From positions 1 to 64,000 of the forward strand of contig NZ_SORF01000010.1 of assembly GCF_004366795.1 (NCBI RefSeq): a stretch of DNA of 64,000 nucleotides. The letters run 5' to 3'. The stretch comes from Alicyclobacillus sacchari (lineage in GTDB: Bacteria; Bacillota; Bacilli; Alicyclobacillales; Alicyclobacillaceae). The notes under the pieces were generated by a model that was not told the DNA's origin, searched no databases, and saw only the letters and a program-made list of their open reading frames with translations. Within the stretch, counting starts at the first letter, position 1; each line of letters starts with the position of its first letter. Shown piece by piece: positions 1 to 64,000 of this stretch. The position numbers were made by a program, and so were the translations under genes.

Positions 1-18
1 GCCTGACAAGGCCTGCGG

Positions 19-960
19 TTGACCCGGCAGACCCTGGCGAACTGGGTGGTGTTGGGGGCGACGCGGTGGCTTGATCTCATATACCACCTGTTGCACGAGG
101 AACTCCTCCAGCGCCGGTACCTCCATGCGGACGAGACGACGTTGCAAGTGCTGCATGAGCCGGGGCGACCTGCCAAGGCGACATCGTACATGTGGCTGTA
201 CCGAAGCGGTCAGGATGGGCCGCCGATTGTGCTGTTCGACTATCAGGAGACCCGCTCGAAGGAGCACCCGAAGCGCTTTCTCGAAGGATTCAAGGGTTAC
301 CTGCACGTGGACGGGTACAGCGGTTACAACGAGATTCCGGATGTGAAGCTGGTTGGGTGCTGGGCACACACCAGACGCAAGTTTCATGAGGCGCACACCG
401 CGCTGCCGGCAGAGGAGCGAAAGAAACCGACCGCTGTCAGGATAGGATTGGAATACTGCAATCGGTTGTTTAAGATTGAACGCGCCCTGAAGGACGCGAC
501 GCCAGAAGAACGCCACGCTGGGCGGCAGAGGTTAAGCCGGCCGGTGCTGGACGCGTTTTTGGCATGGCTTGAGGAACAGAGCGAACAGGTACTGCCCAAG
601 AGCGCCTTTTGGCAGGCGGTTTCGTATTGCCTGAACCAGTGGTCCAAACTCACTACGTTCCTGGAGGACGGGCATCTGGAGCTGGACAACAATCGGAGCG
701 AGCGCTCCATCAAGCGGTTTGTGATTGGCCGGAAGAACTTCCTGTTCGCAAACACACCACGAGGCGCGAGGGCCAGCGCCATCGCGTACAGCTTGGTGGA
801 GACAGCCAAGGAGAACGGACTGGATCCATACTTGTACCTGGAATACCTGTTCGAACGGCTGCCCAACATCCAGACTGACGACCGGACGGCGATGGCTGAC
901 TTGCTGCCGTGGTCCAACCACTTGCCGGACGGTATCCGCAGACGGCCGAAAAGACCATAG
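19..960 (+). CDS. IS66-family transposase (TnpC), C-terminal part
   Basis: This is the catalytic part of an IS66-type DDE transposase, which would cut and join the ends of its insertion sequence. The reading frame shows the family blocks [10 protein letters not shown] (first Asp), [11 protein letters not shown] (second Asp) and [21 protein letters not shown] (Glu region) in order. At 313 residues it is short for IS66 TnpC, which is usually around 500. The family-like sequence [13 protein letters not shown] continues upstream of the TTG at 19, but an in-frame TGA lies at positions 4-6. Either the gene carries a premature stop and is dead, or the start is internal and the rest lies outside the window. 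It is followed by an intrinsic terminator. The family is clear; whether the protein is functional is unknown. Confidence 0.85.
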
Positions 961-972
961 AATGCACAGTTG

Positions 973-1000
973 CCCCGCCGGGGAACCGGCGGGGTTTATT
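973..1000 (+). terminator. intrinsic terminator after the IS66 transposase
   Basis: A 9-bp GC-only stem (CCCCGCCGG / CCGGCGGGG, loop of four) is followed by TTTATT. It lies 13 bases after the transposase stop codon. Confidence 0.7.
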
Positions 1001-1188
1001 GTCATGTACGACTTTGACGCAGCGACGGCGGGAATGCAAGATGGGCGGGATTTGACGCTCACCGAAAAGATAAAAACGATTGTCGATTCGACGGGGCGAT
1101 ATGACTATTTGCGGAGGCTAAACGAATCGAGCCACGAAGGCTAAACACAAGCAATGGCACCTGCGTTTTCGAATCGTGCCAATGGGGT

Positions 1189-2410
1189 GTGTCAAGCGTT
1201 CTGTGTAAACTCCATTTTGAAGAGATTACTTTCGTTCCTGTAGCGAGTACCAGGATGTCGTACCTATGTGAGGATGTCAAGGTACGTTTCCCAGCTTTGA
1301 CAGCCGATGTTAGGCTGCCATCCTGGCCGGACGTGGCATGCCACACACCGTGGGCATGCCACCTAACGTCGTCACGGAAGGTAAGGCGTCACGCGATCTC
1401 CGAAGTAGATGGCCAATTGCCCCAGAATGGTGCCCCAGTTGGCCACCCGCATCGTCCATTTTCTCGTCACCTCCATCGTCGCCAGGTACAGCATCTTCAG
1501 CAAAGCTTCGTCGTTTGGAAACATGCTCTTCCCTTTCGTCGCTTTTCGCAGCTGCCGGTGGTAGCCTTCGATGATGTTCGTTGTATACATGATTCGCCGC
1601 ATTTCCACAGGGTACCGATAGAACGTCGCGAGTTCCGTCCAGTTGTCTCGCCACGATTTCACACACAGGGGATAGCGCGCTCCCCATCCCCGTTCAAACT
1701 GGTCAAGCTCCATCAAGGCCGCCTCTTCCGTGGGTGCCTGATAGATGGGCTTGAGTGCTGCCGCGACCGCCTTGAAATCCTTATAGGACACATACCGCAG
1801 CGAATTTCGAATTTGGTGAACGATGCATTTTTGGACATCGGATTGCGGGAAACAGGCGGCGATGGCTTCGCTGAATCCCTTCAGGTTGTCAGTCGAAAAG
1901 ACGAGCACATCCTGCACGCCGCGCGCCTTCAGGTCATTCAACACGCCTAGCCAGAACTTCGAGGACTCACTCTGCCCTATCCAGATGCCCAGCACATCTT
2001 TCTGACCCTCGATGTCGATGCCAATGACCATGTACGCCGCCTTGCTTACCAAGCGGCCTTCTTCGCGCACCTTGTAGTGAATGGCGTCGAGGAAGCGCGA
2101 TATCGGTATCGCCGAGTCCGGACTGCACCGTCCGCTTGGCGCCGTGGCCATTTCGGGCGTTATCCGTGTCTTTGTGCTTCGCGTCGTATTTGGCATACCC
2201 CAGGTGCGTGTCCAATTCGGCTTCGAGCATCTCTTGGATGGTGCTCGCGAAAAGATCCTTGAGCATGCTTTGGACGTCGTGAATATCCTTCAACTTGCCA
2301 TCTCGAATGAGTTGACGGATTTGCTCCTTGGATATAAGTTCCATGTCGATTCACTCCCCTTGTAGACTCCCACTCCTGGGCTCGGGGACTTTACACAGTT
2401 CATTTTACAC
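1189..2410 (-). mobile_element. IS256-family insertion sequence, internally deleted
   Basis: A minus-strand Mutator/IS256-type transposase relic is bounded by imperfect 25-bp inverted repeats at 1189-1213 and 2386-2410. These match at 19 of 25 positions and share the core CTGTGTAAA. No 8- or 9-bp target duplication is visible in the flanking bases, so the copy is old or was rearranged. It sits directly upstream of the methyltransferase-helicase-nuclease module. Confidence 0.75.
1372..2344 (-). pseudogene. IS256-family transposase with internal deletion and frameshift
   Basis: The N-terminal part (MELISKEQIRQLIRDGKLK to KRTVQSGLGDTDIALPR) reads in one frame. The C-terminal part (FLDAIHYKVREEGRLVSKAAY to AIYFGDRVTPYLP) reads in another, and they meet near 2110. 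Intact members have roughly 95 residues between these blocks, including the first catalytic Asp region, and these are missing here. The C-terminal half keeps the HQIRNSLRYVSYKD and TTNIIEGYHRQLRK family blocks. The gene cannot make an active transposase. The size of the missing part is estimated from memory of the family. Confidence 0.85.
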
Positions 2411-2516
2411 TCTCCTTCAGAGCATGTGGTAAGAGCGACGCAACTCTTCTCCACGGCGTCTGTTTACGTGGTCACGTCCAAGCAGCCATCTGTTTGACGA
2501 TGTGCGATAATGGTAC

Positions 2517-2536
2517 TTGACCTGGTGACCAGTCAA
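2517..2536. promoter_or_regulatory. inverted repeat before the methyltransferase gene, possible operator
   Basis: TTGACCTGGT and ACCAGTCAA face each other around a single G. The arms match perfectly apart from one extra C in the left arm. The repeat ends about 30 bases before the likely GTG start at 2565, where a repressor of the defence operon could bind. A role as operator is inferred from position and symmetry only. It could also be part of an RNA hairpin in the leader. Confidence 0.4.
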
Positions 2537-2564
2537 TTGCTAGTGATAAATGAGGGCGTTATTT

Positions 2565-5324
2565 GTGAATCCAGTAGAAATCGAAGCAGCAGTATCCGAA
2601 TTGGCGGCCCAGCCTTTTGACAAGGAAGAGTTTCCTTTTGCCTTCTTGCGGGCGTTCGGGAACAAGGAAACGACAATTAGGCGCCTGCGTTCGGGCGAAA
2701 CGAATAAGTCTGATATAGGCGGCGTATTACAGACGAACAATATCCATATTGCAGTAGCTCCAACTGGCGAAGTCACCAAGACTCTTGCGGCATTGAAAGA
2801 AAGCCCGGCAACGTCTAGAGCGAAGGCACGCTACATTCTCGCGACTGACGGTGAAGTCTTTGAGGCCGAGGATTTAGACTCCAGGGAAACCGTAGCCTGT
2901 GCCTATCAGGATTTCCCGGATCACTTTGGTTTCTTTCTCCCGCTTGCCGGAATTACGACTGTCAAGCAGGTGAGAGAAAGCTCTTTTGACATCCGGGCAA
3001 CGGGCGGGTTGAACAAGCTTTATATCGAACTGTTGAAAGACAACCCGGAATGGGGAGCGGCCGAACGACGCCACGAGATGAACCACTTCATGGCGCGTTT
3101 AATCTTCTGCTTCTTTGCCGAGGACACCGGCATTTTCAGTGATACGCGCTTATTCACCAATACTGTCGAACAAATGAGCATGCGTAATGCCTCGAACACG
3201 CACGAAGTCATTGGTGAGATCTTCCATGCCATGAACACGAAGATTGAAGACCGCGCCAAGGCCAAGTTGCCGCGCTGGGCCGATGTATTCCCTTACGTGA
3301 ACGGCGGACTCTTCTCGGGAAGTATAGATGTACCAAGGTTCAGTAAGATCTCGCGCTCGTACCTGCTACATATCGGTAATCTTGACTGGACTAAGATAAA
3401 TCCCGACATCTTCGGCTCCATGATCCAGGCGGTAGCTGACGACGAGGAACGTGGTGCACTCGGCATGCACTACACGAGTGTGCCAAATATCCTGAAGGTA
3501 CTCAATCCGTTGTTCTTAGATGATTTGCGAGCTCAGCTTGAAGCAGCGGGTGACAACCCTCGTAAGCTGCTCAACTTGCGCAAGCGTCTGTCGAGAATCC
3601 GGGTTTTTGATCCCGCCTGCGGCTCAGGCAACTTTCTGGTCATCGCTTACAAAGAAATGCGCGCGATTGAGGCCGAGATAAACCGACGACGAGGCGAAGC
3701 AGGACGTAAGAGCGAGATCCCATTGACTAATTTTTGCGGCATCGAGATACGAGACTTTTCGGCTGAAATTGCTCGCCTGGCCCTCGTCATTGCAGAGTTC
3801 CAGTGTGACGTTCTTTATCGTGGGAAGACGTTGGCTATATCGGAATTTTTGCCGCTCTCATCGGAAAACTGGATCACCTGCGGCAACGCCCTGCGATTGG
3901 ACTGGCTTAGTATCTGCCCACCGACCGGAACAGGTGTGAAGCTCCACGCTGACGACCTATTCCACACGCCGCTTGAACAGACGCAGCTTGACTTCGAAAA
4001 TGAGGGCGGTGAAACGTACATCTGCGGGAATCCACCGTTCACTGGTACGCGTAAGCAAACTGATGAACAAAAGAGCGATCTTCAAGCCGTCTTCTCGCGG
4101 TACACAACAAAGTGGAAAAACGTCGATTACGTGGGCGCGTGGCTAGTCAAAGCCGCTGAGTACAATACGCATTGTCGTGCGTCATTTGCGTTTGTTGCTA
4201 CGAACAGTCTCTGCCAAGGACAGCAGGTCCCAATCACGTGGGCGGTGCTCCGAGATTTGGGATTCAGAATACGCTTTGCGTACACATCTTTCATTTGGTC
4301 GAACTTGGCAAAAAACCGTGCTGGAGTAACTGTCATAATCGTGGGATTGGATGCTGATGCAGCCGGTAATCGTTACTTGATAGATGGCGAGAACAAGCGT
4401 TTAGTTGAAAATATCAATCCCTATTTGACCGAGCACAAAATAGATATTGTGCCGTCGTCTCGTCGCCCGTTGTTTACAGGCATCTCGATGGACTACGGCG
4501 TATATTATTCCAAATCGGCGGGATTGATTTTGCACCCAGACGAAGCGCGCGAACTCGTACAGAGGGGATTTCCTGCCGGATTGTTGAAGCGTTTTCTCGG
4601 ATCGACAGAATTCATTAATGGCGTGGAACGGTATTGCCTTTGGCTCGATGATGAAAGCCTATTAACTGCCAATCAATTCCCTGAAGTTCGACGCCGAATT
4701 GAGGCCGTTCGCAGAGATCGTCTCGAAACAACAGACGTGGCGGTCAATAAGTTGGCTACCAGGCCGCATCAGTTTCGTGAACGTAAAGGCGAGGAACAGA
4801 AAAAGATCCTCATACCAATCGTATCGTCTGAGAATCGGGAATATCTCCCTGTCGGTTTAGTAGATGGGAGCGTTATCCCCACAAATAAGACATTCTTCAT
4901 TGGTGATGCACCGCTGTGGTGTTTGGCAATCTTGTCGTCGAAACTCCATCTAACATGGATCGCGGCCATCTGCGGCCGCTTGCGTTCTGACTATTCCTAC
5001 TCGAACACGCTCGGCTGGAATACCTTTCCCGTTCCGACTTTAACCGAGAAGAACAAGGCGGACCTCAGTCGCTGCGCAGAGGACATCCTGCTGGCCCGTG
5101 AGGCGCATTTCCCGGCGACGATCGCCGATCTCTATGATCGTGAGAACATGCCTGCTGATCTACGCGAGGCGCATGAGCGTAACGATGAAGTATTAGAGCG
5201 TATCTATATCGGACGTCGTTTTCGTAACGATACCGAGCGGCTGGAAAAGCTGTTCGAGCTTTACACCAAAATGACGGCTACAACGAAATCGACTAAAAAA
5301 GGTAAGAGGAGGGCAGACGCATGA
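2565..5324 (+). CDS. MmeI-type N6-adenine DNA methyltransferase without nuclease domain
   Basis: This is a large class I SAM-dependent DNA methyltransferase of the MmeI/YeeA type, expected to methylate adenine in a specific DNA site. Motif I is FDPACGSGN (about residues 348-356) and the catalytic motif IV is NPPF (489-492). A helical spacer region comes before and a target-recognition and C-terminal region after. The N-terminus (VEIEAAVSELAAQPFDKEEFP, AFGNKETTIRRLRSG) does not show the D...ExK nuclease domain that starts MmeI itself. I prefer GTG 2565 over ATG 2550 because GAGGG lies 8 bases before the GTG and nothing SD-like precedes the ATG. The stop overlaps the helicase start (ATGA). The trio is probably one restriction-modification-like defence operon, with the nuclease supplied by the third gene. 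Confidence 0.85.
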   Translation: MNPVEIEAAVSELAAQPFDKEEFPFAFLRAFGNKETTIRRLRSGETNKSDIGGVLQTNNIHIAVAPTGEVTKTLAALKESPATSRAKARYILATDGEVFEAEDLDSRETVACAYQDFPDHFGFFLPLAGITTVKQVRESSFDIRATGGLNKLYIELLKDNPEWGAAERRHEMNHFMARLIFCFFAEDTGIFSDTRLFTNTVEQMSMRNASNTHEVIGEIFHAMNTKIEDRAKAKLPRWADVFPYVNGGLFSGSIDVPRFSKISRSYLLHIGNLDWTKINPDIFGSMIQAVADDEERGALGMHYTSVPNILKVLNPLFLDDLRAQLEAAGDNPRKLLNLRKRLSRIRVFDPACGSGNFLVIAYKEMRAIEAEINRRRGEAGRKSEIPLTNFCGIEIRDFSAEIARLALVIAEFQCDVLYRGKTLAISEFLPLSSENWITCGNALRLDWLSICPPTGTGVKLHADDLFHTPLEQTQLDFENEGGETYICGNPPFTGTRKQTDEQKSDLQAVFSRYTTKWKNVDYVGAWLVKAAEYNTHCRASFAFVATNSLCQGQQVPITWAVLRDLGFRIRFAYTSFIWSNLAKNRAGVTVIIVGLDADAAGNRYLIDGENKRLVENINPYLTEHKIDIVPSSRRPLFTGISMDYGVYYSKSAGLILHPDEARELVQRGFPAGLLKRFLGSTEFINGVERYCLWLDDESLLTANQFPEVRRRIEAVRRDRLETTDVAVNKLATRPHQFRERKGEEQKKILIPIVSSENREYLPVGLVDGSVIPTNKTFFIGDAPLWCLAILSSKLHLTWIAAICGRLRSDYSYSNTLGWNTFPVPTLTEKNKADLSRCAEDILLAREAHFPATIADLYDRENMPADLREAHERNDEVLERIYIGRRFRNDTERLEKLFELYTKMTATTKSTKKGKRRADA

Positions 5325-7411
5325 CCAGCAGAAATAAATCAATCCCTTCCATTTCGGTGTCCTACGCCCGAAACGGCAGTTCGGCGAAAGTGAATTCGCT
5401 TGGCATGCGACCGATGCAAGAACGCGCGTATGAACGGCGCGGAGAGCAGTATCTGCTGATTAAATCGCCGCCGGCATCCGGCAAGAGTCGGGCGCTGATG
5501 TTCATCGCCCTTGACAAGCTCCACAACCAGGGGCTTAAGCAGGCAATCATAGTAGTGCCGGAAAAATCCATCGGAGCGAGCTTCAACGACGAGCCGCTGC
5601 GTCAATTTGGCTTTTGGGCCGACTGGCACGTTGAGCCTAAATGGAACCTCTGCAATGCGCCAGGCGCCGACAATGGTCGCAAAGTTAAATCGGTGAAGGC
5701 GTTCCTTGAAAGTGATGATAAGGTGTTGGTCTGTACCCACGCTACATTCCGATTTGCTGTTGATCAATTCGGCGTAGAGGCGTTTGACAATCGTCTTATT
5801 GCAGTGGACGAGTTTCATCACGTCTCTGCCAACCCCGATAACAAACTCGGGCTGCATCTTGGGCAGTTCATTGCGCAAGATCGGGTGCATATCGTGGCGA
5901 TGACCGGCTCGTACTTCCGCGGCGATGCGGAAGCCGTGCTGGCCCCTCAGGATGAGGCAAAGTTCGATACCGTCACCTATACCTATTACGAGCAACTCAG
6001 TGGGTACGAGTATCTGAAACAGCTCGACATTGGTTATTACTTCTACTCCGGTTCATACACCGATGACATCCTGAAAGTGCTTGACCCGTCCGAGAAGACC
6101 ATCATTCACATTCCAAACGTTAATTCGCGCGAGAGCACGAAACAGAAGATCAAGGAGGTCGAGCTCATTATCGAAGCCCTCGGGGAATGGCTAGGGACCG
6201 ATCCGATGACCGGCTTCCAGTTCGTCAAGACGCCAGGTGGCCGAATTCTCCGGATTGCCGATCTCGTGGACGATGATCCGACGAAACGCGACCGGGTAGT
6301 GGCAGCACTGAAAGATCCAGCACAAAAGAACAACCGTGACCATGTAGACATCATCATCGCTCTTGGCATGGCGAAGGAAGGCTTCGACTGGATTTGGTGT
6401 GAGCACGCACTTACCGTTGGATATCGGTCGAGTCTAACCGAAATTGTACAAATCATTGGCCGCACGACTCGTGACGCGCCGGGCAAAACCCGCGCCCGAT
6501 TCACGAACCTCATTGCAGAACTAGATGCGTCCCAAGAAGCCGTTACCGAGGCGGTGAACGACACTTTGAAGGCTATCGCCGCCAGTTTGCTGATGGAGCA
6601 GGTCCTTACACCGCGCTTCGAGTTCAAGCCGAAGAATCCAGACAACGGTCCTGAAGAAGGGTTCGACTATGGCGATGGCGGCTATGATCGAGAAAAATGC
6701 AATGTAGGCTTCAATCAGGAAACGGGTCAGTTCCAAATTGAAATCAAGGGCCTCTTGGCACCCAAAAGCGAGGAAGCGTCGCGCATCTGTCGGGAGGACC
6801 TTAACGAAGTGATTGCGACCTTCGTTCAGGACAAGACCACCATCGAGCGCGGCTTGTTTGACGAAGAACTGGTGCCGGAGGAGCTAACCCAGGTTCGAAT
6901 GGGCACAATCATCAGGGAGAAGTATCCGAATCTCAACGAAGAGGATGTTGAAGCAGTACGCCAGCATGCCATCGCTGCACTCAACCTGACACAACAGGCC
7001 AAGAAAACTTTACCTGGCAACGATAGAGGCGGCAGCGAACCGGTGGCCAACACTGCCTTCATCGATGGGGTTCGTAAGTTCGTGATGGATGTGCGGGAAC
7101 TGGACATCGATCTCATTGACCGCATCAACCCATTTAGTGAGGCATATGCCATCCTTGCCAGGACGATGAGCGAGGACAGCCTGAAACAGGTTGCGGCTGT
7201 GATTGCGGCTAAACGTGTAAGTATTCCCTACGAGGAGGCAAGAGCGCTGGCTGTACGGGCTCTACAATTCAAGAAGGAACGCGGGCGACTACCGGACATC
7301 AATGCGCAAGATCCATGGGAGAAGCGCATGGCCGAGGGTGTCGCAGCCTTACAGCGCTATCGTTCGCAGAAGAAGGCGGCGGAAGTCAGTGGAGGAGATA
7401 TGAATGCCTGA
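5321..7411 (+). CDS. SF2 DEAD/DEAH-box helicase of the restriction-like module
   Basis: This 696-residue superfamily 2 helicase or translocase has all expected motifs: SPPASGKS (motif I, Lys about 55), DEFHH (motif II, 163-167), MTGSY (motif III), GMAKEGFDW (motif V) and QIIGRTTRDAPGK (motif VI). A long C-terminal region of about 250 residues has no motif I recognise and may contact DNA or a partner. The start overlaps the methyltransferase stop by four bases, and the end overlaps the next gene by eight, so the three proteins are probably made together in fixed amounts. By analogy with HsdR/Res subunits it may move along DNA and bring the GIY-YIG nuclease to foreign DNA. That role is inference. 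Confidence 0.88.
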   Translation: MTSRNKSIPSISVSYARNGSSAKVNSLGMRPMQERAYERRGEQYLLIKSPPASGKSRALMFIALDKLHNQGLKQAIIVVPEKSIGASFNDEPLRQFGFWADWHVEPKWNLCNAPGADNGRKVKSVKAFLESDDKVLVCTHATFRFAVDQFGVEAFDNRLIAVDEFHHVSANPDNKLGLHLGQFIAQDRVHIVAMTGSYFRGDAEAVLAPQDEAKFDTVTYTYYEQLSGYEYLKQLDIGYYFYSGSYTDDILKVLDPSEKTIIHIPNVNSRESTKQKIKEVELIIEALGEWLGTDPMTGFQFVKTPGGRILRIADLVDDDPTKRDRVVAALKDPAQKNNRDHVDIIIALGMAKEGFDWIWCEHALTVGYRSSLTEIVQIIGRTTRDAPGKTRARFTNLIAELDASQEAVTEAVNDTLKAIAASLLMEQVLTPRFEFKPKNPDNGPEEGFDYGDGGYDREKCNVGFNQETGQFQIEIKGLLAPKSEEASRICREDLNEVIATFVQDKTTIERGLFDEELVPEELTQVRMGTIIREKYPNLNEEDVEAVRQHAIAALNLTQQAKKTLPGNDRGGSEPVANTAFIDGVRKFVMDVRELDIDLIDRINPFSEAYAILARTMSEDSLKQVAAVIAAKRVSIPYEEARALAVRALQFKKERGRLPDINAQDPWEKRMAEGVAALQRYRSQKKAAEVSGGDMNA

Positions 7412-8585
7412 GCTATCTGATGATGAATTACTTGAGGCACTTGGTGTGGAAGATGAGATTGCGAAAACAAGTACTCACTCGCCACGTGAAGAGCGCATTA
7501 TCGCGGGGTTCGAGGAAATCCAGCGATTTGTTGAGCGGTATGGCCATGTTCCGCAACATGGAGAAAACAATGATATCTTCGAGCGGCTTTACGCTGTGCG
7601 ACTCGACCGTCTGCGTGCGTTGGAGGAATGTCGGACCCTGCTTGCGCCGCTCGATTACCAAGGTCTTCTGAGTGCACCCGAGATTGCGCCAGTCGACCAA
7701 GTGGAATCGATGGATGACGATGAACTGCTCGCCCAACTTGGCGCAACTGGCTCTTCGGGCATTACAGAACTTCGTCATGTCCGCCCCCGATCCGAAGTGC
7801 GGGCGTCCGAGGAAATCGCCAAGCGCGAGAAGTGCGAGGACTTCGATGGCTTCCGACCCATGTTTGAGCAGGTTGAGCGCGAAATCAAATCTGGCCTGCG
7901 ACAAACGCGTCCATTTGGTAAGGATGCAAGCGTCAACATCGGTAACTTCTTTATTTTGCGTGGCCAACTTGTTTACGTGGCTGAGAAGGGGGGTGAATTT
8001 CCAGCTCCGAATGGCGATACTGATGCTCGGCTTAGAGTCATATACTCTAACGGTACCGAAAGTAACATCCTGCTCCGGTCTTTACAGCGTGCACTATACA
8101 AAGACGAGGCCGGACGCCGCGTGACCGAGCCGGTTCGCGGTCCGTTGTTTAGCGAAACCTGGGACGAAGGCGATATCGAAAGTGGCACTATCTATGTCCT
8201 GCGCAGCCTGTCCAATCACCCGTTCGTGGCGCAGCACCGCGAACTTATTCATAAGATTGGCGTTACGGGCGGCAAGGTTGAAACCCGCATTGCCAATGCT
8301 TCGCACGATGCTACCTATCTGCTGGCAGATGTCGAAGTCGTCGCGACCTACAAACTTGCAGGCATCAACCGCACGAAGCTGGAGGGTATATTGCACCGCA
8401 TCTTTGCATCGGCTCAGCTTGATCTTACTATCCATGACCGCTTCGGCAACCCGGTACGACCGAAGGAGTGGTTTCTCGTACCGCTACGCGTCATTGACGA
8501 AGCGGTGAGCCGAATTCGGGATGGCTCGATTACTAATGTGGTCTATGATCCTAAGACGGCCAGTTTGGTAGGTGGTCACCAGTAA
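7404..8585 (+). CDS. GIY-YIG nuclease (T5orf172/MUG113-like) of the restriction-like module
   Basis: The C-terminal third carries a GIY-YIG-type nuclease core. GTIYVLRS (from about residue 261) is the GIY strand, HKIGVT (283-288) the YIG strand, followed by an Arg in ETRIA and KLEGILH with the metal-binding Glu about 327. The arrangement resembles the T5orf172/MUG113 branch. The N-terminal part is acidic and contains a motif twice, SDDELLEALGV near residue 5 and DDDELLAQLGA near residue 103, which may be docking peptides. The start overlaps the helicase by eight bases, with GGAGGAGAT as ribosome binding site. It is the only nuclease in the operon, so it is the likely effector that cuts unmodified DNA. 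The partnership is inferred from operon structure. Confidence 0.8.
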   Translation: MPELSDDELLEALGVEDEIAKTSTHSPREERIIAGFEEIQRFVERYGHVPQHGENNDIFERLYAVRLDRLRALEECRTLLAPLDYQGLLSAPEIAPVDQVESMDDDELLAQLGATGSSGITELRHVRPRSEVRASEEIAKREKCEDFDGFRPMFEQVEREIKSGLRQTRPFGKDASVNIGNFFILRGQLVYVAEKGGEFPAPNGDTDARLRVIYSNGTESNILLRSLQRALYKDEAGRRVTEPVRGPLFSETWDEGDIESGTIYVLRSLSNHPFVAQHRELIHKIGVTGGKVETRIANASHDATYLLADVEVVATYKLAGINRTKLEGILHRIFASAQLDLTIHDRFGNPVRPKEWFLVPLRVIDEAVSRIRDGSITNVVYDPKTASLVGGHQ

Positions 8586-8607
8586 AGGGTGGGATGTTCA
8601 CTAGAGA

Positions 8608-8650
8608 CACAGATTCCGCGCCTCGTTCTTCAGCGTCTGTGATTTTCTAG
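8608..8650 (+). terminator. weak possible terminator after the defence operon
   Basis: CACAGA (8608-8613) can pair with TCTGTG (8636-8641), which is followed by ATTTTCT. The stem is only 6 bp with a 22-base loop, so this is weak support. Confidence 0.25.
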
Positions 8651-8808
8651 GTCGGGTTGATCGCGAAGTTGCAGAGTAATCATGTTGCGCCTGGACGATT
8701 TCCGGTTGATCGAACCCGTATCACAATTCCTGGTGGAAGCGTAAGCGTCAAACCCCGCACACCTTGCGTTCGGTTCGTCTTGGTGGCAAGGTGTGAAGAG
8801 TTGGACGC

Positions 8809-9558
8809 TCACGTCGCTCCGGTCAGTGCAGACCCAATCGCACTGCGAAGCCCTTCATGGGCATCGCTGATCGCCAACTGCACGCCACGCAGCCCACGTG
8901 CGACCAGACTGCGGATAAATGTGAGCCAGAACGAGCCATCTTCGCTGGTGCCGATGTCAAACCCCAATACTTCGCGCTCACCGGTGTCCCGCACCCCAAT
9001 CGCAATGACAAACGCCATACTTTGGACCCGTCCGCCCTCTCGCACCTTCGGGAACGTAGCATCAAACCACAGGTACGGATATGTCCCCTCCAATGGGCGG
9101 TTCTTGAAGTCCTGGACTACGTTGTCGAGCTCTTTACAGATTCGAGAGACTTCGCTCTTGCTGAGCCCCTGAATGCCCATAGACTCGACCAGTTCATCCA
9201 CCTTACGGGTGCTCACGCCATGGACATACGCTTCTTGAACTACGGACAGAAGAGCCTTCTCAGCCTTGCGTCGAGGCTCCAGGATACTGGGGAAGTAGCT
9301 CCCCTTACGCAGCTTCGGAATCTGCAATTCCATCGTTCCAACACGAGTATCCCATTCCCGGCTTCGGTGCCCATTGCGGCTGTTGCTACGCTTCTCACTA
9401 CGCTCATACCGATCAGCACCAATCAGAGAGCTCACCTCCGCCTCGATCACCGCCTGGGTGAGGACTCTCAACCCCTCCTTCAGGAAATCCACATCCCCAT
9501 CATCCAATCCGATCTTGCGAATTAACTCCAAAAGTGCGATCTTGTCTGTAGAAGCCAT
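8809..9558 (-). pseudogene. truncated IS256-family transposase (second type)
   Basis: The first 249 residues of a Mutator/IS256-type transposase are intact, from MASTDKIALLELIRKIG through NGHRSREWDTRVG, the WFDATFPKVREGG block with the first catalytic Asp, and SDAHEGLRSAI with the second. The frame then ends at a TGA where relatives continue TGATWQRC. The last third with the catalytic Glu is absent, and nothing transposase-like follows down to 8590. It differs clearly from the IS256 copy at 1.2-2.4 kb. Its outer end is near 9600-9650, where an inverted-repeat-like GTGTAAATTACAC occurs. It closes the right side of the restriction-like module. Confidence 0.85.
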
Positions 9559-9775
9559 CGATGTGCCTCCTCTACTATTTGCTCGTCACTTTTAGTAGAT
9601 GGCACTCGATGGCTTTTTCGTCAAGATCCAGCCGTGTAATTTACACCACTACTTGAGACTCTAACTACTGGACTCAACTCCTATTTCAGCCTAACACCAA
9701 ACTGAGTGGATTTAGATAGGCTGGTTGCAGCTGAAAAAATGTAAGGAGTCTAACTGTTTGGACTTTTTGTGCCGA

Positions 9776-11065
9776 TTACATACCCCTAACTACGTTGTAT
9801 AGTAACAGCACGGAAAGAATCGTGATCCCCGCAAGGATGAACCAGCCCCAGATATTATACGTTATTCCATTCGCATACTTGCCCATGATCCGTCGATCCC
9901 TTACGAGAAGCAGTAGAAAAAGTAGTGCAGGAATAATGAGTATCGCCGACACAAACTGTGCGATAACTGCCATTAGATTCAGCGGTAGGGAAGGAATTAG
10001 AACGGTGAGTGCCGCGATCGTCACGCTCCCAAAATACATCCCATAAAATTTCGGTGCTTTGTGAACCTTATCATTCAGGCTGTTTGCCCAACCAAGAGTT
10101 GTGGCAAACGTCCAAGAAGTAGACATGGAAATTGTAAAAGCGGCGAGAAATCCAGCATTGAACAGCCCGAAAGCGAATAAATCCGCACCTACAATTCCGA
10201 TATGTTGTGCGTAGGCATGAATGACTTGCAACGGGCCTGATAAAGAGTCAACCACGTTACTCGATGGTGTGTATAGCGCTGCGCCGCAGATAATCAAAAT
10301 TGCCGCGATCAAAACTTGGCTCACGCTTCCTGTTACGGTATCCAGGCGGCCAAAACGCAGGTCCTTTGCGGTCATCCCTTTGTCTAAAACTGCACCACCT
10401 TGAAAGAAGATCATCCACGGTGCAAAGGCGTTACCAATAGTTGCTATGATGTACCAAAGGAATAGTGTGTGTGTTTCGGAGGGAATTGACCAGTGACTAA
10501 AGGCATTCCCGATTCGTGCGATGCTTGGGTGAGTCATAATGGACACAACTATAAAAACAACATTGAACGTACCGAGCAGGAGCGCGAGACGTTCTTTTGT
10601 CCAGTAGCTTCCAAATATAGCGATCGAAATCACGATAACAAGGCTTAGAAGATCACTTGCTACAAATGGAATACCGAGAATGGAAAGTCCTGCGCTCATG
10701 CCGATGAACTCAGTAATCAAAGAGAGGATGTTGTTTAGAAAGAGCGTACCAAGCGAAAATTTTGCCCAGAACGTGCCGAAACGTTCCGAAATCATAGTTG
10801 TAAAACTGCGTTGAGTCACTACACAGAGTCGCATCACCATTTCTTGCACGGTGTATGTGAGTGGGGCGAGAAGCAACACGAATGGGATAAAAAATCCGAT
10901 GCTGAATTGGGCACCCGTAATTACATAGCTTAGAACGCCTCCTGCGTCGTTGTCACCGATCATGGCCAGCAATCCGGGGCCAAGGAATATCCAAAACACA
11001 TTTATCAATTGAAAACGTGATTTCTGTCTCTTTGTTGGGGCGTCAATCTTCTCTTGAACATCCAT
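9776..11065 (-). CDS. NRAMP-family divalent metal transporter, NRMT (Mg)-like
   Basis: This is an integral membrane protein of the NRAMP fold with about 11 hydrophobic helices, expected to import a divalent cation. In helix 1 the usual DPGN is replaced by DAGG (residues 40-43, after GDN), so the metal-binding Asp is kept and the Asn is lost. In helix 6 the usual MPH is replaced by APW in GNAFAPWMIFFQGG. Loss of the soft Met ligand is typical of NRAMP-related magnesium transporters rather than Mn/Fe importers. GGAG lies 11 bases before the ATG. It is transcribed divergently from the XRE-DUF1232 gene, which may regulate it. The family is sure; magnesium as substrate is inferred from these residues. 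Confidence 0.8.
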   Translation of the reverse strand: MDVQEKIDAPTKRQKSRFQLINVFWIFLGPGLLAMIGDNDAGGVLSYVITGAQFSIGFFIPFVLLLAPLTYTVQEMVMRLCVVTQRSFTTMISERFGTFWAKFSLGTLFLNNILSLITEFIGMSAGLSILGIPFVASDLLSLVIVISIAIFGSYWTKERLALLLGTFNVVFIVVSIMTHPSIARIGNAFSHWSIPSETHTLFLWYIIATIGNAFAPWMIFFQGGAVLDKGMTAKDLRFGRLDTVTGSVSQVLIAAILIICGAALYTPSSNVVDSLSGPLQVIHAYAQHIGIVGADLFAFGLFNAGFLAAFTISMSTSWTFATTLGWANSLNDKVHKAPKFYGMYFGSVTIAALTVLIPSLPLNLMAVIAQFVSAILIIPALLFLLLLVRDRRIMGKYANGITYNIWGWFILAGITILSVLLLYNVVRGM

Positions 11066-11087
11066 CCTGATGACAACTCCTCAGCAG

Positions 11088-11115
11088 TTGACGGCATATC
11101 ATATACAAAGACAAT
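11088..11115 (+). promoter_or_regulatory. putative promoter of the XRE-DUF1232 gene
   Basis: TTGACG (11088-11093) and GACAAT (11110-11115) are 16 bases apart. Transcription would start near 11122, downstream of the ATG at 11119. This argues for translation from 11182. Confidence 0.45.
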
Positions 11116-11181
11116 ACGATGTGTGTTGATGAAGTGTTGAGAAATGACCAACACCAAAACATTACAGGGGTGTCTAATGAG

Positions 11182-11805
11182 ATGGAGCAGAAAGGGCCGA
11201 ACCAGCTTGAGGATACAGTCAAGTCTCTGTTAAAACAGCGGTCCATGTCACTACGCACACTTAGCAAACGAACGGACATAGACGTTGCGTCGATTTCAAG
11301 GATGCTTTCGGGCAAACAAAAAGCCAACCCAGACTACTTACAGAGGATCGCAGTTGAATTGGATGTACCTGCCGATGAATTATTTCGTGCTGCGGGATTT
11401 GACGTAGGCAGAACGAAGTCACAGGACTCTTTAGATTTTGTTCGTGAGTTGCTTAATGGACAAGAGTTTTCAAAACAGGCCATCGAAATGGAGTTGGCCA
11501 AGTACGAGGACTATGCGCGAACCGATGAAGGTGCGAACCTGATTGTCGAGAAATTCCTCGAGAAACGCCAGCAAGTTTCGGGGACTGGTGCATTCATTGA
11601 GCAGCTAGACAAGATGTATAACGGATTTTTAGATAGTAACTCTGATGAAGAGCGATGTATTTTGGGGAGTGGCCTGCTGTATTTTGTTCTGTCTACAGAT
11701 ATGATCCCTGACTATATATTCCCGATTGGTTATATTGACGATGCTTTGGCGATCCAAATAACGTGGAATCGTTTTTTGCTGATCCATCGAACGACAAATG
11801 AATAA
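11182..11805 (+). CDS. XRE-type regulator fused to a DUF1232 domain
   Basis: The N-terminus is a Cro/C1-type helix-turn-helix (LEDTVKSLLKQRSMSLRTLSKRTDIDVASISRMLSGKQ, about residues 9-45), followed by NPDYLQRIAVELDVPADEL as in many XRE repressors. The C-terminus (GSGLLYFVLSTDMIPDYIFPIGYIDDALAI) matches DUF1232, a short membrane-associated domain known from YkvA-like proteins. I use ATG 11182, with AGGGG 11 bases upstream. The open frame extends to 11119, but that ATG has no ribosome binding site and overlaps the predicted promoter. The gene is divergent from the NRAMP-type transporter and could repress or sense on its behalf. The target is inferred from position only. Confidence 0.8.
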   Translation: MEQKGPNQLEDTVKSLLKQRSMSLRTLSKRTDIDVASISRMLSGKQKANPDYLQRIAVELDVPADELFRAAGFDVGRTKSQDSLDFVRELLNGQEFSKQAIEMELAKYEDYARTDEGANLIVEKFLEKRQQVSGTGAFIEQLDKMYNGFLDSNSDEERCILGSGLLYFVLSTDMIPDYIFPIGYIDDALAIQITWNRFLLIHRTTNE

Positions 11806-11899
11806 TTGCATCCGGTTAGTCTGGCTAACAGAAAGGTTTATATTTACAAAATTATTTGGCATAACCTACAGTATATAAGCGTCTTACAGGCGATTTGAC

Positions 11900-12135
11900 A
11901 TTCACTCACTGTGCCAATTCTCCATGACATATCAATTGTCTGGACAGGACGGGGTTCAATACGCCCGCACTCCGCTTGTCGAAAGTTGTAGGTGCGAACA
12001 AACAACATAGACAAGATGAAGAGGTGCGGGTCTTGGAGAGACTCTCAAAACTATGATGCGACGCGAGATCCGCGGGCACAAAGACTGGGAATTCACCGAC
12101 AGCCTGTTTCCTGATATCTGGGTCAGATGCAGTAG
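11900..12135. other. decayed IS21-like sequence, no intact gene
   Basis: The interval between the XRE gene and the IstA fragment holds no open reading frame I can support. It reads like the mutated N-terminal part of an IS21 istA gene with stops. Confidence 0.3.
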
Positions 12136-12402
12136 GTGCGTCTTCTGGGCCGAGAGATGGATTACACAGCATCCCGCCGTGCCCGTCCTAGACTAATTGA
12201 TTCTTATCTGGAGTACATACAACGGCGGTTGGAGGCTTATCCGGAGCTGACGGCAAAGAGATTGTTCAGGGAAATCCGGGACATGGGATTCAGTGGGTCA
12301 AAACGGATGGTCCTCGATACGTTGCTCCGCTTAAGGCAAGGGTTCCGGACCGTGTCCATAAGCCATACGAGACGACCAAAAATGCCCACATTCATCGTCT
12401 GA
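12136..12402 (+). pseudogene. IS21-family transposase (IstA) fragment
   Basis: The stretch RPRLIDSYLEYIQRRLEAYPELTAKRLFREIRDMGFSGS matches the region that follows the helix-turn-helix in IS21 IstA proteins, where a fixed spacing of YPELSAKRLFREIR is usual. The family protein is around 500 residues and here only about 70 resemble it. The frame is broken on both sides and no istB follows. It is a remnant. Confidence 0.65.
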
Positions 12403-12717
12403 GGGTGTGTATACTCAAATTCCATCAAGTGCCCGTCGGTTCACCAGCTTGTGACGATTATTTTGGGTAAGGCACCTTGACGAAACTGGGTAATCGAGCA
12501 CGATTAAAAACAAGCTGTCTGCGGTGAACACCGCGGGTGAAGGCTTTGCTCCTTCGTTCCTTATCATCGACCGGCGAATTGCCTCTTGATGAAGCGACGA
12601 CGGGATATATTTGATTTGCCGAGGCAAAACCGTCAATGGCGGTGCGTCGAAACTCGGCACATTCTACACGTAGGGGCAATTTACACACAAATTCGGACTT
12701 GACCCATTTTTGCACCC
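12403..12717. other. intergenic, no recognised gene
   Basis: About 300 bases between the IS21 relic and the mer promoter. Short open frames on both strands have no ribosome binding site and resemble nothing I know. Probably more insertion-sequence debris. Confidence 0.35.
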
Positions 12718-12749
12718 TTGCCCCCATCATATCAAGATATTATAATATG
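12718..12749 (+). promoter_or_regulatory. mer operon promoter with overlapping operator-like dyad
   Basis: TTGCCC (12718-12723) and a perfect TATAAT (12741-12746) are 17 bases apart. An imperfect dyad CATAT...ATATG (12729-12749) covers the -10 element, a usual position for an ArsR/SmtB-type operator. The likely regulator is the ArsR-family protein encoded by the second gene of the operon. Confidence 0.6.
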
Positions 12750-12769
12750 TGTAAAGGAGATGAGCCATT

Positions 12770-13054
12770 GTGCAAAACAATGAACAGGAGCGGCACACAG
12801 GTACTGGCATGTGGGGCTTATTGGGACTCGTTGCTCTTCCCGTGCTCTGTTGTGGGCTGCAAACTTTGATTGGAGTTCTCGGTGTCACGACAGCGGGTGC
12901 GGTTTTGGCGTCAGACCGCTATTGGATTGTGGGCGGCCTTGTCATCTTGATCGGTATCGTGATGTTTATTGTATCACGCCGTCGCAAAAAGTCCGGGACA
13001 GATTCATGTTGTGCGATATCTCCCAGCGACCTGTCGTCCAAGGAGAAAGCCTGA
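12770..13054 (+). CDS. merF: MerF-like small mercuric ion transporter
   Basis: A 94-residue membrane protein with two hydrophobic helices. The first contains a vicinal cysteine pair (LPVLCCGLQ) and a second pair (DSCCAIS) follows helix 2 after a basic SRRRKK segment. Two helices with one CC pair inside the membrane and one on the cytoplasmic side is the MerF layout, in which Hg(II) passes from cysteine pair to cysteine pair into the cell. AAAGGAGA stands before the GTG start. It is the first gene of an operon that ends in merA, which supports mercury as cargo. Sequence identity to classical MerF is low, so the symbol is tentative. Confidence 0.65.
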   Translation: MQNNEQERHTGTGMWGLLGLVALPVLCCGLQTLIGVLGVTTAGAVLASDRYWIVGGLVILIGIVMFIVSRRRKKSGTDSCCAISPSDLSSKEKA

Positions 13055-13068
13055 AGGAGCTGAATGAC

Positions 13069-13410
13069 GTGCGAGAACTCAATACAGCATCTCTTGACAG
13101 CGTGACGCAGACGGAGATTTATGCAAAGTTTTTTCACGGATTGTCGAACCCAACACGTTTTAAAATCGTGGAGGCCTTGCTCGATCAAGAGATGAACGTC
13201 AGTCAACTCGTAGATGCAATTGGAGCTTCTCAAAGCCAGGTGTCAAATCAACTCGCTTGTCTGAAGTGGTGTGGTTACGTGACATCGAGGCAGGAGGGCA
13301 AATACATTCTGTATCGCATTTCGGATGAACGTGTTCGTACGATCCTTCAACTGGCCAAGGAAATTGTCGCCGATAACGCAGAACATATCCGGTGTTGCAC
13401 CAGGATGTAA
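13069..13410 (+). CDS. ArsR/SmtB-family metal-sensing repressor, CmtR-like
   Basis: A 113-residue winged-helix repressor with the ArsR-family core FFHGLSNPTRFKIVEALL and the recognition region ASQSQVSNQLACLKWCGYV. The recognition helix carries two cysteines (C64 and C68, CLKWC), and a third pair (C109-C110) stands at the C-terminus. CmtR-type cadmium/lead sensors use the same CxxxC plus a C-terminal Cys. In this operon it probably senses Hg(II) and lets go of the promoter dyad at 12729-12749. GTG 13069 is chosen because AAGGAG lies nine bases upstream. The longer open frame overlaps the merF-like gene and lacks such a site. The metal specificity is inferred from context. Confidence 0.8.
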   Translation: MRELNTASLDSVTQTEIYAKFFHGLSNPTRFKIVEALLDQEMNVSQLVDAIGASQSQVSNQLACLKWCGYVTSRQEGKYILYRISDERVRTILQLAKEIVADNAEHIRCCTRM

Positions 13411-13437
13411 ACACGTGTGAGAATTGGAGGGCTAAGC

Positions 13438-13977
13438 ATGAACAGGATTTGGCTTGGCGGTGCCCTGGTGGTCGTGCTTGGCGCTGTTGTTTTGGGATTC
13501 ACCCGGTTTGAACATGCGACAGCGGCACCAACGGCAACTGGACCGCAGTCGGCGACTGCACAGCGGACAAGCCAACAAATCTCTGCGACTGCTACCGGGT
13601 TGAGCGAGCTTCGTTTTACGGATGTCTCCGGAAAAAAGATTTCCGTCAATCCTAATGAGAAGACAGTGCTTCATTTCATGACCTCGTCTTGTTCAGACTG
13701 TTTGCCAACAGAGGCGACATTGGCCAAGTTTCAAAACATGCCAGGCGTTCAACTGATTTCGGTTGACGTGGAGCCTCAAGCCGACAATGCCGGCACGATT
13801 GCGCAGTTTGCGCAGGTGGCGGGCAGCCACTGGCCTTATGTATTGGAGACGAATTCGTCTCTTCTCCAAAAGTTCCACGTGACGGAACTGGATACGGTGG
13901 TCGTGCTTTATCACAACAAGGTTATCTACGAAGGGGTTGTGCCATCAGAAGCCCAACTCAAGAAGGTGCTTGCATGA
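13438..13977 (+). CDS. membrane-anchored thioredoxin-like protein (TlpA/ResA type)
   Basis: An N-terminal signal anchor (RIWLGGALVVVLGAVVLGF) is followed by a redoxin fold with the redox pair C85-S-D-C88 in HFMTSSCSDCLP. It should face the outside of the membrane and exchange disulfides. ATG 13438 is preceded by GGAGGG. Its stop overlaps the CcdA-like gene by four bases (ATGA), and CcdA-type proteins pass electrons to exactly this kind of partner. In the mer operon the pair may keep the cysteines of the mercury transporter, or an extracellular mercury-binding thiol, reduced. That purpose is inference. Confidence 0.75.
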   Translation: MNRIWLGGALVVVLGAVVLGFTRFEHATAAPTATGPQSATAQRTSQQISATATGLSELRFTDVSGKKISVNPNEKTVLHFMTSSCSDCLPTEATLAKFQNMPGVQLISVDVEPQADNAGTIAQFAQVAGSHWPYVLETNSSLLQKFHVTELDTVVVLYHNKVIYEGVVPSEAQLKKVLA

Positions 13978-14645
13978 ACGCTGAACTTGCAGTCGTTCTG
14001 GGTGCGGGCATGATGGCGGCTTTCAACCCATGTGGTGTCGCCATGTTGCCCTCCTATATTGTACACCTGATTGCCGGACGTGAGCGGCGTGTCTGGGACG
14101 GGGTGTGGGCAGGTCTACTCATGACTGCCGGTTTTCTGATTGTATTCCTGCTGGCTGGCGTCGTCGCGGTGACGTTTGCGACAGTATTCGGCAAAGCAGT
14201 GGCGTGGATTGCAGAGGCCGTCGGCGTAGTGTTCGTTGTTCTGGGGATACTGATGTTGTTTGGTAAACGTGGGGTTACATTCCATATCGGGGGTGACTGG
14301 AACTTACAACGAGGCAGCCAGTGGTCCGTGTTTCTATACGGCATCGCCTATGCACTCGGTTCACTTGGCTGTACGCTACCGCTCTTCTCTGTTCTCGTGT
14401 TGTCGTCTTTTCACAGTCAGGGATTTGCAAGTGGGATGTCCGACTTTGTGCTCTATGCGCTTGGCATGGGCTTGGTGGTGACCGTCATTTCCCTGGCGTC
14501 CACGATCTCGCAGCAACTGGTCGGAAAGTGGGTTCGGTCTGGGGCTCGATGGATGGGGCGGTTCAGTGCGCTCATTACACTCGCGACCGGTGTGTATCTC
14601 GTCGTCTACTGGCTGCCGTACGTGCGTCTATATGCGGGGTTTTGA
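13974..14645 (+). CDS. CcdA-family thiol-disulfide electron transporter
   Basis: A 223-residue protein with six predicted membrane helices and the two conserved CcdA cysteine motifs, [11 protein letters not shown] near residue 17 and GCTLPLFSV near residue 137. CcdA moves electrons from cytoplasmic thioredoxin to thiol proteins outside the membrane. It is translationally coupled to the thioredoxin-like gene before it and followed by merA after 13 bases. This places it in the mercury operon rather than in cytochrome c maturation. Confidence 0.8.
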
Positions 14646-14658
14646 CGGAGGTGCTTTT

Positions 14659-16326
14659 GTGACGAATTCAAGCGGCAAGAAACAAATCCGGCTTGTCGTG
14701 AACGGTATGACTTGTCATGACTGCGAACGGCACGTATCCCATGCACTTCAACTTGTGGGTGCTAAAAATATATCTGTAAGTTTTCGGGAGAATGAAGTCA
14801 TCTTTGAATTGGCTGATCTGAATCGTTTGGATGATGCACAACGGGCGATTGCCGATTTGGGCTATCAACCAGGGGATGCTACCATCCTCAGTGGTTGCCA
14901 GCCGGGAAAGGTCATCGAATTGGACGGGAACTACGATTTTGATTTCCTCATCATCGGATCCGGCGGCGCAGCGTTTTCTGCTGCAATTGAAGCATCGTCC
15001 TATGGTGCGAAAATCGCCATGGTGGAGCGAGGCACAGTCGGTGGGACTTGTGTGAACATTGGTTGCGTCCCGTCAAAGAACATGCTTCGGGCGGGAGAAA
15101 TCAATCATCTGGCAGCGAGCAATCCGTTTCTCGGGTTAAACACAAGCGCTGGTCCGGTGGACATGAAGACCCTCATTGACCGAAAGAATGAACTGGTCGG
15201 CGAGCTACGCCAACACAAGTACGTGGATTTGATTGACGAATACGGCTTTGAACTGATTCAAGGGGAAGCGTATTTCGTGAATGAATCGACTGTCGAAGTG
15301 AATGCTCGGAAAATCACGGCCCGAGGCTTCCTGATTGCGACCGGCGCTTCCCCGTTCGTGCCGGACATCCCTGGCCTCGCCGATGTCGATTACCTAGACA
15401 GCACAACCGCTCTTCAGCTTGGGGAAGTCCCGAAGCGCCTTATCGTGATTGGCGCCGGATTTATCGGATTGGAAATGGGGAGCCTGTTTCGGAACCTGGG
15501 CTCGGAGGTCACCCTGTTGCAACGTGGATCCCGCATTTTGCCCAAGGCCGAACCGGAAGTCGCTGCTGCTGTGAAACAAGCCTTGACCGAGAAGGGGATT
15601 CGAGTCATCACGGATGCCGCCGTCAAACATGTCGAGCAGGACGGGAATCTTAAACGGGTGTTCATCACACTAAACGGCAAGGAACAGGTCGTAGAGGCCG
15701 AAGCATTGCTTGTTGCCACAGGCCGGAAACCGAACACGGAGTCGTTGAACCTGGGCGCGGCGGGCGTGAAGGTCGGTCATCGTGGCGAAGTCCTGGTGAA
15801 TGAATACCTGCGCACTAGCAATCACCGGATCTATGCCGCAGGGGACGTGACGATGGGCCCGCAGTTTGTGTACGTGGCCGCTCACGAGGGAGCCATTGCG
15901 GCGCAGAATGCGGTTGTCGGCGCCGACAAGCAAGTGGACCTAAACGCAGTGCCTGGCGTGACGTTCACGAATCCTGCGATTGCAACGGTTGGCTTGACGG
16001 AAGAACAGGCGAGATCCGCCGGGTATGACGTATTGACTTCCGTGCTGCCGCTTGACACCGTACCACGGGCTTTGGTGAATCGGGAGACGACCGGGGTGTT
16101 CAAGCTCGTGGCGGATGCCAAGACACGCAGAATCATCGGTGTCCACGTGGTGGCGGAGAATGCCGGGGATGTTATCTACTCGGGCGTGATCGCCGTGAAG
16201 TTTGGGTTGACCATTGAGGATGTGAGGTCGACGCTTGCCCCATACCTGACCATGGCAGAGGGATTGAAACTGGCGGCCCTGACGTTTGATAAGGATGTGG
16301 CGAAGTTGTCGTGTTGTGCGGGCTAG
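14659..16326 (+). CDS. merA: mercuric reductase MerA
   Basis: This flavoprotein reduces Hg(II) to volatile Hg(0) with NADPH in the cytoplasm. The 555-residue protein has an N-terminal HMA metal-binding domain (GMTCHDC, C19/C22), an FAD-binding fold ([15 protein letters not shown]), the redox pair [13 protein letters not shown] (C131/C136), an NAD(P)H-binding [11 protein letters not shown], and the C-terminal vicinal pair CC (552-553) that hands mercury to the active site. All cysteines expected of MerA are present. GTG 14659 follows ACGGAGGTG. The open frame extends into the ccdA-like gene but has no ribosome binding site there. No merB is seen nearby, so resistance to organomercurials is not indicated. 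Confidence 0.95.
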
Positions 16327-16524
16327 CCCGTGGCATCACGATACGTATATCTTCATCCAAATTTTGATGCACGTTACCAGGATGAAGCATTGCCGGGGTC
16401 GCCTGTATCCATTTTACGTTTAACCGCTTACCCAACCGGGCCCGCAGTGGTGTCCCCACAGGGCTTGCCCAAATCATAACGAGGGCTGGCCCTAGCAAAA
16501 CATCTCCAGCCCACAGATTTTTCC

Positions 16525-16700
16525 TCCATCATTCCAATCGAGGAAATAAACGTAACCGTCAGAGATGAAGCAACCGTCAACCGAGTAAGAATGCTCCAGA
16601 TCACCAGCATGATTGGCACGAGCAGGAATGTTCCGGCCGCTCCAACGATGCCTGAGAGAAGAATCCCACGCCATCGACCAACCCCGACGCCGGTGTACAC
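16525..16700 (-). pseudogene. fragment of a TauE/SafE-type permease
   Basis: On the minus strand a short frame reads [24 protein letters not shown] followed by [19 protein letters not shown]. This resembles one repeat of TauE/SafE anion exporters (G-GVGGGFLLVP ... PTR-AVATSL). Full proteins have about 250 residues and two such repeats. Only about 55 residues remain and the frame breaks on both sides. The other 500 bases between merA and glcE hold no gene I can support. Confidence 0.5.
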
Positions 16701-16995
16701 AATGAGGTAATCGTGCAGTTGATTTCCTTTCCGAAAGGCCCAAACGCGCGATGCTGTAGCAAATCAAACCTGAATTGCATTGATTCGGAAACTTGGTATG
16801 CGGGAAATACAGTAACACCCAATCAAGGCGCAGCGTATAGCAGCAAAAAGCGGCGTTCAAAAAGATACGATGTTGCCCCAGGGCTCTTGACATAACATCG
16901 TACCGCTGCTCTCGATGAATTGGACAGTTTCGACGACGTGAAGCAGAGAAAATCGTTCTCTACCTGTTCTCGGGCATTTCTTTGCCGTAGAATGA

Positions 16996-17020
16996 ATATA
17001 ACAATTCAGAACAGTATTTC
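16996..17020. promoter_or_regulatory. putative operator half-site before glcE
   Basis: AATTCAGAACAGTATTTC (17003-17020) matches 17 of 18 bases with the sequence upstream of malate synthase (AATTCAGAACATTATTTC read on the minus strand). Only the CAGAAC half of the 17-bp dyad seen there is conserved. It lies 54 bases before the glcE start. Binding by the IclR protein of this operon is inferred. Confidence 0.5.
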
Positions 17021-17073
17021 ACCATGCAGAACCAGAGTCTTCCCCAGAGGGGGCATTTGGAGGCGATCCCATC

Positions 17074-18396
17074 GTGCCGCTTCAGTCGAAGCCACACCCT
17101 GCGGATACGGCGGAACATTTGGCCAACGTGATCGGCCTTCATCATGTTCGCATCGTACCCGCCTGTACACTGCACATGCACGAGTCTTCGCAGGATGTTT
17201 GTCTCGCCGAGCCATCCAGTGAAGAGGAGGTGCTCGCCGTTCTCGCTTACGCGCGCGATCACGGCCTGAGCTTGCTTCCTTGCGGTGCTGGTCGTTTACT
17301 CGCCTATGGCCCGCCGGCAGAGGCACCTGACATTTGGCTGTCCCTGCGGCGTATGAACCGGGTGGTCAGCTTGTCCCAGGGTGATCTCATCGTCTCGGTG
17401 GAACCCGGTCTGACCATGTCGGAACTGACATCTACGCTCACTTCAGCGGGTCTCATGCTGCCCTACGATCCGCCCGCGCCTGCGGATGCGACGCTTGGCG
17501 GCCTGCTGAGCGCGGGGGTAAGCGGGCCGCGGCGCGCACTGTACGGATCGTTGCGCGACATGGCCATTTCTCTGCGCGTCGCGTTGCTCGATGGCCGCGT
17601 CATTCGTACGGGTGCAAAGGTCGTCAAGAACGTCGCCGGCTACGACATGACGAAGTTGTTCATCGGCGCTTGGGGCACGCTTGGCGTGATCACCGAAATC
17701 ACCTTAAAGCTGCGGCCGTTGCCTATGCACCGTGAGACTGTGTTGGCTGCAGGGACGCTTGATGCACTTGGCTCATTTCGCGAACGGATCGTACAATCGG
17801 CGCTGCAGCCGAGCCGCTTGGAAGTTGTCTGGCAAGGGGAGACCGACAAGACGCAGGACTGGGTGCTCGCCGTGGACTGCGATGAGCATGAGCGATCCGC
17901 CAAGGCGCAAACGCAGATTCTCGAATCGATGGCTCATGATTTAGGGCTTACGGTGGAGACGCTGGAACAGCATGCCGCTGATACGTGGTGGGCAGACCAT
18001 GCCGGGGCCATTTCGGATCGCATGGTTTGTATCCGCTTACAAGGGCCGCCGACTAAGCTTTTTTCAGCTTTGGCGCCGGTGCTCGATACGATTGCTGCAC
18101 TTGCCGAGGAGCCGCGCAACATCAGCGCAACCGCCGGCGGCATCACGGGTGTTGCCAGGATTGCGTTCGATCCCGCTCGCGCCTTGCTGGACGATCCCGC
18201 CTGCTGGCAGAAGCTACGAGATGTCATTGCCGCTTCCGCACTCGAAATGACTGTGGAGCGTGCGCCCACCGCCATTCGCGCACAGTGCACCACATCGCCG
18301 TTTGTGCCTGGGGCCGCCGCTGTCATGCAGCGGTTAAAGCAAACGTTCGACCCGGAGCATCTCTTATCTCCAGGTCGTTTTCTGGGAGGGATGTGA
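17074..18396 (+). CDS. glcE: glycolate oxidase FAD-binding subunit GlcE
   Basis: A 440-residue FAD-linked oxidase subunit of the vanillyl-alcohol oxidase fold. The PP-loop region reads LLPCGAGRLLAYG, with LSLRRMNRVVSLSQGDLIVSVEPG and KVVKNVAGYDMTKLFIGAWGTLGVITE after it, a pattern typical of GlcE. With GlcD and GlcF it forms the membrane-bound enzyme that oxidises glycolate (and often D-lactate) to glyoxylate. GTG 17074 follows GGAGG at 10 bases. It is the first gene of glcE-glcF-glcD-iclR, with 1 base between stop and the next start. A putative regulator half-site lies upstream. Confidence 0.88.
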   Translation: MPLQSKPHPADTAEHLANVIGLHHVRIVPACTLHMHESSQDVCLAEPSSEEEVLAVLAYARDHGLSLLPCGAGRLLAYGPPAEAPDIWLSLRRMNRVVSLSQGDLIVSVEPGLTMSELTSTLTSAGLMLPYDPPAPADATLGGLLSAGVSGPRRALYGSLRDMAISLRVALLDGRVIRTGAKVVKNVAGYDMTKLFIGAWGTLGVITEITLKLRPLPMHRETVLAAGTLDALGSFRERIVQSALQPSRLEVVWQGETDKTQDWVLAVDCDEHERSAKAQTQILESMAHDLGLTVETLEQHAADTWWADHAGAISDRMVCIRLQGPPTKLFSALAPVLDTIAALAEEPRNISATAGGITGVARIAFDPARALLDDPACWQKLRDVIAASALEMTVERAPTAIRAQCTTSPFVPGAAAVMQRLKQTFDPEHLLSPGRFLGGM

Positions 18397-18397
18397 G

Positions 18398-19726
18398 ATG
18401 GTGAAGGATTCGTCTTCCATGGCACCACGTTTGACCGATTTTTGTTTTCCGGACGCACCGGAGGAAGACAAGTACTCGGTCTGCGTACATTGCGGGTTTT
18501 GCCTCGAAGTCTGCCCTACTTATCAGGCGTGGGGCGACGAAAATCACTCCCCGCGCGGGCGCGTGTTTCTAATTAAGTCTTGTGCAGAAGGGGAGCTGCC
18601 GCTGGACGAAAGCGTGATCGATCCCGTCTTTACCTGTCTCGACTGTCGTGCCTGCGAGACGGTTTGTCCATCCGGAGTCCAGGTGGGAGCCCTTGTCGAA
18701 GAAGCGCGGGGACAAGTCTTTCACGCACGCCGCGAGCGCGGGGATACCAACGCCTTGATGCGACTTTTTTTGCGCGGCGTCTTCCCACGTCCGGGGCGCC
18801 TGAAGGCCATTCGGCGACTCATGCGATTCTATCAGAAATCCGGCCTGCAAACGCTCGCGCGATCCACTGGAGTCATGCGTGTTCTGCCGCCACAAGTGCG
18901 TGAGATGGAAGACGTGATTCCGGAGATTGACGCCGGTCCCGCTATAGACGTGTTGCCGCCCGTGATGGCGCCGAAAGGTGAGCGCAAGGCCACGGCCGCA
19001 CTGTTTACCGGTTGTGTAATGGACGTGTTTTTCTCCGACGTTAACAAGGCTACTGCGCGCGTCATGGTACGCAACGGTGTGGAAGTGCAGGTACCTCGTG
19101 ATCAGATTTGTTGCGGGGCGTTGCAGGTGCATGCGGGCGATCGAGATATGGCCCGCGAAATGGCGAGGAAAAACATCGAAGTGTTCGAGCAGGCGGGTGC
19201 GGACTACATTGCCATCAACGCGGCTGGTTGCGGCGCAGCCCTGAAGGAATATCCAGAGTTGTTTCACGACGATCCCGCTTGGCACGAACGGGCGGTCCAA
19301 TTCTCTGCGCGCGTGCGCGATATTTCACAACTGCTTGTCGAGGTCGGGTTCGATCCGCCAAAAGCCGAACTTCCCATGTCCATCACCTACCACGATGCCT
19401 GCCACTTGTGCCACGCGCAGAAGATCCGCCGGGAGCCAAGATCCATCCTCACGTCCGTTCCGGGCGTGGACCTTCGCGAGATGCCAGACTCGGATCGTTG
19501 TTGCGGTAGCGCCGGCATTTACAATCTCACACATCCAGTCATGGCCGGTGAGTTGCTCGAGCGCAAGATGGACGACGTGCCTCAAGGGGTCGACGCCATT
19601 GTCATGGGAAATCCGGGCTGCATGATGCAGATTCGCCTCGGTGTGAAGAAACGCAATCAACAGCTTCGCGTCATGCACACCGTCGAGGTGCTCGATCTCG
19701 CTTATCAAAGGGAGGAGACGCCATGA
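18398..19726 (+). CDS. glcF: glycolate oxidase iron-sulfur subunit GlcF
   Basis: The N-terminus carries two 4Fe-4S ferredoxin motifs, CVHCGFCLEVCP and CLDCRACETVCP. The C-terminal half holds two CCG domains with CCGALQVHAGD and CCGSAGIYNLTHP, as in GlcF and heterodisulfide reductase D. It passes electrons from the flavin subunits to the quinone pool. ATG 18398 follows GGGAGGG, which lies within the end of glcE. The stop overlaps glcD by four bases. Confidence 0.9.
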   Translation: MVKDSSSMAPRLTDFCFPDAPEEDKYSVCVHCGFCLEVCPTYQAWGDENHSPRGRVFLIKSCAEGELPLDESVIDPVFTCLDCRACETVCPSGVQVGALVEEARGQVFHARRERGDTNALMRLFLRGVFPRPGRLKAIRRLMRFYQKSGLQTLARSTGVMRVLPPQVREMEDVIPEIDAGPAIDVLPPVMAPKGERKATAALFTGCVMDVFFSDVNKATARVMVRNGVEVQVPRDQICCGALQVHAGDRDMAREMARKNIEVFEQAGADYIAINAAGCGAALKEYPELFHDDPAWHERAVQFSARVRDISQLLVEVGFDPPKAELPMSITYHDACHLCHAQKIRREPRSILTSVPGVDLREMPDSDRCCGSAGIYNLTHPVMAGELLERKMDDVPQGVDAIVMGNPGCMMQIRLGVKKRNQQLRVMHTVEVLDLAYQREETP

Positions 19727-21252
19727 GAGATGCGCATATCGACGCGCTGGTGAACATCGTGGGTGAGCGCCGCTGTCTTTGGAATCCCAATCAGGTACGA
19801 GCTTACGCTTGTGATGGGTACACGGCGGAGTCGGCAATACCCCGTGCTGTGGTGTTTCCCGAGTCGACAGACGAGGTGGCACAAATCTGCCGCTATCTAT
19901 ACGAGCATAGCATTCCCTACCTTCCGCGTGGCGCCGGTACCGGTCTTTCGGGTGGGGCCACGCCGACGGGCGGCGAGGTGGTATTGAGTCTTGCGCGGAT
20001 GAACCGACTGCTTGCCGTCGATTTTGATCATCTGCGGGCCATAGTCCAGCCGGGGCTCGTGAACCTCACGCTGACCCGGCGGGTTGCCCATGAAGATTGT
20101 TATTACGCCCCGGATCCCTCGAGCCAGTCTGTCTGTACGATTGGCGGCAACTTCGCGGAGAATGCAGGGGGCAGTCACTGTCTCAAATATGGGGTCACGA
20201 CGAACCATATTGTTGCGGCGAAGGTCGTGCTGCCAGATGGCAGCGTGATCGACGTCGGAGCGCCATTTGGCGATGCACCGGGCTACGATCTGTTGGGGCT
20301 GCTTGTGGGCTCAGAAGGTACGCTTGGGATCGCGACGGAGATCACGGTGCGCATTCTGAAGAAACCCCAGGCTCTGCGAACGGCACTTGCATATTTCGAT
20401 CGGGTCGCAGACGCGTCGGATACGGTGACGGATATTATTGTTGAGGGTATCATCCCCGCGGCCATCGAGATGATGGACCAGCTCGCCATGCAAGCGGTCG
20501 ATAAAAGCAACTATCACGTCGGGTACCCGCATGACATCGAAGCGGTTTTGCTGATCGAGGTGGACGGTCTGGCTGCGGGGGTGGATGAGGTCATGGCGCG
20601 CGTGGTGGAATTGTGCCGCAAGCACAACGTCCGCGAGGTGAAGGTGGCACAATCGGACGCAGAGCGGGCGTTGTGGTGGTCCAGCCGGAAGATGGCTTTT
20701 GGCGCCATGGGGCGCTTGTCTCCGGATTATATCGTGCAGGACGGCGTGATTCCGCGTACTCGTTTGACCGAGGTGTTGCAGAAGATCGAAGCGATCAGCC
20801 AACGGCACGGCCTTCGGATTGCGAACGTGTTCCATGCGGGCGATGGCAATCTGCATCCGCTCGTTCTATACGACAGCCGCGTACCAGGCGAAGCGGAGCG
20901 CGCGGTGCAGGCCGGATCCGAGGTGTTGCGCGCATGCGTGGACGCGGGAGGCAGTATCACGGGTGAGCACGGCGTGGGGATTGAGAAAATTGGCGAGATG
21001 GCCTACATGTTCTCAGCGGACGAACTTCAAGTGCAGCGCGCTGTGAAGGCCTGTTTTGACGCCAAAGGCATCGTCAATGCAGGCAAGTTAATCCCATTGC
21101 CTGGACGCTGCGTCGAGGTCAAACACGCTCGCGACATCATCGAGGATCACTGGCAGATTCTCAATTCATTTCCGGATCAAGCAGAGGTGCAGGTGCGCGG
21201 TGCGCGGGCGCACGGGGCTGGCGCGGAGCATACTACGAGTGTACAAGGATGA
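19723..21252 (+). CDS. glcD: glycolate oxidase FAD subunit GlcD
   Basis: A 509-residue FAD-linked oxidase. The FAD-binding part includes PRGAGTGLSGGATPTGGEVVLSLARMN and GGNFAENAGGSHCLKYG. The C-terminal cap domain has NVFHAGDGNLHPLVLYD and GSITGEHGVGIEKIGEM, both hallmarks of GlcD and D-lactate dehydrogenases. It is the catalytic subunit of glycolate oxidation. Gene order here is E-F-D. The last residues overlap the upstream part of the open frame of the regulator gene. A pure D-lactate dehydrogenase is the alternative, but malate synthase nearby favours glycolate. Confidence 0.9.
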   Translation: MRDAHIDALVNIVGERRCLWNPNQVRAYACDGYTAESAIPRAVVFPESTDEVAQICRYLYEHSIPYLPRGAGTGLSGGATPTGGEVVLSLARMNRLLAVDFDHLRAIVQPGLVNLTLTRRVAHEDCYYAPDPSSQSVCTIGGNFAENAGGSHCLKYGVTTNHIVAAKVVLPDGSVIDVGAPFGDAPGYDLLGLLVGSEGTLGIATEITVRILKKPQALRTALAYFDRVADASDTVTDIIVEGIIPAAIEMMDQLAMQAVDKSNYHVGYPHDIEAVLLIEVDGLAAGVDEVMARVVELCRKHNVREVKVAQSDAERALWWSSRKMAFGAMGRLSPDYIVQDGVIPRTRLTEVLQKIEAISQRHGLRIANVFHAGDGNLHPLVLYDSRVPGEAERAVQAGSEVLRACVDAGGSITGEHGVGIEKIGEMAYMFSADELQVQRAVKACFDAKGIVNAGKLIPLPGRCVEVKHARDIIEDHWQILNSFPDQAEVQVRGARAHGAGAEHTTSVQG

Positions 21253-21253
21253 G

Positions 21254-22042
21254 GTGAACCGATTGGAGGACTATACAGTCAAATCGGTCGACAAAGCGCT
21301 TCTTTTGCTCGAGATGGTAAGCGAGCATCCCGACGGAATTGCGATCTCAGAACTGGCGCAGGAGGTGGGCATGTACAAGAGCACAGTGCACCGTCTGCTC
21401 GGCACGATGATGCGGCGGGGCTATATCGAGCAGGATCCCGTGAGCGGGCGCTATAAGTTGGGCTATACCGTGCTCGATCTCGGCATGAAGCTGCTGTCCT
21501 CCATCGATATGCGCCGGGAGGCGATGCCAGCACTGCAAGAGCTGGCCTTTGCGACAAACGAAGTTGTGCATTTGGCTCTGCTGGATCGAGGCTCGGTCGT
21601 CTACGTCGAAAAGGTGGAGAGTGCAAACACCGTTCGCATGCATTCCCGCGTGGGGACGCGCGTGCCAGTGCATGCGACGGGCCTGGGCAAAGCCATTCTC
21701 GCCTTTTTGCCCAAGCGCGAAGTGCAGGACATCGTTCGCCGCTATGGATTGCCCAGACTTACAGCGCATACTGTCACGGATGTCAACCAGTTTTTCGAGT
21801 CGCTCGACGAGACGAGATCGACCGGATTCGCGTTTGACATCGAGGAGCATCAGGAAGGTGTGTGTTGCGTCGCGGCCCCCATTTTTGCCCATGATGGGTA
21901 CGTGGTTGCGGCGGTCAGCGTGTCGGGCCCGGGCTTACGCATGACGCACGAGCGGATGATGGAACTTGTTCCCCTGGTGAAGCGTGCAGGGCAGAGGATT
22001 TCGGAGCGCCTCGGTTACAAGAGCGCATTCATCGCGCCTTGA
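21254..22042 (+). CDS. IclR-family transcriptional regulator of the glycolate/glyoxylate genes
   Basis: The N-terminal winged helix (SVDKALLLLEMVSEHPDGIAISELAQEVGMYKSTVHRLLGTMMRRGYIEQD) and the C-terminal effector domain (RVGTRVPVHATGLGKAILAFLP, GFAFDIEEHQEGVCCVAAPIF) are typical of IclR proteins. These domains often bind small organic acids such as glyoxylate or pyruvate. The start is GTG 21254 (AAGGA upstream) or TTG 21263 (GAGGTG 7 bases upstream), and both are plausible. It is the last gene of the glc operon. The 17-bp dyads next to aceB and the permease are its likely binding sites, which is inference from position and symmetry. Confidence 0.85.
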   Translation: MNRLEDYTVKSVDKALLLLEMVSEHPDGIAISELAQEVGMYKSTVHRLLGTMMRRGYIEQDPVSGRYKLGYTVLDLGMKLLSSIDMRREAMPALQELAFATNEVVHLALLDRGSVVYVEKVESANTVRMHSRVGTRVPVHATGLGKAILAFLPKREVQDIVRRYGLPRLTAHTVTDVNQFFESLDETRSTGFAFDIEEHQEGVCCVAAPIFAHDGYVVAAVSVSGPGLRMTHERMMELVPLVKRAGQRISERLGYKSAFIAP

Positions 22043-22099
22043 GGGTCTCCGAAGATCGGGAAGAGGGTAATGTAGACATCACAGCGGATATTGCAAAAG

Positions 22100-22124
22100 A
22101 ACCCCGCCGTGGAGGCGGGGTTTC
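22100..22124 (+). terminator. intrinsic terminator of the glc-iclR operon
   Basis: ACCCCGCC (22101-22108) pairs with GGCGGGGT (22114-22121) around a five-base loop and is followed by TTCG. It lies 58 bases after the iclR stop and before the convergent malate synthase gene. Confidence 0.75.
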
Positions 22125-22188
22125 GTATGGCGTTGGTCATGCGTTTTCACGTTGGGCCATAGGGTTCATGCCGTGCGGTTTCTCTCGA

Positions 22189-23793
22189 TCACGCCAGATG
22201 CGCGTACCCGGGCAACGTCAGGAAGTCGGCAAAATCGTCCGCCGTAGACGTTTCATCGAGCAATTGTGCGGCGAGCGGGAACTTGCTTTCGGCGTACGCT
22301 TCGGGGCCTAGTTCATCTTGCAATGTCGCCAGTTCCTCTGCGAGAATCTGGTGGAACAGTTCAGGCGTCACCTTGCGCCCGTCGTCGAGTACGCCTTTCG
22401 GGTGATGGATCCACTGCCAAATTTGTGCCCGCGAAATTTCGGCAGTGGCCGCGTCTTCCATGAGGTTGAAGATAGGCACCGCACCCGATCCCCGCAGCCA
22501 CGCTTCGATGTACCGGAGCGCAACTGCCACATTCGTGCGCAGGCCTCCCTCCGTGATGGTGCCCTCCGGAACCGCGACGAGATCAGCAGCGGAGACGTCG
22601 ACATCTTCACGCAGGCGATGCACCTGATTGGGCGTCGGCATGAGGCGATTGAAGACCTCCATCGCGATCGGCACCAGACCCGGGTGCGCCACCCAGGTGC
22701 CATCGTGTCCGTCCTGAGCTTCGCGCTCCTTGTCAGCGCGCACCTTGGCGAGAGCCTCTTCGTTTGCCTGAGGATCGTTCTTGATGGGAATCTGCGCGGC
22801 CATGCCGCCCATCGCAAATGCCTTGCGCCGGTGGCACGTGCGGATTGTGAGGAGGGTATAGGCGCGCATGAACGGAACCGTCATCGTCACCTGCGCTCGA
22901 TCCGGCAAAATGACTTCGGGATGCTTGCGGAACTTCTTGATATAGCTGAAGATGTAGTCCCAACGGCCGCAGTTCAGGCCGGCAGCGTGATCTCGCAGTT
23001 CGTACAAAATCTCGTCCATCTCGAATGTCGCGAGGATGGTCTCGATGAGCACTGTCGCCTTGATACTCCCTTGTGGAATGCCGAGCGTGTCCTGTGCATA
23101 GACGAACACGTCGTTCCAGAGCCGAGCCTCCAGGTGACTCTCCATTTTTGGCAGGTAGAAGTAGGGGCCGGAGCCGCGTGCCAAGAGCTCTTTGGCGTTG
23201 TGGTAGAAGTAGAGTCCAAAGTCGACGAGGCCTCCCGTAGCCTCGCGCCCATCGACCAGAATGTGCTTTTCGGGCAGATGCCAACCGCGTGGGCGCACAA
23301 TCAGCGTCGCAATCTCGTCGTTCAACTTGTAGTGCTTGCCTTCGGGACTCGTGAAGCTGATGGTACGACGAATGGCGTCGCGCATGTTGATCTGACCCTG
23401 CACGACGTTTTCCCACGAGGGAGCGCAAGCATCTTCGAAGTCGGCCATAAAGCATTTGGCACCTGAATTCAGGGCGTTGATTACCATTTTGCGATCCGAA
23501 CTCGGCCCGGTGATTTCGACGCGGCGATCCTGCAAATCTGCCGGAATCGGTCCTACGGTCCATTCACTCTCGCGAATGTCTTTCGTCTCAGGCAGGAAGT
23601 CCGGCCATTCACCCGTAAACAGCCGCTCCTCGCGTTGCTTACGCAACTGCAGCAGCTCATTCCGGCGCGGACCAAAGCGGCGTTCCAGTTCCGCGACAAA
23701 TCGAAGTGCGTCCGCCGTTAAAATGTCGGCAAACTCTGGCCTGTATGCACCCGTGATCTGCACACCCTGTGGGCAATCGTACGATCCCGTCAT
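22189..23793 (-). CDS. aceB: malate synthase A
   Basis: This enzyme joins glyoxylate and acetyl-CoA to make malate. The 534-residue length is normal for the AceB class. The malate synthase signature is complete ([19 protein letters not shown]), as are [14 protein letters not shown] and [19 protein letters not shown] with catalytic residues. No isocitrate lyase gene is in the window, so glyoxylate from the neighbouring glycolate oxidase is a likely source. GGGAGGAGAG stands before the ATG. The gene is convergent with glc-iclR and divergent from the permease, and a palindromic operator-like site lies 72-88 bases upstream. Confidence 0.95.
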
Positions 23794-23864
23794 CCCTATC
23801 TCTCCTCCCTCATATCCCTGGATACGCTTTCATGATAGCACGTTGTTGTGTAATAAGAAATAAT

Positions 23865-23881
23865 GTTCTGAATTACGGAAC
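23865..23881. promoter_or_regulatory. 17-bp palindromic operator-like site, aceB side
   Basis: GTTCTGAATTACGGAAC has the form (G/A)TTCYG-N5-CRGAA(C/T) and lies between the divergent aceB and permease genes. The same dyad form recurs 68 bases away at 23933. Likely bound by the IclR regulator encoded at 21.3 kb. Confidence 0.6.
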
Positions 23882-23932
23882 GGAACTGCCGCAAGGATGA
23901 AGAAGCCTCTCGCGTCAAATTTTCGTATGTTC

Positions 23933-23949
23933 ATTCTGCTATACGGAAT
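23933..23949. promoter_or_regulatory. 17-bp palindromic operator-like site, permease side
   Basis: ATTCTGCTATACGGAAT repeats the dyad of the site at 23865-23881 (ATTCTG-N5-CGGAAT). It lies about 170 bases before the permease start. Confidence 0.55.
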
Positions 23950-24121
23950 CTTTTGAAACTCGCAGTGGAAACCGTTTTCATGATGTGGGTGCCATACTAC
24001 AATGACGTCAGAGCGAGGGTGTCTCAAGTGATGTGGAGGTGACGCGATCGTCGAACGGGATATGCGTTAGGGAGGCGTTCGGTGTAGCGCCTTTTGAATC
24101 CGTACGGATGGGGGGAGTTCC

Positions 24122-25759
24122 ATGGGGAATGCATTGTTTCATCAACTGTTGACGCCTATCGGCAACTCGACAGGACTATCGTTTCTTATTGGCATCATTC
24201 CGATTGCGGTCGTACTCGTTCTCCTTGGCGTGGTGCGTGCACCGGCCTGGATTTCGGCGCTTTCGGGTCTGGTTGTGGGCCTTATTGAGGCTGTGGCCGG
24301 TTGGCAGATGCCGTTTCATCTCGCGATGAGCTCAGTTGGCGAGGGTATGGTGTTTGCGGTTTGGCCGGTCATGTGGATTGTCTGGAACGCGATGTGGCTC
24401 TACAACATCAGTCAGCGCACTGGCGCGTTTGCTCAGTTTCGCGATTGGATGTATCGGTATGCAACGGATGACAGGCGGATTCAACTACTCATCATCGCGT
24501 TTGGTTTCGGAGCGCTGATGGAAGGCATTGCAGGCTTTGGCACGCCGGTGGCGATTGCCTCGGCATTGTTAGTGGGGCTCGGGTTTCCGGTTCTGGAAGC
24601 TGTTACGTACGCCCTCATCTTCGATACGGCGCCTGTTGCGTTTGGCGCACTAGGTGTCCCGATTGTCACACTCGGGTCTGTTACGAACCTCAATGTAAGC
24701 GCTTTATCCTCGATGGTTGGTCGCCAGTTGCCCATCTTTGCATTCATTCTTCCGTTTTACGTGATCGTCGTCATGGGAGGATGGAAGGCCCTGAAGGGAG
24801 CCTGGCCCGTGGCGCTCGTGGGAGGTCTCTCGTACGCCGTCACGCAGTTTGCGGTTGCCAATTTTGTTGGGCCGGCCTTACCTGACGTGTTGGCCGCGCT
24901 CGTTTCCCTGGTCTGCATCGTCCTTTTTACGCGCGTATGGCGGCCAAAGGACACAAACCACTTCCGATCGTTCGTCCATACGGGAGCGCAAAGCGAAACC
25001 GCAGCGACAATCGAAGGCGGTTCGACGGGTTCGCTGTGGCGTGGCTGGGTACCTTGGCTGACCGTCACAGGTGTCGTGATCATCTGGACGTTCCTCAAGA
25101 TTGCAGAGATTGGACAGATGAAGATCAAATGGCCGGGCTTAAACGACCAAGTGTACCTTACTCTTTATCAGAAACCGTACGACGCGGTATGGGCATTCCA
25201 ACCTTTGGCCACGGGCACGGCTATTCTCGTGGCTGTGATCCTAACGGCACTGTTTTTGCGCGCAGGATGGAAGACGTTCTGGATCGCAGCCGTCGACACG
25301 TGGAAGCAACTTGTGTTCCCCATTCTGACGGTGATGTTCATCGTTGGCCTGGCGTATCTGTACAACTACTCCGGCATGGCGTATACACTTGGCGTTGCGG
25401 TTGCGGCGCTGGGAAGTTGGTTTCCGTTTTTCTCCGGGTTCCTCGGCTGGATCGCGTGTTTTCTCTCCGGATCGGACACATCGTCCAACGCGCTCTTTGG
25501 CAATTTGCAAGTGGTAGCGGCCAATCGGCTTCACTTGAATCCCGTATTGATGGCGGCAACCAATTCGTCAGGCGCGGTCATGAGCAAGATGATCTCTCCA
25601 CAGAACGTGACGACCGGTGTATCGACCGGCGAATTGCGCGGAAAAGAGGGTTTCGTCATCCGGCGGACGTTCTGGCACAGTCTCGTTCTGACTGTTCTTC
25701 TGGGGATTTTGGTCGTGCTGCAAGCGCATGTGTGGAGCGGCATGATTCCGAAACCGTAA
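24122..25759 (+). CDS. LctP-family lactate/glycolate permease
   Basis: A 545-residue membrane protein of the L-lactate permease family (LldP/GlcA) with about 13 hydrophobic helices. Family blocks include GFGALMEGIAGFGTPVAIASALLVGLGF, FDTAPVAFGALGVPIVTLG, and near the end FLSGSDTSSNALFGNLQ and AATNSSGAVMSKMISPQNV. Such proteins import 2-hydroxy acids with protons. Between malate synthase and malic enzyme, and next to glycolate oxidase, glycolate is the most likely substrate (as for E. coli GlcA), with lactate as alternative. GGGGGAG stands before the ATG. Confidence 0.9.
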   Translation: MGNALFHQLLTPIGNSTGLSFLIGIIPIAVVLVLLGVVRAPAWISALSGLVVGLIEAVAGWQMPFHLAMSSVGEGMVFAVWPVMWIVWNAMWLYNISQRTGAFAQFRDWMYRYATDDRRIQLLIIAFGFGALMEGIAGFGTPVAIASALLVGLGFPVLEAVTYALIFDTAPVAFGALGVPIVTLGSVTNLNVSALSSMVGRQLPIFAFILPFYVIVVMGGWKALKGAWPVALVGGLSYAVTQFAVANFVGPALPDVLAALVSLVCIVLFTRVWRPKDTNHFRSFVHTGAQSETAATIEGGSTGSLWRGWVPWLTVTGVVIIWTFLKIAEIGQMKIKWPGLNDQVYLTLYQKPYDAVWAFQPLATGTAILVAVILTALFLRAGWKTFWIAAVDTWKQLVFPILTVMFIVGLAYLYNYSGMAYTLGVAVAALGSWFPFFSGFLGWIACFLSGSDTSSNALFGNLQVVAANRLHLNPVLMAATNSSGAVMSKMISPQNVTTGVSTGELRGKEGFVIRRTFWHSLVLTVLLGILVVLQAHVWSGMIPKP

Positions 25760-25804
25760 GGAATGTGCATCATCCGATCGCGACGGCACATGAGGAGGTC
25801 GAGC

Positions 25805-27229
25805 ATGGAATTGCAGCGCAGTGGAATCAGCCTGATTTATCGCCTCGAGATCGCCAATCAAGGCAACATGTTCGCCAAGCTGGCCAGTCTGGTGGGCAAT
25901 GCTGGAGGCGACATCGCCGCGGTCGATATGATCCGCGTCACACAGGAAGCCGTGGTGCGCGACGTCACGATCAATGTGGGCAATCGCGAGCATGGCCGTC
26001 AGATTGCAGAGTTGTTAGATGCTGAAGATGGCATCCACGTGGTGGCGGTATCCGACCGGACGTTTCTGGTTCACTTGGGCGGCAAGCTCGAAATTGCGCC
26101 CAAGATTCAGGTCAAGAACCGGGACGATTTGTCGCGTGTGTATACGCCTCATGTCGCGAGGGTATGCGAGGCCATCCATGAAGATCCATCGAAGGCGTTT
26201 CAGTTGACCATTAAGCGAAATACGGTCGCCGTGGTGTCGGATGGTACGGCCGTACTGGGACTGGGCGACATTGGTCCATACGCTGCGATGCCTGTCATGG
26301 AAGGTAAGGCTATGCTGTTTAAGCAGTTTGCGGGCATCGATGCGTTTCCCATCTGCCTGGACACGAAGGATCCGGACGCCATCGTCGAGACGGTGAAGCG
26401 CATTGCACCAGCATTTGGCGGCATCAATTTGGAAGACATAGCGTCTCCGCGCTGCTTCTACATTGAGGAGCGCTTGAAGACTGAGTTGGACATTCCCGTC
26501 TTCCACGACGATCAGCATGGTACCGCGGTGGTGATGCTCGCTGGTTTGCTGAACGCCGCGAAGTTGGTGCGTAAAGAGTTGAAAAATCTTAAGGTGGTGG
26601 TGGTCGGCATCGGCGCTGCGGGCGTGGCGTGCACGAAGATGCTTCTTTCCGCCGGGGTGACGAACATCATTGGCGTGACCTTGGAGGGAATCCTGCACCG
26701 CGGAAGGGAGTATGAAAACGAAATTTGGAACTGGTACAAGGAGCACACCAATCCGGAGAACATCACCGGATCGCTCGATGATGCCATGGTTGGGGCCGAC
26801 GTATTCATTGGCGTATCGGGCCCTGGCGTGCTGACGGTAGAACATCTGCGTAAAATGGCTCGAGATCCGATTGTGTTTGCGATGGCGAATCCGACGCCGG
26901 AAATTGAGCCGGAAGTAGCTGCCCCACATGTGCGGATTTTGGCGACCGGTCGATCCGATTACCCTAACCAGATCAACAATGTCCTGTGTTTTCCGGGCAT
27001 CTTCAAAGGGGCGCTGGCAGCGCGGGCGTACACCATCAACGAGGACATGAAGCTTGCGGCGGCACAGGCGATTGCTTCGGCCATTCGTGAGAACGAGTTG
27101 CGAGAGGACTACATCATTCCGTCCGTCTTTAATCAAGCGGTTGTGCAACGAGTCGCGGATGCGGTCGCCGAGGCAGCCCGTCGGACCGACGTGGCACGCC
27201 GGGAAGTGATGCCGAAGGACAACTTCTGA
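25805..27229 (+). CDS. NAD(P)-dependent malic enzyme with N-terminal ACT domain
   Basis: This enzyme oxidatively decarboxylates malate to pyruvate and CO2. The first ~85 residues form an ACT-like domain (LIYRLEIANQGNMFAKLASLVGNAGGDIAAVDMI). The catalytic part follows, with DGTAVLGLGDIGPYAAMPVMEGKA, the metal-binding FHDDQHGTAVV and the cofactor fold VVVGIGAAGVACTKML. ATG 25805 follows GAGGAGG at a good distance. The open frame reaches back to 25763 without a ribosome binding site. It lies 45 bases after the permease and ends at a terminator, so the two are probably cotranscribed. It completes a glycolate-glyoxylate-malate-pyruvate route. The ACT domain suggests allosteric control. Confidence 0.92.
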   Translation: MELQRSGISLIYRLEIANQGNMFAKLASLVGNAGGDIAAVDMIRVTQEAVVRDVTINVGNREHGRQIAELLDAEDGIHVVAVSDRTFLVHLGGKLEIAPKIQVKNRDDLSRVYTPHVARVCEAIHEDPSKAFQLTIKRNTVAVVSDGTAVLGLGDIGPYAAMPVMEGKAMLFKQFAGIDAFPICLDTKDPDAIVETVKRIAPAFGGINLEDIASPRCFYIEERLKTELDIPVFHDDQHGTAVVMLAGLLNAAKLVRKELKNLKVVVVGIGAAGVACTKMLLSAGVTNIIGVTLEGILHRGREYENEIWNWYKEHTNPENITGSLDDAMVGADVFIGVSGPGVLTVEHLRKMARDPIVFAMANPTPEIEPEVAAPHVRILATGRSDYPNQINNVLCFPGIFKGALAARAYTINEDMKLAAAQAIASAIRENELREDYIIPSVFNQAVVQRVADAVAEAARRTDVARREVMPKDNF

Positions 27230-27261
27230 ACGGGTGCGTTGAAAAGAGCTGGCGCGAATGG

Positions 27262-27298
27262 ACGGCAGGGAGGTGGAGTACACTTCCCTGCCGTTTTG
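27262..27298 (+). terminator. intrinsic terminator after malic enzyme
   Basis: ACGGCAGGGA (27262-27271) pairs with TCCCTGCCGT (27285-27294), followed by TTTT. It lies 33 bases after the stop codon. Confidence 0.85.
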
Positions 27299-27337
27299 AC
27301 ATGCGATCTCTATGGAGGGTTACCCTCAACTCCTGAG

Positions 27338-27697
27338 ATGTCAACGGTGGAGTGGAAACCGCTCCGAAAGGGGCAAGCCGTTCGGACGTGGGATCGGGAC
27401 ATGTTTCAACAAGCCATCGAGCGGATGATGTCGTGGGAGTCGTGGCATCAGCGTGTTGGGAAAGAGTACGCAAAACTCGTAGAACAAAAAAGTCGATTTG
27501 AGCAGAAGAACTTCCTCGGCCAGGAACATCTGGTCCAGATCGTCAATCGCTTGCAACTAGATATGAAAGATGCATCGTCCGGACTTGAATCGAAAGAGCC
27601 TACTGCACACTATGTGACGGGACGGGGATTGCGAGGATCGGATAAGGTATTTTCGTGCTCTTCAATTTTGCCCTGTATATGCTTTGATAGGTCTTAG
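27338..27697 (+). CDS. hypothetical protein, 119 residues
   Basis: I do not recognise this protein. It is hydrophilic, with a helical, charged middle (MFQQAIERMMSWESWHQRVGKEYAKLVEQKSRFEQ) that may form a coiled coil, and no signal peptide or membrane helix. ATG 27338 is the likeliest start, but the nearest SD-like GGAGGGT is 17 bases away, which is too far. The last 20 residues (cysteine- and serine-rich) look unlike the rest and may reflect a frameshift. It could be a small real gene or a decayed one. Confidence 0.35.
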   Translation: MSTVEWKPLRKGQAVRTWDRDMFQQAIERMMSWESWHQRVGKEYAKLVEQKSRFEQKNFLGQEHLVQIVNRLQLDMKDASSGLESKEPTAHYVTGRGLRGSDKVFSCSSILPCICFDRS

Positions 27698-27805
27698 AAG
27701 AAAGGAATATCACGTTGTTTGGCGAATTTGAACAGATCATCAAACTCCTCCTGTACGCCTTATCAGACTCATCGAGATGCCTGAAAAACACGGAGGCAAG
27801 AGATC

Positions 27806-29206
27806 ATGGGATACGGTAGAGTGAGGCCAAGCATCGCTTCAGTTGCAGTTTGTTCCATTTTGTTGGGTATAACAGGATGTGGTTCGCAGGCATTTGGCAC
27901 TGTCACCAATCATCCAGGGAAACCACAAGCGTCTGGCGGGATGTCCACCTCGCCGAAGCATGACCGTAAAGACGTGGGGGCTGCTTCCACATCCGGGAAG
28001 GAAGCGACGTCTGTGGGGTGGTACTTCGTTCCGACCTATTCGACGTATGGAGCGAACAGTGTGATCGCTGGTATAACCGTACAGCGTAATCGCTTGAAAC
28101 TGCTCATTCGAACAGATTCGTCCATCAACCATGGAACTGGTTTCGTGTTCTCGAAAGTGTGGCATGCGGCATGGTTCGATCCGGCGGCAGATACGTTGCA
28201 ATCGGATGGGGAGGTACCAGCTCAAACTCAGATAACCTATCAAGGTCCGGTCAAACTTGTCTTTCCGACCGCTTTCCCGGGTAACTTTGAACGGCAGTCG
28301 GTCACTGTGGATATACAGGGGAAATCTGCTGCCAAATGGCCGGCAGCCATTCCTATGTACGGATCGGCTGCGAATCCCGAAGGGCCAACGCCAGGTTCGC
28401 TGGATAACCAAATTCTTGGCCAGGTGGGCAACTGGATTTGGGTGGCGCTAAAGGGTCCGCAGTATCCGCCGTTTTATCCCAATCAAAAGCCCTTATTATG
28501 GGCATTCCGCTTTTGGGATCGGCTGGTGGCGTTCAATCTGCAAACGGGCCAAGCTGTCGAATATTCGATCCCACGGAGTGATTCCGAATACGTTTGGGCG
28601 GTATCCACGGGCACGAATCTCGTCCTTCCAACATTCGTACGGGATGGGAGCCGCGTCTGGGTAGCTGTTGGGCAGTGGGTGGGTTGTTTCCCGAGCGATC
28701 CGCTGCCAACTGCGAAATCTGAAAGCGTAGTACACGGATTCAGCGCTGTTCTGCGTAAACCCAGTGCTTCCTATGTGCATGAGGAGGCGCAATCCGCAAT
28801 GGCCGACTTACAAATGGACGAACGAGAGGTGGCGGACAGTCTAGCAAGTTACTGGGATACGACCATTGGTGCGAATGTGCCTGGTGTGCCATCGTTTCGC
28901 ATGTATCAAGATGGAAAACGGCAAGCCTGGAATTTGAATACGGTCATTTACAATCACGGCGACTTGCCCTCGGATTTGCTTTGGGCTATGCAATTTCCAT
29001 TTACGCCAAGTGATCCACGGGCCAGCGAGTGCACGAAGGTAGGGAAGACCATCTTGGCGCTTTTGCGAAGCCCACTCAACGCGGACGCCATCGGCGTTAT
29101 CCAGATGACGCCGCAGCAAGTGGAGCATCAGTTTCACAACAAGCCACCAGTGTCGCTTCCGGGGTATGTGATTCGCGGCAACGCGTACTGGCCAGATGGA
29201 GCGTAA
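27806..29206 (+). CDS. secreted lipoprotein of unknown function
   Basis: The N-terminus is a lipoprotein signal with lipobox (SVAVCSILLGITGCGS), so the protein should be anchored on the outer face of the membrane. A Ser/Thr/Lys-rich linker of about 45 residues follows, then roughly 390 residues rich in Trp, Tyr and Pro (FDPAADTLQSDGEV, WAFRFWDRLVAFNLQTGQAVEY, VWVAVGQW). These read like beta-propeller-type strands, but I cannot assign a family. GGAGG precedes the ATG. It stands alone between terminators or convergent genes, with the MOSC gene convergent after it. Confidence 0.7.
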   Translation: MGYGRVRPSIASVAVCSILLGITGCGSQAFGTVTNHPGKPQASGGMSTSPKHDRKDVGAASTSGKEATSVGWYFVPTYSTYGANSVIAGITVQRNRLKLLIRTDSSINHGTGFVFSKVWHAAWFDPAADTLQSDGEVPAQTQITYQGPVKLVFPTAFPGNFERQSVTVDIQGKSAAKWPAAIPMYGSAANPEGPTPGSLDNQILGQVGNWIWVALKGPQYPPFYPNQKPLLWAFRFWDRLVAFNLQTGQAVEYSIPRSDSEYVWAVSTGTNLVLPTFVRDGSRVWVAVGQWVGCFPSDPLPTAKSESVVHGFSAVLRKPSASYVHEEAQSAMADLQMDEREVADSLASYWDTTIGANVPGVPSFRMYQDGKRQAWNLNTVIYNHGDLPSDLLWAMQFPFTPSDPRASECTKVGKTILALLRSPLNADAIGVIQMTPQQVEHQFHNKPPVSLPGYVIRGNAYWPDGA

Positions 29207-29283
29207 AGGATTGATATGGAACTGGCAGGAGAGTGTCGCGCCGATGCGCGATGCTCTCCGTTGCCAGGTTGGCAATCCCTCCA

Positions 29284-29955
29284 TCACGCCTGATCCAGCA
29301 TCCGTCGTAGCCGCAACGCCACCACGTTCTGGGCCGCTGCGGATAATTCGTTCACCGTAAGCAAATCGCGAATGGCGTTACCATCGGTCAGGCGACCTTC
29401 GCACACATCGTTGATCCGTTCGATGGTCCAATCCGGATGTCTTCGTTCCAGCACCTGCACTGGTTGCCCCGATTCTACATAGCCTTTTTCAAGCACGCGC
29501 AAATACCAACCGGTTCGCCCTGAAGCTCTCACTCGGTCGAGCAAATCCGGAATGCCCCAGCGAGCGGAAATCTTCCAGCAGGGACCGCGCATTTGGCTGA
29601 CTTGAAACTTAGCCCCGCCAATGGCCAAAACGTCTCCAACGCAAACATTGGTTTCGTCCATGCCTTCGATGGTTAGATTTTCGCCGAACCCTCCATAGGG
29701 TAAGTCGATATGCAATTCTCGTGTCCATTTCCTATAATGGTCCGCCGCGTAGCATAGTACAGCCTTGTCTGGACCACCATGATTCTTTCGATCCGCTTGG
29801 CCATCGCCATCTATATGATCGAAATGCACATAGCGCTTACCATTCACAGGTTGTTTGTCGAACGCGGAGTACCACTCGTTCCTAGATGAAGTCGATCCAC
29901 TCTCGTAGCGCTTCGGCAATCCAACCTGGATCGATATAACGCGCGGTGAAGTCAT
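29284..29955 (-). CDS. MOSC-domain protein (YiiM-like)
   Basis: The first ~165 residues are a MOSC domain (HIDGDGQADRKNHGGPDKAVLCYAADHYRKW, GGFGENLTIEGMDE, MRGPCWKISARWG) with the conserved cysteine in GPCWK. A C-terminal helical 3-alpha domain follows (HPDWTIERINDVCEGRLTD). MOSC proteins of this type bind the molybdenum cofactor and several reduce N-hydroxylated compounds. ATG 29955 has AGGA ten bases upstream. GTG 29964, three codons earlier, is too close to it. The exonuclease III gene ends 63 bases upstream on the same strand, so both may be on one transcript. Confidence 0.85.
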   Translation of the reverse strand: MTSPRVISIQVGLPKRYESGSTSSRNEWYSAFDKQPVNGKRYVHFDHIDGDGQADRKNHGGPDKAVLCYAADHYRKWTRELHIDLPYGGFGENLTIEGMDETNVCVGDVLAIGGAKFQVSQMRGPCWKISARWGIPDLLDRVRASGRTGWYLRVLEKGYVESGQPVQVLERRHPDWTIERINDVCEGRLTDGNAIRDLLTVNELSAAAQNVVALRLRRMLDQA

Positions 29956-30017
29956 GTCGGACACATCCTATTTTCGTGAGTGGAATAAACTGTTGCCATC
30001 ATTTCCGCGCAGGCCAC

Positions 30018-30773
30018 TTACTCCGCCAGATCCAGCACAATAGGACAGTGATCGCTACCCAGGATATGCGCGTCAATGCGGGCGTCCAGCAACTTGTCGC
30101 GCAACCGATTCGAAATGAGAAAGTAATCGATCCGCCATCCAATATTTCGTTCGCGCACCTTTGGCATGTTCGACCACCATGTGTACGCGTCGGCGCGCTC
30201 TGGATGGAGATAGCGGAAAGAATCTGTGAAGCCTGCGTCCAAAAGCTGTGTCATCTTATTGCGTTCTTCATCTGTAAAACCGGAGTTGCCACGGTTGGAT
30301 TTCGCGTTTTTGATATCGATCTCCTTGTGCGCCACATTGAGGTCACCGCAGGCAATGACCGGTTTTGTCGCGTCGAGATGGAGCAAGTACGCGCGAAATC
30401 GATCTTCCCACTCCAAGCGGTACGGAAGACGGGAAAGATCGCGCTTGGCATTGGGCGTATATACGGTGACGACATAGCATGACGCAAACTCGAGCGTGAT
30501 GATTCGGCCTTCCGGCTCGCCATCGTCTTCCATTCCGTATCGGACAGAATGTGGAGGCATCTTCGTAAAGACGGCCGTTCCGGAGTACCCTTTCTTTTCA
30601 GCGTAATTCCAATACTGTTGGTACGATGGACCGAGGTCCAGTTCGATTTGCCCTTGCTGCAATTTGGTCTCCTGCAAGCAGAACACATCGGCATCCACGT
30701 CGTGGAAGTAGTCGAGGAACCCTTTATTGACACATGCTCGCAAACCATTGACGTTCCAAGATACAAGTTTCAA
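30018..30773 (-). CDS. exoA: exodeoxyribonuclease III / AP endonuclease
   Basis: This enzyme cuts DNA at abasic sites and removes 3'-blocking ends during base excision repair. The 251-residue protein shows the exonuclease III family order: LKLVSWNVNGLRA, CLQETKLQQGQIE (metal-binding Glu), YTPNAKRDLSRLPYR, CGDLNVAHKEIDI (Asp/Asn), WRIDYFLIS and LGSDHCPIVLDL (Asp-His). The TTG at 30773 is the start because AAGGAGG lies nine bases upstream and the family begins exactly there. The frame is open for 33 more codons upstream without such a site. Confidence 0.92.
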   Translation of the reverse strand: MKLVSWNVNGLRACVNKGFLDYFHDVDADVFCLQETKLQQGQIELDLGPSYQQYWNYAEKKGYSGTAVFTKMPPHSVRYGMEDDGEPEGRIITLEFASCYVVTVYTPNAKRDLSRLPYRLEWEDRFRAYLLHLDATKPVIACGDLNVAHKEIDIKNAKSNRGNSGFTDEERNKMTQLLDAGFTDSFRYLHPERADAYTWWSNMPKVRERNIGWRIDYFLISNRLRDKLLDARIDAHILGSDHCPIVLDLAE

Positions 30774-30909
30774 TTGATGTAGCCTCCTTGCTTGCCAAAA
30801 GCATACCATACCGATTTGCGTTCTCCAGGCCGATCCGCCGCCATCTCTGCTAGTGCTCAGGGTTGGAATCATGGATAATATGAAAAGCCATACACAGGAG
30901 GTGTCGAAC

Positions 30910-31893
30910 GTGCGTTATCGAAACTTGGGATCGACAGACTTACAGGTCAGTGAAGTGAGTTTTGGGACGTGGGCCATCGGCGGATCGTGGGGGCAAGTTG
31001 ATGACAAGGCGTCGCTTGCAGGGTTAGCGGCCGCCATCGACGCCGGTGTAAACTTTTTCGATACCGCGGACGTTTACGGTGACGGGCACAGCGAGGAACT
31101 CTTGGCTCGAGCTACGAAGGGCAAGGAAGATGACATCTACATCGCGACGAAATTTTGCCGTGCGGGAGATATTCATGATCGGTCCACCTATGCTGAGGAT
31201 TCGATCCGCCGGTTTTGTGAGGGAAGCTTGCGACGGTTGCAGCGTGATCGGATAGATCTGTACCAGATTCACTGTCCGCCGACTGAGGTTCTGCGCGATG
31301 GACAGGTTTTCGAAGTGCTTGACAAGCTGCAGGCGGAGGGGAAAATTCGTCATTACGGCGTCAGCGTCGAGACGGTGGAAGAGGGTCTCATTTGTTTACA
31401 GTATCCGAATGTGCGAGCGCTTCAGGTCATCTTCAACATCTTCCGGCAAAAGCCGTTGGATGAGTTATTGCCAAAAGCGAAGGCGCACGGTGTCGGTATT
31501 CTCGTTCGCTTGCCGCTGGCGAGTGGCCTTTTGACAGGGAAATTCACAAAGGACAGCCGGTTTGAGGTGGACGATCATCGCGCGTTCAACGAAAACGGCG
31601 AGCACTTCAATGTGGGAGAGACATTTGCTGGCCTTGGATTTGCCAAAGGGGTGGAATTGGCGGATCAACTGCGTTGGATCGCCGAGGGGCGCGGCAACAT
31701 GGCGCGTGCAGCCATCCGTTGGGTTCTCGATCACGATGAGGTGACCTGTGCGATTCCAGGCTTCAAAAACGCGGCACAGGTAAAGGACAATTTGGAAGCG
31801 TTGAACGTGCCATCTTTCACCGCCGAGGAACGTCACAAGTTGCAGGCGTTCTACAATCACGATGTCAAACCGTGGATTCGTGGCGCGTATTGA
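30910..31893 (+). CDS. aldo/keto reductase
   Basis: A 327-residue NADPH-dependent oxidoreductase of the aldo/keto reductase superfamily. It begins with the usual YRNLGSTDLQVSEVSFGTWAIGG. The catalytic tetrad is visible as Asp and Tyr in FFDTADVYGDGHSEE, Lys in IATKF and His in YQIHCPP. The cofactor loop lies in CAIPGFKNAAQV. The physiological substrate cannot be told. GTG 30910 follows AGGAGG at eight bases. Divergent from exoA and followed by a perfect hairpin at 31925. Confidence 0.9.
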   Translation: MRYRNLGSTDLQVSEVSFGTWAIGGSWGQVDDKASLAGLAAAIDAGVNFFDTADVYGDGHSEELLARATKGKEDDIYIATKFCRAGDIHDRSTYAEDSIRRFCEGSLRRLQRDRIDLYQIHCPPTEVLRDGQVFEVLDKLQAEGKIRHYGVSVETVEEGLICLQYPNVRALQVIFNIFRQKPLDELLPKAKAHGVGILVRLPLASGLLTGKFTKDSRFEVDDHRAFNENGEHFNVGETFAGLGFAKGVELADQLRWIAEGRGNMARAAIRWVLDHDEVTCAIPGFKNAAQVKDNLEALNVPSFTAEERHKLQAFYNHDVKPWIRGAY

Positions 31894-31924
31894 GGGAATA
31901 TGCATTTCAACGTTGGGACGATGC

Positions 31925-31954
31925 GCTAGCAAGGCATGTGTATGCCTTGCTAGC
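31925..31954. terminator. 13-bp perfect hairpin between convergent genes
   Basis: GCTAGCAAGGCAT and ATGCCTTGCTAGC flank a four-base loop (GTGT) between the aldo/keto reductase and the convergent amylase. Neither side has a clear T-run, so it is either a weak two-way terminator or an mRNA end stabiliser. Confidence 0.55.
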
Positions 31955-31972
31955 GGAGCTGTAGCAAAAACA

Positions 31973-34687
31973 TTACTGAATCGCTAAATTGTAGTTCTGG
32001 CCACCATTGTTATCCCATGTCCCCGCCTGGTTGTAAAAAGCGGTGTTGAGCGTCGAGCCTGATGGCACCGTGATGGTTGCGGTCCAAGTTCCGTTTGACT
32101 GCTTGGTCATGGCCGTGTTGGTCGTTCCGCTCCATCCGTTGTAGCCCCAGTGCATAGTCATCGAGCTGGCGGACGTTGCGAGTGTCCCCGCATAGACGAT
32201 GGTGGCGGTTTGACCGTGAACGAGGGGACTCGGCGACGAATACACATCCTGCACGGAAAAATTGTAGTTGTTGCTATTATTGTTGTCCCAGGTCGAACTT
32301 TGGTTGTAAAACGCGGTGTTCAGTGTTTGCGCACCAAAAGGTACCGTGATCGTCGCTGTCCAAGTTCCGTTAGATTGCTTGGTCATCGGCGTATTGGTCG
32401 TTCCACTCCATCCATTGTAGCCCCAGTGCATGGTCATTGAGCTAGCAGAAGCCGCTAGAGACCCGTTATAAATAACGGTGGCCTGCTGGCCAGCATCAAG
32501 GGTCCCAGAATTTGTGTAGACACCGCTTTGTACCGGCGCATTCCATAAAGAACTGCCTTGCTGGGTCAAAATCATAGCATAGTGACCAGGTACGGTGACG
32601 CTGATGTTCCCGTTGCCGTCCACCGTATAGCTTGACGCTTCGGATGCACCATTGATCAGGGGAGTCATATTGGTCAGAACGCTACCAAACGGTGTTCCGG
32701 CTTGCGCGACGGGAATGGTCTCGCTCTCTGTATTATCGGTATCGTTGAGAATGACAATGTCGCGCTCGTTCTGGTCAAAACGGGCGAAAGCCAGAATATT
32801 GGTGGAATTATCCGCGACCAGAGGCATAAACGAGCCGTCGACGAGTGCTGGGTGGCTCGTTCGTAGTTGGATGAGCTTTTGATAGAGTTGGAATACAGAG
32901 TTTCCGCCATTTGCGACCTGAGACCAATCAAAGGTCCAGCGCTTCCCTGCGTCATTGGTTCCACCACCCAACATGCCGTATTCGTCGCCATAGTAGATAG
33001 TGGGGATACCGACATACGTAAATTGCAAAAAGGCCCCAAGATAATCCTTCCAGTAGTTTGGCGTGCCGCCATAGGGCTCCGTGAATGTGCTGCCATTCGG
33101 CTCGGTGTAGGTTTTGTTATTGATGCTTTCAGCAGCCCGCTCGCCAAAACGAGGGGTATCCTGTGTCGACAGTTCGTTAACTTGGGCTAGTTGAGCCGCC
33201 CGCGGAACCGCGTTAAGTGTTCCTGTCAGCCAGCTTTCCATCGTGGTTGCGTTAATTGCGTCCGCGTTAAATCCATCGTCGTAACCAGTAACCCATTCGG
33301 ATACCGGTTGGAGAAAACCATTGTAATTGACCGAGCCGTCCCATTGATCTCCATTATTTAGCCATTCCGTTGGCTGGGATCCTTCAAACCATTCGCCGAA
33401 GACGAATGCATTTGGATTGGCGGTTTTGACAGTGTTTCGAAACTCTTGCCAATAACTGTGGTTGGTGGGATCGTTGTAGTTGCCGTTAGACTCGGGGTCG
33501 TAACCGTTGGCTCCGATATGTCCTGGAGCGTCGAGTCTCCATCCGTCGATGTTGTAGGGTGAAGACAACCATGTCTTTGCGACATTATCGATCTGGCTGC
33601 GCAGCGCACTTGATCCGTAGTTCAACTTTGGCATGGTGCCAACGCCAGCGAACGTGGCGTAAGAGTTGGGCCAGTTGGTGAACGTGTAGTAGCTATAGTA
33701 CTGGCTGGATTGGCTTTGCTGAGCGCTAGTGAACCAGGCATTTTGATTACTCGTGTGGTTAAAGACGCCATCTAGAATCAATCGACCTTCTTGTCCAGCG
33801 TTGTTGCTCGTGTTGTGCAGATCTGTGGATAGTTGCTGGAGTGCTGTATTGCCGCCAAAGTGTGGATCGACGTTGTAATAGTCTTGCGTGTCGTATTTGT
33901 GATTGGTCGGTGACGTGAAAATTGGATTGAGATAGACGATATTGGCGCCAAGTGTTTTGGTGATATAAGATAGTTTTTGGTCAACACCCTCCAAATCACC
34001 GCCGGAAAACGCAACTTGGTCTTTACCACCCGGATCTCCCAACTCGGGATCTGATCCCCACGGTAGTTGGACTGTCTGGTTGCCGTTCCACGAGTATGCC
34101 CCGGTCGTAACATCGTTCGACGTATCACCATTGTAGAAACGATCAACCATTATCTGATACATAATGCCGTTCTGTGCCCAGGTGGGTGTACTGAAGTTTG
34201 GAGCAAGGACAAAATCATCATATGTGTTCCACTGATTTCCGCTGAGCGATGGTGTTGGGAAAGCACTGGTGGATGTTCCTGAACCATTGTAGTATAACGT
34301 CGAAGATCCATCGTTTGCCTGGAAGTAGTAGTACTTGACGCTGGACGATGCAGGAATCGTCCCCTGCCAAAAGTCGTACAGTCCGTTGACATCCGTGCCT
34401 TTCAGTGCCATGGGGTAATAAGTGGTGGAGCCAGTAGAGGTATCATACACCACGACATTGGCGCTGGTTAAGTTACCATGCGTCGCACGCAAGGTCACCG
34501 TGACGGCTTGCGCGGACGTTGGTTCTTGCGGCGACATATACTGGGGCCCTTGGTCAGCAAACAGCCCACTCGCCTGAACACCGGAGGACGATGCAGCCGC
34601 TTGGGGTGTAAAACATACACTCCAGCCGAAAAGTGCGGATAGCGGAATGAGCGCTATCGGATACTTTGCCCACTTTCGAAGTTTCAA
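31973..34687 (-). CDS. secreted GH13 alpha-amylase-type enzyme with two C-terminal starch-binding repeats
   Basis: This 904-residue exported glycosidase probably acts on starch or maltodextrin. A signal peptide (KYPIALIPLSALFGWSVCFTPQAAA) is followed by an N-terminal beta domain, then the GH13 barrel with conserved regions DGVFNHTS, DGWRLDAPGH (nucleophile Asp) and FGEWFEG (acid/base Glu). Region IV reads STQDTPR. It keeps the transition-state Asp but has Gln where GH13 enzymes usually have His (..HD..). Two near-identical CBM25-like modules (MHWGYNGWSGTTNT, FYNQ..TWDNN) end the protein. The TTG start follows GAAGGAGCG. Two LacI-type operators lie just upstream, suggesting sugar-controlled expression. 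Confidence 0.88.
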   Translation of the reverse strand: MKLRKWAKYPIALIPLSALFGWSVCFTPQAAASSSGVQASGLFADQGPQYMSPQEPTSAQAVTVTLRATHGNLTSANVVVYDTSTGSTTYYPMALKGTDVNGLYDFWQGTIPASSSVKYYYFQANDGSSTLYYNGSGTSTSAFPTPSLSGNQWNTYDDFVLAPNFSTPTWAQNGIMYQIMVDRFYNGDTSNDVTTGAYSWNGNQTVQLPWGSDPELGDPGGKDQVAFSGGDLEGVDQKLSYITKTLGANIVYLNPIFTSPTNHKYDTQDYYNVDPHFGGNTALQQLSTDLHNTSNNAGQEGRLILDGVFNHTSNQNAWFTSAQQSQSSQYYSYYTFTNWPNSYATFAGVGTMPKLNYGSSALRSQIDNVAKTWLSSPYNIDGWRLDAPGHIGANGYDPESNGNYNDPTNHSYWQEFRNTVKTANPNAFVFGEWFEGSQPTEWLNNGDQWDGSVNYNGFLQPVSEWVTGYDDGFNADAINATTMESWLTGTLNAVPRAAQLAQVNELSTQDTPRFGERAAESINNKTYTEPNGSTFTEPYGGTPNYWKDYLGAFLQFTYVGIPTIYYGDEYGMLGGGTNDAGKRWTFDWSQVANGGNSVFQLYQKLIQLRTSHPALVDGSFMPLVADNSTNILAFARFDQNERDIVILNDTDNTESETIPVAQAGTPFGSVLTNMTPLINGASEASSYTVDGNGNISVTVPGHYAMILTQQGSSLWNAPVQSGVYTNSGTLDAGQQATVIYNGSLAASASSMTMHWGYNGWSGTTNTPMTKQSNGTWTATITVPFGAQTLNTAFYNQSSTWDNNNSNNYNFSVQDVYSSPSPLVHGQTATIVYAGTLATSASSMTMHWGYNGWSGTTNTAMTKQSNGTWTATITVPSGSTLNTAFYNQAGTWDNNGGQNYNLAIQ
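31976..32485 (-). repeat. tandem CBM25-like starch-binding modules
   Basis: Two direct repeats of about 78 codons, about 274 bases apart, are nearly identical in protein (SSMTMHWGYNGWSGTTNT in both) and close at DNA level. The first covers about 32252-32485 and the second 31976-32209. Such a pair usually raises affinity for insoluble starch. Confidence 0.75.
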
Positions 34688-34713
34688 CTTCTTTCACGCT
34701 CCTTCACTTCAAT

Positions 34714-34757
34714 ACAAACGTTTGCCTGATAGCGAGAAAAATAGAGCAAACGTTTTC
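34714..34757. promoter_or_regulatory. two LacI/CcpA-type operators before the amylase gene
   Basis: ACAAACGTTTGC (34714-34725, core palindrome CAAACGTTTG) and GCAAACGTTTTC (34746-34757) are 32 bases apart, centre to centre. They match sites bound by MalR/CcpA-like LacI-family regulators. They lie 27-70 bases upstream of the start, so binding would block transcription. Confidence 0.6.
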
Positions 34758-34939
34758 ATTATTTCAGCATACGGTTTGATGTCATTCAATTGTCTAAAGC
34801 TATGTTTTATTTACACAGACAATCGTCCCATTACATAACGATTTGAACCGAAAATACGAAGGTTCTGTGATAGATACCGATAAGACGTCAAAATCTCCAA
34901 TTGATTTTGTAAGGTGATTAGACGTACGATTCAGTTAGT

Positions 34940-34964
34940 TTGCGCATGCAAACGATTGCGCATG
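34940..34964. promoter_or_regulatory. cre-like site and direct repeat before the chemoreceptor gene
   Basis: TTGCGCATG occurs twice (34940-34948 and 34956-34964) and the sequence between them forms GCAAACGATTGC (34948-34959). That fits the cre consensus TGNAANCGNTNNCA with one mismatch at its end. It sits 20 bases before the start of the chemoreceptor gene. Confidence 0.4.
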
Positions 34965-34983
34965 TCCGAGAAGGGGGATAAGA

Positions 34984-36702
34984 GTGCAAGAAAAAACGTA
35001 CGTATGGTCAGGGTATATGTGGAAAAAGCGTCAAGACCCGTTGGTCTGGCCTTTGTGGATGCGGTTTGTGCCTATTCTGCTTGTGGCGGTTATTGGAATG
35101 TTGGCAGTTCAACGAATTTCCATAGGAGCTGTCGTTTCGACTGCGACTGTGGTTGCCAACCAAGATTCGCAGCAATTTGAGGATTTATCTCTCATCACAT
35201 CGGTACAAACCAGTATTGACGCTGCGTATATCTCCCTGCTTCAAGCAACATCTGCCAAGCCAATGGATACCGTTGCCATGAGCACATTCGCGCAGACAGC
35301 CACGGGCATAGACCAGGCAATTCAAACATTGACGGCGACCGAGGCTCATATCGTGTTACCCGATTGGGATGCAATGAAGCGGGATGCAAGTGTATTGATT
35401 TCAGACGCGATACGGAAGCCTTCAAACGTAAGCCAAGATTTAGCCAACCTGCAAAACGATGCGCAAAGCGTCTCGAATGACCTGACGATGTTAACTGGCG
35501 TCGACACAAATCACACGTTGGGTATTGATCGTGCCGAACAGTCAGCAATTGAAAAGATCCATGCCATATCTATGGAAATGCTCGGGGTGATGACCTGCGT
35601 TGCCGTTGGCATTTTTAGCATTGTGGCGTGGCAAACGCGTAGACGCATTCGTCGGCTGACGCAGGGGCTACACCGAGCAGCTGTCGGTGATTTGTCCATA
35701 CGTTTTGAAAGCATTCGGGATCGCACAGAAATTGGCTTTATTACACGGGAAGTGCAGTTGCTGGTCGATAGTCTTTCCCGGATTGTGAAATTGGTTCTCG
35801 CTGCAGTCGGTGATACGGTCATTCAGGCTAACTTACTGCTCGAACGCGTTGAGACAGCTCGTTTAGCGGGGAGTGAGATTGACCGGGTTGTCCAGTCGCT
35901 GAATATAGCAATTGGTGATTCGTATTTCGAGTTGGAGCGTGGTCGGGACGAGCTGTCTGCGGCTTCTTCTGCGGTCTCATGTTTGTCGCAAGCGGTTGAG
36001 GAAGTGAGCGATCGCGCAGCCGAGGTGACCAGTTCATCGCATGTTGGCTTACAGCACTTGGCCACCATTCAAACCATCATGCTCGAACTTGGACAATCGA
36101 CATCTGTGAGCCAGCAGGTTTATATGTCTACGCAGCAGCAGTTCGAACGATTGGTATCCAAGGTACAGATGATTTCGCAGATCGCTGAAACCACGGAATT
36201 GCTGGCGTTAAACGCAAGTATTGAGGCTGCGCGCAGTGGTCAATCGAGTTTCACCGTCATTGCGGTAGAAGTTCGCAAGTTGGCGATGCAAACGTCCGAT
36301 GTCTCGCAGCTGATTCTGGAAGCCATCCGTGAACTCGGTGTATCGATGCACGAGACCGGGTTGTCTGTTCGTGCAGCCCAGCGACTTACATCAGAAGCTG
36401 TGGCACACATCGAGCAAACCAAAGGGACGTTTGAATCCATTGTTGTTGGGATGTCAGAACTTGAAAGGTCATCCGCGAACACAGCTGTGACGGTACGGGA
36501 AAGTGTGACTTGCATGGAGCGGATTATCGGCATGCTACGCAATGCCATCAACACGATACAGGCTATTTCTACCTACAGTGCCGAAGTCGCTGTGAGCTTG
36601 CACGCTCAATTGAGCGATTTCGAAACCTTGAATCGTACGAGTGAAACGGTTTCCGAGACAGCTCGTCATTTGGAAACATCCGTCGCGCGCTTCACCGTAT
36701 AA
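34984..36702 (+). CDS. methyl-accepting chemotaxis protein
   Basis: A 572-residue membrane chemoreceptor. It has a first membrane helix (MRFVPILLVAVIGMLAV), an extracellular four-helix sensor of about 160 residues, a second helix (MLGVMTCVAVGIFSIVAW) and a HAMP domain (RIRRLTQGLHRAAVGDLSIRFE). The long cytoplasmic coiled coil has a hairpin tip IAETTELLALNASIEAARSGQSSFTVIAVEVRKLA. The tip differs from the usual EAARAGEHGRGFAVVA but keeps the E and R contacts for CheA/CheW. The ligand is unknown. GTG 34984 follows AAGGGGG. A cre-like site upstream and the divergent amylase suggest a link to sugar supply, which is inference. Confidence 0.88.
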   Translation: MQEKTYVWSGYMWKKRQDPLVWPLWMRFVPILLVAVIGMLAVQRISIGAVVSTATVVANQDSQQFEDLSLITSVQTSIDAAYISLLQATSAKPMDTVAMSTFAQTATGIDQAIQTLTATEAHIVLPDWDAMKRDASVLISDAIRKPSNVSQDLANLQNDAQSVSNDLTMLTGVDTNHTLGIDRAEQSAIEKIHAISMEMLGVMTCVAVGIFSIVAWQTRRRIRRLTQGLHRAAVGDLSIRFESIRDRTEIGFITREVQLLVDSLSRIVKLVLAAVGDTVIQANLLLERVETARLAGSEIDRVVQSLNIAIGDSYFELERGRDELSAASSAVSCLSQAVEEVSDRAAEVTSSSHVGLQHLATIQTIMLELGQSTSVSQQVYMSTQQQFERLVSKVQMISQIAETTELLALNASIEAARSGQSSFTVIAVEVRKLAMQTSDVSQLILEAIRELGVSMHETGLSVRAAQRLTSEAVAHIEQTKGTFESIVVGMSELERSSANTAVTVRESVTCMERIIGMLRNAINTIQAISTYSAEVAVSLHAQLSDFETLNRTSETVSETARHLETSVARFTV

Positions 36703-36897
36703 GATGAACGCTTGGTTGACGCTGGTGTAAAAGGGCGATATGGTTCGTTCCGGCAATGGTTCCTAGAAGGAAGCATGTAAAGTGCAAGCTCGAAGTTCCA
36801 TTGCATATACTTGCCCGAGGAGGCTGTTTGTTGTTACAATGTTTCTGACCTGTAGCGAGGCCGTGCGGCGTTCGCGGCCGAAGGAGAGAACGCAGCA

Positions 36898-37272
36898 GTG
36901 GCAAAGCTAAAGGGCTGTATGGAAGCCGAAATTAGTAATGCTCTCACAAAATGGGAGAAGGAGTACCTTGGGCGAGGGTCTGTATCTGTGAAGACAGATG
37001 TTTTACGCGACATGATTATCGTATCCTTGCGTGGCATTCTGTCGACTGCCGAGTATGCCTTGTGTGAAACGCGCGACGGTATGCTTTCGGTGAAACGAAC
37101 GCGGACCAGCTTGGTCGAGTCTGGGATTGACGAATTGAAAGACATGATTCGCCGCATCACAGGTGAAGAGGTGACGAGCTTTTTCACCGATTTGAGTACG
37201 CGCACGGGCGAGCGCATCATGGTCTTTCGGTTATCTGAGGATTTGGAAAAGAAGTTTATTACAGCGGATTGA
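36898..37272 (+). CDS. mpsC: MpsC (DUF2294) family protein
   Basis: A 124-residue soluble protein of the DUF2294/MpsC family, recognised by KLKGCMEAEISNALTKWEKEYLGRG at the start and VKRTRTSLVESGIDELKDMIRRITGEEV in the middle. In Staphylococcus the mpsABC genes encode a CO2/bicarbonate concentrating system (MpsAB equals DabBA), with MpsC as accessory protein of unknown mechanism. It comes before dabB and dabA on the same strand, which fits. GTG 36898 is preceded by AAGGAGAG. A hairpin with T-run separates it from dabB. Confidence 0.75.
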   Translation: MAKLKGCMEAEISNALTKWEKEYLGRGSVSVKTDVLRDMIIVSLRGILSTAEYALCETRDGMLSVKRTRTSLVESGIDELKDMIRRITGEEVTSFFTDLSTRTGERIMVFRLSEDLEKKFITAD

Positions 37273-37394
37273 CGAAATCTGCGCATATACCTAAAGCACT
37301 CGGAGGTTGACCTACGCCGAAGGATTTTGGTGGAGGGTGGCAGTCGAGGAAGTCAAGGACGCATGGGAGTTCTTCGTCACAATGGTGGCGACTG

Positions 37395-37470
37395 AAAAAC
37401 CGGCGTGACCCTATAGAGTCGGCATCGGCGGAAGCTGATGAACGTGACTGTATGGGGCGCGCCGGTTTTT
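37395..37470 (+). terminator. long-loop hairpin ending in a T-run, possible attenuator before dabB
   Basis: AAAAACCGGCG (37395-37405) is the exact complement of CGCCGGTTTTT (37460-37470). The 54-base loop contains smaller possible stems, and the right arm ends in five T. It stops 48 bases before the dabB start. It can act as terminator of mpsC, or as a regulated switch in the dab leader. The second reading is inference. Confidence 0.5.
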
Positions 37471-37518
37471 ATGTTGTATGCCGATATGTGTCGGATGTGG
37501 TCGAGAGAGGAGACGACG

Positions 37519-39048
37519 ATGTTCATTCAGGACATGCAGCAGTGGATGTTGCCGATTTGGCTTGGTACGTGGGCGTTTGTCGGTTTGACCGGGTTCCTTG
37601 CCGCGTGCATGGGCAAAGCGAACGGATTCGTGCGTTGGCATGTCGCTGGGCTTGCGCTGCCTGTCATGGCAGCGGGGGTTGGGCTATTCGCGAGGGCGGA
37701 TGGCGTTGCGCTGGGACCCTGGCAGGCTGACGGGATTGGCTGGTTGATGGCTTTTTATATTGCTTTGCTTGGCATCGTGATTCAACGATTTTCTGTTCGC
37801 TATCTACTGGGAGATCGCCACTATGGCCGGTACTTAGGGTGGCTCACCTGGACGACGGGCGCGGCGAGCATGACGTGGATGAGCCGCACGCTATGGATGG
37901 AAGTGGCATCCTGGACGGCAATGGATGCGGGGCTGATTGCCTTGATTGCTCTCGCTTGGCAAAGTGGCCCCGTGCGCGCCGTAACGAAGCTTACGATTCG
38001 CCGTTTGGCCATCGGCGCTTTCGCGATCGCGATCGCCTGTTTGTGGTACGGCATGGCCGCCCATCGGGGAGACATCGCGATCTCGCTGGCGCGGGTCGGA
38101 GATTTGCCGTCCATGGTTCGTATGGGTGTGGCGTTGTTGCTCATTTTGGCGGCGATCGTTCAGGCGGGCGGTTGGCCGTTTGGGCGTTGGTTGCTTGAGT
38201 CTGCTGTGACACCGACACCGGTGTCCGCCATCATGCATGCAGGGATCGTGAACGCGGGCGGACTCTTGCTCACGCGCTGGGCGCCTTTGCTCAGCGTAGC
38301 TGGGCCGTTGCCCCACGGTGTGTTACTCGTCCTGGCTTGGGCCAGCGTTGGGATCGGGTCGGGTATCCTGCTGGTTCACGTGGATTACAAACGGCAATTG
38401 GTCGCATCCACCATGGCGCAAATGGGACTGATGCTCATGCAATGTGCCATCGGCGCATACGACGCGGCGATCGTCCACCTGATTTTACATGGTGTGTTCA
38501 AAGCCACTCTGTTTCTGCGGTCAGGCGATGCACTGCCGCCTCCGGAACAGGTGCTTGCTCGATCGCGAGGGACAAAACGGCCGTCTGCACAATGGCCTGT
38601 GGCGCTCGGCGCTATCTTTGCGCTTGTCTACTTTGCAGTGGAGCCACATGCATGGGTGCGGGCGCTCAGTGCGCTGATGCTTGGCGCCGGGGCATCCTTG
38701 GTCGCGAGACAAGCGCGATCAATGCGGGAGGGACGCTGGCTTGGAGTCGCAATCGTCCTGGTTGCTGCGGCCATCAGTGAAGGTTTACGTGCCTGGCTTT
38801 CGCACACCATTCAGGAAATTGCCCCCGACATCCACGCCTACCCGGTAGCCATGGCATGGCCGATCGCCGCGGTTGCCCTGTTAGCACTCATCGGTTTTGC
38901 TGGTGCGATCGTCGCAGTCAGGCCAGATGCGGCCGTCGCCTCGCGGTTATATCTTTGGCTTGTGCATCTGGGCGAGCCGCGGCCCGTCGCCATGGAGGCA
39001 CATCCGCGTCATCTCCGTCGATACGAACAGGAGGCGGTTTTACGGTGA
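37519..39048 (+). CDS. dabB: DabB/MpsA, NuoL-like subunit of the inorganic carbon transporter
   Basis: A 509-residue membrane protein of the proton-conducting NuoL/MrpA family with about 13 hydrophobic helices (for example LLESAVTPTPVSAIMHAGIVNAGGLLLTRWAPLL, which carries the conserved His and Pro residues). Together with DabA it drives energy-linked uptake and hydration of CO2. ATG 37519 follows GAGAGGAG. The open frame extends to 37438 but only into the leader hairpin. The stop overlaps the dabA start (GTGA), the usual coupling for these pairs. A simple NADH dehydrogenase subunit is excluded by the neighbour. Confidence 0.88.
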   Translation: MFIQDMQQWMLPIWLGTWAFVGLTGFLAACMGKANGFVRWHVAGLALPVMAAGVGLFARADGVALGPWQADGIGWLMAFYIALLGIVIQRFSVRYLLGDRHYGRYLGWLTWTTGAASMTWMSRTLWMEVASWTAMDAGLIALIALAWQSGPVRAVTKLTIRRLAIGAFAIAIACLWYGMAAHRGDIAISLARVGDLPSMVRMGVALLLILAAIVQAGGWPFGRWLLESAVTPTPVSAIMHAGIVNAGGLLLTRWAPLLSVAGPLPHGVLLVLAWASVGIGSGILLVHVDYKRQLVASTMAQMGLMLMQCAIGAYDAAIVHLILHGVFKATLFLRSGDALPPPEQVLARSRGTKRPSAQWPVALGAIFALVYFAVEPHAWVRALSALMLGAGASLVARQARSMREGRWLGVAIVLVAAAISEGLRAWLSHTIQEIAPDIHAYPVAMAWPIAAVALLALIGFAGAIVAVRPDAAVASRLYLWLVHLGEPRPVAMEAHPRHLRRYEQEAVLR

Positions 39049-41687
39049 GACAAAGTCACGCAGTCCAGCGGAATACCGCGTCGCCACTTGGAAATATTCA
39101 ACTTCAGGATCGTGTGTTGGCATGGGTTACCCAAGCGATGGATGTCGTGGTTCCACAGTGGCCCTTGCCTGTCTTTGTGGCACGCCATCCGTGGATGCAT
39201 CTCGAACATATGTCGTTCGCAGATGCGCTGTCCCTCCTGGAGGATATGCAGGATGTACAACTACGCCCGGCGCTCTCTGTCATCCAATCCGCTGTCGAGC
39301 GTGGCGACATTGCCTTGCCTATCTTCGAACAGCGGCTTCGTGCATGGGTAGATGAGCATGTGCCGCCATCTCTGACAGCGCGTCTCGAACCCGTTCTCCG
39401 TGCGCTGATTTGGGAAGAAGAAAGTGAATCGGCGGTTCCTGAGTATGTATGGGCGTTTGCCAACGAGGTGGTGGCGGCGGGCGAAGCGCCGCTATCTTCT
39501 CGCAAGGTCGTCGTGCACAGCAACGAGAGCGGCCATGTGCGCTCGCGCTTGGCGCAGCAAACCATTAAATGGTGCAAGTTGTTTCTGGATGCTGGCCAGG
39601 CGGGGTGGAGATTGCCAGGTACACAAGATGGTTTGTACAAGGCATGGCGCCACCTGATCTTGCGCGATCCTGCCTTAACCCGGACTGAAAGGCGTCGCTT
39701 GGCCGACTGGCCGACGGATTCGGTGGAAGCTATCGCGTTCGCGATCAAGATGTTGGCTCTCGAGGAGCACGAGGCTGTTGCCTATCTGCGTGCGCACCTC
39801 GCGGCATTGCCTGGGTGGGTTGGCATGCTGAGTTGGCGAGGGCGCGAAGAGGGCTGCGAGATCGAGCTTGTTGTAGATTATCTGGCGCTGCGTGTATCGC
39901 TAGAATGGGCCCTGTATGGCTTAACGGGTGCTGATGCGGCTATCACGGTGAACGATGATGTGACGAAGGATGTGGCGTTGAGCTTGGCGGCACTGCATCG
40001 CTATGGGGGCATGACGCGATCCTCCTGGCGCAATGTTCCGATCAGCACGCGTACAGAACTGCTTGCCATCGTGGATCGGTTTCGACGGGTGGAACGGTGG
40101 CAACTGTGGTTGGAAGCCTGGGAGGATACGCAAGCACAACGCATGGCGGCAGCGTGCAAGGTGCCAACCGACGAGCCGGCCGAAGCTGTGGCGGCACAGT
40201 TGCTGTTTTGCATAGACGTCCGCTCGGAGCCGTTTCGCCGCAACTTGGAGGCGTCAGGGCCGTTTGCGACCTACGGCTGTGCGGGGTTCTTTAACCTTCC
40301 CATCAAGACGCGTCATCTGGATTGTTCCTATGCCCACCCCTCCTGCCCGGCGATTGTCACACCAACGGTTGAACTGAGAGAGTCTTTGGTGGAACCTTCA
40401 CTCATTGCGTATCGCCGACGCCAAAGTGGCATTCGCTTGATCGGGGATGTCTTTAAAAAGGTAAAGCAACATGCGTTGGCTTCGTTGGTGCTGCCGGAGC
40501 TGTCTGGCCCCTGGTTCGCCCTGTACAGTTTCGCTCGCACGCTCGCGCCCTCCCTGGCCGGGGGTGCGCTGGAGCGCTGGAAAAGCAAACAGGTTGCGGC
40601 CAACACCGAACTTGTCCTTGATAAGGGGCAGGATGACGGTGGAACGGGCGAAATACCTCTCGGATTTACCGTAACGCAAATGGCCGAGATTGCGGGTGGA
40701 CTGTTGCGCACGATTGGGCTAACGGAGTTTGCGCCGCTCGTTGTGGTATGTGGACATGAAAGTTTGACTGCCAACAATGCACATGCGGCGGCGTTGGATT
40801 GTGGCGCATGCGGGGGAGCTGCAGGACGCTGGAATGCTCGGGTGTTTGCTGCCATCTGCAATCGCCGCGATGTACGTGGCGAGATCGTCAAACGGTTTGG
40901 CGTATCGATTCCTGACGACACCGTGTTTATCGCAGCGGAGCATGTCACAACCACCGATGAACTCGTTTGGCTGGATAGGCCCGAGCTGCAAGGCGCAACG
41001 CGGGAGGCGTGGAAGTTGCTACAAGCAGCCGCCAAGCGGGCGCAGTGGTTAACGGCGACGGAGCGGATACAACAACTGCCGGACGTGGAGCCTGTTCGGC
41101 ACCCGGTGCGCAGCGCAACACGGCGTGCGCGCGATTGGAGTGAAGTGCGTCCGGAGTGGGGGCTTGCTGACAATCGCGCCTTTATCGTTGGACGGCGTTC
41201 GTTGACGAAAGGGACATACTGGGGTGGTCGGGTATTCCTTCACAGTTATGACTGGCGGCTTGATCCGGACGGGAGTCTCCTCGCGTCCATCGTCGCAGGC
41301 CCGGTGACGGTTGCGCATTGGATCAACCTGCAGTATTACGCGTCAACTGTTGCTCCTGATGTTTATGGCAGCGGCAGTAAGACGACGCAGACTGTCACGA
41401 GTGGACTTGGCGTCATGCAAGGAAACGGCAGTGACTTGCTCGCAGGTCTGCCGTGGCAATCCGTAGCCGTTGATGATGGCGCGATCTATCATGCGCCACT
41501 GCGTCTATGGGTGGTCATTGAGGCGCCAGACACGGCGATCGAGCAACTTTTGGCAATTGATCACGCGTTTTGTCGCAAAGTGGAGGGCGGCTGGTTACGT
41601 TTGGCGAGCATCGATCCGCTGACGGGGCAATGGCGAGACTGGTCAGTTGGGACGAGTCGGGAACTTGCGGAAACACAGGCACGCTAA
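39045..41687 (+). CDS. dabA: DabA/MpsB (DUF2309), carbonic-anhydrase-like subunit
   Basis: This 880-residue peripheral protein resembles a beta-carbonic anhydrase and is thought to convert CO2 to bicarbonate in one direction when coupled to DabB. The zinc site is visible: C389 and D391 in LLFCIDVRSEPFRR, then H571 in VVCGHES and C586 in ALDCGACGG. The spacings (two and fifteen residues) equal those of the studied Halothiobacillus DabA. GTG 39045 overlaps the dabB stop, and AGGAGG lies upstream. The larger open frame from 38856 is a shadow of dabB. It supplies bicarbonate for anaplerosis in acid surroundings where CO2 dominates. Confidence 0.92.
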   Translation: MRQSHAVQRNTASPLGNIQLQDRVLAWVTQAMDVVVPQWPLPVFVARHPWMHLEHMSFADALSLLEDMQDVQLRPALSVIQSAVERGDIALPIFEQRLRAWVDEHVPPSLTARLEPVLRALIWEEESESAVPEYVWAFANEVVAAGEAPLSSRKVVVHSNESGHVRSRLAQQTIKWCKLFLDAGQAGWRLPGTQDGLYKAWRHLILRDPALTRTERRRLADWPTDSVEAIAFAIKMLALEEHEAVAYLRAHLAALPGWVGMLSWRGREEGCEIELVVDYLALRVSLEWALYGLTGADAAITVNDDVTKDVALSLAALHRYGGMTRSSWRNVPISTRTELLAIVDRFRRVERWQLWLEAWEDTQAQRMAAACKVPTDEPAEAVAAQLLFCIDVRSEPFRRNLEASGPFATYGCAGFFNLPIKTRHLDCSYAHPSCPAIVTPTVELRESLVEPSLIAYRRRQSGIRLIGDVFKKVKQHALASLVLPELSGPWFALYSFARTLAPSLAGGALERWKSKQVAANTELVLDKGQDDGGTGEIPLGFTVTQMAEIAGGLLRTIGLTEFAPLVVVCGHESLTANNAHAAALDCGACGGAAGRWNARVFAAICNRRDVRGEIVKRFGVSIPDDTVFIAAEHVTTTDELVWLDRPELQGATREAWKLLQAAAKRAQWLTATERIQQLPDVEPVRHPVRSATRRARDWSEVRPEWGLADNRAFIVGRRSLTKGTYWGGRVFLHSYDWRLDPDGSLLASIVAGPVTVAHWINLQYYASTVAPDVYGSGSKTTQTVTSGLGVMQGNGSDLLAGLPWQSVAVDDGAIYHAPLRLWVVIEAPDTAIEQLLAIDHAFCRKVEGGWLRLASIDPLTGQWRDWSVGTSRELAETQAR

Positions 41688-41771
41688 GGTCCTTGGAGGC
41701 AAGCCTGTGCATTCTCTTCGCGACGTGGGGGATTCAATGTATTGGGGTTGGAGGAAGTACAAAGAATTAGC

Positions 41772-41798
41772 TTGACTCTTTTCTTGCACTCGTATAAT
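41772..41798 (+). promoter_or_regulatory. promoter of tracrRNA (and possibly cas9)
   Basis: TTGACT (41772-41777) and a perfect TATAAT (41793-41798) are 15 bases apart, shorter than ideal. Transcription would begin near 41805, ten bases before the anti-repeat. Confidence 0.6.
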
Positions 41799-41804
41799 AT
41801 AGAA

Positions 41805-41906
41805 GTCGAGGGATATCATACTACATCAAGGCTTGCGAGGTTGCTATGATAAGGCAACAGGCCGCAAAGCACTGACCCGCATTCCATTGAATGCGGGTCA
41901 TCTTCG
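41805..41906 (+). ncRNA. tracrRNA of the type II-C CRISPR system
   Basis: The anti-repeat at 41815-41850 follows the CRISPR repeat (plus-strand reading) with about seven changes over 36 bases, including GGAA changed to GTTG near the end. This leaves a bulged duplex with crRNA. After it comes a nexus-like AAGGCAACAGGCC and then a terminator hairpin with arms GACCCGCATT (41874-41883) and AATGCGGGTC (41890-41899), followed by ATCTTCGTTT. The order anti-repeat, ATGATAAGG, nexus, CTGACCCGC hairpin resembles the Geobacillus tracrRNA. The 5' end is set by the predicted promoter. Confidence 0.85.
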
Positions 41907-41938
41907 TTTACGGAGATATGTAACTTGGGGGGATACTG

Positions 41939-44900
41939 ATGCTGTATCGACTGGGACTGGACATCGGCATTACATCCGTTGGATGGGCCGTTGTAGCTCT
42001 TGAGAAGGATGAAAGCGGATTAAAACCAATTCGCATCCAAGACCTCGGGGTGCGTATTTTTGAGAAGGCCGAAGATAGTAAGACAGGTGCGTCATTGGCT
42101 CTTCCACGTCGTGAGGCGCGCAGTGCACGACGTCGCGTGCGGCGCCGCCGGCATCGCCTATGGCGTGTAAAGCGATTGTTGGAACAGCAGGGGATTATTT
42201 CGATGGAACAAATTGAAGCGCTTTATACGCAACGAACACCATCTCCTGACGTGTATGCCCTTCGTGTGTCCGGGCTTGATAGACGTCTTACGGCAGAAGA
42301 AATCGCGAGAGTGCTGATTCATATCGCGCACCGTCGCGGATTTCAGTCAAATCGGAAATCAGAGTTAAGGGATTCAGATGCCGGGAAATTGCTGAAAGCT
42401 GTGCAGGAAAATGAAGCCCGAATGCAAACAAAGGGATACCGAACGGTCGCGGAGATGCTTGTTTCTGAGGCAACTGTGATGAATACGGAGGGGAAACTCA
42501 TTCACGGCCGGAGCCACAGTTCTGTATCGAACGTGAGGAATAAGGCAGGCGAGTATCGCCATACGGTCTCCCGACAGGCAATTGTGGAAGAGGTTCGGGC
42601 GATTTTCACCGCCCAGCGCGCACTGGGAAACGATTTGATGAGCGAAGCGCTAGAAGATGCATATCTGCACATTCTTTGTTCGCAACGCAACTTTGACGAT
42701 GGTCCTGGTGGGGACAGTCCGTACGGACACGGTTTGGTCTCCGCGAGCGGAGTGCGACAAAGCATCTACGAAAGAATGGTAGGTATTTGCACGTTTGAGT
42801 ACAAGCAACGCGAAAAGCGGGCTCCCCGTAGTTCGTATTCCTTCGAGCGATTTCAGCTTCTTACCAAGGTTTTAAACCTGAGGATCTATCGACAGAAGGA
42901 CGATGGAGGAAGGTATCTGTGTGCGCTTACAGAGGATGAGAGATCACGTATTATTCAGTGCGCGTATGAACAGACGAAGATCACGTATTCAAAGCTTCGC
43001 AAATTGTTGAACATGCAGGACGCTGACACTTTCTCTGGTCTGACATATGGTGCGAATCGTGCACGTGAAAAGACGGAGGACGCAGTGTTTGTCGAACTAA
43101 AGTTTTATCATGATGTGAGAAGGGCACTGCAGCATGCGGGCATGTCCATTCAGGATATTCCTCATGAAACACTCGACCAAATAGGATGGATTTTATCCGT
43201 CTGGAAAAGCGACGATAATCGCAGAATTGAACTTTCGAAACTCGAGTTGTCTGACAACGTGATTGAAGAATTATTGCCATTGAATGGGGCGAAATTTGGA
43301 CATCTATCTTTCAAGGCAATTCGAAATATCCTTCCTTTTTTGGAGGATGGCTACGGTTACGATGTGGCATGTGGGTTGGCCGGCTACCAATTTCAAGGGC
43401 AAGAGGAGCACCAGAAACAGAAACTCATTCCGCCTTTAGACGAAGGGGAAGTTACGAACCCTGTTGTGCGGCGCGGTATTTCGCAAGCCATTAAGGTCAT
43501 CAATGCGGTTATCCGCAAGTATGGCTCGCCTGAATCGATTCATATTGAGTTGGCGCGGGAGATGTCCAAGAGTTTGGATGAGCGGCGTAAGCTTGAAAAA
43601 GCTCAGAAGGAGAATCAAAAAAATAACGAGCGGATGAAGGAGGAGATTCGTGAGAACCTTGGCATCATGCACGTGACTGGGCGCGACATCGTGAAGTATA
43701 AGCTGTTTAAACAACAACAGGGCCTTTGCATGTATTCGGGCGAAACATTGGAATTGAGCCGCTTGTTTGAACCAGGATACGCAGAGGTCGATCATATTAT
43801 TCCGTATGGCGTTTCATTTGATGATAGCTATGATAACAAGGTTCTTGTCAAGGCGGAGCAAAATCGGCAAAAGGGAAATCGGACGCCGTTGGAGTACCTG
43901 CAAGACAAGCCGGACCAGAAAGCCAAGTTGATAGCGTTGGTTGAAAGCCTCCAACTGTCGCAGAAAAAGAAGAATTACCTGTTAATGGACAAGCGTGCCG
44001 TCGACTTGGAACAGGAGGGATTTCGCGAGAGAAATCTTTCGGACACTCGGTACATCACGCGAGCTCTGATGAATCATATACAAAAGTGGCTGCTGTTCGA
44101 TGAAACAGCCTCTCAACGGTCGAAGCGTGTGATTTGTGTCAATGGCGCTGTTACAGCATATATGCGGGCGCGGTGGGGACTGACCAAGGATCGCGATGCC
44201 GGGGACAAACACCATGCGGCAGACGCGGTCATTGTTGCGTGCATTGGGGATTCGCTTATTCAACGCGTCACGAAATATGACAAATTCAAGCGCAACGCGC
44301 TCGCTGACCGCAACCGTTATATGAAGCAGGTCAACGAAAATCAGGGCACCATGCAATACGTAGACGTGGAGACGGGTGAAACGTTTACCTGGGAATCCTT
44401 TGATGAACGTAAGTTTCTTCCACATGAGACATTGGAGCCGTGGCCATGTTTCCGGGACGAGTTGTTGGCGAGGCTCAGTGACGAGCCCGCCAAAAATATT
44501 CGCGCAATTGGCCTTTTGCCGTATTCGGAAAGCGAACCGATTCAGCCTATCTTCGTCTCGAGGATGCCGACGAGGAAGGTCACAGGCCCGGCGCATAAAG
44601 AAACCGTCCGTAGTCCGCGAATCGTCCGTTTGGACGACAAGAAGGGAACGGAGATTCAGGTTACTGTCTCCAAAGTTAATCTGTCGGAATTAAAGCTCAC
44701 GAAAGACGGGGAAATTAAGGACTATTTCCGCCCCGAAGACGATCGGCAGCTGTATGAGACTCTCCGCTCACGACTGATACAATTTGGCGGCGATGCGAAG
44801 GCAGCTTTCAAAGAGCCTGTTTATAAGATTTCTAAGGATGGAAGTGTTCAAACGCCTGTCCGGAAGGTCAAGGTTCAAGAGAAGTTGACGCTTGGTGTTC

Positions 44901-45385
44901 CGGTTCACGCCGGTCGGGGTATTGCCGAAAATGGCGGTATGGTGAGAATTGATATTTTCGAAAAGGATGGAAAGCACTTTTTTGTGCCGGTGTACGTATC
45001 AGACGTCCTGAAGCAAGAGCTCCCGAATCGGTTAGCCACTGCGCACAAACCATATTCCGAGTGGAGAATTGTGGATGATAGTTATCGATTCAAGTTTAGT
45101 TTGTATCCAAACGACGCGATTAGGATTAAACCTAGCAGGGAAGTGGATATAACTTATAAGGATGGATCGAAAGAACCGTTAGGGTGCCGCCTCATGTACT
45201 ACGTCGGCGCAGACATCTCGAGCGCGAATATTACGGTGAAGACACATGATGATTTCGGTGAGGCCAGACTTGGCCTGCAGGGTCTGGAAGTCTTCGATAA
45301 ATACGTAGTCGATGTTCTAGGCGGCGCCCATCCTGTTCATAAGGAAAAGCGTATGCCATTTCGCGTGAGAAGGAAGGAGAAATGA
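41939..45385 (+). CDS. cas9: Cas9, type II-C
   Basis: A 1148-residue RNA-guided nuclease. RuvC-I is YRLGLDIGITSVGWAVV (D8), the Arg-rich bridge helix is SARRRVRRRRHRLWRVKRLL, RuvC-II is SIHIELARE (E537), the HNH centre is EVDHIIPYG (D618, H619) with NKVLVKAEQNRQKGN, and RuvC-III is HHAADAVIVAC (H758/H759, D762). All catalytic residues are present. The short length and the line-by-line resemblance to Geobacillus Cas9 (for example SLALPRREARSARRR, KPYSEWR, RFSLYPNDAIRI) point to a compact, probably heat-stable II-C enzyme. A GGGGGG site precedes the ATG. The tracrRNA lies just upstream and cas1 starts right at its stop. Confidence 0.97.
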   Translation: MLYRLGLDIGITSVGWAVVALEKDESGLKPIRIQDLGVRIFEKAEDSKTGASLALPRREARSARRRVRRRRHRLWRVKRLLEQQGIISMEQIEALYTQRTPSPDVYALRVSGLDRRLTAEEIARVLIHIAHRRGFQSNRKSELRDSDAGKLLKAVQENEARMQTKGYRTVAEMLVSEATVMNTEGKLIHGRSHSSVSNVRNKAGEYRHTVSRQAIVEEVRAIFTAQRALGNDLMSEALEDAYLHILCSQRNFDDGPGGDSPYGHGLVSASGVRQSIYERMVGICTFEYKQREKRAPRSSYSFERFQLLTKVLNLRIYRQKDDGGRYLCALTEDERSRIIQCAYEQTKITYSKLRKLLNMQDADTFSGLTYGANRAREKTEDAVFVELKFYHDVRRALQHAGMSIQDIPHETLDQIGWILSVWKSDDNRRIELSKLELSDNVIEELLPLNGAKFGHLSFKAIRNILPFLEDGYGYDVACGLAGYQFQGQEEHQKQKLIPPLDEGEVTNPVVRRGISQAIKVINAVIRKYGSPESIHIELAREMSKSLDERRKLEKAQKENQKNNERMKEEIRENLGIMHVTGRDIVKYKLFKQQQGLCMYSGETLELSRLFEPGYAEVDHIIPYGVSFDDSYDNKVLVKAEQNRQKGNRTPLEYLQDKPDQKAKLIALVESLQLSQKKKNYLLMDKRAVDLEQEGFRERNLSDTRYITRALMNHIQKWLLFDETASQRSKRVICVNGAVTAYMRARWGLTKDRDAGDKHHAADAVIVACIGDSLIQRVTKYDKFKRNALADRNRYMKQVNENQGTMQYVDVETGETFTWESFDERKFLPHETLEPWPCFRDELLARLSDEPAKNIRAIGLLPYSESEPIQPIFVSRMPTRKVTGPAHKETVRSPRIVRLDDKKGTEIQVTVSKVNLSELKLTKDGEIKDYFRPEDDRQLYETLRSRLIQFGGDAKAAFKEPVYKISKDGSVQTPVRKVKVQEKLTLGVPVHAGRGIAENGGMVRIDIFEKDGKHFFVPVYVSDVLKQELPNRLATAHKPYSEWRIVDDSYRFKFSLYPNDAIRIKPSREVDITYKDGSKEPLGCRLMYYVGADISSANITVKTHDDFGEARLGLQGLEVFDKYVVDVLGGAHPVHKEKRMPFRVRRKEK

Positions 45386-46309
45386 TTGTCTCATCGACAT
45401 GTGATGGTGACACGATCGGCCAAGCTCAGTTGCCGAAATAGCCAGCTTGTCATACGTCAGGAGGACGAGATCACTGGCGAAATGTGTGAATACACCATTC
45501 CTTTGGAGGACATTCGCACCCTTCTGTTGGAGGACCGACAGAGCATCATTACGTCGGCCCTCCTTGCAAGACTGGCCGAGTTTCGGATCGCCGTATTTAC
45601 TTGTGACGACAAGCATTTGCCGAACGGCGTACTTTTGCCTTATGGTCAGCATTCGCGAGGGCCGAAAATCATGCGATCCCAGCTTGATATGAAACGTCCT
45701 CTCGTCAAACGTCTCTGGCAGGCTATCGTGCGCCGTAAAATCGAGAATCAAGCTGCATGTTTAGCCTTATGTGGTTGTAGTGGTGAAGAGGGGTTGCTTG
45801 CACTTGCGAACAGGGTGGCCTCTGGGGATAAGGGATCCATGGAGTCCCTAGCAGCTCGGATGTACTTCAAACATCTCTTCGGCAAGGCGTTTAAGCGAGG
45901 CTCGGATGATTTTATAAATTCAGCGATGAACTACGGGTATGCGCTGGTGCGTGGTCAAGTCGCCCGAAGTTTGTGCGCCTTCGGCTTTCAACCATCCATC
46001 GGTCTGCAGCATCACAGTGAGCTCAACAATTTCAACCTTGCGGACGATCTCATGGAACCGTATCGACCTATTGTCGATTACGTTGTGGCTTCAGAGCTCG
46101 ACGTTGACTCGCCGGTGCTTTCGAAGTTACACAAACGACGTCTAATGCAGATTCTTACGCAAATGGTTTGGTTGGAAAATGAACGATACGATCTCACTGC
46201 AAGCATTGAAGCAATGGTTTCCAGCCTTTCGAATGCGATATCGACGGAAGACCCAAGTGCTTTGCAATTGCCAAGGTTAACGGAGGTACAGATGGGGGTT
46301 TATGAGTAG
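45386..46309 (+). CDS. cas1: Cas1 integrase
   Basis: The 307-residue metal-dependent integrase that, with Cas2, inserts new spacers. The active-site Glu lies in ESLAARMYFKHLFG, the His and Asp in GLQHHSELNNFNLADDLMEPYRPIVD. The TTG start follows the cas9 stop directly, with AAGGAGA six bases ahead, so translation is coupled. The absence of csn2 and cas4 next to it defines subtype II-C. Confidence 0.95.
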   Translation: MSHRHVMVTRSAKLSCRNSQLVIRQEDEITGEMCEYTIPLEDIRTLLLEDRQSIITSALLARLAEFRIAVFTCDDKHLPNGVLLPYGQHSRGPKIMRSQLDMKRPLVKRLWQAIVRRKIENQAACLALCGCSGEEGLLALANRVASGDKGSMESLAARMYFKHLFGKAFKRGSDDFINSAMNYGYALVRGQVARSLCAFGFQPSIGLQHHSELNNFNLADDLMEPYRPIVDYVVASELDVDSPVLSKLHKRRLMQILTQMVWLENERYDLTASIEAMVSSLSNAISTEDPSALQLPRLTEVQMGVYE

Positions 46310-46622
46310 GACTATGCGGCTAATGGTGTTGTTTGATTTGCCAGTGACCACAAAAGCTGAACGAAAGGTTGCAACCCAGTTTCGACAGTTCTTGCTCCAT
46401 GATGGGTACTATATGATGCAGTACTCCTGTTATTGTCGTATCTGCGGAAGTTATGAGATGGCCGAAAAGCACGAGCGGCGCCTTCAAGCTCATGTACCCG
46501 AGAAGGGTTCAGTTCGAACACTATTGGTCACGGAAAAGCAGTTCATGAGAATGAAAATCCTTGTCGGCAACTATGTGCCAAACGAGCGGAGAATGCAAAG
46601 TGAGCAATTACTACTTTTTTGA
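46302..46622 (+). CDS. cas2: Cas2
   Basis: A 106-residue ferredoxin-like protein that forms the core of the Cas1-Cas2 integrase. The N-terminal beta strand MRLMVLFDLPV with its Asp, and the C-terminal RTLLVTEKQFMRMKILVG, are typical of II-C Cas2. It overlaps cas1 by eight bases. The CRISPR array begins 101 bases downstream. Confidence 0.95.
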   Translation: MSRTMRLMVLFDLPVTTKAERKVATQFRQFLLHDGYYMMQYSCYCRICGSYEMAEKHERRLQAHVPEKGSVRTLLVTEKQFMRMKILVGNYVPNERRMQSEQLLLF

Positions 46623-46673
46623 AAAGTGGACCATGAACGATGAAAAATGGAATGGAAATTCCTTTTTTGAAAA

Positions 46674-46724
46674 ATACACGAGCGTCCAATCCCTTATCTC
46701 ACAAGGGATTGGACGCTCGTGTAT
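46674..46724 (-). terminator. 22-bp hairpin terminator of the CRISPR array transcript
   Basis: The arms ACACGAGCGTCCAATCCCTT (46676-46695) and AAGGGATTGGACGCTCGTGT (46703-46722) are perfectly complementary. The stem extends two more pairs, into the first repeat. Read on the minus strand, the stem is followed by ATTTTTC. It therefore terminates RNA coming from the array, not from cas2. It is also the only sequence between cas2 and the first repeat where a leader could be. Confidence 0.8.
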
Positions 46725-49700
46725 CATACCACATCGAGGCTTACGAGGGAACTATGACAACGTGCCATCATGAAGCAAACAGGACATAATCATACCACAT
46801 CGAGGCTTACGAGGGAACTATGACATACGTTCGGCTTTCTGCAAGCATGAGTGGATCATACCACATCGAGGCTTACGAGGGAACTATGACCCACCACGCA
46901 GACACTGGCATCAAGCAACGATCATACCACATCGAGGCTTACGAGGGAACTATGACGATGCTGGTTTTATCGACGAGGAACTAGACATCATACCACATCG
47001 AGGCTTACGAGGGAACTATGACCTATGAAACCGGAAAGAACGAACCCGACGTATCATACCACATCGAGGCTTACGAGGGAACTATGACTTGATCCGACGT
47101 CCACGAGATCTCCTCTTGATCATACCACATCGAGGCTTACGAGGGAACTATGACTTTCAGGAACCACATACACCGTTTTTATCGATCATACCACATCGAG
47201 GCTTACGAGGGAACTATGACGGATTTCTGCATCTGAAAAAAGAACTAGCAATCATACCACATCGAGGCTTACGAGGGAACTATGACGTATTAAACGCATA
47301 CCCTACCACACCCACAATCATACCACATCGAGGCTTACGAGGGAACTATGACAGCTGTTGCTCATCCCACATGCGCGCGTTCATCATACCACATCGAGGC
47401 TTACGAGGGAACTATGACGCGGCTTTTCCTGGCACGCAACTCGCGCTCATCATACCACATCGAGGCTTACGAGGGAACTATGACTCTGAACAACGCGCAG
47501 ATCGGCGTGGATGTATCATACCACATCGAGGCTTACGAGGGAACTATGACCCTGGAAACAACATCGTGCGTGTCTTCCGGATCATACCACATCGAGGCTT
47601 ACGAGGGAACTATGACGACCAGTTGTAGCCATTCACGTCACTCACGATCATACCACATCGAGGCTTACGAGGGAACTATGACCATACCTCGTGCGCCGCG
47701 ATACTCTCGATGATCATACCACATCGAGGCTTACGAGGGAACTATGACCCTCCGTCTTGCACCTCGTACGCTGGTTGCATCATACCACATCGAGGCTTAC
47801 GAGGGAACTATGACATCCGTGGAGGGCACAATGAGTGGATTCCAATCATACCACATCGAGGCTTACGAGGGAACTATGACCTCTTTCATTTGATATGTAT
47901 TCAACACCGTATCATACCACATCGAGGCTTACGAGGGAACTATGACCTTGATGAGCATGTACGAATCATCCGCGAAATCATACCACATCGAGGCTTACGA
48001 GGGAACTATGACTTCATGTGGGCACACACGCACATCTACCGGATCATACCACATCGAGGCTTACGAGGGAACTATGACCGCAACACACGATTCAATTTGA
48101 TAAACTCAATCATACCACATCGAGGCTTACGAGGGAACTATGACCTGATTCAGTGTGATGATCTGCATATGGTTATCATACCACATCGAGGCTTACGAGG
48201 GAACTATGACCGACATGGACGCGAAAAAAGATGTGCAGGTATCATACCACATCGAGGCTTACGAGGGAACTATGACGCGGGTGCAATAGCGGCGGCCGTT
48301 GGGACGATCATACCACATCGAGGCTTACGAGGGAACTATGACAAATTGGCACTCCCACAGTCGATCATGAATATCATACCACATCGAGGCTTACGAGGGA
48401 ACTATGACTGCGTGAACTTGCTAATCGATATGATTTGTATCATACCACATCGAGGCTTACGAGGGAACTATGACATCAGCGCCACTACGCTTCCCGTGTT
48501 GAAAATCATACCACATCGAGGCTTACGAGGGAACTATGACTTGAGTTTTTTGGTGGCGCCTTTCGTTTTTATCATACCACATCGAGGCTTACGAGGGAAC
48601 TATGACTAGAGGACGTTGATATAGGTAGTATTGTGCATCATACCACATCGAGGCTTACGAGGGAACTATGACGCAAGAACGCTTGCAGGTGTTGTTTGTG
48701 AAATCATACCACATCGAGGCTTACGAGGGAACTATGACATCGTCGAACGTTATATGCGAATCGAGCAAATCATACCACATCGAGGCTTACGAGGGAACTA
48801 TGACTGCAAAAACACAACATGTTCTCGCTGGCGGATCATACCACATCGAGGCTTACGAGGGAACTATGACTGAACATTCCGGCCACATATGCCAAAACTC
48901 ATCATACCACATCGAGGCTTACGAGGGAACTATGACAGGTTATTCGAACAGGAATGAACGGGCAATATCATACCACATCGAGGCTTACGAGGGAACTATG
49001 ACATCGCCGGGTCGATATCCCATTGTCTTTTCATCATACCACATCGAGGCTTACGAGGGAACTATGACCTTCTGCACGAGCTCCGTCAGAGCGTCGAGAT
49101 CATACCACATCGAGGCTTACGAGGGAACTATGACTAAGACGAAGGTACAACGAGAATCGCACCAATCATACCACATCGAGGCTTACGAGGGAACTATGAC
49201 GATGGAGTACGGCGATCTCGTCATGTCGCCATCATACCACATCGAGGCTTACGAGGGAACTATGACCTTGACGACGTAGAAACGGCAACGTTTGAAATCA
49301 TACCACATCGAGGCTTACGAGGGAACTATGACCTTGTCCTGCTTGCGCGCAACATAGTCCTGATCATACCACATCGAGGCTTACGAGGGAACTATGACCA
49401 ACGAACGTCTGCATGACGCGGCTCTATAATCATACCACATCGAGGCTTACGAGGGAACTATGACAACCACCTCTCGCTGGAGTCACTTAACAACATCATA
49501 CCACATCGAGGCTTACGAGGGAACTATGACATCGACGGCACGGTTTATACGACTTTGCAGATCATACCACATCGAGGCTTACGAGGGAACTATGACATCT
49601 ACAATGCTAAGGGTCAGGCTATTGTCATCATACCACATCGAGGCTTACGAGGGAACTATGACCCTTTCGCCCTTCACGCGCAGGATTACGCGATCATACC

Positions 49701-50256
49701 ACATCGAGGCTTACGAGGGAACTATGACCAGGTTTTTAGCTTCGGCATTAGCTGCAAGATCATACCACATCGAGGCTTACGAGGGAACTATGACTCTGCA
49801 AAGTGTATTAACATCTAGTTCGTTATCATACCACATCGAGGCTTACGAGGGAACTATGACTGCTGTCTTGTGTCTGTATTCGTTTGTGCTATCATACCAC
49901 ATCGAGGCTTACGAGGGAACTATGACAATTTTTAGGTGTGTATTTTGCATGTGATGATCATACCACATCGAGGCTTACGAGGGAACTATGACGGATTTGG
50001 GCGATACAGTTCGGAAGGTCATATCATACCACATCGAGGCTTACGAGGGAACTATGACCATTCTCGCGCGTGGTTGGACACTACACAGATCATACCACAT
50101 CGAGGCTTACGAGGGAACTATGACACGCAATAGATGGTGCTTCCTCAAAACCAGATCATACCACATCGAGGCTTACGAGGGAACTATGACTTCAGGATCA
50201 AGCATGTCGGGATCGACAGCATCATACCACATCGAGGCTTACGAGGGAACTATTCC
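46723..50256 (-). CRISPR. CRISPR array, 54 repeats of 36 bp, 53 spacers of 30 bp
   Basis: Repeats begin at 46723 and recur on an exact 66-bp period up to 50221. 3498 bases divided by 66 gives 53 units, and repeat starts checked at every tenth unit fall on the expected base. On the plus strand the repeat starts ATCATACCACATCGAGG and ends GGGAACTATGAC. The minus strand, starting GTCATAGTTCCC, is the form seen in crRNAs of related II-C systems and is complementary to the tracrRNA at 41.8 kb. The array is therefore read towards the cas genes. Repeats look identical except the rightmost, whose last bases are TATTCC instead of TATGAC. Open frames across the array are artefacts of the period being a multiple of three. 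Confidence 0.97.
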
Positions 50257-50429
50257 GCCATCTTATACCATGTGGGAGTTAAGAAAGGCTCCTACCTGCA
50301 CGCTTGAGTAGGTGCTTCGAATGAAGTCTATGAACTAGATGGCCAACCATAGGACTTGCATCATACGAAAGATACGACTTTCGCGTATTCATCATATGAT
50401 ATAGGCAAGGCCCACATGAGGTGAAACGC

Positions 50430-50675
50430 ATGCCAAAGAAACAATACGTGCTTACGATGGATGACCGCGGATACATTGCTTTGCCAAAGGAACTGTGTGA
50501 CCAGCTGCATATTCAACCCGGAGACACATTGTGTGCGCGTATTGATAGGGACGGCTTTCAAGTGCACAAGGTACGCAATCCCTTTGACGCGCTTGCAAAA
50601 GATGCAATTCAGCAGCATCAAGAGGGCAAGACGGTTAGTCATGAACAACTCCTAAAGGAGCTTGGATTAGATTGA
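50430..50675 (+). CDS. AbrB/MazE-type DNA-binding protein, antitoxin-like
   Basis: An 81-residue protein whose first half is a swapped-hairpin AbrB fold (YVLTMDDRGYIALPKELCDQLHIQPGDTLCARIDRDGFQVHKV). The C-terminal tail (LAKDAIQQHQEGKTVSHEQLLKELGLD) resembles the toxin-binding tail of MazE-like antitoxins. GAGGTG lies six bases before ATG 50430. No toxin gene follows; the next 255 bases are non-coding. It is either an orphan antitoxin or a small transcription regulator. It lies just outside the CRISPR array. Confidence 0.7.
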   Translation: MPKKQYVLTMDDRGYIALPKELCDQLHIQPGDTLCARIDRDGFQVHKVRNPFDALAKDAIQQHQEGKTVSHEQLLKELGLD

Positions 50676-50774
50676 ACTGGAAATAGCATCGTATTAAAAT
50701 CAATAGTTTTACGTGAGGTTCTTGTTTAAATATACCTGTCTAAGTGCTCGTGTTACCCACTGAGTGTACCGTTT

Positions 50775-50817
50775 GTTACGTCTCGGTCACACCACGTAAC
50801 CCGTTCGGATCGCGAAC
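50775..50817. promoter_or_regulatory. two adjacent inverted repeats before the tricarballylate cluster
   Basis: GTTACGT (50775-50781) faces ACGTAAC (50794-50800), and GTTCG (50803-50807) faces CGAAC (50813-50817). A possible promoter follows (TTTCGT 50838-50843, 16 bases, TACAAT 50860-50865). The position suits an operator or activator site for the genes that start at 50931. The binding protein is unknown. Confidence 0.4.
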
Positions 50818-50930
50818 TTAACACTGGGTCATGGTTCTTTCGTTAGGCCCTCAATCAGCTACAATGTCCTATTCTCTGCCTGCCCGACATAGATTCGATG
50901 TGGAGGACATTCTACTTTGGGGGAGACACG

Positions 50931-51251
50931 ATGGGACTCGTAAATACGGCGTTTCTTGCGGGACATGGCAAACTTCCAGTCGGATCGGCCGCGAAGACGG
51001 CATTTGACACACTCGCTGTAGTCGTCGAGATCGAAACGCGCCGCGGCGTCATTCTGTCAGCGGAGTGCACGCTTGCCACGCAGCTGGGGCGGGACTTCGT
51101 GTGCAGCTTGCTGCGCGGGTGGTCCCTGGAAGATGGGATAGAGCCCATGATCCAACAGGTCAAACTGCACTATCACGGTGCCGCAAAGGCCGCTATCATT
51201 GCTGCGTTGAAAGATCTGGAAGCTGAATACACGCGCCAGGCGGAGGTGTGA
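50931..51251 (+). CDS. DUF3870-family protein
   Basis: A 106-residue protein of the DUF3870 family (NTAFLAGHGKLPVGSAAKTAFDTLAVVVEIETRRGVI, FVCSLLRGWSLEDG). The family has no known function to my knowledge, and small members occur beside organic-acid catabolic genes. GGGGGAG precedes ATG 50931. It stands first in the tricarballylate/aconitate cluster and is separated from tcuA by a terminator-like leader. Confidence 0.75.
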   Translation: MGLVNTAFLAGHGKLPVGSAAKTAFDTLAVVVEIETRRGVILSAECTLATQLGRDFVCSLLRGWSLEDGIEPMIQQVKLHYHGAAKAAIIAALKDLEAEYTRQAEV

Positions 51252-51357
51252 AGTCATACGCCAGCCAGACGAGCATAGGATGAAAGTATCCAATTGCAAA
51301 GGAAAGCGAGACTGTCATGTTTGAGTTGCTCAATTTTCCGTTGGGCAAGGAATCAAA

Positions 51358-51396
51358 GATGCACCAGTCGGTCAGGAGGCCGAGGTGCGTCTTTTT
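51358..51396 (+). terminator. terminator or attenuator between DUF3870 and tcuA
   Basis: GATGCACC (51358-51365) pairs with GGTGCGTC (51384-51391), with an inner TCGG/CCGA stem, and is followed by TTTTT. It ends 39 bases before the tcuA start. Upstream, TTGCTCAA and TTGGGCAA can form another stem. Confidence 0.6.
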
Positions 51397-51434
51397 GTTT
51401 TGTGCGCACCGATCCGTTGGGAGGTGGCAAGCCC

Positions 51435-52826
51435 ATGACAACGTCCATTGCCTGTGATGTGCTGGTTGTCGGCGGCGGCAATGCGGCTATGGCGGCCGCG
51501 TTGTCGGCACGCGACCACGGTGCAAGCGTGATCGTCGTCGAGCGAGCGCCCCGGTTCTATCGTGGTGGAAACAGCAGGCATACCCGAGATTTTCGCATCA
51601 TGCATACAAGGACCACGGAACACATGTTGGACGTGTATCCGCCAGAGGAATTTCTCGATGATTTGCGGCGCGTGGCTGGCGGCGAAATGGATGAGGAATT
51701 GGCGCGCTTAGTGGTGGAGCGTTCCGAAGGTTTGCCCATGTGGTTGTCCCAGCAAGGCGTGCGCTGGCAGGAACCGCTGTCTGGCACGCTGCACCTGGCC
51801 CGTACCAACTTGTTCATGCTTGGCGGCGGTCGAGCGATGATGAATGCCTATTATCGCACGGCAGAGAAAAAAGGTATCCAGATCTGGTATGAAGCGATGG
51901 TTGAGGACATCGAGGTGACAGCGGGCGTGTTTGGTGGAGCGCAGATCCGCCGCGGCGGCGAAGTCTGCTTGGTCCGAGCTTCGGCCGTCGTGTTTGCGGC
52001 AGGGGGTTACGAGGCCAACATCGACTGGCTGCGACAACACTGGGGCGATGCTGCCGATAACTTCGTTATCCGTGGAACCCGGTACAATCAGGGCAACGTC
52101 ATTGATTTGTTACTGGCGGCCGGGGCAACGCCAATCGGTCACCCGCGGGCATTTCATGCGGTTGCCGTCGACGGTCGGGCGCCCAAATTTGACGGCGGCA
52201 TCGTCACGCGTCTGGACAGTGTGCCGTTCGGCATTGTGATCAACTTGGACTGTGAGCGATTTTACGATGAGGGCGAGGATTTCTGGCCGAAGCGATACGC
52301 CATTTGGGGCGGTCTGATTGCTCGGCAGCAGGAGCAGGTGGCCTATTCCATCATTGACAGCAAGGTGATCGACAAGTTTATGCCATCCGTTTTTCCACCC
52401 ATGATGGCTCATTCCATTGCCGATCTCGCAATGCAGTTGGGCCTGGACGCGGATCGCGTGCAGGCGACCGTCGACGCATACAACGCTGCAGTGCAGCCGG
52501 GCAACTTCCGTCCGGACGCACTTGATGACTGTCATACGGTGGGCATCGACCCGCCTAAGTCCCACTGGGCACAGCGGATCGATACGCCGCCATTCTATGC
52601 TTACCCGTTACGCGCGGGCATTACGTTCACCTATCGCGGTGTGCGCATCCAGCGCGATGCGCGCGTGCAGCTTGTCGGCGGGGATGCCATGGGAAACGTG
52701 TTTGCAGCCGGCGAAATGGTGGCGGGCAATGTGTTACGCCGAGGCTATCTCGCCGGCTTTGGTCTGACGATGGGCGCGGTTTTTGGCAGGATCGCAGGGG
52801 AGGGAGCAGCTCGTGTCGCACGATGA
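51435..52826 (+). CDS. tcuA: FAD-dependent tricarballylate dehydrogenase TcuA
   Basis: A 463-residue flavoprotein of the fumarate reductase/succinate dehydrogenase flavoprotein family. The FAD fold is CDVLVVGGGNAAMAAALSARDHGASVIVVER. GGNSRHTRDFRIMH and the end block GDAMGNVFAAGEMVAGNVLRRGYLAGFGLTMGAVFGRIAG are characteristic of TcuA. It oxidises tricarballylate to cis-aconitate. ATG 51435 follows GGGAGG. The tcuB start lies inside its last codons. The same enzymes may act on trans-aconitate-related acids. Confidence 0.88.
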   Translation: MTTSIACDVLVVGGGNAAMAAALSARDHGASVIVVERAPRFYRGGNSRHTRDFRIMHTRTTEHMLDVYPPEEFLDDLRRVAGGEMDEELARLVVERSEGLPMWLSQQGVRWQEPLSGTLHLARTNLFMLGGGRAMMNAYYRTAEKKGIQIWYEAMVEDIEVTAGVFGGAQIRRGGEVCLVRASAVVFAAGGYEANIDWLRQHWGDAADNFVIRGTRYNQGNVIDLLLAAGATPIGHPRAFHAVAVDGRAPKFDGGIVTRLDSVPFGIVINLDCERFYDEGEDFWPKRYAIWGGLIARQQEQVAYSIIDSKVIDKFMPSVFPPMMAHSIADLAMQLGLDADRVQATVDAYNAAVQPGNFRPDALDDCHTVGIDPPKSHWAQRIDTPPFYAYPLRAGITFTYRGVRIQRDARVQLVGGDAMGNVFAAGEMVAGNVLRRGYLAGFGLTMGAVFGRIAGEGAARVAR

Positions 52827-53892
52827 ATTGATGGAGGAAGGCAAGCGGCAGATGCGCGTCTGCAACGCCTGTCGTTATTGCGAGGGTTTTTGCGCAGTAT
52901 GGCGGGCCATTGAGTGGCGCCGCGATGTTCAGGATGGCGATCTCGCCTATTTTGCTAACCTGTGTCACGATTGCAAGGAATGTGTATTTGCCTGTCCGTT
53001 TGCACCGCCTCATGAATTTGGCGTGAATCCTCCGCGTCTGTTCGCCTCCCTACGGCAAGCGTCCTACCGCAAATATGCGTGGCCGGGCCCGTTTGCCCGC
53101 GCGCTCAAAGGTCGCAGCGGCTACGCGTGGGCTGCCATCGGCAGCGTGGTACTGCTTTGTCTGATTTCACTTGTTGCAAATGGGAGCCTGTTTGGTGTCC
53201 GGGGTGCAGCGTTTTACGCTGTGTTGCCAGAATCGGTACTGGAAGTTGTGTTTGGCATGTTGGCCGTGTGGCTGATCTGCGGTTGGCTGGTCGGGGCATG
53301 GCGATTCTGGAGCGACATACGCGCTGTCAACTCGAGCACCGTACAGGTGCGCGACATCCTGCGGGCTGCGCGATACGCGATGAGCTTGCGCTATCTAGGC
53401 GGGAGCGAGGATGAACCACTGTCGCGATCGCGCAAATGGTTTCACCATTGCGTTGTATACGGATTCCTGCTCGATTTCGCATCGACGTGTTTGGCGGCGT
53501 ATGATTCGCACATTCTGCACGAAGAGGCTCCTTATCCAGTTGGGAGTCCAGTCGTCTTGCTTGGCATCATCGGTGGCGCAGGTTTGCTTGTTGGATGTGC
53601 TGGATTGCTGTTTGTCAAGGTGGGTATGAATCGGGATACGGTTGACGAGGGTGCGTATCAGTCCGGGCGTGCATTTCTCTGGACCATGCTCCTCGTGGCT
53701 GCCAGTGGACTGCTGTTGCTTCTCCTGCGCAGTACCACGGTGATGGCGGAGGTGCTGGTGATCCATCTCAGTTTCGTGGCAGCCCTCTTCTTTACAGCGC
53801 CATACTCGAAGTTTGGCCATTTTGTCTATCGGTGTCTGGCGCTTGTACGGTACGCAGAAGAGGAGCGGAAGCATCACTCGCCCGGTCATTGA
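52813..53892 (+). CDS. tcuB: tricarballylate utilisation protein TcuB
   Basis: This membrane protein re-oxidises the flavin of TcuA and passes electrons to the quinone pool. The N-terminus has two Fe-S motifs, CNACRYCEGFCAVW and CHDCKECVFACPF. About six membrane helices follow, with histidines that could bind heme (for example in WFHHCVVYG and MAEVLVIHLSF). GTG 52813 has GGAGGG eight bases upstream and overlaps the tcuA stop. Order and overlap are the same as in the known tcuABC operons. Confidence 0.88.
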   Translation: MSHDELMEEGKRQMRVCNACRYCEGFCAVWRAIEWRRDVQDGDLAYFANLCHDCKECVFACPFAPPHEFGVNPPRLFASLRQASYRKYAWPGPFARALKGRSGYAWAAIGSVVLLCLISLVANGSLFGVRGAAFYAVLPESVLEVVFGMLAVWLICGWLVGAWRFWSDIRAVNSSTVQVRDILRAARYAMSLRYLGGSEDEPLSRSRKWFHHCVVYGFLLDFASTCLAAYDSHILHEEAPYPVGSPVVLLGIIGGAGLLVGCAGLLFVKVGMNRDTVDEGAYQSGRAFLWTMLLVAASGLLLLLLRSTTVMAEVLVIHLSFVAALFFTAPYSKFGHFVYRCLALVRYAEEERKHHSPGH

Positions 53893-54020
53893 TGCGATGG
53901 AATGGTAAGCGGACAGCGGCCGTTTGATCTTGTTTGTTGCTCTCCAGTGAGGGAAACCAAGCATGTGCCTCAGAAACAGCTCAGCCAGCTTCCTATGTTG
54001 ATTCTTGTTTTACTAGCCCA
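53893..54020. other. intergenic, nothing recognised
   Basis: About 130 bases between tcuB and the promoter of the PrpF-type gene. I see no gene and no clear terminator. Confidence 0.3.
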
Positions 54021-54162
54021 TTGACATCATGACGTAACCGCATTATGGTAAAGATCATCGCATAGCCTACTGCTGTTTCATTGCGAGTCGCCAGACATCC
54101 TCTGGCGAATCATCGCGTGAAGCCCAGCATAGTCCGACATTCGGATTGTGCTGGGCTTTTTG
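54021..54162 (+). promoter_or_regulatory. promoter and attenuator-like leader of the PrpF-family gene
   Basis: TTGACA (54021-54026), 17 bases and TATGGT (54044-54049) form a strong promoter. The leader then holds a perfect hairpin TCGCCAGA/TCTGGCGA (54088-54108). A full intrinsic terminator follows, AGCCCAGCA (54121-54129) with TGCTGGGCT (54149-54157) and five T, plus an inner TCCGA/TCGGA stem. The terminator ends just before the ribosome binding site AAGGGGGG and 24 bases before the ATG. Promoter, hairpin, terminator, gene is the layout of a transcription attenuator. The ligand or protein that would control it is unknown. Confidence 0.6.
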
Positions 54163-54185
54163 TGTTCTCAAGGGGGGCGATTGTC

Positions 54186-55316
54186 ATGGCATGGCGCACG
54201 ATTCCTTGCGCGATTTATCGCGGTGGCACGAGTAAAGGCATCATCGTGCGCGGGCGCGATATACCGAGCGATCCGAATGAGCGCGATCGCGTGCTGCTGC
54301 GGCTCTTTGGCAGCCCCGATCCGCGACAAATCGATGGGCTTGGCGGCGCTACGCCGACGACAAGCAAACTGGCGATTGTCGAAGTTTCGTCGCGGGACGA
54401 TGCAGACGTTGATTACACCTTTGGCCAGGTCAGCATCGATAAACCGTACATCGACTATCGCCCAAACTGTGGCAACATCTCTGCCGCCGTGGGGCCGTTC
54501 GCGGTCAATGCCGGTTTGGTTGAGGTCGATGGTGATGGCATGACACAAGTGCGCATCTATAACACGAACACGGATGCCCTCATTGTGGCGCGTTTTTTGG
54601 TGCAGGGGGGGCGGTTTCAGGCGGCTGGCAACGCCCAGATTCCCGGCGTGCCGGGAGCTGGATCGCCTGTGTATCTCGACTTCTCCAGAGTGGCGGGCGG
54701 CGTCACAGGGCGCCTGTTACCGACGGGGAAGCGGAAGGATGAACTGTTGCTTGCAAATGGACGACGCCTGACTGTGACGATTATTGACGCAGGCAACTTA
54801 ACGGTATTAGTGGATGCTGAAGAACTAGGTTTGACAGGATGCGAGATTCGAGAGTCGGAGATGGTGACCGCTTGGAGTGTCTTGGAAGATGTGCGTCAGA
54901 GTGTGGGCAGGATGCTGGGTTTATACAGGGAGGGGGAAGTTGTCAAGCCCGAGACACATGCTTTACCCAAGATTGCGTTTGTACACAGGCCCATTGCGTA
55001 TCGTACAACCGACGAAGTGCTGGTTTCGGATGAGTCGTATGACATTTCAGCTCGTGTTCTCACCATGGGAAGGCTACATCCGACATACGCTGTAACAGGC
55101 GCGATCGCGCTGGTTGTCGCGTGCAAACTGCCGGGCACGGTGGCATATAGCCGTGTCCGTAAACGCGGTCGATCTTCTGGGATGATACGGATTGGCCACC
55201 CGGCGGGTGTCATGGAGGCGGGGGCCGAAGTCGAAGACGGGGACTGTCCGAAGGTTGCGAAAGTGACACTCATGCGTACCGCACGCCCGCTGATGGCGGG
55301 TATGGCGTGGATCTGA
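54186..55316 (+). CDS. PrpF-family isomerase, probably acting on aconitate
   Basis: A 376-residue protein of the PrpF/diaminopimelate-epimerase-like fold. IPCAIYRGGTSKGIIVRGRDIP carries the conserved catalytic Lys, and DGLGGATPTTSKLAIV and DYRPNCGNISAAVGPFAV carry the conserved Cys. PrpF isomerises 2-methylaconitate; relatives isomerise trans- and cis-aconitate or methylitaconate. Next to tcuAB, which make cis-aconitate, an aconitate isomerase role is the simplest reading. ATG 54186 follows AAGGGGGG. Its own promoter and terminator-like leader lie upstream. Confidence 0.82.
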   Translation: MAWRTIPCAIYRGGTSKGIIVRGRDIPSDPNERDRVLLRLFGSPDPRQIDGLGGATPTTSKLAIVEVSSRDDADVDYTFGQVSIDKPYIDYRPNCGNISAAVGPFAVNAGLVEVDGDGMTQVRIYNTNTDALIVARFLVQGGRFQAAGNAQIPGVPGAGSPVYLDFSRVAGGVTGRLLPTGKRKDELLLANGRRLTVTIIDAGNLTVLVDAEELGLTGCEIRESEMVTAWSVLEDVRQSVGRMLGLYREGEVVKPETHALPKIAFVHRPIAYRTTDEVLVSDESYDISARVLTMGRLHPTYAVTGAIALVVACKLPGTVAYSRVRKRGRSSGMIRIGHPAGVMEAGAEVEDGDCPKVAKVTLMRTARPLMAGMAWI

Positions 55317-55397
55317 AAGGTGGTGAGGCAGCGGCAAGACGTTCATGGCGGATTTTGATGTATGCGCTTTCAAAAATAAGGGTTGGGAGGGAAAACG

Positions 55398-56756
55398 ATG
55401 GCATCGACCGCTTCCATTGGCGCGCGCCTTGAGAGATTGCCCATTTCATCGTTTCACCGGTATGTGATCTGGGTGCTGGCGTTTGCGTTTTTCTTTGAAT
55501 TGGGTGACATCAATACATTGTCGTACACCGCACCCGCGATCGAAAAAGCGTGGAACCTACAGCTTTCGGCGATCGGAAATGTGACATCAGCGACGTTTTT
55601 GGGCATGTTTTTGGGCGCCTCGGTCATCGGATATGTGTCGGATCGAATTGGGCGCAAACGCAGCTTGATCTTTACGATCCTAGTCTACTCAGTGTTTTCG
55701 CTGTTGAACGCATTTGCCATGAACATGACGATGTTGTTTGTTACGAGATTGGTCACAGGATTTGGCCTTTCGGCCATGACGGTAGTCGGTATCACCTACA
55801 TCAGCGAGGTCTTTCCAGCAAAGAAACGCGGAACGTACCAAGGTCTCATCATGACCATTGGCCTCTGTGGAATTCCAATCACGGCGTATGTGGCCCGCTT
55901 TTTGGTTCCCGTTGCGCCTTGGGGCTGGCGGTTTGTGTATATTTGGGGGGCGTTGGGATTTATCTTTGCCATCCTCGCCGGTCGCATGTATGAGTCCCCG
56001 CGTTGGTATGAAAATCGCGGCCGTCTCGACGATGCCGCCACCGTGATGACCGCCATTGAAAGCAGGGTCGAGAGCGAAAGGGGCCCATTGCCGGATCCGG
56101 TAGAACGCGTGGAGCCAACGGTCAGTCGGCGTGGCTACGGAGAACTGTTCAACGGAAAATACCTTGGGCGTACGGTGGTCCTTCTCGTCGTTTGGATTTT
56201 ACAGACGCTCGGCTTTTACGGGTTCATGTCTTGGGTGCCGACACTGCTTGTGGCCCACGGCTTCTCTCTGGTCCATTCGCTCGCGTGGTCTTCAGCGATG
56301 TCCATTGGCGCCGTACCCGGAGCCTTTATCGCGTATTTGGTTTCGGACCGACTCGATAGAAAGTGGCTTGTCGTGATCTTCGCGATCGCGATTTCCATCT
56401 GCGGCCTGTTGTACGGCCTGACGTTTCAAACTGCCATCATTGTTGTCTTTGGTTTCTTGGTTGCGATGTTTCTTCAGACGTTTGCACCGCTGTTGTATGC
56501 ATACACACCGGAGTTGTATCCAACAGAAGTACGTAACTCTGGTTCTGGCCTGGTGTATGGCGTTGGGCGGTTGGCCAATGTGTTTGGGCCGATGATTGTG
56601 GTTGCCATTTATAACAACCACGGCTATCAAAGCGTGTTTATCTACATTGCGGCAGCATGGATTTTGCTGGCCATTGTCACGGCGTGGTTCGGGCCGCGGA
56701 CGAAAGGGCGCATGCTCGAAATACTCAATTCGTCCGAAGTAGAAAGCCAGATGTAA
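55398..56756 (+). CDS. MFS transporter, probably for tricarballylate or aconitate
   Basis: A 452-residue major facilitator with 12 predicted helices. It has the motif between helices 2 and 3 (GYVSDRIGRKRSL) and the repeat in the second half (YLVSDRLDRKWLV), and YTPELYPTEVRNSG near helix 10-11 as in sugar and organic-acid porters. GGGAGG precedes ATG 55398. It follows the PrpF-type gene by 81 bases and ends at a hairpin, so it is probably in the same transcript. The substrate is inferred from the neighbours and may correspond to the role of TcuC. Confidence 0.82.
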   Translation: MASTASIGARLERLPISSFHRYVIWVLAFAFFFELGDINTLSYTAPAIEKAWNLQLSAIGNVTSATFLGMFLGASVIGYVSDRIGRKRSLIFTILVYSVFSLLNAFAMNMTMLFVTRLVTGFGLSAMTVVGITYISEVFPAKKRGTYQGLIMTIGLCGIPITAYVARFLVPVAPWGWRFVYIWGALGFIFAILAGRMYESPRWYENRGRLDDAATVMTAIESRVESERGPLPDPVERVEPTVSRRGYGELFNGKYLGRTVVLLVVWILQTLGFYGFMSWVPTLLVAHGFSLVHSLAWSSAMSIGAVPGAFIAYLVSDRLDRKWLVVIFAIAISICGLLYGLTFQTAIIVVFGFLVAMFLQTFAPLLYAYTPELYPTEVRNSGSGLVYGVGRLANVFGPMIVVAIYNNHGYQSVFIYIAAAWILLAIVTAWFGPRTKGRMLEILNSSEVESQM

Positions 56757-56776
56757 AAGGTGTGGCCCGATTGGAG

Positions 56777-56808
56777 CACAGGGTCGGAACTCCGACCCTG
56801 TGTCGATT
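56777..56808 (+). terminator. hairpin terminator of the tricarballylate/aconitate operon
   Basis: CACAGGGTCGGA and TCCGACCCTGTG form a perfect 12-bp stem with a two-base gap, followed by TCGATTT. It lies 20 bases after the transporter stop. Confidence 0.65.
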
Positions 56809-56986
56809 TGGATTCGTCAGGACATATTGGCATGGTGTGTCTCCCGAATTGGCATGGTTCCGTTTCACCACCAAGGTGTGATGTTTGGGGCGGTTGCCGA
56901 CAACCCGTGCTCGGGTCATACATACCTTACATGCAACGAGAGCCAACGCCGGTACGTGCAAGCCGGCAGTAGGGGGAGATGCGTGC

Positions 56987-57253
56987 ATGGAATCGAAGGC
57001 CTTAAGGATCTTTCGCCGAAAAATGGCCAATCCGCTACATTGGCGCAAGGCAAATCAAGTTTTCCTTCGATATTCACAGACCGATCTACAAAATCTTGAA
57101 CGGACCAAACACCTCGTCTCGACGCTGGCGACCGAGTTGGAAGTTCCCCTTTCACCGCGAGAAGAAGTGGAGGCAGCGAAATGGCTGCTCGCACAGGGCA
57201 TCAATCCCCAGAGTCGAAAAGACAGACTGATGATCTGGAAGAGGGCAAAGTGA
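56987..57253 (+). CDS. small conserved protein, paralogue of the protein at 63.1 kb
   Basis: I do not recognise a named family. This 88-residue soluble protein (LRIFRRKMANPLHWRKANQVFLRYSQTDLQ, PLSPREEVEAAKWLLAQGINPQSRKDRLMIWK) aligns along its whole length with the protein at 63090-63368 (IFR.K.ANP..W, DL.N, PL.P.E...A.NWL.AQ.I.P). Two diverged copies within 6 kb show it is a real protein. GGGGGAGATGC precedes ATG 56987. Basic and helical; no membrane segment. Confidence 0.65.
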   Translation: MESKALRIFRRKMANPLHWRKANQVFLRYSQTDLQNLERTKHLVSTLATELEVPLSPREEVEAAKWLLAQGINPQSRKDRLMIWKRAK

Positions 57254-57277
57254 GTATAGCCTTTTTTCCCCTACGCC

Positions 57278-59062
57278 CTAAGCATCAGAAGCCGTCGAGC
57301 CTTCGCCGACCGTACGCTGGAACCACGGCAAGCTAAACGTGCGCTGGCGGTGATGTTCTTCCAGTAGATAGCGCTCGCGCAGTTTCAAAAGCTGTTGCAC
57401 AGAGACAAATCCGATCGGTTGTTCATGATCGATCACGCGAATCCACTCCAGATCCTCGCGGATCATGAAGTCTAGTACCCGTTTGACGGGCAGGTCTGCA
57501 CGCATGTCCACGATTCGCTCCATACATGCTTCCACCGAACGGTTGGGGTCGCGCTTGGCGCTGCGCAGGGTAGCCGTGCTGGATATCGCTCCAATGAAAT
57601 GCCCGGACGTGTCGATCAGTTCAATCCAAGCTGGCAGATCTGCATGGCTTTCCAGGATGAGCTTGGCGAGATGGCCGACCGGAACCTGAGCGGACACCTG
57701 GATGTCCGATCTCGACACGATCTCGCGAACAACATGCATTTCGAGCGGATCGACACTGTATTCGCGAGTCAAATGCAGCCCTCTCCGGGCAATCCGTTCG
57801 GTCAAAATCGACCGCCGCAGGATATAGGCCGATGTGCCAGTGGCGATGCACGACGTGACAAGCAGAGGCAAGAGAGCGCCAAAGTTGTGTGTTAATTCTA
57901 TGGGAAATATTACACTCGTGAACGGCGTTCGCGTGACTCCCGAAAAGACGGCTGACATCCCGAGCAGCGCCCATAGTTCGGGGTGCGGTGCGTGCATGGC
58001 GACGCCGAGCGATTCCCCCAAGCACCCGCCAATCATGAGAATGGGGGCCAGAATACCACCGGAAGTGCCGGAGCCAAGCGCAATGACCCAAATGAGTGCC
58101 TTGACGACAAGCAGTGTAAGCACTGTATCAATGGATAACCGCGCATTGAGTACGGCCGCGATGGTATCGTATCCAACGCCGAGCGCGCGCGGGCAGACAA
58201 CGCCGCCCAAGCCAATCGCGACAGCGCCGAGTGAAGGCCACCACATCCAGTGAAGAGGCAGTTTACGAAACATATCCTCCATACCGTAAATAGCCCTCGT
58301 TAATACGATGGCCGCGAGACTTCCAACGAATCCAAGTCCTACAGACGCACCGTAACCGGTATATGGGATGGTGTGCAGGGATGGCATGGGGAAGATGGGG
58401 CCGGGCCCAATCCAGGCGATGCGAATCACGTCTGCAACAGAACTGGCCAGTGCAATCGGGACAAGGCTACGCGGCTTAAACTCGAACACGAGAAGTTCCA
58501 CGGCGAATAAGACGGAGGAAACAGGGGCGGAAAACGTCGCGGACATGCCTCCCGCGGCACCCGCGACAAGCAGGATTCGACGTTCCATAGACGACGTGTG
58601 CAACCATTGACCAAGCAGAGATCCAAACGATCCGCCCGTCATGATGATGGGGCCCTCCGCCCCAAAGGGGCCCCCTGACCCAATGGAAATAGCGGCTGAT
58701 ATCGGCTTCCAGAAAGCGACCTTCGGGTGAACCCGACTGCCATTGACAAGCATGGCTTCAATGGCTTCAGGAATGCCGTGCCCCCGAATTTTTTCGGTGC
58801 CAAAGCGGGCGATAAGACCGATGATGACGGCGCCCAAAATGGGGGGAAGCGTCATGTAGGCTCCCAGGTGGTTGGCTGTAGGCGTCGCATATTGAAATGA
58901 CAGACGATGAAAGAATGCTATATTGGTGACAAGGTAGATCGCCTTTAAGAGCGCGATCGCAATCACCGCGCAGACGGCACCGACGAGCACCGCAGCCCCT
59001 GACAGGCGGACAATTTGTCCGTTGGTCGTGAAGTCGCCGGATTGCTTGATGTGGTCTTGCAC
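57278..59062 (-). CDS. ClC-family chloride channel/antiporter with CBS domains
   Basis: A 594-residue membrane protein of the ClC family. GSGGPFGAEGPIIMTG carries the gating Glu, GSGTSGGILAPILMIGGCLG the ion-binding loop, and EARIG-type helices lie between. The C-terminal ~170 residues form two CBS domains (VSRSDIQVSAQVPVGHLAKLIL, RVLDFMIREDLEWIRVIDHEQPIGFVSV) that may bind nucleotides and regulate the pore. Acid-tolerant bacteria use ClC antiporters in acid resistance, which would suit this organism. It is divergent from the MarR gene, whose operator lies between them. Confidence 0.92.
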   Translation of the reverse strand: MQDHIKQSGDFTTNGQIVRLSGAAVLVGAVCAVIAIALLKAIYLVTNIAFFHRLSFQYATPTANHLGAYMTLPPILGAVIIGLIARFGTEKIRGHGIPEAIEAMLVNGSRVHPKVAFWKPISAAISIGSGGPFGAEGPIIMTGGSFGSLLGQWLHTSSMERRILLVAGAAGGMSATFSAPVSSVLFAVELLVFEFKPRSLVPIALASSVADVIRIAWIGPGPIFPMPSLHTIPYTGYGASVGLGFVGSLAAIVLTRAIYGMEDMFRKLPLHWMWWPSLGAVAIGLGGVVCPRALGVGYDTIAAVLNARLSIDTVLTLLVVKALIWVIALGSGTSGGILAPILMIGGCLGESLGVAMHAPHPELWALLGMSAVFSGVTRTPFTSVIFPIELTHNFGALLPLLVTSCIATGTSAYILRRSILTERIARRGLHLTREYSVDPLEMHVVREIVSRSDIQVSAQVPVGHLAKLILESHADLPAWIELIDTSGHFIGAISSTATLRSAKRDPNRSVEACMERIVDMRADLPVKRVLDFMIREDLEWIRVIDHEQPIGFVSVQQLLKLRERYLLEEHHRQRTFSLPWFQRTVGEGSTASDA

Positions 59063-59137
59063 GATGGACAGTGCTCCTTTCGCAGCGAGGATCTGGACAG
59101 GGTTGTGGCGGCATGCTTAAGCACAGGTAGATCTTAT

Positions 59138-59150
59138 ATCGTATTACGAT
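59138..59150. promoter_or_regulatory. palindromic MarR-type operator
   Basis: ATCGTATTACGAT is a perfect 13-bp palindrome around a central T, in the 115-base gap between the ClC gene and the divergent marR gene. Size and sequence fit sites of MarR-family repressors. It probably controls one or both genes. Confidence 0.6.
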
Positions 59151-59177
59151 GAAAAATGCAATGAACGGGGGGATCGC

Positions 59178-59627
59178 ATGGAACGAGTTCCGTCCAAACA
59201 GGAGTATGTGCAATTGGCGGAATTCCGTTATCGGCTGCGCAAATTCATGCATTTTAGCGAGGAAGCGGCGCGATCGGTAGGTATCACGCCGCAGCAGCAT
59301 CAGTTGCTCCTGGCCGTGGCAGGGTTTCCGGAGAGAGACTTTGCGACGCCCACCGAGTTGGCAGAACGGCTACAACTTCGCCACCATAGTTGCCTTGGGC
59401 TGATTCAGCGGTGCGAGCAACTTGGCTTGGTAGAGCGCGAAAGAAATCCGACCGACAAGCGCAGCGTGTTGATACACCTGACGCCTGCCGGCAAGCAGCT
59501 ACTCGACCGACTTACCGCATTGCACCTAAGTGAGCTAGAGCGTTTGGGTGTGTCTCACCGCAACTTTTTAGAGAAAGATCCGGCACAATTCGACCCAAGT
59601 GATGTTCCGCGCGGCCATCGTCCGTAA
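59178..59627 (+). CDS. MarR-family transcriptional regulator
   Basis: A 149-residue winged-helix dimer protein. The DNA-binding part is FATPTELAERLQLRHHSCLGLIQRCEQLGLVERERNPTDKRSVLIHLTPAGKQLL, with the wing residues D-KRS-. Dimerisation helices lie at both ends. It is divergent from the ClC gene and convergent with the APC permease, and is likely to bind the palindrome 28 bases upstream of its start and so control itself and the ClC gene. The effector is unknown. Confidence 0.88.
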   Translation: MERVPSKQEYVQLAEFRYRLRKFMHFSEEAARSVGITPQQHQLLLAVAGFPERDFATPTELAERLQLRHHSCLGLIQRCEQLGLVERERNPTDKRSVLIHLTPAGKQLLDRLTALHLSELERLGVSHRNFLEKDPAQFDPSDVPRGHRP

Positions 59628-59634
59628 GGAGCGC

Positions 59635-61023
59635 TTATGCCTCGGGGGGGTGGGCTTGTTTGCGCACGAACAGATAAGCGATGGCGATCACGGCGGCAAT
59701 CCCCAGGCACGCAAAGAATCCTAAACGCTGGCTCTTTTCGACGAGCGCATATCCCGTCATGACAAGAATCAAGGCCATGGTGACATAGGTTCCTGCAGGC
59801 TGTCCGAAGGCCAGTTTCGATATCGGCTTGCCTTTGTTTTTGCGCTTCCACGCAAGTAGTGTCAACAACATGATGAACCAGTTGAAAAACGTGAGAAAAC
59901 TAGAGGCGCTGATCAAAAACGTGTAGACACTGGAAGGAAGAACGTAAGACAAGGCAATGCAAATGGCCACGCCCACTGTTGTAAACGCGAGTGCACCATA
60001 GGCGACCCTGCGCTTGCCAAAAGTGCGGCTGACCAAGCTCGGCGCTTCCCGGTAGCGGCCGAGACTCACAAGAATTTGGTTTGCCGAAAACACCGATCCG
60101 GCCATGACACTGAACGATGCGATGAGAATGACGGCATTGAGGATGCCGGCCAGTGTATGCAGATGTGCCGTCATCAGCGCTTGTACGAAGGGACTCGCCT
60201 TTGTGCTCACTGTCCGATACGGAACGATCCACAACAGCGCCGCGATCGACAACATGTACAGGCCTGTGAGAATGGTCACGACAGCGATTCCGCCGCGATC
60301 GAGATGTTTGGGCTCTTTCAATTCGACGGCTGCCGTACCGAAGACGCCGATGCCGGCGAAGCAGAAGATGACAATCAGCATGGACTGCGCCAGTCCGGAA
60401 ATGCCTGTTGGAAAGAGTGTCAGAGATGAACTGGCGGAGGTGCGGCCAAGGGTTGCCGGATGGGCAGCGAAGATGACGATCGCGATGGTGATGATGAACC
60501 CCACGAGCGCGGCGATCTTGACAACACTCATCACGGACTCCACAAGACCAAAGTTTTGTACGCCAAATGCATTGATGGCCAGCACGATGAGCGCGAACGC
60601 CGCAGCCAACATCCAGACAGGCACACTTGGCAGCCAGAGCCGGGCGAATACTGCGGACGCCACCGCCTCGCTGGCAATGGTCAAAATACTGGTTATATAG
60701 TATGTCCACCCTTGCATATAGCCAGTGAACTTGCCCAGGTACGCATCCGCATAGGTTTTGAACGCGCCAGGCGACGGATGGTCGACCGCGAGTGTGTTTA
60801 GGGCACCGATGGTTTGTGCGGTGATGGCGCCTCCGATAGCAAACGCAAGGAGCACGGCAGGTCCTGCCATGCGGATGGGCTGTCCAGAACCGAGAAAATA
60901 TCCTGCGCCAATGATGCCGCCCACACCCACCAAAATGAGTTCAAAAAGCGACATGCTGTGCTTCGCCTTGACTTGCGTTCCAACACTTCGATTCCGCACG
61001 GCCCCGATAGCCTTCGACTTCAT
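59635..61023 (-). CDS. APC-family amino acid permease
   Basis: A 462-residue membrane protein with 12 predicted helices. SLFELILVGVGGIIGAGYFLGSGQPIRMAGPAVLLAF is the substrate-binding first helix with its G-x-G-x-G break, and PSPGAFKTYADAYLGKFTGYMQGWTYY follows as in amino acid and GABA permeases. ATG 61023 has GGGAGGTG 12 bases upstream. The frame extends to 61110 without such a site. The amino acid cannot be told. It is divergent from the terpene cyclase gene. Confidence 0.85.
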   Translation of the reverse strand: MKSKAIGAVRNRSVGTQVKAKHSMSLFELILVGVGGIIGAGYFLGSGQPIRMAGPAVLLAFAIGGAITAQTIGALNTLAVDHPSPGAFKTYADAYLGKFTGYMQGWTYYITSILTIASEAVASAVFARLWLPSVPVWMLAAAFALIVLAINAFGVQNFGLVESVMSVVKIAALVGFIITIAIVIFAAHPATLGRTSASSSLTLFPTGISGLAQSMLIVIFCFAGIGVFGTAAVELKEPKHLDRGGIAVVTILTGLYMLSIAALLWIVPYRTVSTKASPFVQALMTAHLHTLAGILNAVILIASFSVMAGSVFSANQILVSLGRYREAPSLVSRTFGKRRVAYGALAFTTVGVAICIALSYVLPSSVYTFLISASSFLTFFNWFIMLLTLLAWKRKNKGKPISKLAFGQPAGTYVTMALILVMTGYALVEKSQRLGFFACLGIAAVIAIAYLFVRKQAHPPEA

Positions 61024-61209
61024 CAAATCGCCATACACCTCCCGTTGATGTTCCATGGTAGTGTCTGAAGGTTCGTGTGTTCCTATCCCCATCATTCCCG
61101 GGCGCCGCACGTTGAATTTCCTTCATCATGAACAGATGCCGACAAGCCGACAGTCCCGCTATGAATACGAATATGTATCGCAATACTGCATAAGGTCGGG
61201 GGCATCGGC

Positions 61210-63084
61210 ATGAAGGTTACGTATCCGGAAATAGGGTGCGAAGACATCGATGCGGTGGTGCAGGCCGCATGCGTCGAACTTTTGCAGCATCAAGGTGAAG
61301 ATGGCGCATGGGGAGACTGCTTTGACACCGGCATGATGCCGAACGCACAAACGGTGATTTCCCTGCACCTAATTGGCCATCGCGATCGCGCATGGATCGA
61401 ACCGCTGGTTTATGCGATCCGCCAGCATCAGCGCGAGGATGGCTCATGGGGATTGTTTCCTGGTGGTGCAGGCGATGTGTCGACGACGGTCGAGTGTTTC
61501 TACGCCTTGGAATTGATGGAGGCCTGGGCGGCAGAGGATGCTCCGCGCACCCGCGCCAAAGCGTGGATTGCCCGCCACGATGGTGTGCGCAGGTGTCGCA
61601 ATCTGACAAAGATGTTCCTCGCCATTGGCGGAGAGATCCCTTGGTCCTGGCTGCCCAGTCCTTGGCTTTACACACTCATGTTCATGAAAGGCTCGCCTTT
61701 TTCGATACAGGACATCGCAACCTTCACCCGCGTACACATCCCAGCCATGTTGGTGTTGTCGCTGTACAGATATCGATCACCCTATGCTACAGGTGCATTG
61801 CGGGAATTGGTGCGGTACGAAGAACACGAAAGGGATGACCCTCTCACCAACTCTTTCCGTTCAAACCTTGCCGCTTGGTGTGCAAAGCGCTGTCTGACTT
61901 TTTTGCGCATGAATATGGGGCAAGATGGGACCTTGGCAGGTTATCATTCGTCGACATGGCTCAGCCTGTTTGCGCTTCACGCGCTCGGGGTGGACTTAGA
62001 GGCACCCATCGTCCAATCTGCCATAGCATCGATGAGACAAAATCTCATTGTAAACAACGGAACTGGATACGCACACCAGCAAACGGCCAATGCCTACGTT
62101 TGGAACTCGGCCCTCGCTTCCCGGGTATTGCTTGAAGCAGCGATTCCGCCCACCTATCCGCCATTGCAACGGGCAAAGGCGTATTTGTTGTCCAAACAGC
62201 AAATGGAGCCACGAACGAGAGGACCTATCGGGGGATGGGGGTTCTCCAGTAACAATGTGAAACATCCTGACTGTGATGACACAGTTGCATGTCTCGACGC
62301 CTTCATGGCGTTTCCCGATGTACCCAAAAGTTCGGTTGACGTAGGCGTGTCCTTTCTATTCTCGATGCAAAATCGCGACGGTGGGTGGTCGGCGTTTGAA
62401 CACAACTGTGACAAACGCTGGCTTGAACGGCTTCCAGCCAACGATATGCACCGGTCGATGTGCGATCCCTCGACTGCCGATATCACCGGCCGGGTCGTTG
62501 CTTTCCTGCTTCGCCGAAGCATAGTGAGTCCAACGCATCCTTCTGTGCAGCGGGCCATTTCTTGGTTGCAGGCCAATCAATGTCACGATGGAAGTTGGTA
62601 CGGAAGATGGGGAACGACTTATCTTTACGGGACATGGTGTGCGGTGCAAGCGCTGGTTACAGCCAATTTTTCGCTATCGAATACAACCCTCAAGCGTGCG
62701 CTGAGATGGCTTCTGTCCGTGCAGCGATTGGATGGGAGTTTTGGAGAACGTTGCGAAAGTGACGTGCTTGGGCGCTACAGCCCGGCGAGTGCAGGTCAAC
62801 CGACGCAAACGGCCTGGGGATTGGATGCGCTGTTGTATCTGTACGATTGCAGCACCGACAGCACGATGCGCTCCGCGATTCAGCGAGCGGCGACCAAGGC
62901 GGCGGCATGGCTGCTGGACAACAAAAGTGCAGATGGATGGCATGACACATTGCCGAATGGATCCGCATTTCCGGGGGCGTTGTATGTCACCTACCATATC
63001 TACCCACGGGTCTGGCCTGTGATGGCTTTGTTGCATTTTCGGCGTTCCATCGTCGGGCACAAGGAACGTCCAGAAGGGGGGTGA
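61210..63084 (+). CDS. sqhC: class II triterpene cyclase, sporulenol synthase (SqhC)-like
   Basis: A 624-residue (alpha/alpha)6-barrel cyclase with repeated QW motifs (QREDGSWGLFPGG, QNRDGGWSAFEHN, QCHDGSWYGRWG, QRLDGSFGE). The protonating DxDD motif is present in HPDCDDTVACLDAF. Several stretches match Bacillus SqhC better than the squalene-hopene cyclase of A. acidocaldarius: GGWGFSSNN..PDCDDT, CDPSTADITGRV, DGTLAGYHSSTW. SqhC makes sporulenol from tetraprenyl-beta-curcumene in spores; SHC makes hopanoids. The call rests on remembered sequences. A small gene overlaps its stop. Confidence 0.82.
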   Translation: MKVTYPEIGCEDIDAVVQAACVELLQHQGEDGAWGDCFDTGMMPNAQTVISLHLIGHRDRAWIEPLVYAIRQHQREDGSWGLFPGGAGDVSTTVECFYALELMEAWAAEDAPRTRAKAWIARHDGVRRCRNLTKMFLAIGGEIPWSWLPSPWLYTLMFMKGSPFSIQDIATFTRVHIPAMLVLSLYRYRSPYATGALRELVRYEEHERDDPLTNSFRSNLAAWCAKRCLTFLRMNMGQDGTLAGYHSSTWLSLFALHALGVDLEAPIVQSAIASMRQNLIVNNGTGYAHQQTANAYVWNSALASRVLLEAAIPPTYPPLQRAKAYLLSKQQMEPRTRGPIGGWGFSSNNVKHPDCDDTVACLDAFMAFPDVPKSSVDVGVSFLFSMQNRDGGWSAFEHNCDKRWLERLPANDMHRSMCDPSTADITGRVVAFLLRRSIVSPTHPSVQRAISWLQANQCHDGSWYGRWGTTYLYGTWCAVQALVTANFSLSNTTLKRALRWLLSVQRLDGSFGERCESDVLGRYSPASAGQPTQTAWGLDALLYLYDCSTDSTMRSAIQRAATKAAAWLLDNKSADGWHDTLPNGSAFPGALYVTYHIYPRVWPVMALLHFRRSIVGHKERPEGG

Positions 63085-63089
63085 ACACA

Positions 63090-63368
63090 ATGGGGTTGCA
63101 TCCGAGATTATTACCGATCTTTCGTGCCAAAATTGCGAACCCGCGCAACTGGTGGCGAGTACATCGCGCTCTGCTGTCCTATCGCCGTGAGGATCTCGCA
63201 AATCCAGAAGGAGCGGGCGCTATGGTGGATCACCTCGCGACTGTTCTTGCCGTGCCGCTGACTCCGGCGGAGCGTGTGGGTGCTGTGAACTGGTTGGTAG
63301 CACAGCGCATCGATCCGCGCAATCCGTTGCACCAGATGCGCATGTGGAACGTCGTCTATGGTATGTAA
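63090..63368 (+). CDS. small conserved protein, paralogue of the protein at 57.0 kb
   Basis: A 92-residue soluble protein (LLPIFRAKIANPRNWWRVHRALLSYRREDLANPEG, PLTPAERVGAVNWLVAQRIDPRNPLHQMRMWN) related over its whole length to the one at 56987-57253. ATG 63090 has AAGGGGGG seven bases upstream, inside the end of the cyclase gene. GTG 63081 is closer to that site and less likely. It is probably cotranscribed with the terpene cyclase and ends at a terminator. Function unknown. Confidence 0.65.
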   Translation: MGLHPRLLPIFRAKIANPRNWWRVHRALLSYRREDLANPEGAGAMVDHLATVLAVPLTPAERVGAVNWLVAQRIDPRNPLHQMRMWNVVYGM

Positions 63369-63373
63369 CCGGT

Positions 63374-63403
63374 GCGGGCGAAACGAGGTGTTTCGCCCGC
63401 TTT
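63374..63403 (+). terminator. intrinsic terminator after the cyclase operon
   Basis: GCGGGCGAAAC (63374-63384) and GTTTCGCCCGC (63390-63400) form a perfect 11-bp stem with a five-base loop, followed by TTT. It lies five bases after the stop codon. Confidence 0.8.
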
Positions 63404-63456
63404 GTGGCCTTGGGAAAGGGTTGGGCCAGCATACGAACTCAGTTCGCGACTCTAAA

Positions 63457-63499
63457 CACGGCAAACCAGGGAGCTGGTGAAGCTCCCTGATTTGCCGTG
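63457..63499 (-). terminator. 19-bp hairpin terminator of the small membrane protein genes
   Basis: Positions 63457-63475 pair with 63481-63499 with a single mismatch around a five-base loop. Read on the minus strand the stem is followed by TTTAGAG. It lies eight bases after the stop of the 51-residue gene. Confidence 0.7.
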
Positions 63500-63506
63500 T
63501 CACATT

Positions 63507-63662
63507 CTACGCGTCCAATTCTCCGTCGATCTGTTTCTCGTAATGACTTTTGTAGGGTTTTAGCAGTGCCATGTCGACAAGCACGATAAGAAAGACGATT
63601 GCCCATACTTCTGTAGCTAGTTTTCCCGTCTGGTTTTCAGAAGTATCTGCCGATGCGCTCAT
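63507..63662 (-). CDS. 51-residue single-helix membrane protein
   Basis: This short frame starts MSASADTSENQTGKLATEVW, has one membrane helix (AIVFLIVLVDMALL) and a charged C-terminal tail that ends DGELDA. AGGAGGG stands at good distance before the ATG at 63662. It follows the 95-residue membrane protein gene by 34 bases on the same strand and ends at a strong hairpin, so it is likely real. The family is not recognised. It may be a small subunit of a membrane complex whose other genes lie beyond the window. Confidence 0.6.
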   Translation of the reverse strand: MSASADTSENQTGKLATEVWAIVFLIVLVDMALLKPYKSHYEKQIDGELDA

Positions 63663-63696
63663 GTCTCCACCCTCCTAGGAAGCAAGCTGATACGTC

Positions 63697-64000
63697 TCAA
63701 TAGATTGCGCCGGACCGGCGAGCTTTCGCGACCGCCCGTTTGAATGATGCAGCCGCCTCGCGCTCTTTCTCGGGCAAGATCACAAACATGACAAGTAGAA
63801 TCTGAAATATCGCGTACGCGATGATCGCCGGTTTGTGCTTGCGCTTAAAACTCTCCGACGGCAGGCCGAAGGCGAGAATCCAGATTGTCAAGTATAACGC
63901 CGCGCCGATTTGCGTCAGCGTCTTTTGGTCCGACGCTGGTACCCCATTTGGCAGAATCGGATCGTTTGGGTTCAACGGGTTCAACGAACTTTGTGGCGCA
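63697..64000 (-). CDS. small two-helix membrane protein, possibly cut by the window edge
   Basis: The visible protein (about 95 residues from a TTG at 63984) has two hydrophobic helices (LTQIGAALYLTIWILAFGL and PAIIAYAIFQILLVMFVIL) and basic, Arg-rich ends (FKRAVAKARRSGAIY). The frame remains open upstream of 63984 to the edge (APQSSLNPLNPNDP), so the true start may lie outside. It forms a likely operon with the 51-residue membrane protein. I cannot name a family. Confidence 0.5.
   Translation of the reverse strand, partial: APQSSLNPLNPNDPILPNGVPASDQKTLTQIGAALYLTIWILAFGLPSESFKRKHKPAIIAYAIFQILLVMFVILPEKEREAAASFKRAVAKARRSGAIY

Follow-up and report, generated by a model that had tools for sequence, protein, structure and literature searches.

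Three overlapping genes in Alicyclobacillus sacchari raise the question of whether a methyltransferase (MTase), a helicase and a separate GIY-YIG protein form one restriction-modification (R-M) system, and whether such a system has been described before. The window, that is the whole stretch of DNA analysed, comprises 64,000 nucleotides. The trio that it carries is intact and represents a widespread, little-studied bacterial three-gene set; it matches the B. subtilis cluster dnmA(yeeA)-yeeB-yeeC, already in print (PMC9973331, PMC7261158). We add to this a hypervariable recognition domain, a cargo slot between the MTase and helicase genes, and a hairpin homologous between helicase and nuclease.

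The first-pass annotation had considered the locus a possible, under-described anti-phage system. The genes indeed belong together and are probably a defence module. They are not essentially undescribed, however: dnmA-yeeB-yeeC has been published, and Morgan et al. 2009 and Makarova et al. 2011 are cited for it in these papers.

The three genes and the dnmA-yeeB-yeeC cluster

The reported overlaps of 4 and 8 bases were confirmed: the open reading frames span 2550-5324, 5321-7411 and 7404-8585, all on the plus strand (Table 1). Compared with the ATG at 2550, the GTG at 2565 chosen earlier for gene 1 agrees better with where its nearest homologues start. The MTase, helicase and GIY-YIG motifs, said to be complete, are supported by Pfam matches and catalytic residues; all three proteins are full length and have all catalytic motifs. 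That there is no other nuclease holds within the trio, the MmeI-type D70/E80/K82 site being absent from gene 1. The host genome yielded one helicase copy and one MmeI-type gene. A promoter and terminator scan of 2300-8900 gave sites no more numerous than in shuffled sequences.

Table 1. Features of the trio and its flanks (positions in the window)
Feature	Position	Strand	Remark
IS256/mutator transposase remnant, left flank	1372..2344	-	two frames
dnmA-like gene, MmeI-family (type IIL) N6-adenine MTase and target recogniser	2565..5324	+	degenerate nuclease site; GTG 2565, in-frame ATG 2550
MmeI_N domain	2568..3041	+	no D70/E80/K82 nuclease residues; Pfam model still matches
MmeI_Mtase domain	3537..4379	+	motif I DPACGSGNFL, and NPPF
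Target recognition domain	4443..5042	+	hypervariable
yeeB-like gene, SF2 helicase/translocase	5321..7411	+	Walker A, DEFHH and motif VI intact
Helicase C-terminal helical hairpin, residues 641-679	7241..7357	+	homologous to nuclease N-terminal hairpin
yeeC-like gene	7404..8585	+	hairpin at the N terminus, small beta barrel in the middle (weak fold match), GIY-YIG/T5orf172 at the C terminus
Nuclease N-terminal helical hairpin, residues 33-72	7500..7619	+	
GIY-YIG domain, residues 261-372	8184..8519	+	Y264, R295, E327
Truncated IS256/mutator transposase, right flank	8809..9558	-	different member

Gene 1 contains the Pfam domains MmeI_N, MmeI_hel, MmeI_Mtase (5.6e-110), MmeI_TRD and MmeI_C, and matches MmeI over nearly its full length (profile E 1.8e-265). 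It thus has the MTase, target recognition and C-terminal domains of type IIL enzymes; the PD-(D/E)XK catalytic residues of their N-terminal domain were not found. Gene 2 scores above the Pfam cut-off for DEAD and ResIII and below it for Helicase_C. Its motifs are PPASGKS (Walker A), DEFHH and QIIGRTTRD, and the first two are invariant in an alignment of 47 helicases. Gene 3 matches MUG113 and T5orf172 of the GIY-YIG superfamily. Its residues Y264, K284-x-G286, R295 and E327 are invariant among 61 aligned nucleases, the window copy included.

By the published description (PMC9973331), the B. subtilis cluster encodes these three kinds of protein in an identical order. An MmeI-like MTase lacking the endonuclease motif comes first, with an SF2 helicase and then a T5orf172/GIY-YIG protein downstream, and this is what the window contains. 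As cited in PMC9973331 and PMC7261158, Morgan et al. 2009 noted nuclease-less MmeI homologues adjoining yeeB/yeeC, for which they suggested an R-M system resembling Type I, and homologues of YeeB/YeeC figure among the defence-island genes listed by Makarova et al. 2011. The literature searched gave no named R-M subtype and no demonstrated mechanism for the trio, in line with the first-pass expectation, and no biochemical data on YeeB or YeeC. Neither the cargo slot, nor swapping of the recognition domain, nor the shared hairpin appears in the portions seen of PMC9973331, PMC7261158, PMC10853773, PMC12839542, PMC12707154, PMC4833311 and PMC3874165, or in the other literature searched.

The experiments reported or cited in PMC9973331 and PMC7261158 point in two directions. 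Deletion of dnmA and yeeB in V. crassostreae is cited as increasing sensitivity to some phages (PMC9973331). In B. subtilis, deletion of dnmA left transformation unchanged (PMC7261158), and deletion of dnmA, yeeB or yeeC left the plating of three phages unchanged (PMC9973331). DnmA affects promoters (both papers), its site GACGAG is not under-represented in phages, and the authors regard the B. subtilis cluster as a relic (PMC9973331). Applied to the trio, this would mean an MTase active alone as an orphan epigenetic regulator, with YeeB and YeeC as dead passengers. Some trios are indeed decaying: the MTase frame is split in L019, L031 and L032, the G434 MTase contains stops, the G445 nuclease is a stub and G465 keeps a broken YeeC. 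Nevertheless we consider such a relic quite unlikely. The window genes are full length with every catalytic motif present, and these motifs are invariant in 61 nucleases and 47 helicases; passengers would hardly be expected to keep a fixed order across phyla; and it is not obvious why a pure regulator would need a hypervariable recognition domain. Relative to V. crassostreae, C-terminal stretches are missing from YeeB and YeeC of B. subtilis (PMC9973331). Homologues from Bacilli other than B. subtilis align over their full length with the window proteins.

Gene order, recognition domain, cargo slot and hairpins

Among 289 genomes drawn evenly from one class, all 16 helicase loci have MTase sequence at most 2.5 kb upstream and YeeC directly downstream, the G445 nuclease being an N-terminal stub only. 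The single helicase-less YeeC of this sample (G465) is a broken relic. The co-occurrence of homologues, on which the earlier reading depended, was thus upheld. At least 555 related stretches were found in a collection with one genome per bacterial or archaeal species. The MTase is present in 77 and the nuclease in 79 of the best 80 of these matches, all misses having a contig end within 1.1 kb; being the best of at least 555, these loci are biased to close relatives (helicases 77-87% identical to the window copy; many Pseudomonadota). The same order recurs across phyla, far beyond chance, and comparison of the loci shows it to be fixed. In a sample of the window's own phylum, 1 of 398 genomes yielded the helicase; distant copies may be missed there, since the initial search scored few candidates per genome. 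B. subtilis, used as a control genome, was positive for PF20473, and three plasmid-borne Bacilli copies (L010, L011, L013) are 43-45% identical to the window copy.

The MmeI nuclease motif D-X(7-12)-[E/D]XK occurs in none of 105 trio MTases and in all 14 helicase-less MmeI homologues examined. Of 12 helicase-less genomes considered from the class sample, 7 (8 genes) were used, while the other 5 matched partially or weakly and were left out; six homologues from the own phylum were called helicase-less from the helicase search of the phylum sample and the lack of a flank match. Loss of the nuclease site in trio MTases is thereby shown. The MmeI_N domain still has a mean identity of 75% in pairs with helicase identity above 75%.

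The recognition domain behaves differently. Among 301 pairs with 88-99.5% identity in the helicase core, it is less than 50% identical in 268, whereas the N-spacer, the C domain and YeeC fall below 50% in none of the same pairs. The low-identity stretch of the gene 1 profile extends from about residue 506 to 805 (counted from ATG 2550). These comparisons show that the domain has diversified between close relatives of the trio.

The MTase-helicase junction is interrupted in 57 of 124 loci, with the MTase up to 3.7 kb from the helicase, whereas none of 131 loci has an insertion between helicase and nuclease. Several loci have toxin-antitoxin genes within them or next to them. When strands are not weighted, 52 of 57 loci have their longest slot ORF on the operon strand; another orientation count, 65 of 72, is biased, as the choice of ORFs favoured the operon strand (other strand weighted 0.7), and its distant subset of 22 loci was hand-listed from identities. 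The slot ORFs scanned (66/85) were operon-strand ORFs of at least 80 aa plus one from the other strand. Genes for RhuM, DUF1016, Fic and AlbA_2 are also found inside type I hsd loci, on which our literature search returned no report. The cargo slot is a place to search for more defence genes.

The inseparability of YeeB and YeeC in 131 loci, with an MTase that may lie 3.7 kb off, would suit a nuclease in its own right, either modification-dependent (Type IV-like) or directed at DNA damage, beside an MTase with another role. The middle domain of YeeC has small-barrel matches, including the UHRF1 TTD and SAWADEE readers, all weak and non-significant. We find this alternative very doubtful, as MTase sequence lies upstream of 16 of 16 class-sample helicases, and the MTase nuclease motif is missing in the presence of YeeB and kept in its absence in the cases tested.

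The C-terminal hairpin of the helicase and the N-terminal hairpin of the nuclease are homologous (hhalign probability 93.4, against at most 1.33 for seven control windows); the hairpin windows were picked by eye ahead of this comparison. Independently, the nuclease profile matches a helicase C-terminus with E 3.7e-6. A Pfam PMBR match below the cut-off, at helicase residues 633-659, overlaps the hairpin.

Candidate mechanism

The division into modification, motor and GIY-YIG protein lies outside the textbook R-M types, as suggested at first pass. The MTase shares with MmeI (type IIL/IIG) the MTase, spacer, target recognition and C domains and an expected methylation of one strand; it differs in the absent nuclease site and in having partner genes. 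In Type ISP enzymes (LlaGI, LlaBIII), nuclease, SF2 motor, MTase and recognition domain form one functional set, as in the trio, but in one chain and with an Mrr-family nuclease, whereas the trio has three chains and a GIY-YIG domain. As in Type I (HsdRMS), modification and restriction genes are separate, and Type I-like working has been suggested (PMC7261158); however, the trio has no HsdS, its recogniser is of MmeI type, and the motor is not fused to the nuclease as in HsdR. A fold search with the YeeB model gave many SF2 matches, LlaBIII ranking third and EcoR124I HsdR sixth, all weak (TM-scores at most 0.36). YeeC gave no significant Foldseek match in PDB (best E 6.3e-3).

PADLOC labels gene 1 alone, as type IIG (model PDLC03598, 1.1e-274), a label that implies an endonuclease whose residues gene 1 lacks; nothing convincing was returned for genes 2 and 3. 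Thus there are at least 555 related stretches, yet one gene in three is labelled, and as an enzyme type with nuclease residues that it does not have. Signature proteins of BREX, DISARM, Dnd/Pbe and MADS were not found in or beside the trio: PADLOC gave cross-matches (MTase: DrmMI 9e-30, mad2 1.6e-8, PglX 8.5e-7; helicase: PbeA 2.8e-5), and NCBIfam models scored below cut-off.

We consider it fairly probable that the trio encodes an ATP-dependent R-M system, analogous to Type ISP and Type III but dispersed over three genes, and it probably destroys unmarked foreign DNA. The MmeI-type protein would read a short asymmetric site and methylate adenine on one strand, as shown by others for DnmA at GACGAG. 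At an unmethylated site it may recruit or release YeeB, an SF2 motor expected to move along DNA. YeeC may be tethered to YeeB through the paired hairpins, since these are homologous, and its GIY-YIG site would cut when two motors converge or stall. After replication, one-strand methylation leaves one daughter duplex unmarked, and therefore safe cleavage is expected to require a pair of oppositely oriented sites, as for Type III and Type ISP enzymes. This logic is supported by PMC3874165 and, for Type ISP, which acts on inverted asymmetric sites, by PMC4666363. A need for inverted pairs would explain why the nuclease of MmeI was given up for a motor and a separate cutter. We infer translocation, cutting and the inverted-pair rule for the trio. 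If this split Type ISP-like mechanism is true, the motor makes one-strand methylation safe, and a GIY-YIG cutter joins ATP-dependent restriction.

Site orientation was considered as the full cause of the negative B. subtilis phage tests. In phi29, all 3 GACGAG sites are on one strand (counted over bases 1-19000 of 19282), and the Nf genome lacks the site (PMC9973331); therefore neither phage tests the inverted-pair rule. On the other hand, SBSphiJ has 43 sites (published count 44) with 6 adjacent convergent pairs, and an active system of the proposed kind should have cut it. Orientation is thus a partial point only.

One-strand m6A at asymmetric sites is also a feature of BREX (PMC7261183), and the MTase is weakly similar to BrxX (9ewz, E 0.00096), with NCBIfam BREX models far below cut-off. 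Methylation might thus be a self mark, YeeB and YeeC stopping phage replication with no cut at or between sites. We regard this as improbable: the helicase comes with a GIY-YIG domain whose catalytic residues are invariant, and 12 plasmid loci contain no annotated BREX gene (several neighbours are unnamed).

Returning to the restriction reading, we see about an even chance that the trio represents a distinct class of ATP-dependent restriction. Such a class would combine a nuclease-less MmeI, a motor and a GIY-YIG cutter that are separate from it and linked to each other by a duplicated helical hairpin, a recognition domain swapped between close copies, and a reserved MTase/cutter slot taking varied defence and toxin-antitoxin genes.

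Plasmids, phages and flanking transposases

The helicase matches 264 plasmid records, 118 of them predicted conjugative; many are closely related to each other. Together with the toxin-antitoxin genes in or beside several loci, this could indicate a module for competition between mobile elements, aimed mainly at rival incoming plasmids and punishing its own loss (addiction). We think this unlikely as the main role, as several copies (L017, L048, L053, L066) belong to contigs 2-3 Mb long, of which two are titled chromosome. Its mechanism would still be restriction, differing in target and not in kind.

In the window, the neighbours of the trio include transposases, Nramp and others. The two flanking IS256-type genes are different members, their proteins being 40% identical across 81 residues and their DNA sharing no long repeat, and therefore the trio is not carried by a simple composite transposon. 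A phage origin was also rejected: 3 of 50,697 phage records match the helicase, none across more than 80% of its length. A scan of IMG/VR, whose contigs are candidate viruses, gave 45 loci.

The gene trio and its described counterpart

The trio of a MmeI-type methyltransferase (MTase), an SF2 helicase and a GIY-YIG nuclease proposed in the first-pass annotation is borne out by three plus-strand ORFs that overlap by 4 bases (genes 1 and 2) and 8 bases (genes 2 and 3). Gene 1 has five of five MmeI-family Pfam domains. Gene 2 has DEAD and ResIII signatures, with Helicase_C below the cut-off, and gene 3 matches MUG113/T5orf172 of the GIY-YIG superfamily. The earlier preference for a gene 1 start at GTG 2565 also agrees with the homologues: this is the better start, because the nearest ones begin at the residue it encodes in the alignment.

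Features of the trio and its surroundings in the window
Feature	Position	Strand	Basis
IS66 transposase flanking the trio	19-960
IS256-type transposase remnant flanking the trio	1372-2344
Gene 1 ORF (dnmA-like)	2550-5324	+	ORF calling
Gene 2 ORF (yeeB-like)	5321-7411	+	ORF calling
Gene 3 ORF (yeeC-like)	7404-8585	+	ORF calling
YeeC middle domain, modelled small beta barrel (residues 168-223)	7905-8072	+	structure model
IS256-type transposase remnant, different from that at 1372-2344	8809-9558
Nramp-type transporter and HTH_3-DUF1232 protein, right of the trio	9776-11805

The trio matches dnmA-yeeB-yeeC, and the window copy is a real, intact member of this described but unexplained set. It had been taken for possibly under-described; since dnmA-yeeB-yeeC is in print, the finding is already known in outline. 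According to the accessible text of the two papers concerned (PMC9973331, PMC7261158), DnmA methylates GACGAG, and the gene order MTase-helicase-T5orf172 is conserved. They credit Morgan et al. 2009 with observing MmeI homologues without an endonuclease motif beside yeeB/yeeC and proposing a Type I-like system for them, and Makarova et al. 2011 with assigning YeeB/YeeC homologues to defence islands. As far as the same texts go, deletions in B. subtilis left three phages unaffected (PMC9973331), and that of dnmA left transformation unchanged (PMC7261158); in Vibrio crassostreae, deletion of the dnmA and yeeB homologues increased sensitivity to some phages (PMC9973331). No named R-M subtype for the trio was found in the literature search, within the portions of the sources available.

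The host genome yielded a single helicase of this type and a single MmeI-type gene. A quick tree was built from 68 helicases (the window, 63 genome loci, four plasmid copies); in it the window sequence clusters with Bacillota copies from Tumebacillus, Cohnella, Fictibacillus and Paenibacillus (SH-aLRT 99), and the rest of the tree around these five is mostly from Pseudomonadota.

Co-occurrence of the three genes

An even sample of 289 genomes from the class to which a Bradyrhizobium relative belongs confirmed that the homologues occur together. It contains the helicase at 16 places (15 genomes), the nuclease in 16 genomes and the MTase in 28. By coordinate comparison, all 16 helicases have MTase sequence at most 2.5 kb upstream and nuclease sequence directly downstream. 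The upstream MTase is only partial on the helicase's contig in three genomes (G586, G445, G662) and carries two stops in G434. The nuclease of G445 (locus L166) is reduced to an N-terminal stub that covers about 69 profile positions and is followed by other, phage-like sequence. In G465 (L159) the helicase is gone and a broken nuclease adjoins an MTase fragment. The 12 other MTase-matching genomes lack the helicase; their matches are to more distant MmeI-type genes or to partial ones.

A second set of loci was gathered with the helicase profile. Among the best 80 of at least 555 genome-contig loci, the MTase is present in 77 and the nuclease in 79, the misses being at contigs that end within 1.1 kb. 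All 12 plasmid loci have both. The 45 viral-contig loci contain the MTase in 35 cases and the nuclease in 40. The nuclease is absent from L129, L132 and L138 although the contig has room; L138 also lacks the MTase, with 1489 bases available, and the nine further MTase misses have less than 1 kb of upstream sequence.

Some trios are decaying: besides the G465 and G445 cases above, the MTase is broken into two or more frames in L019, L031 and L032. Many Acinetobacter plasmids match the helicase partially (query 11-182 or 159-689), which suggests interrupted copies.

Nuclease site, recognition domain, cargo slot and hairpins

The catalytic residues of MmeI are D70, E80 and K82, according to the part of PMC4833311 available. 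The MTases of 105 trios were aligned (one from the window, 11 from plasmids, 64 from genome contigs and 29 from viral contigs). No E occurs in the E80 column and no K in the K82 column; a nearby D is often aligned with D70 (89/105). The motif D-X(7-12)-[E/D]XK near the nuclease site is found in none of the 105, window included, in line with the first-pass statement that the trio has no other nuclease. PADLOC nevertheless recognises gene 1 as a type IIG enzyme (1.1e-274), and has no convincing match to either of the other two genes. The motif is retained in all 14 full MmeI homologues from helicase-less genomes (six from the host's own phylum, eight from seven genomes of the Bradyrhizobium-relative class). 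In L157 it was read from the sequence by eye; the frame starts far upstream and the motif lies beyond the first 130 residues.

Compared with L014-L017, the four relatives closest to it, the window copy is 87-91% identical in the helicase cores, 81-85% in MmeI_N and 86-92% in the C domain, but only 36-45% in the recognition domain. In a set of 100 loci where each of the three genes is complete, helicase cores are 88-99.5% identical in 301 pairs; identity falls below 50% in the recognition domain of 268 of these pairs, and in the C domain, N-spacer or YeeC of none. The variable block covers approximately MTase residues 506-805. The recognition domains closest to that of the window (66%) belong to two Pseudomonadota copies, L053 and L083, themselves 91% identical there and 84% in the helicase. 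Such swapping, judged from these sequence comparisons, would be expected of a restriction system exposed to counter-selection; for an orphan regulator it would serve no obvious need.

The helicase-nuclease junction is never interrupted by more than 100 bp (0/131 loci). The MTase-helicase junction exceeds 250 bp in 57 of 124 loci, and in 9 of 16 of the class sample, as counted from coordinates. In 52 of the 57, the longest ORF of the slot shares the strand of the operon. Pfam was run on 66 of 85 slot ORFs; among the matches listed (25 of 35 families) are DUF1016/YhcG (7), RhuM (6), AlbA_2 with HATPase_c_4 (5), BrnT (3) and PIN-type domains (up to 3), while AbiEii, DUF6088, Fic, FRG, DUF3800, DUF559, a HI1420-type antidote and others occur once each. 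A distant subset of 22 loci has cargo in 2, against 55 of 102 others; the slot is empty in the window copy and in the four Bacillota copies related to it. An uncharacterised neighbour family is mentioned in the available text of PMC9973331, in which no mention of a cargo slot was found.

The Thiopseudomonas slot (L082:4413-7944) contains an AbiEii-type gene, a DUF6088-type gene and a Fic protein, with families matched to ORFs by eye; the DUF6088-type gene looks like an AbiEi partner of the AbiEii-type gene. A Synechococcus plasmid (L004:2779-3750) has an annotated RelE/ParE toxin and antidote in the same gap.

YeeB residues 641-679 and YeeC residues 33-72, windows chosen by eye before profile comparison, are homologous (hhalign probability 93.4; at most 1.33 in seven control windows), and both are modelled as helical hairpins. 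Independently, the nuclease profile matches the helicase C-terminus in L158 (3.7e-6). We infer a putative docking pair between motor and cutter from this similarity. A sub-cut-off Pfam PMBR match overlaps the YeeB hairpin and probably explains the plasmid annotation "pseudomurein-binding repeat-containing protein". The YeeC middle domain, as modelled, resembles EF-P/eIF5A domains (5wxk_B, TM 0.60 over 49 columns, E 0.04) and might serve to read DNA or a modification on it.

Possible mechanism and the window neighbourhood

GACGAG methylation marks one strand, because only one strand of the DnmA site has adenines. MmeI-type enzymes probably depend on pairs of oppositely oriented sites, somewhat like Type III (review PMC3874165, available in part). 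Type ISP enzymes, in the accessible text of PMC4666363, combine an SF2 motor, methyltransferase, recognition domain and nuclease in one chain and make their cut at the point of collision between two motors. These parts recur in the trio, but on three chains and with a GIY-YIG instead of an Mrr nuclease. By analogy, a Type ISP-like principle is most likely: the trio would cut where two motors meet, at site pairs in opposite orientation. However, phage SBSphiJ has convergent GACGAG pairs and yet escaped restriction in B. subtilis, which counts against this principle. The escape may be due to shortened B. subtilis proteins, noted by the authors in the available part of PMC9973331, or to protected phage DNA. 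An active split restriction system gains further support from the clean partition of the nuclease motif, the swapping of recognition domains, the cargo slot and the paired hairpins, and these are the features worth following up.

Further to the right, window positions 12770-16326 encode a DsbD_TM-like protein, a pyridine-nucleotide oxidoreductase of 586 aa that carries an HMA domain and, judged by eye, small membrane and regulator-like ORFs. Together they resemble a cluster for resistance to heavy metals, possibly mercury.
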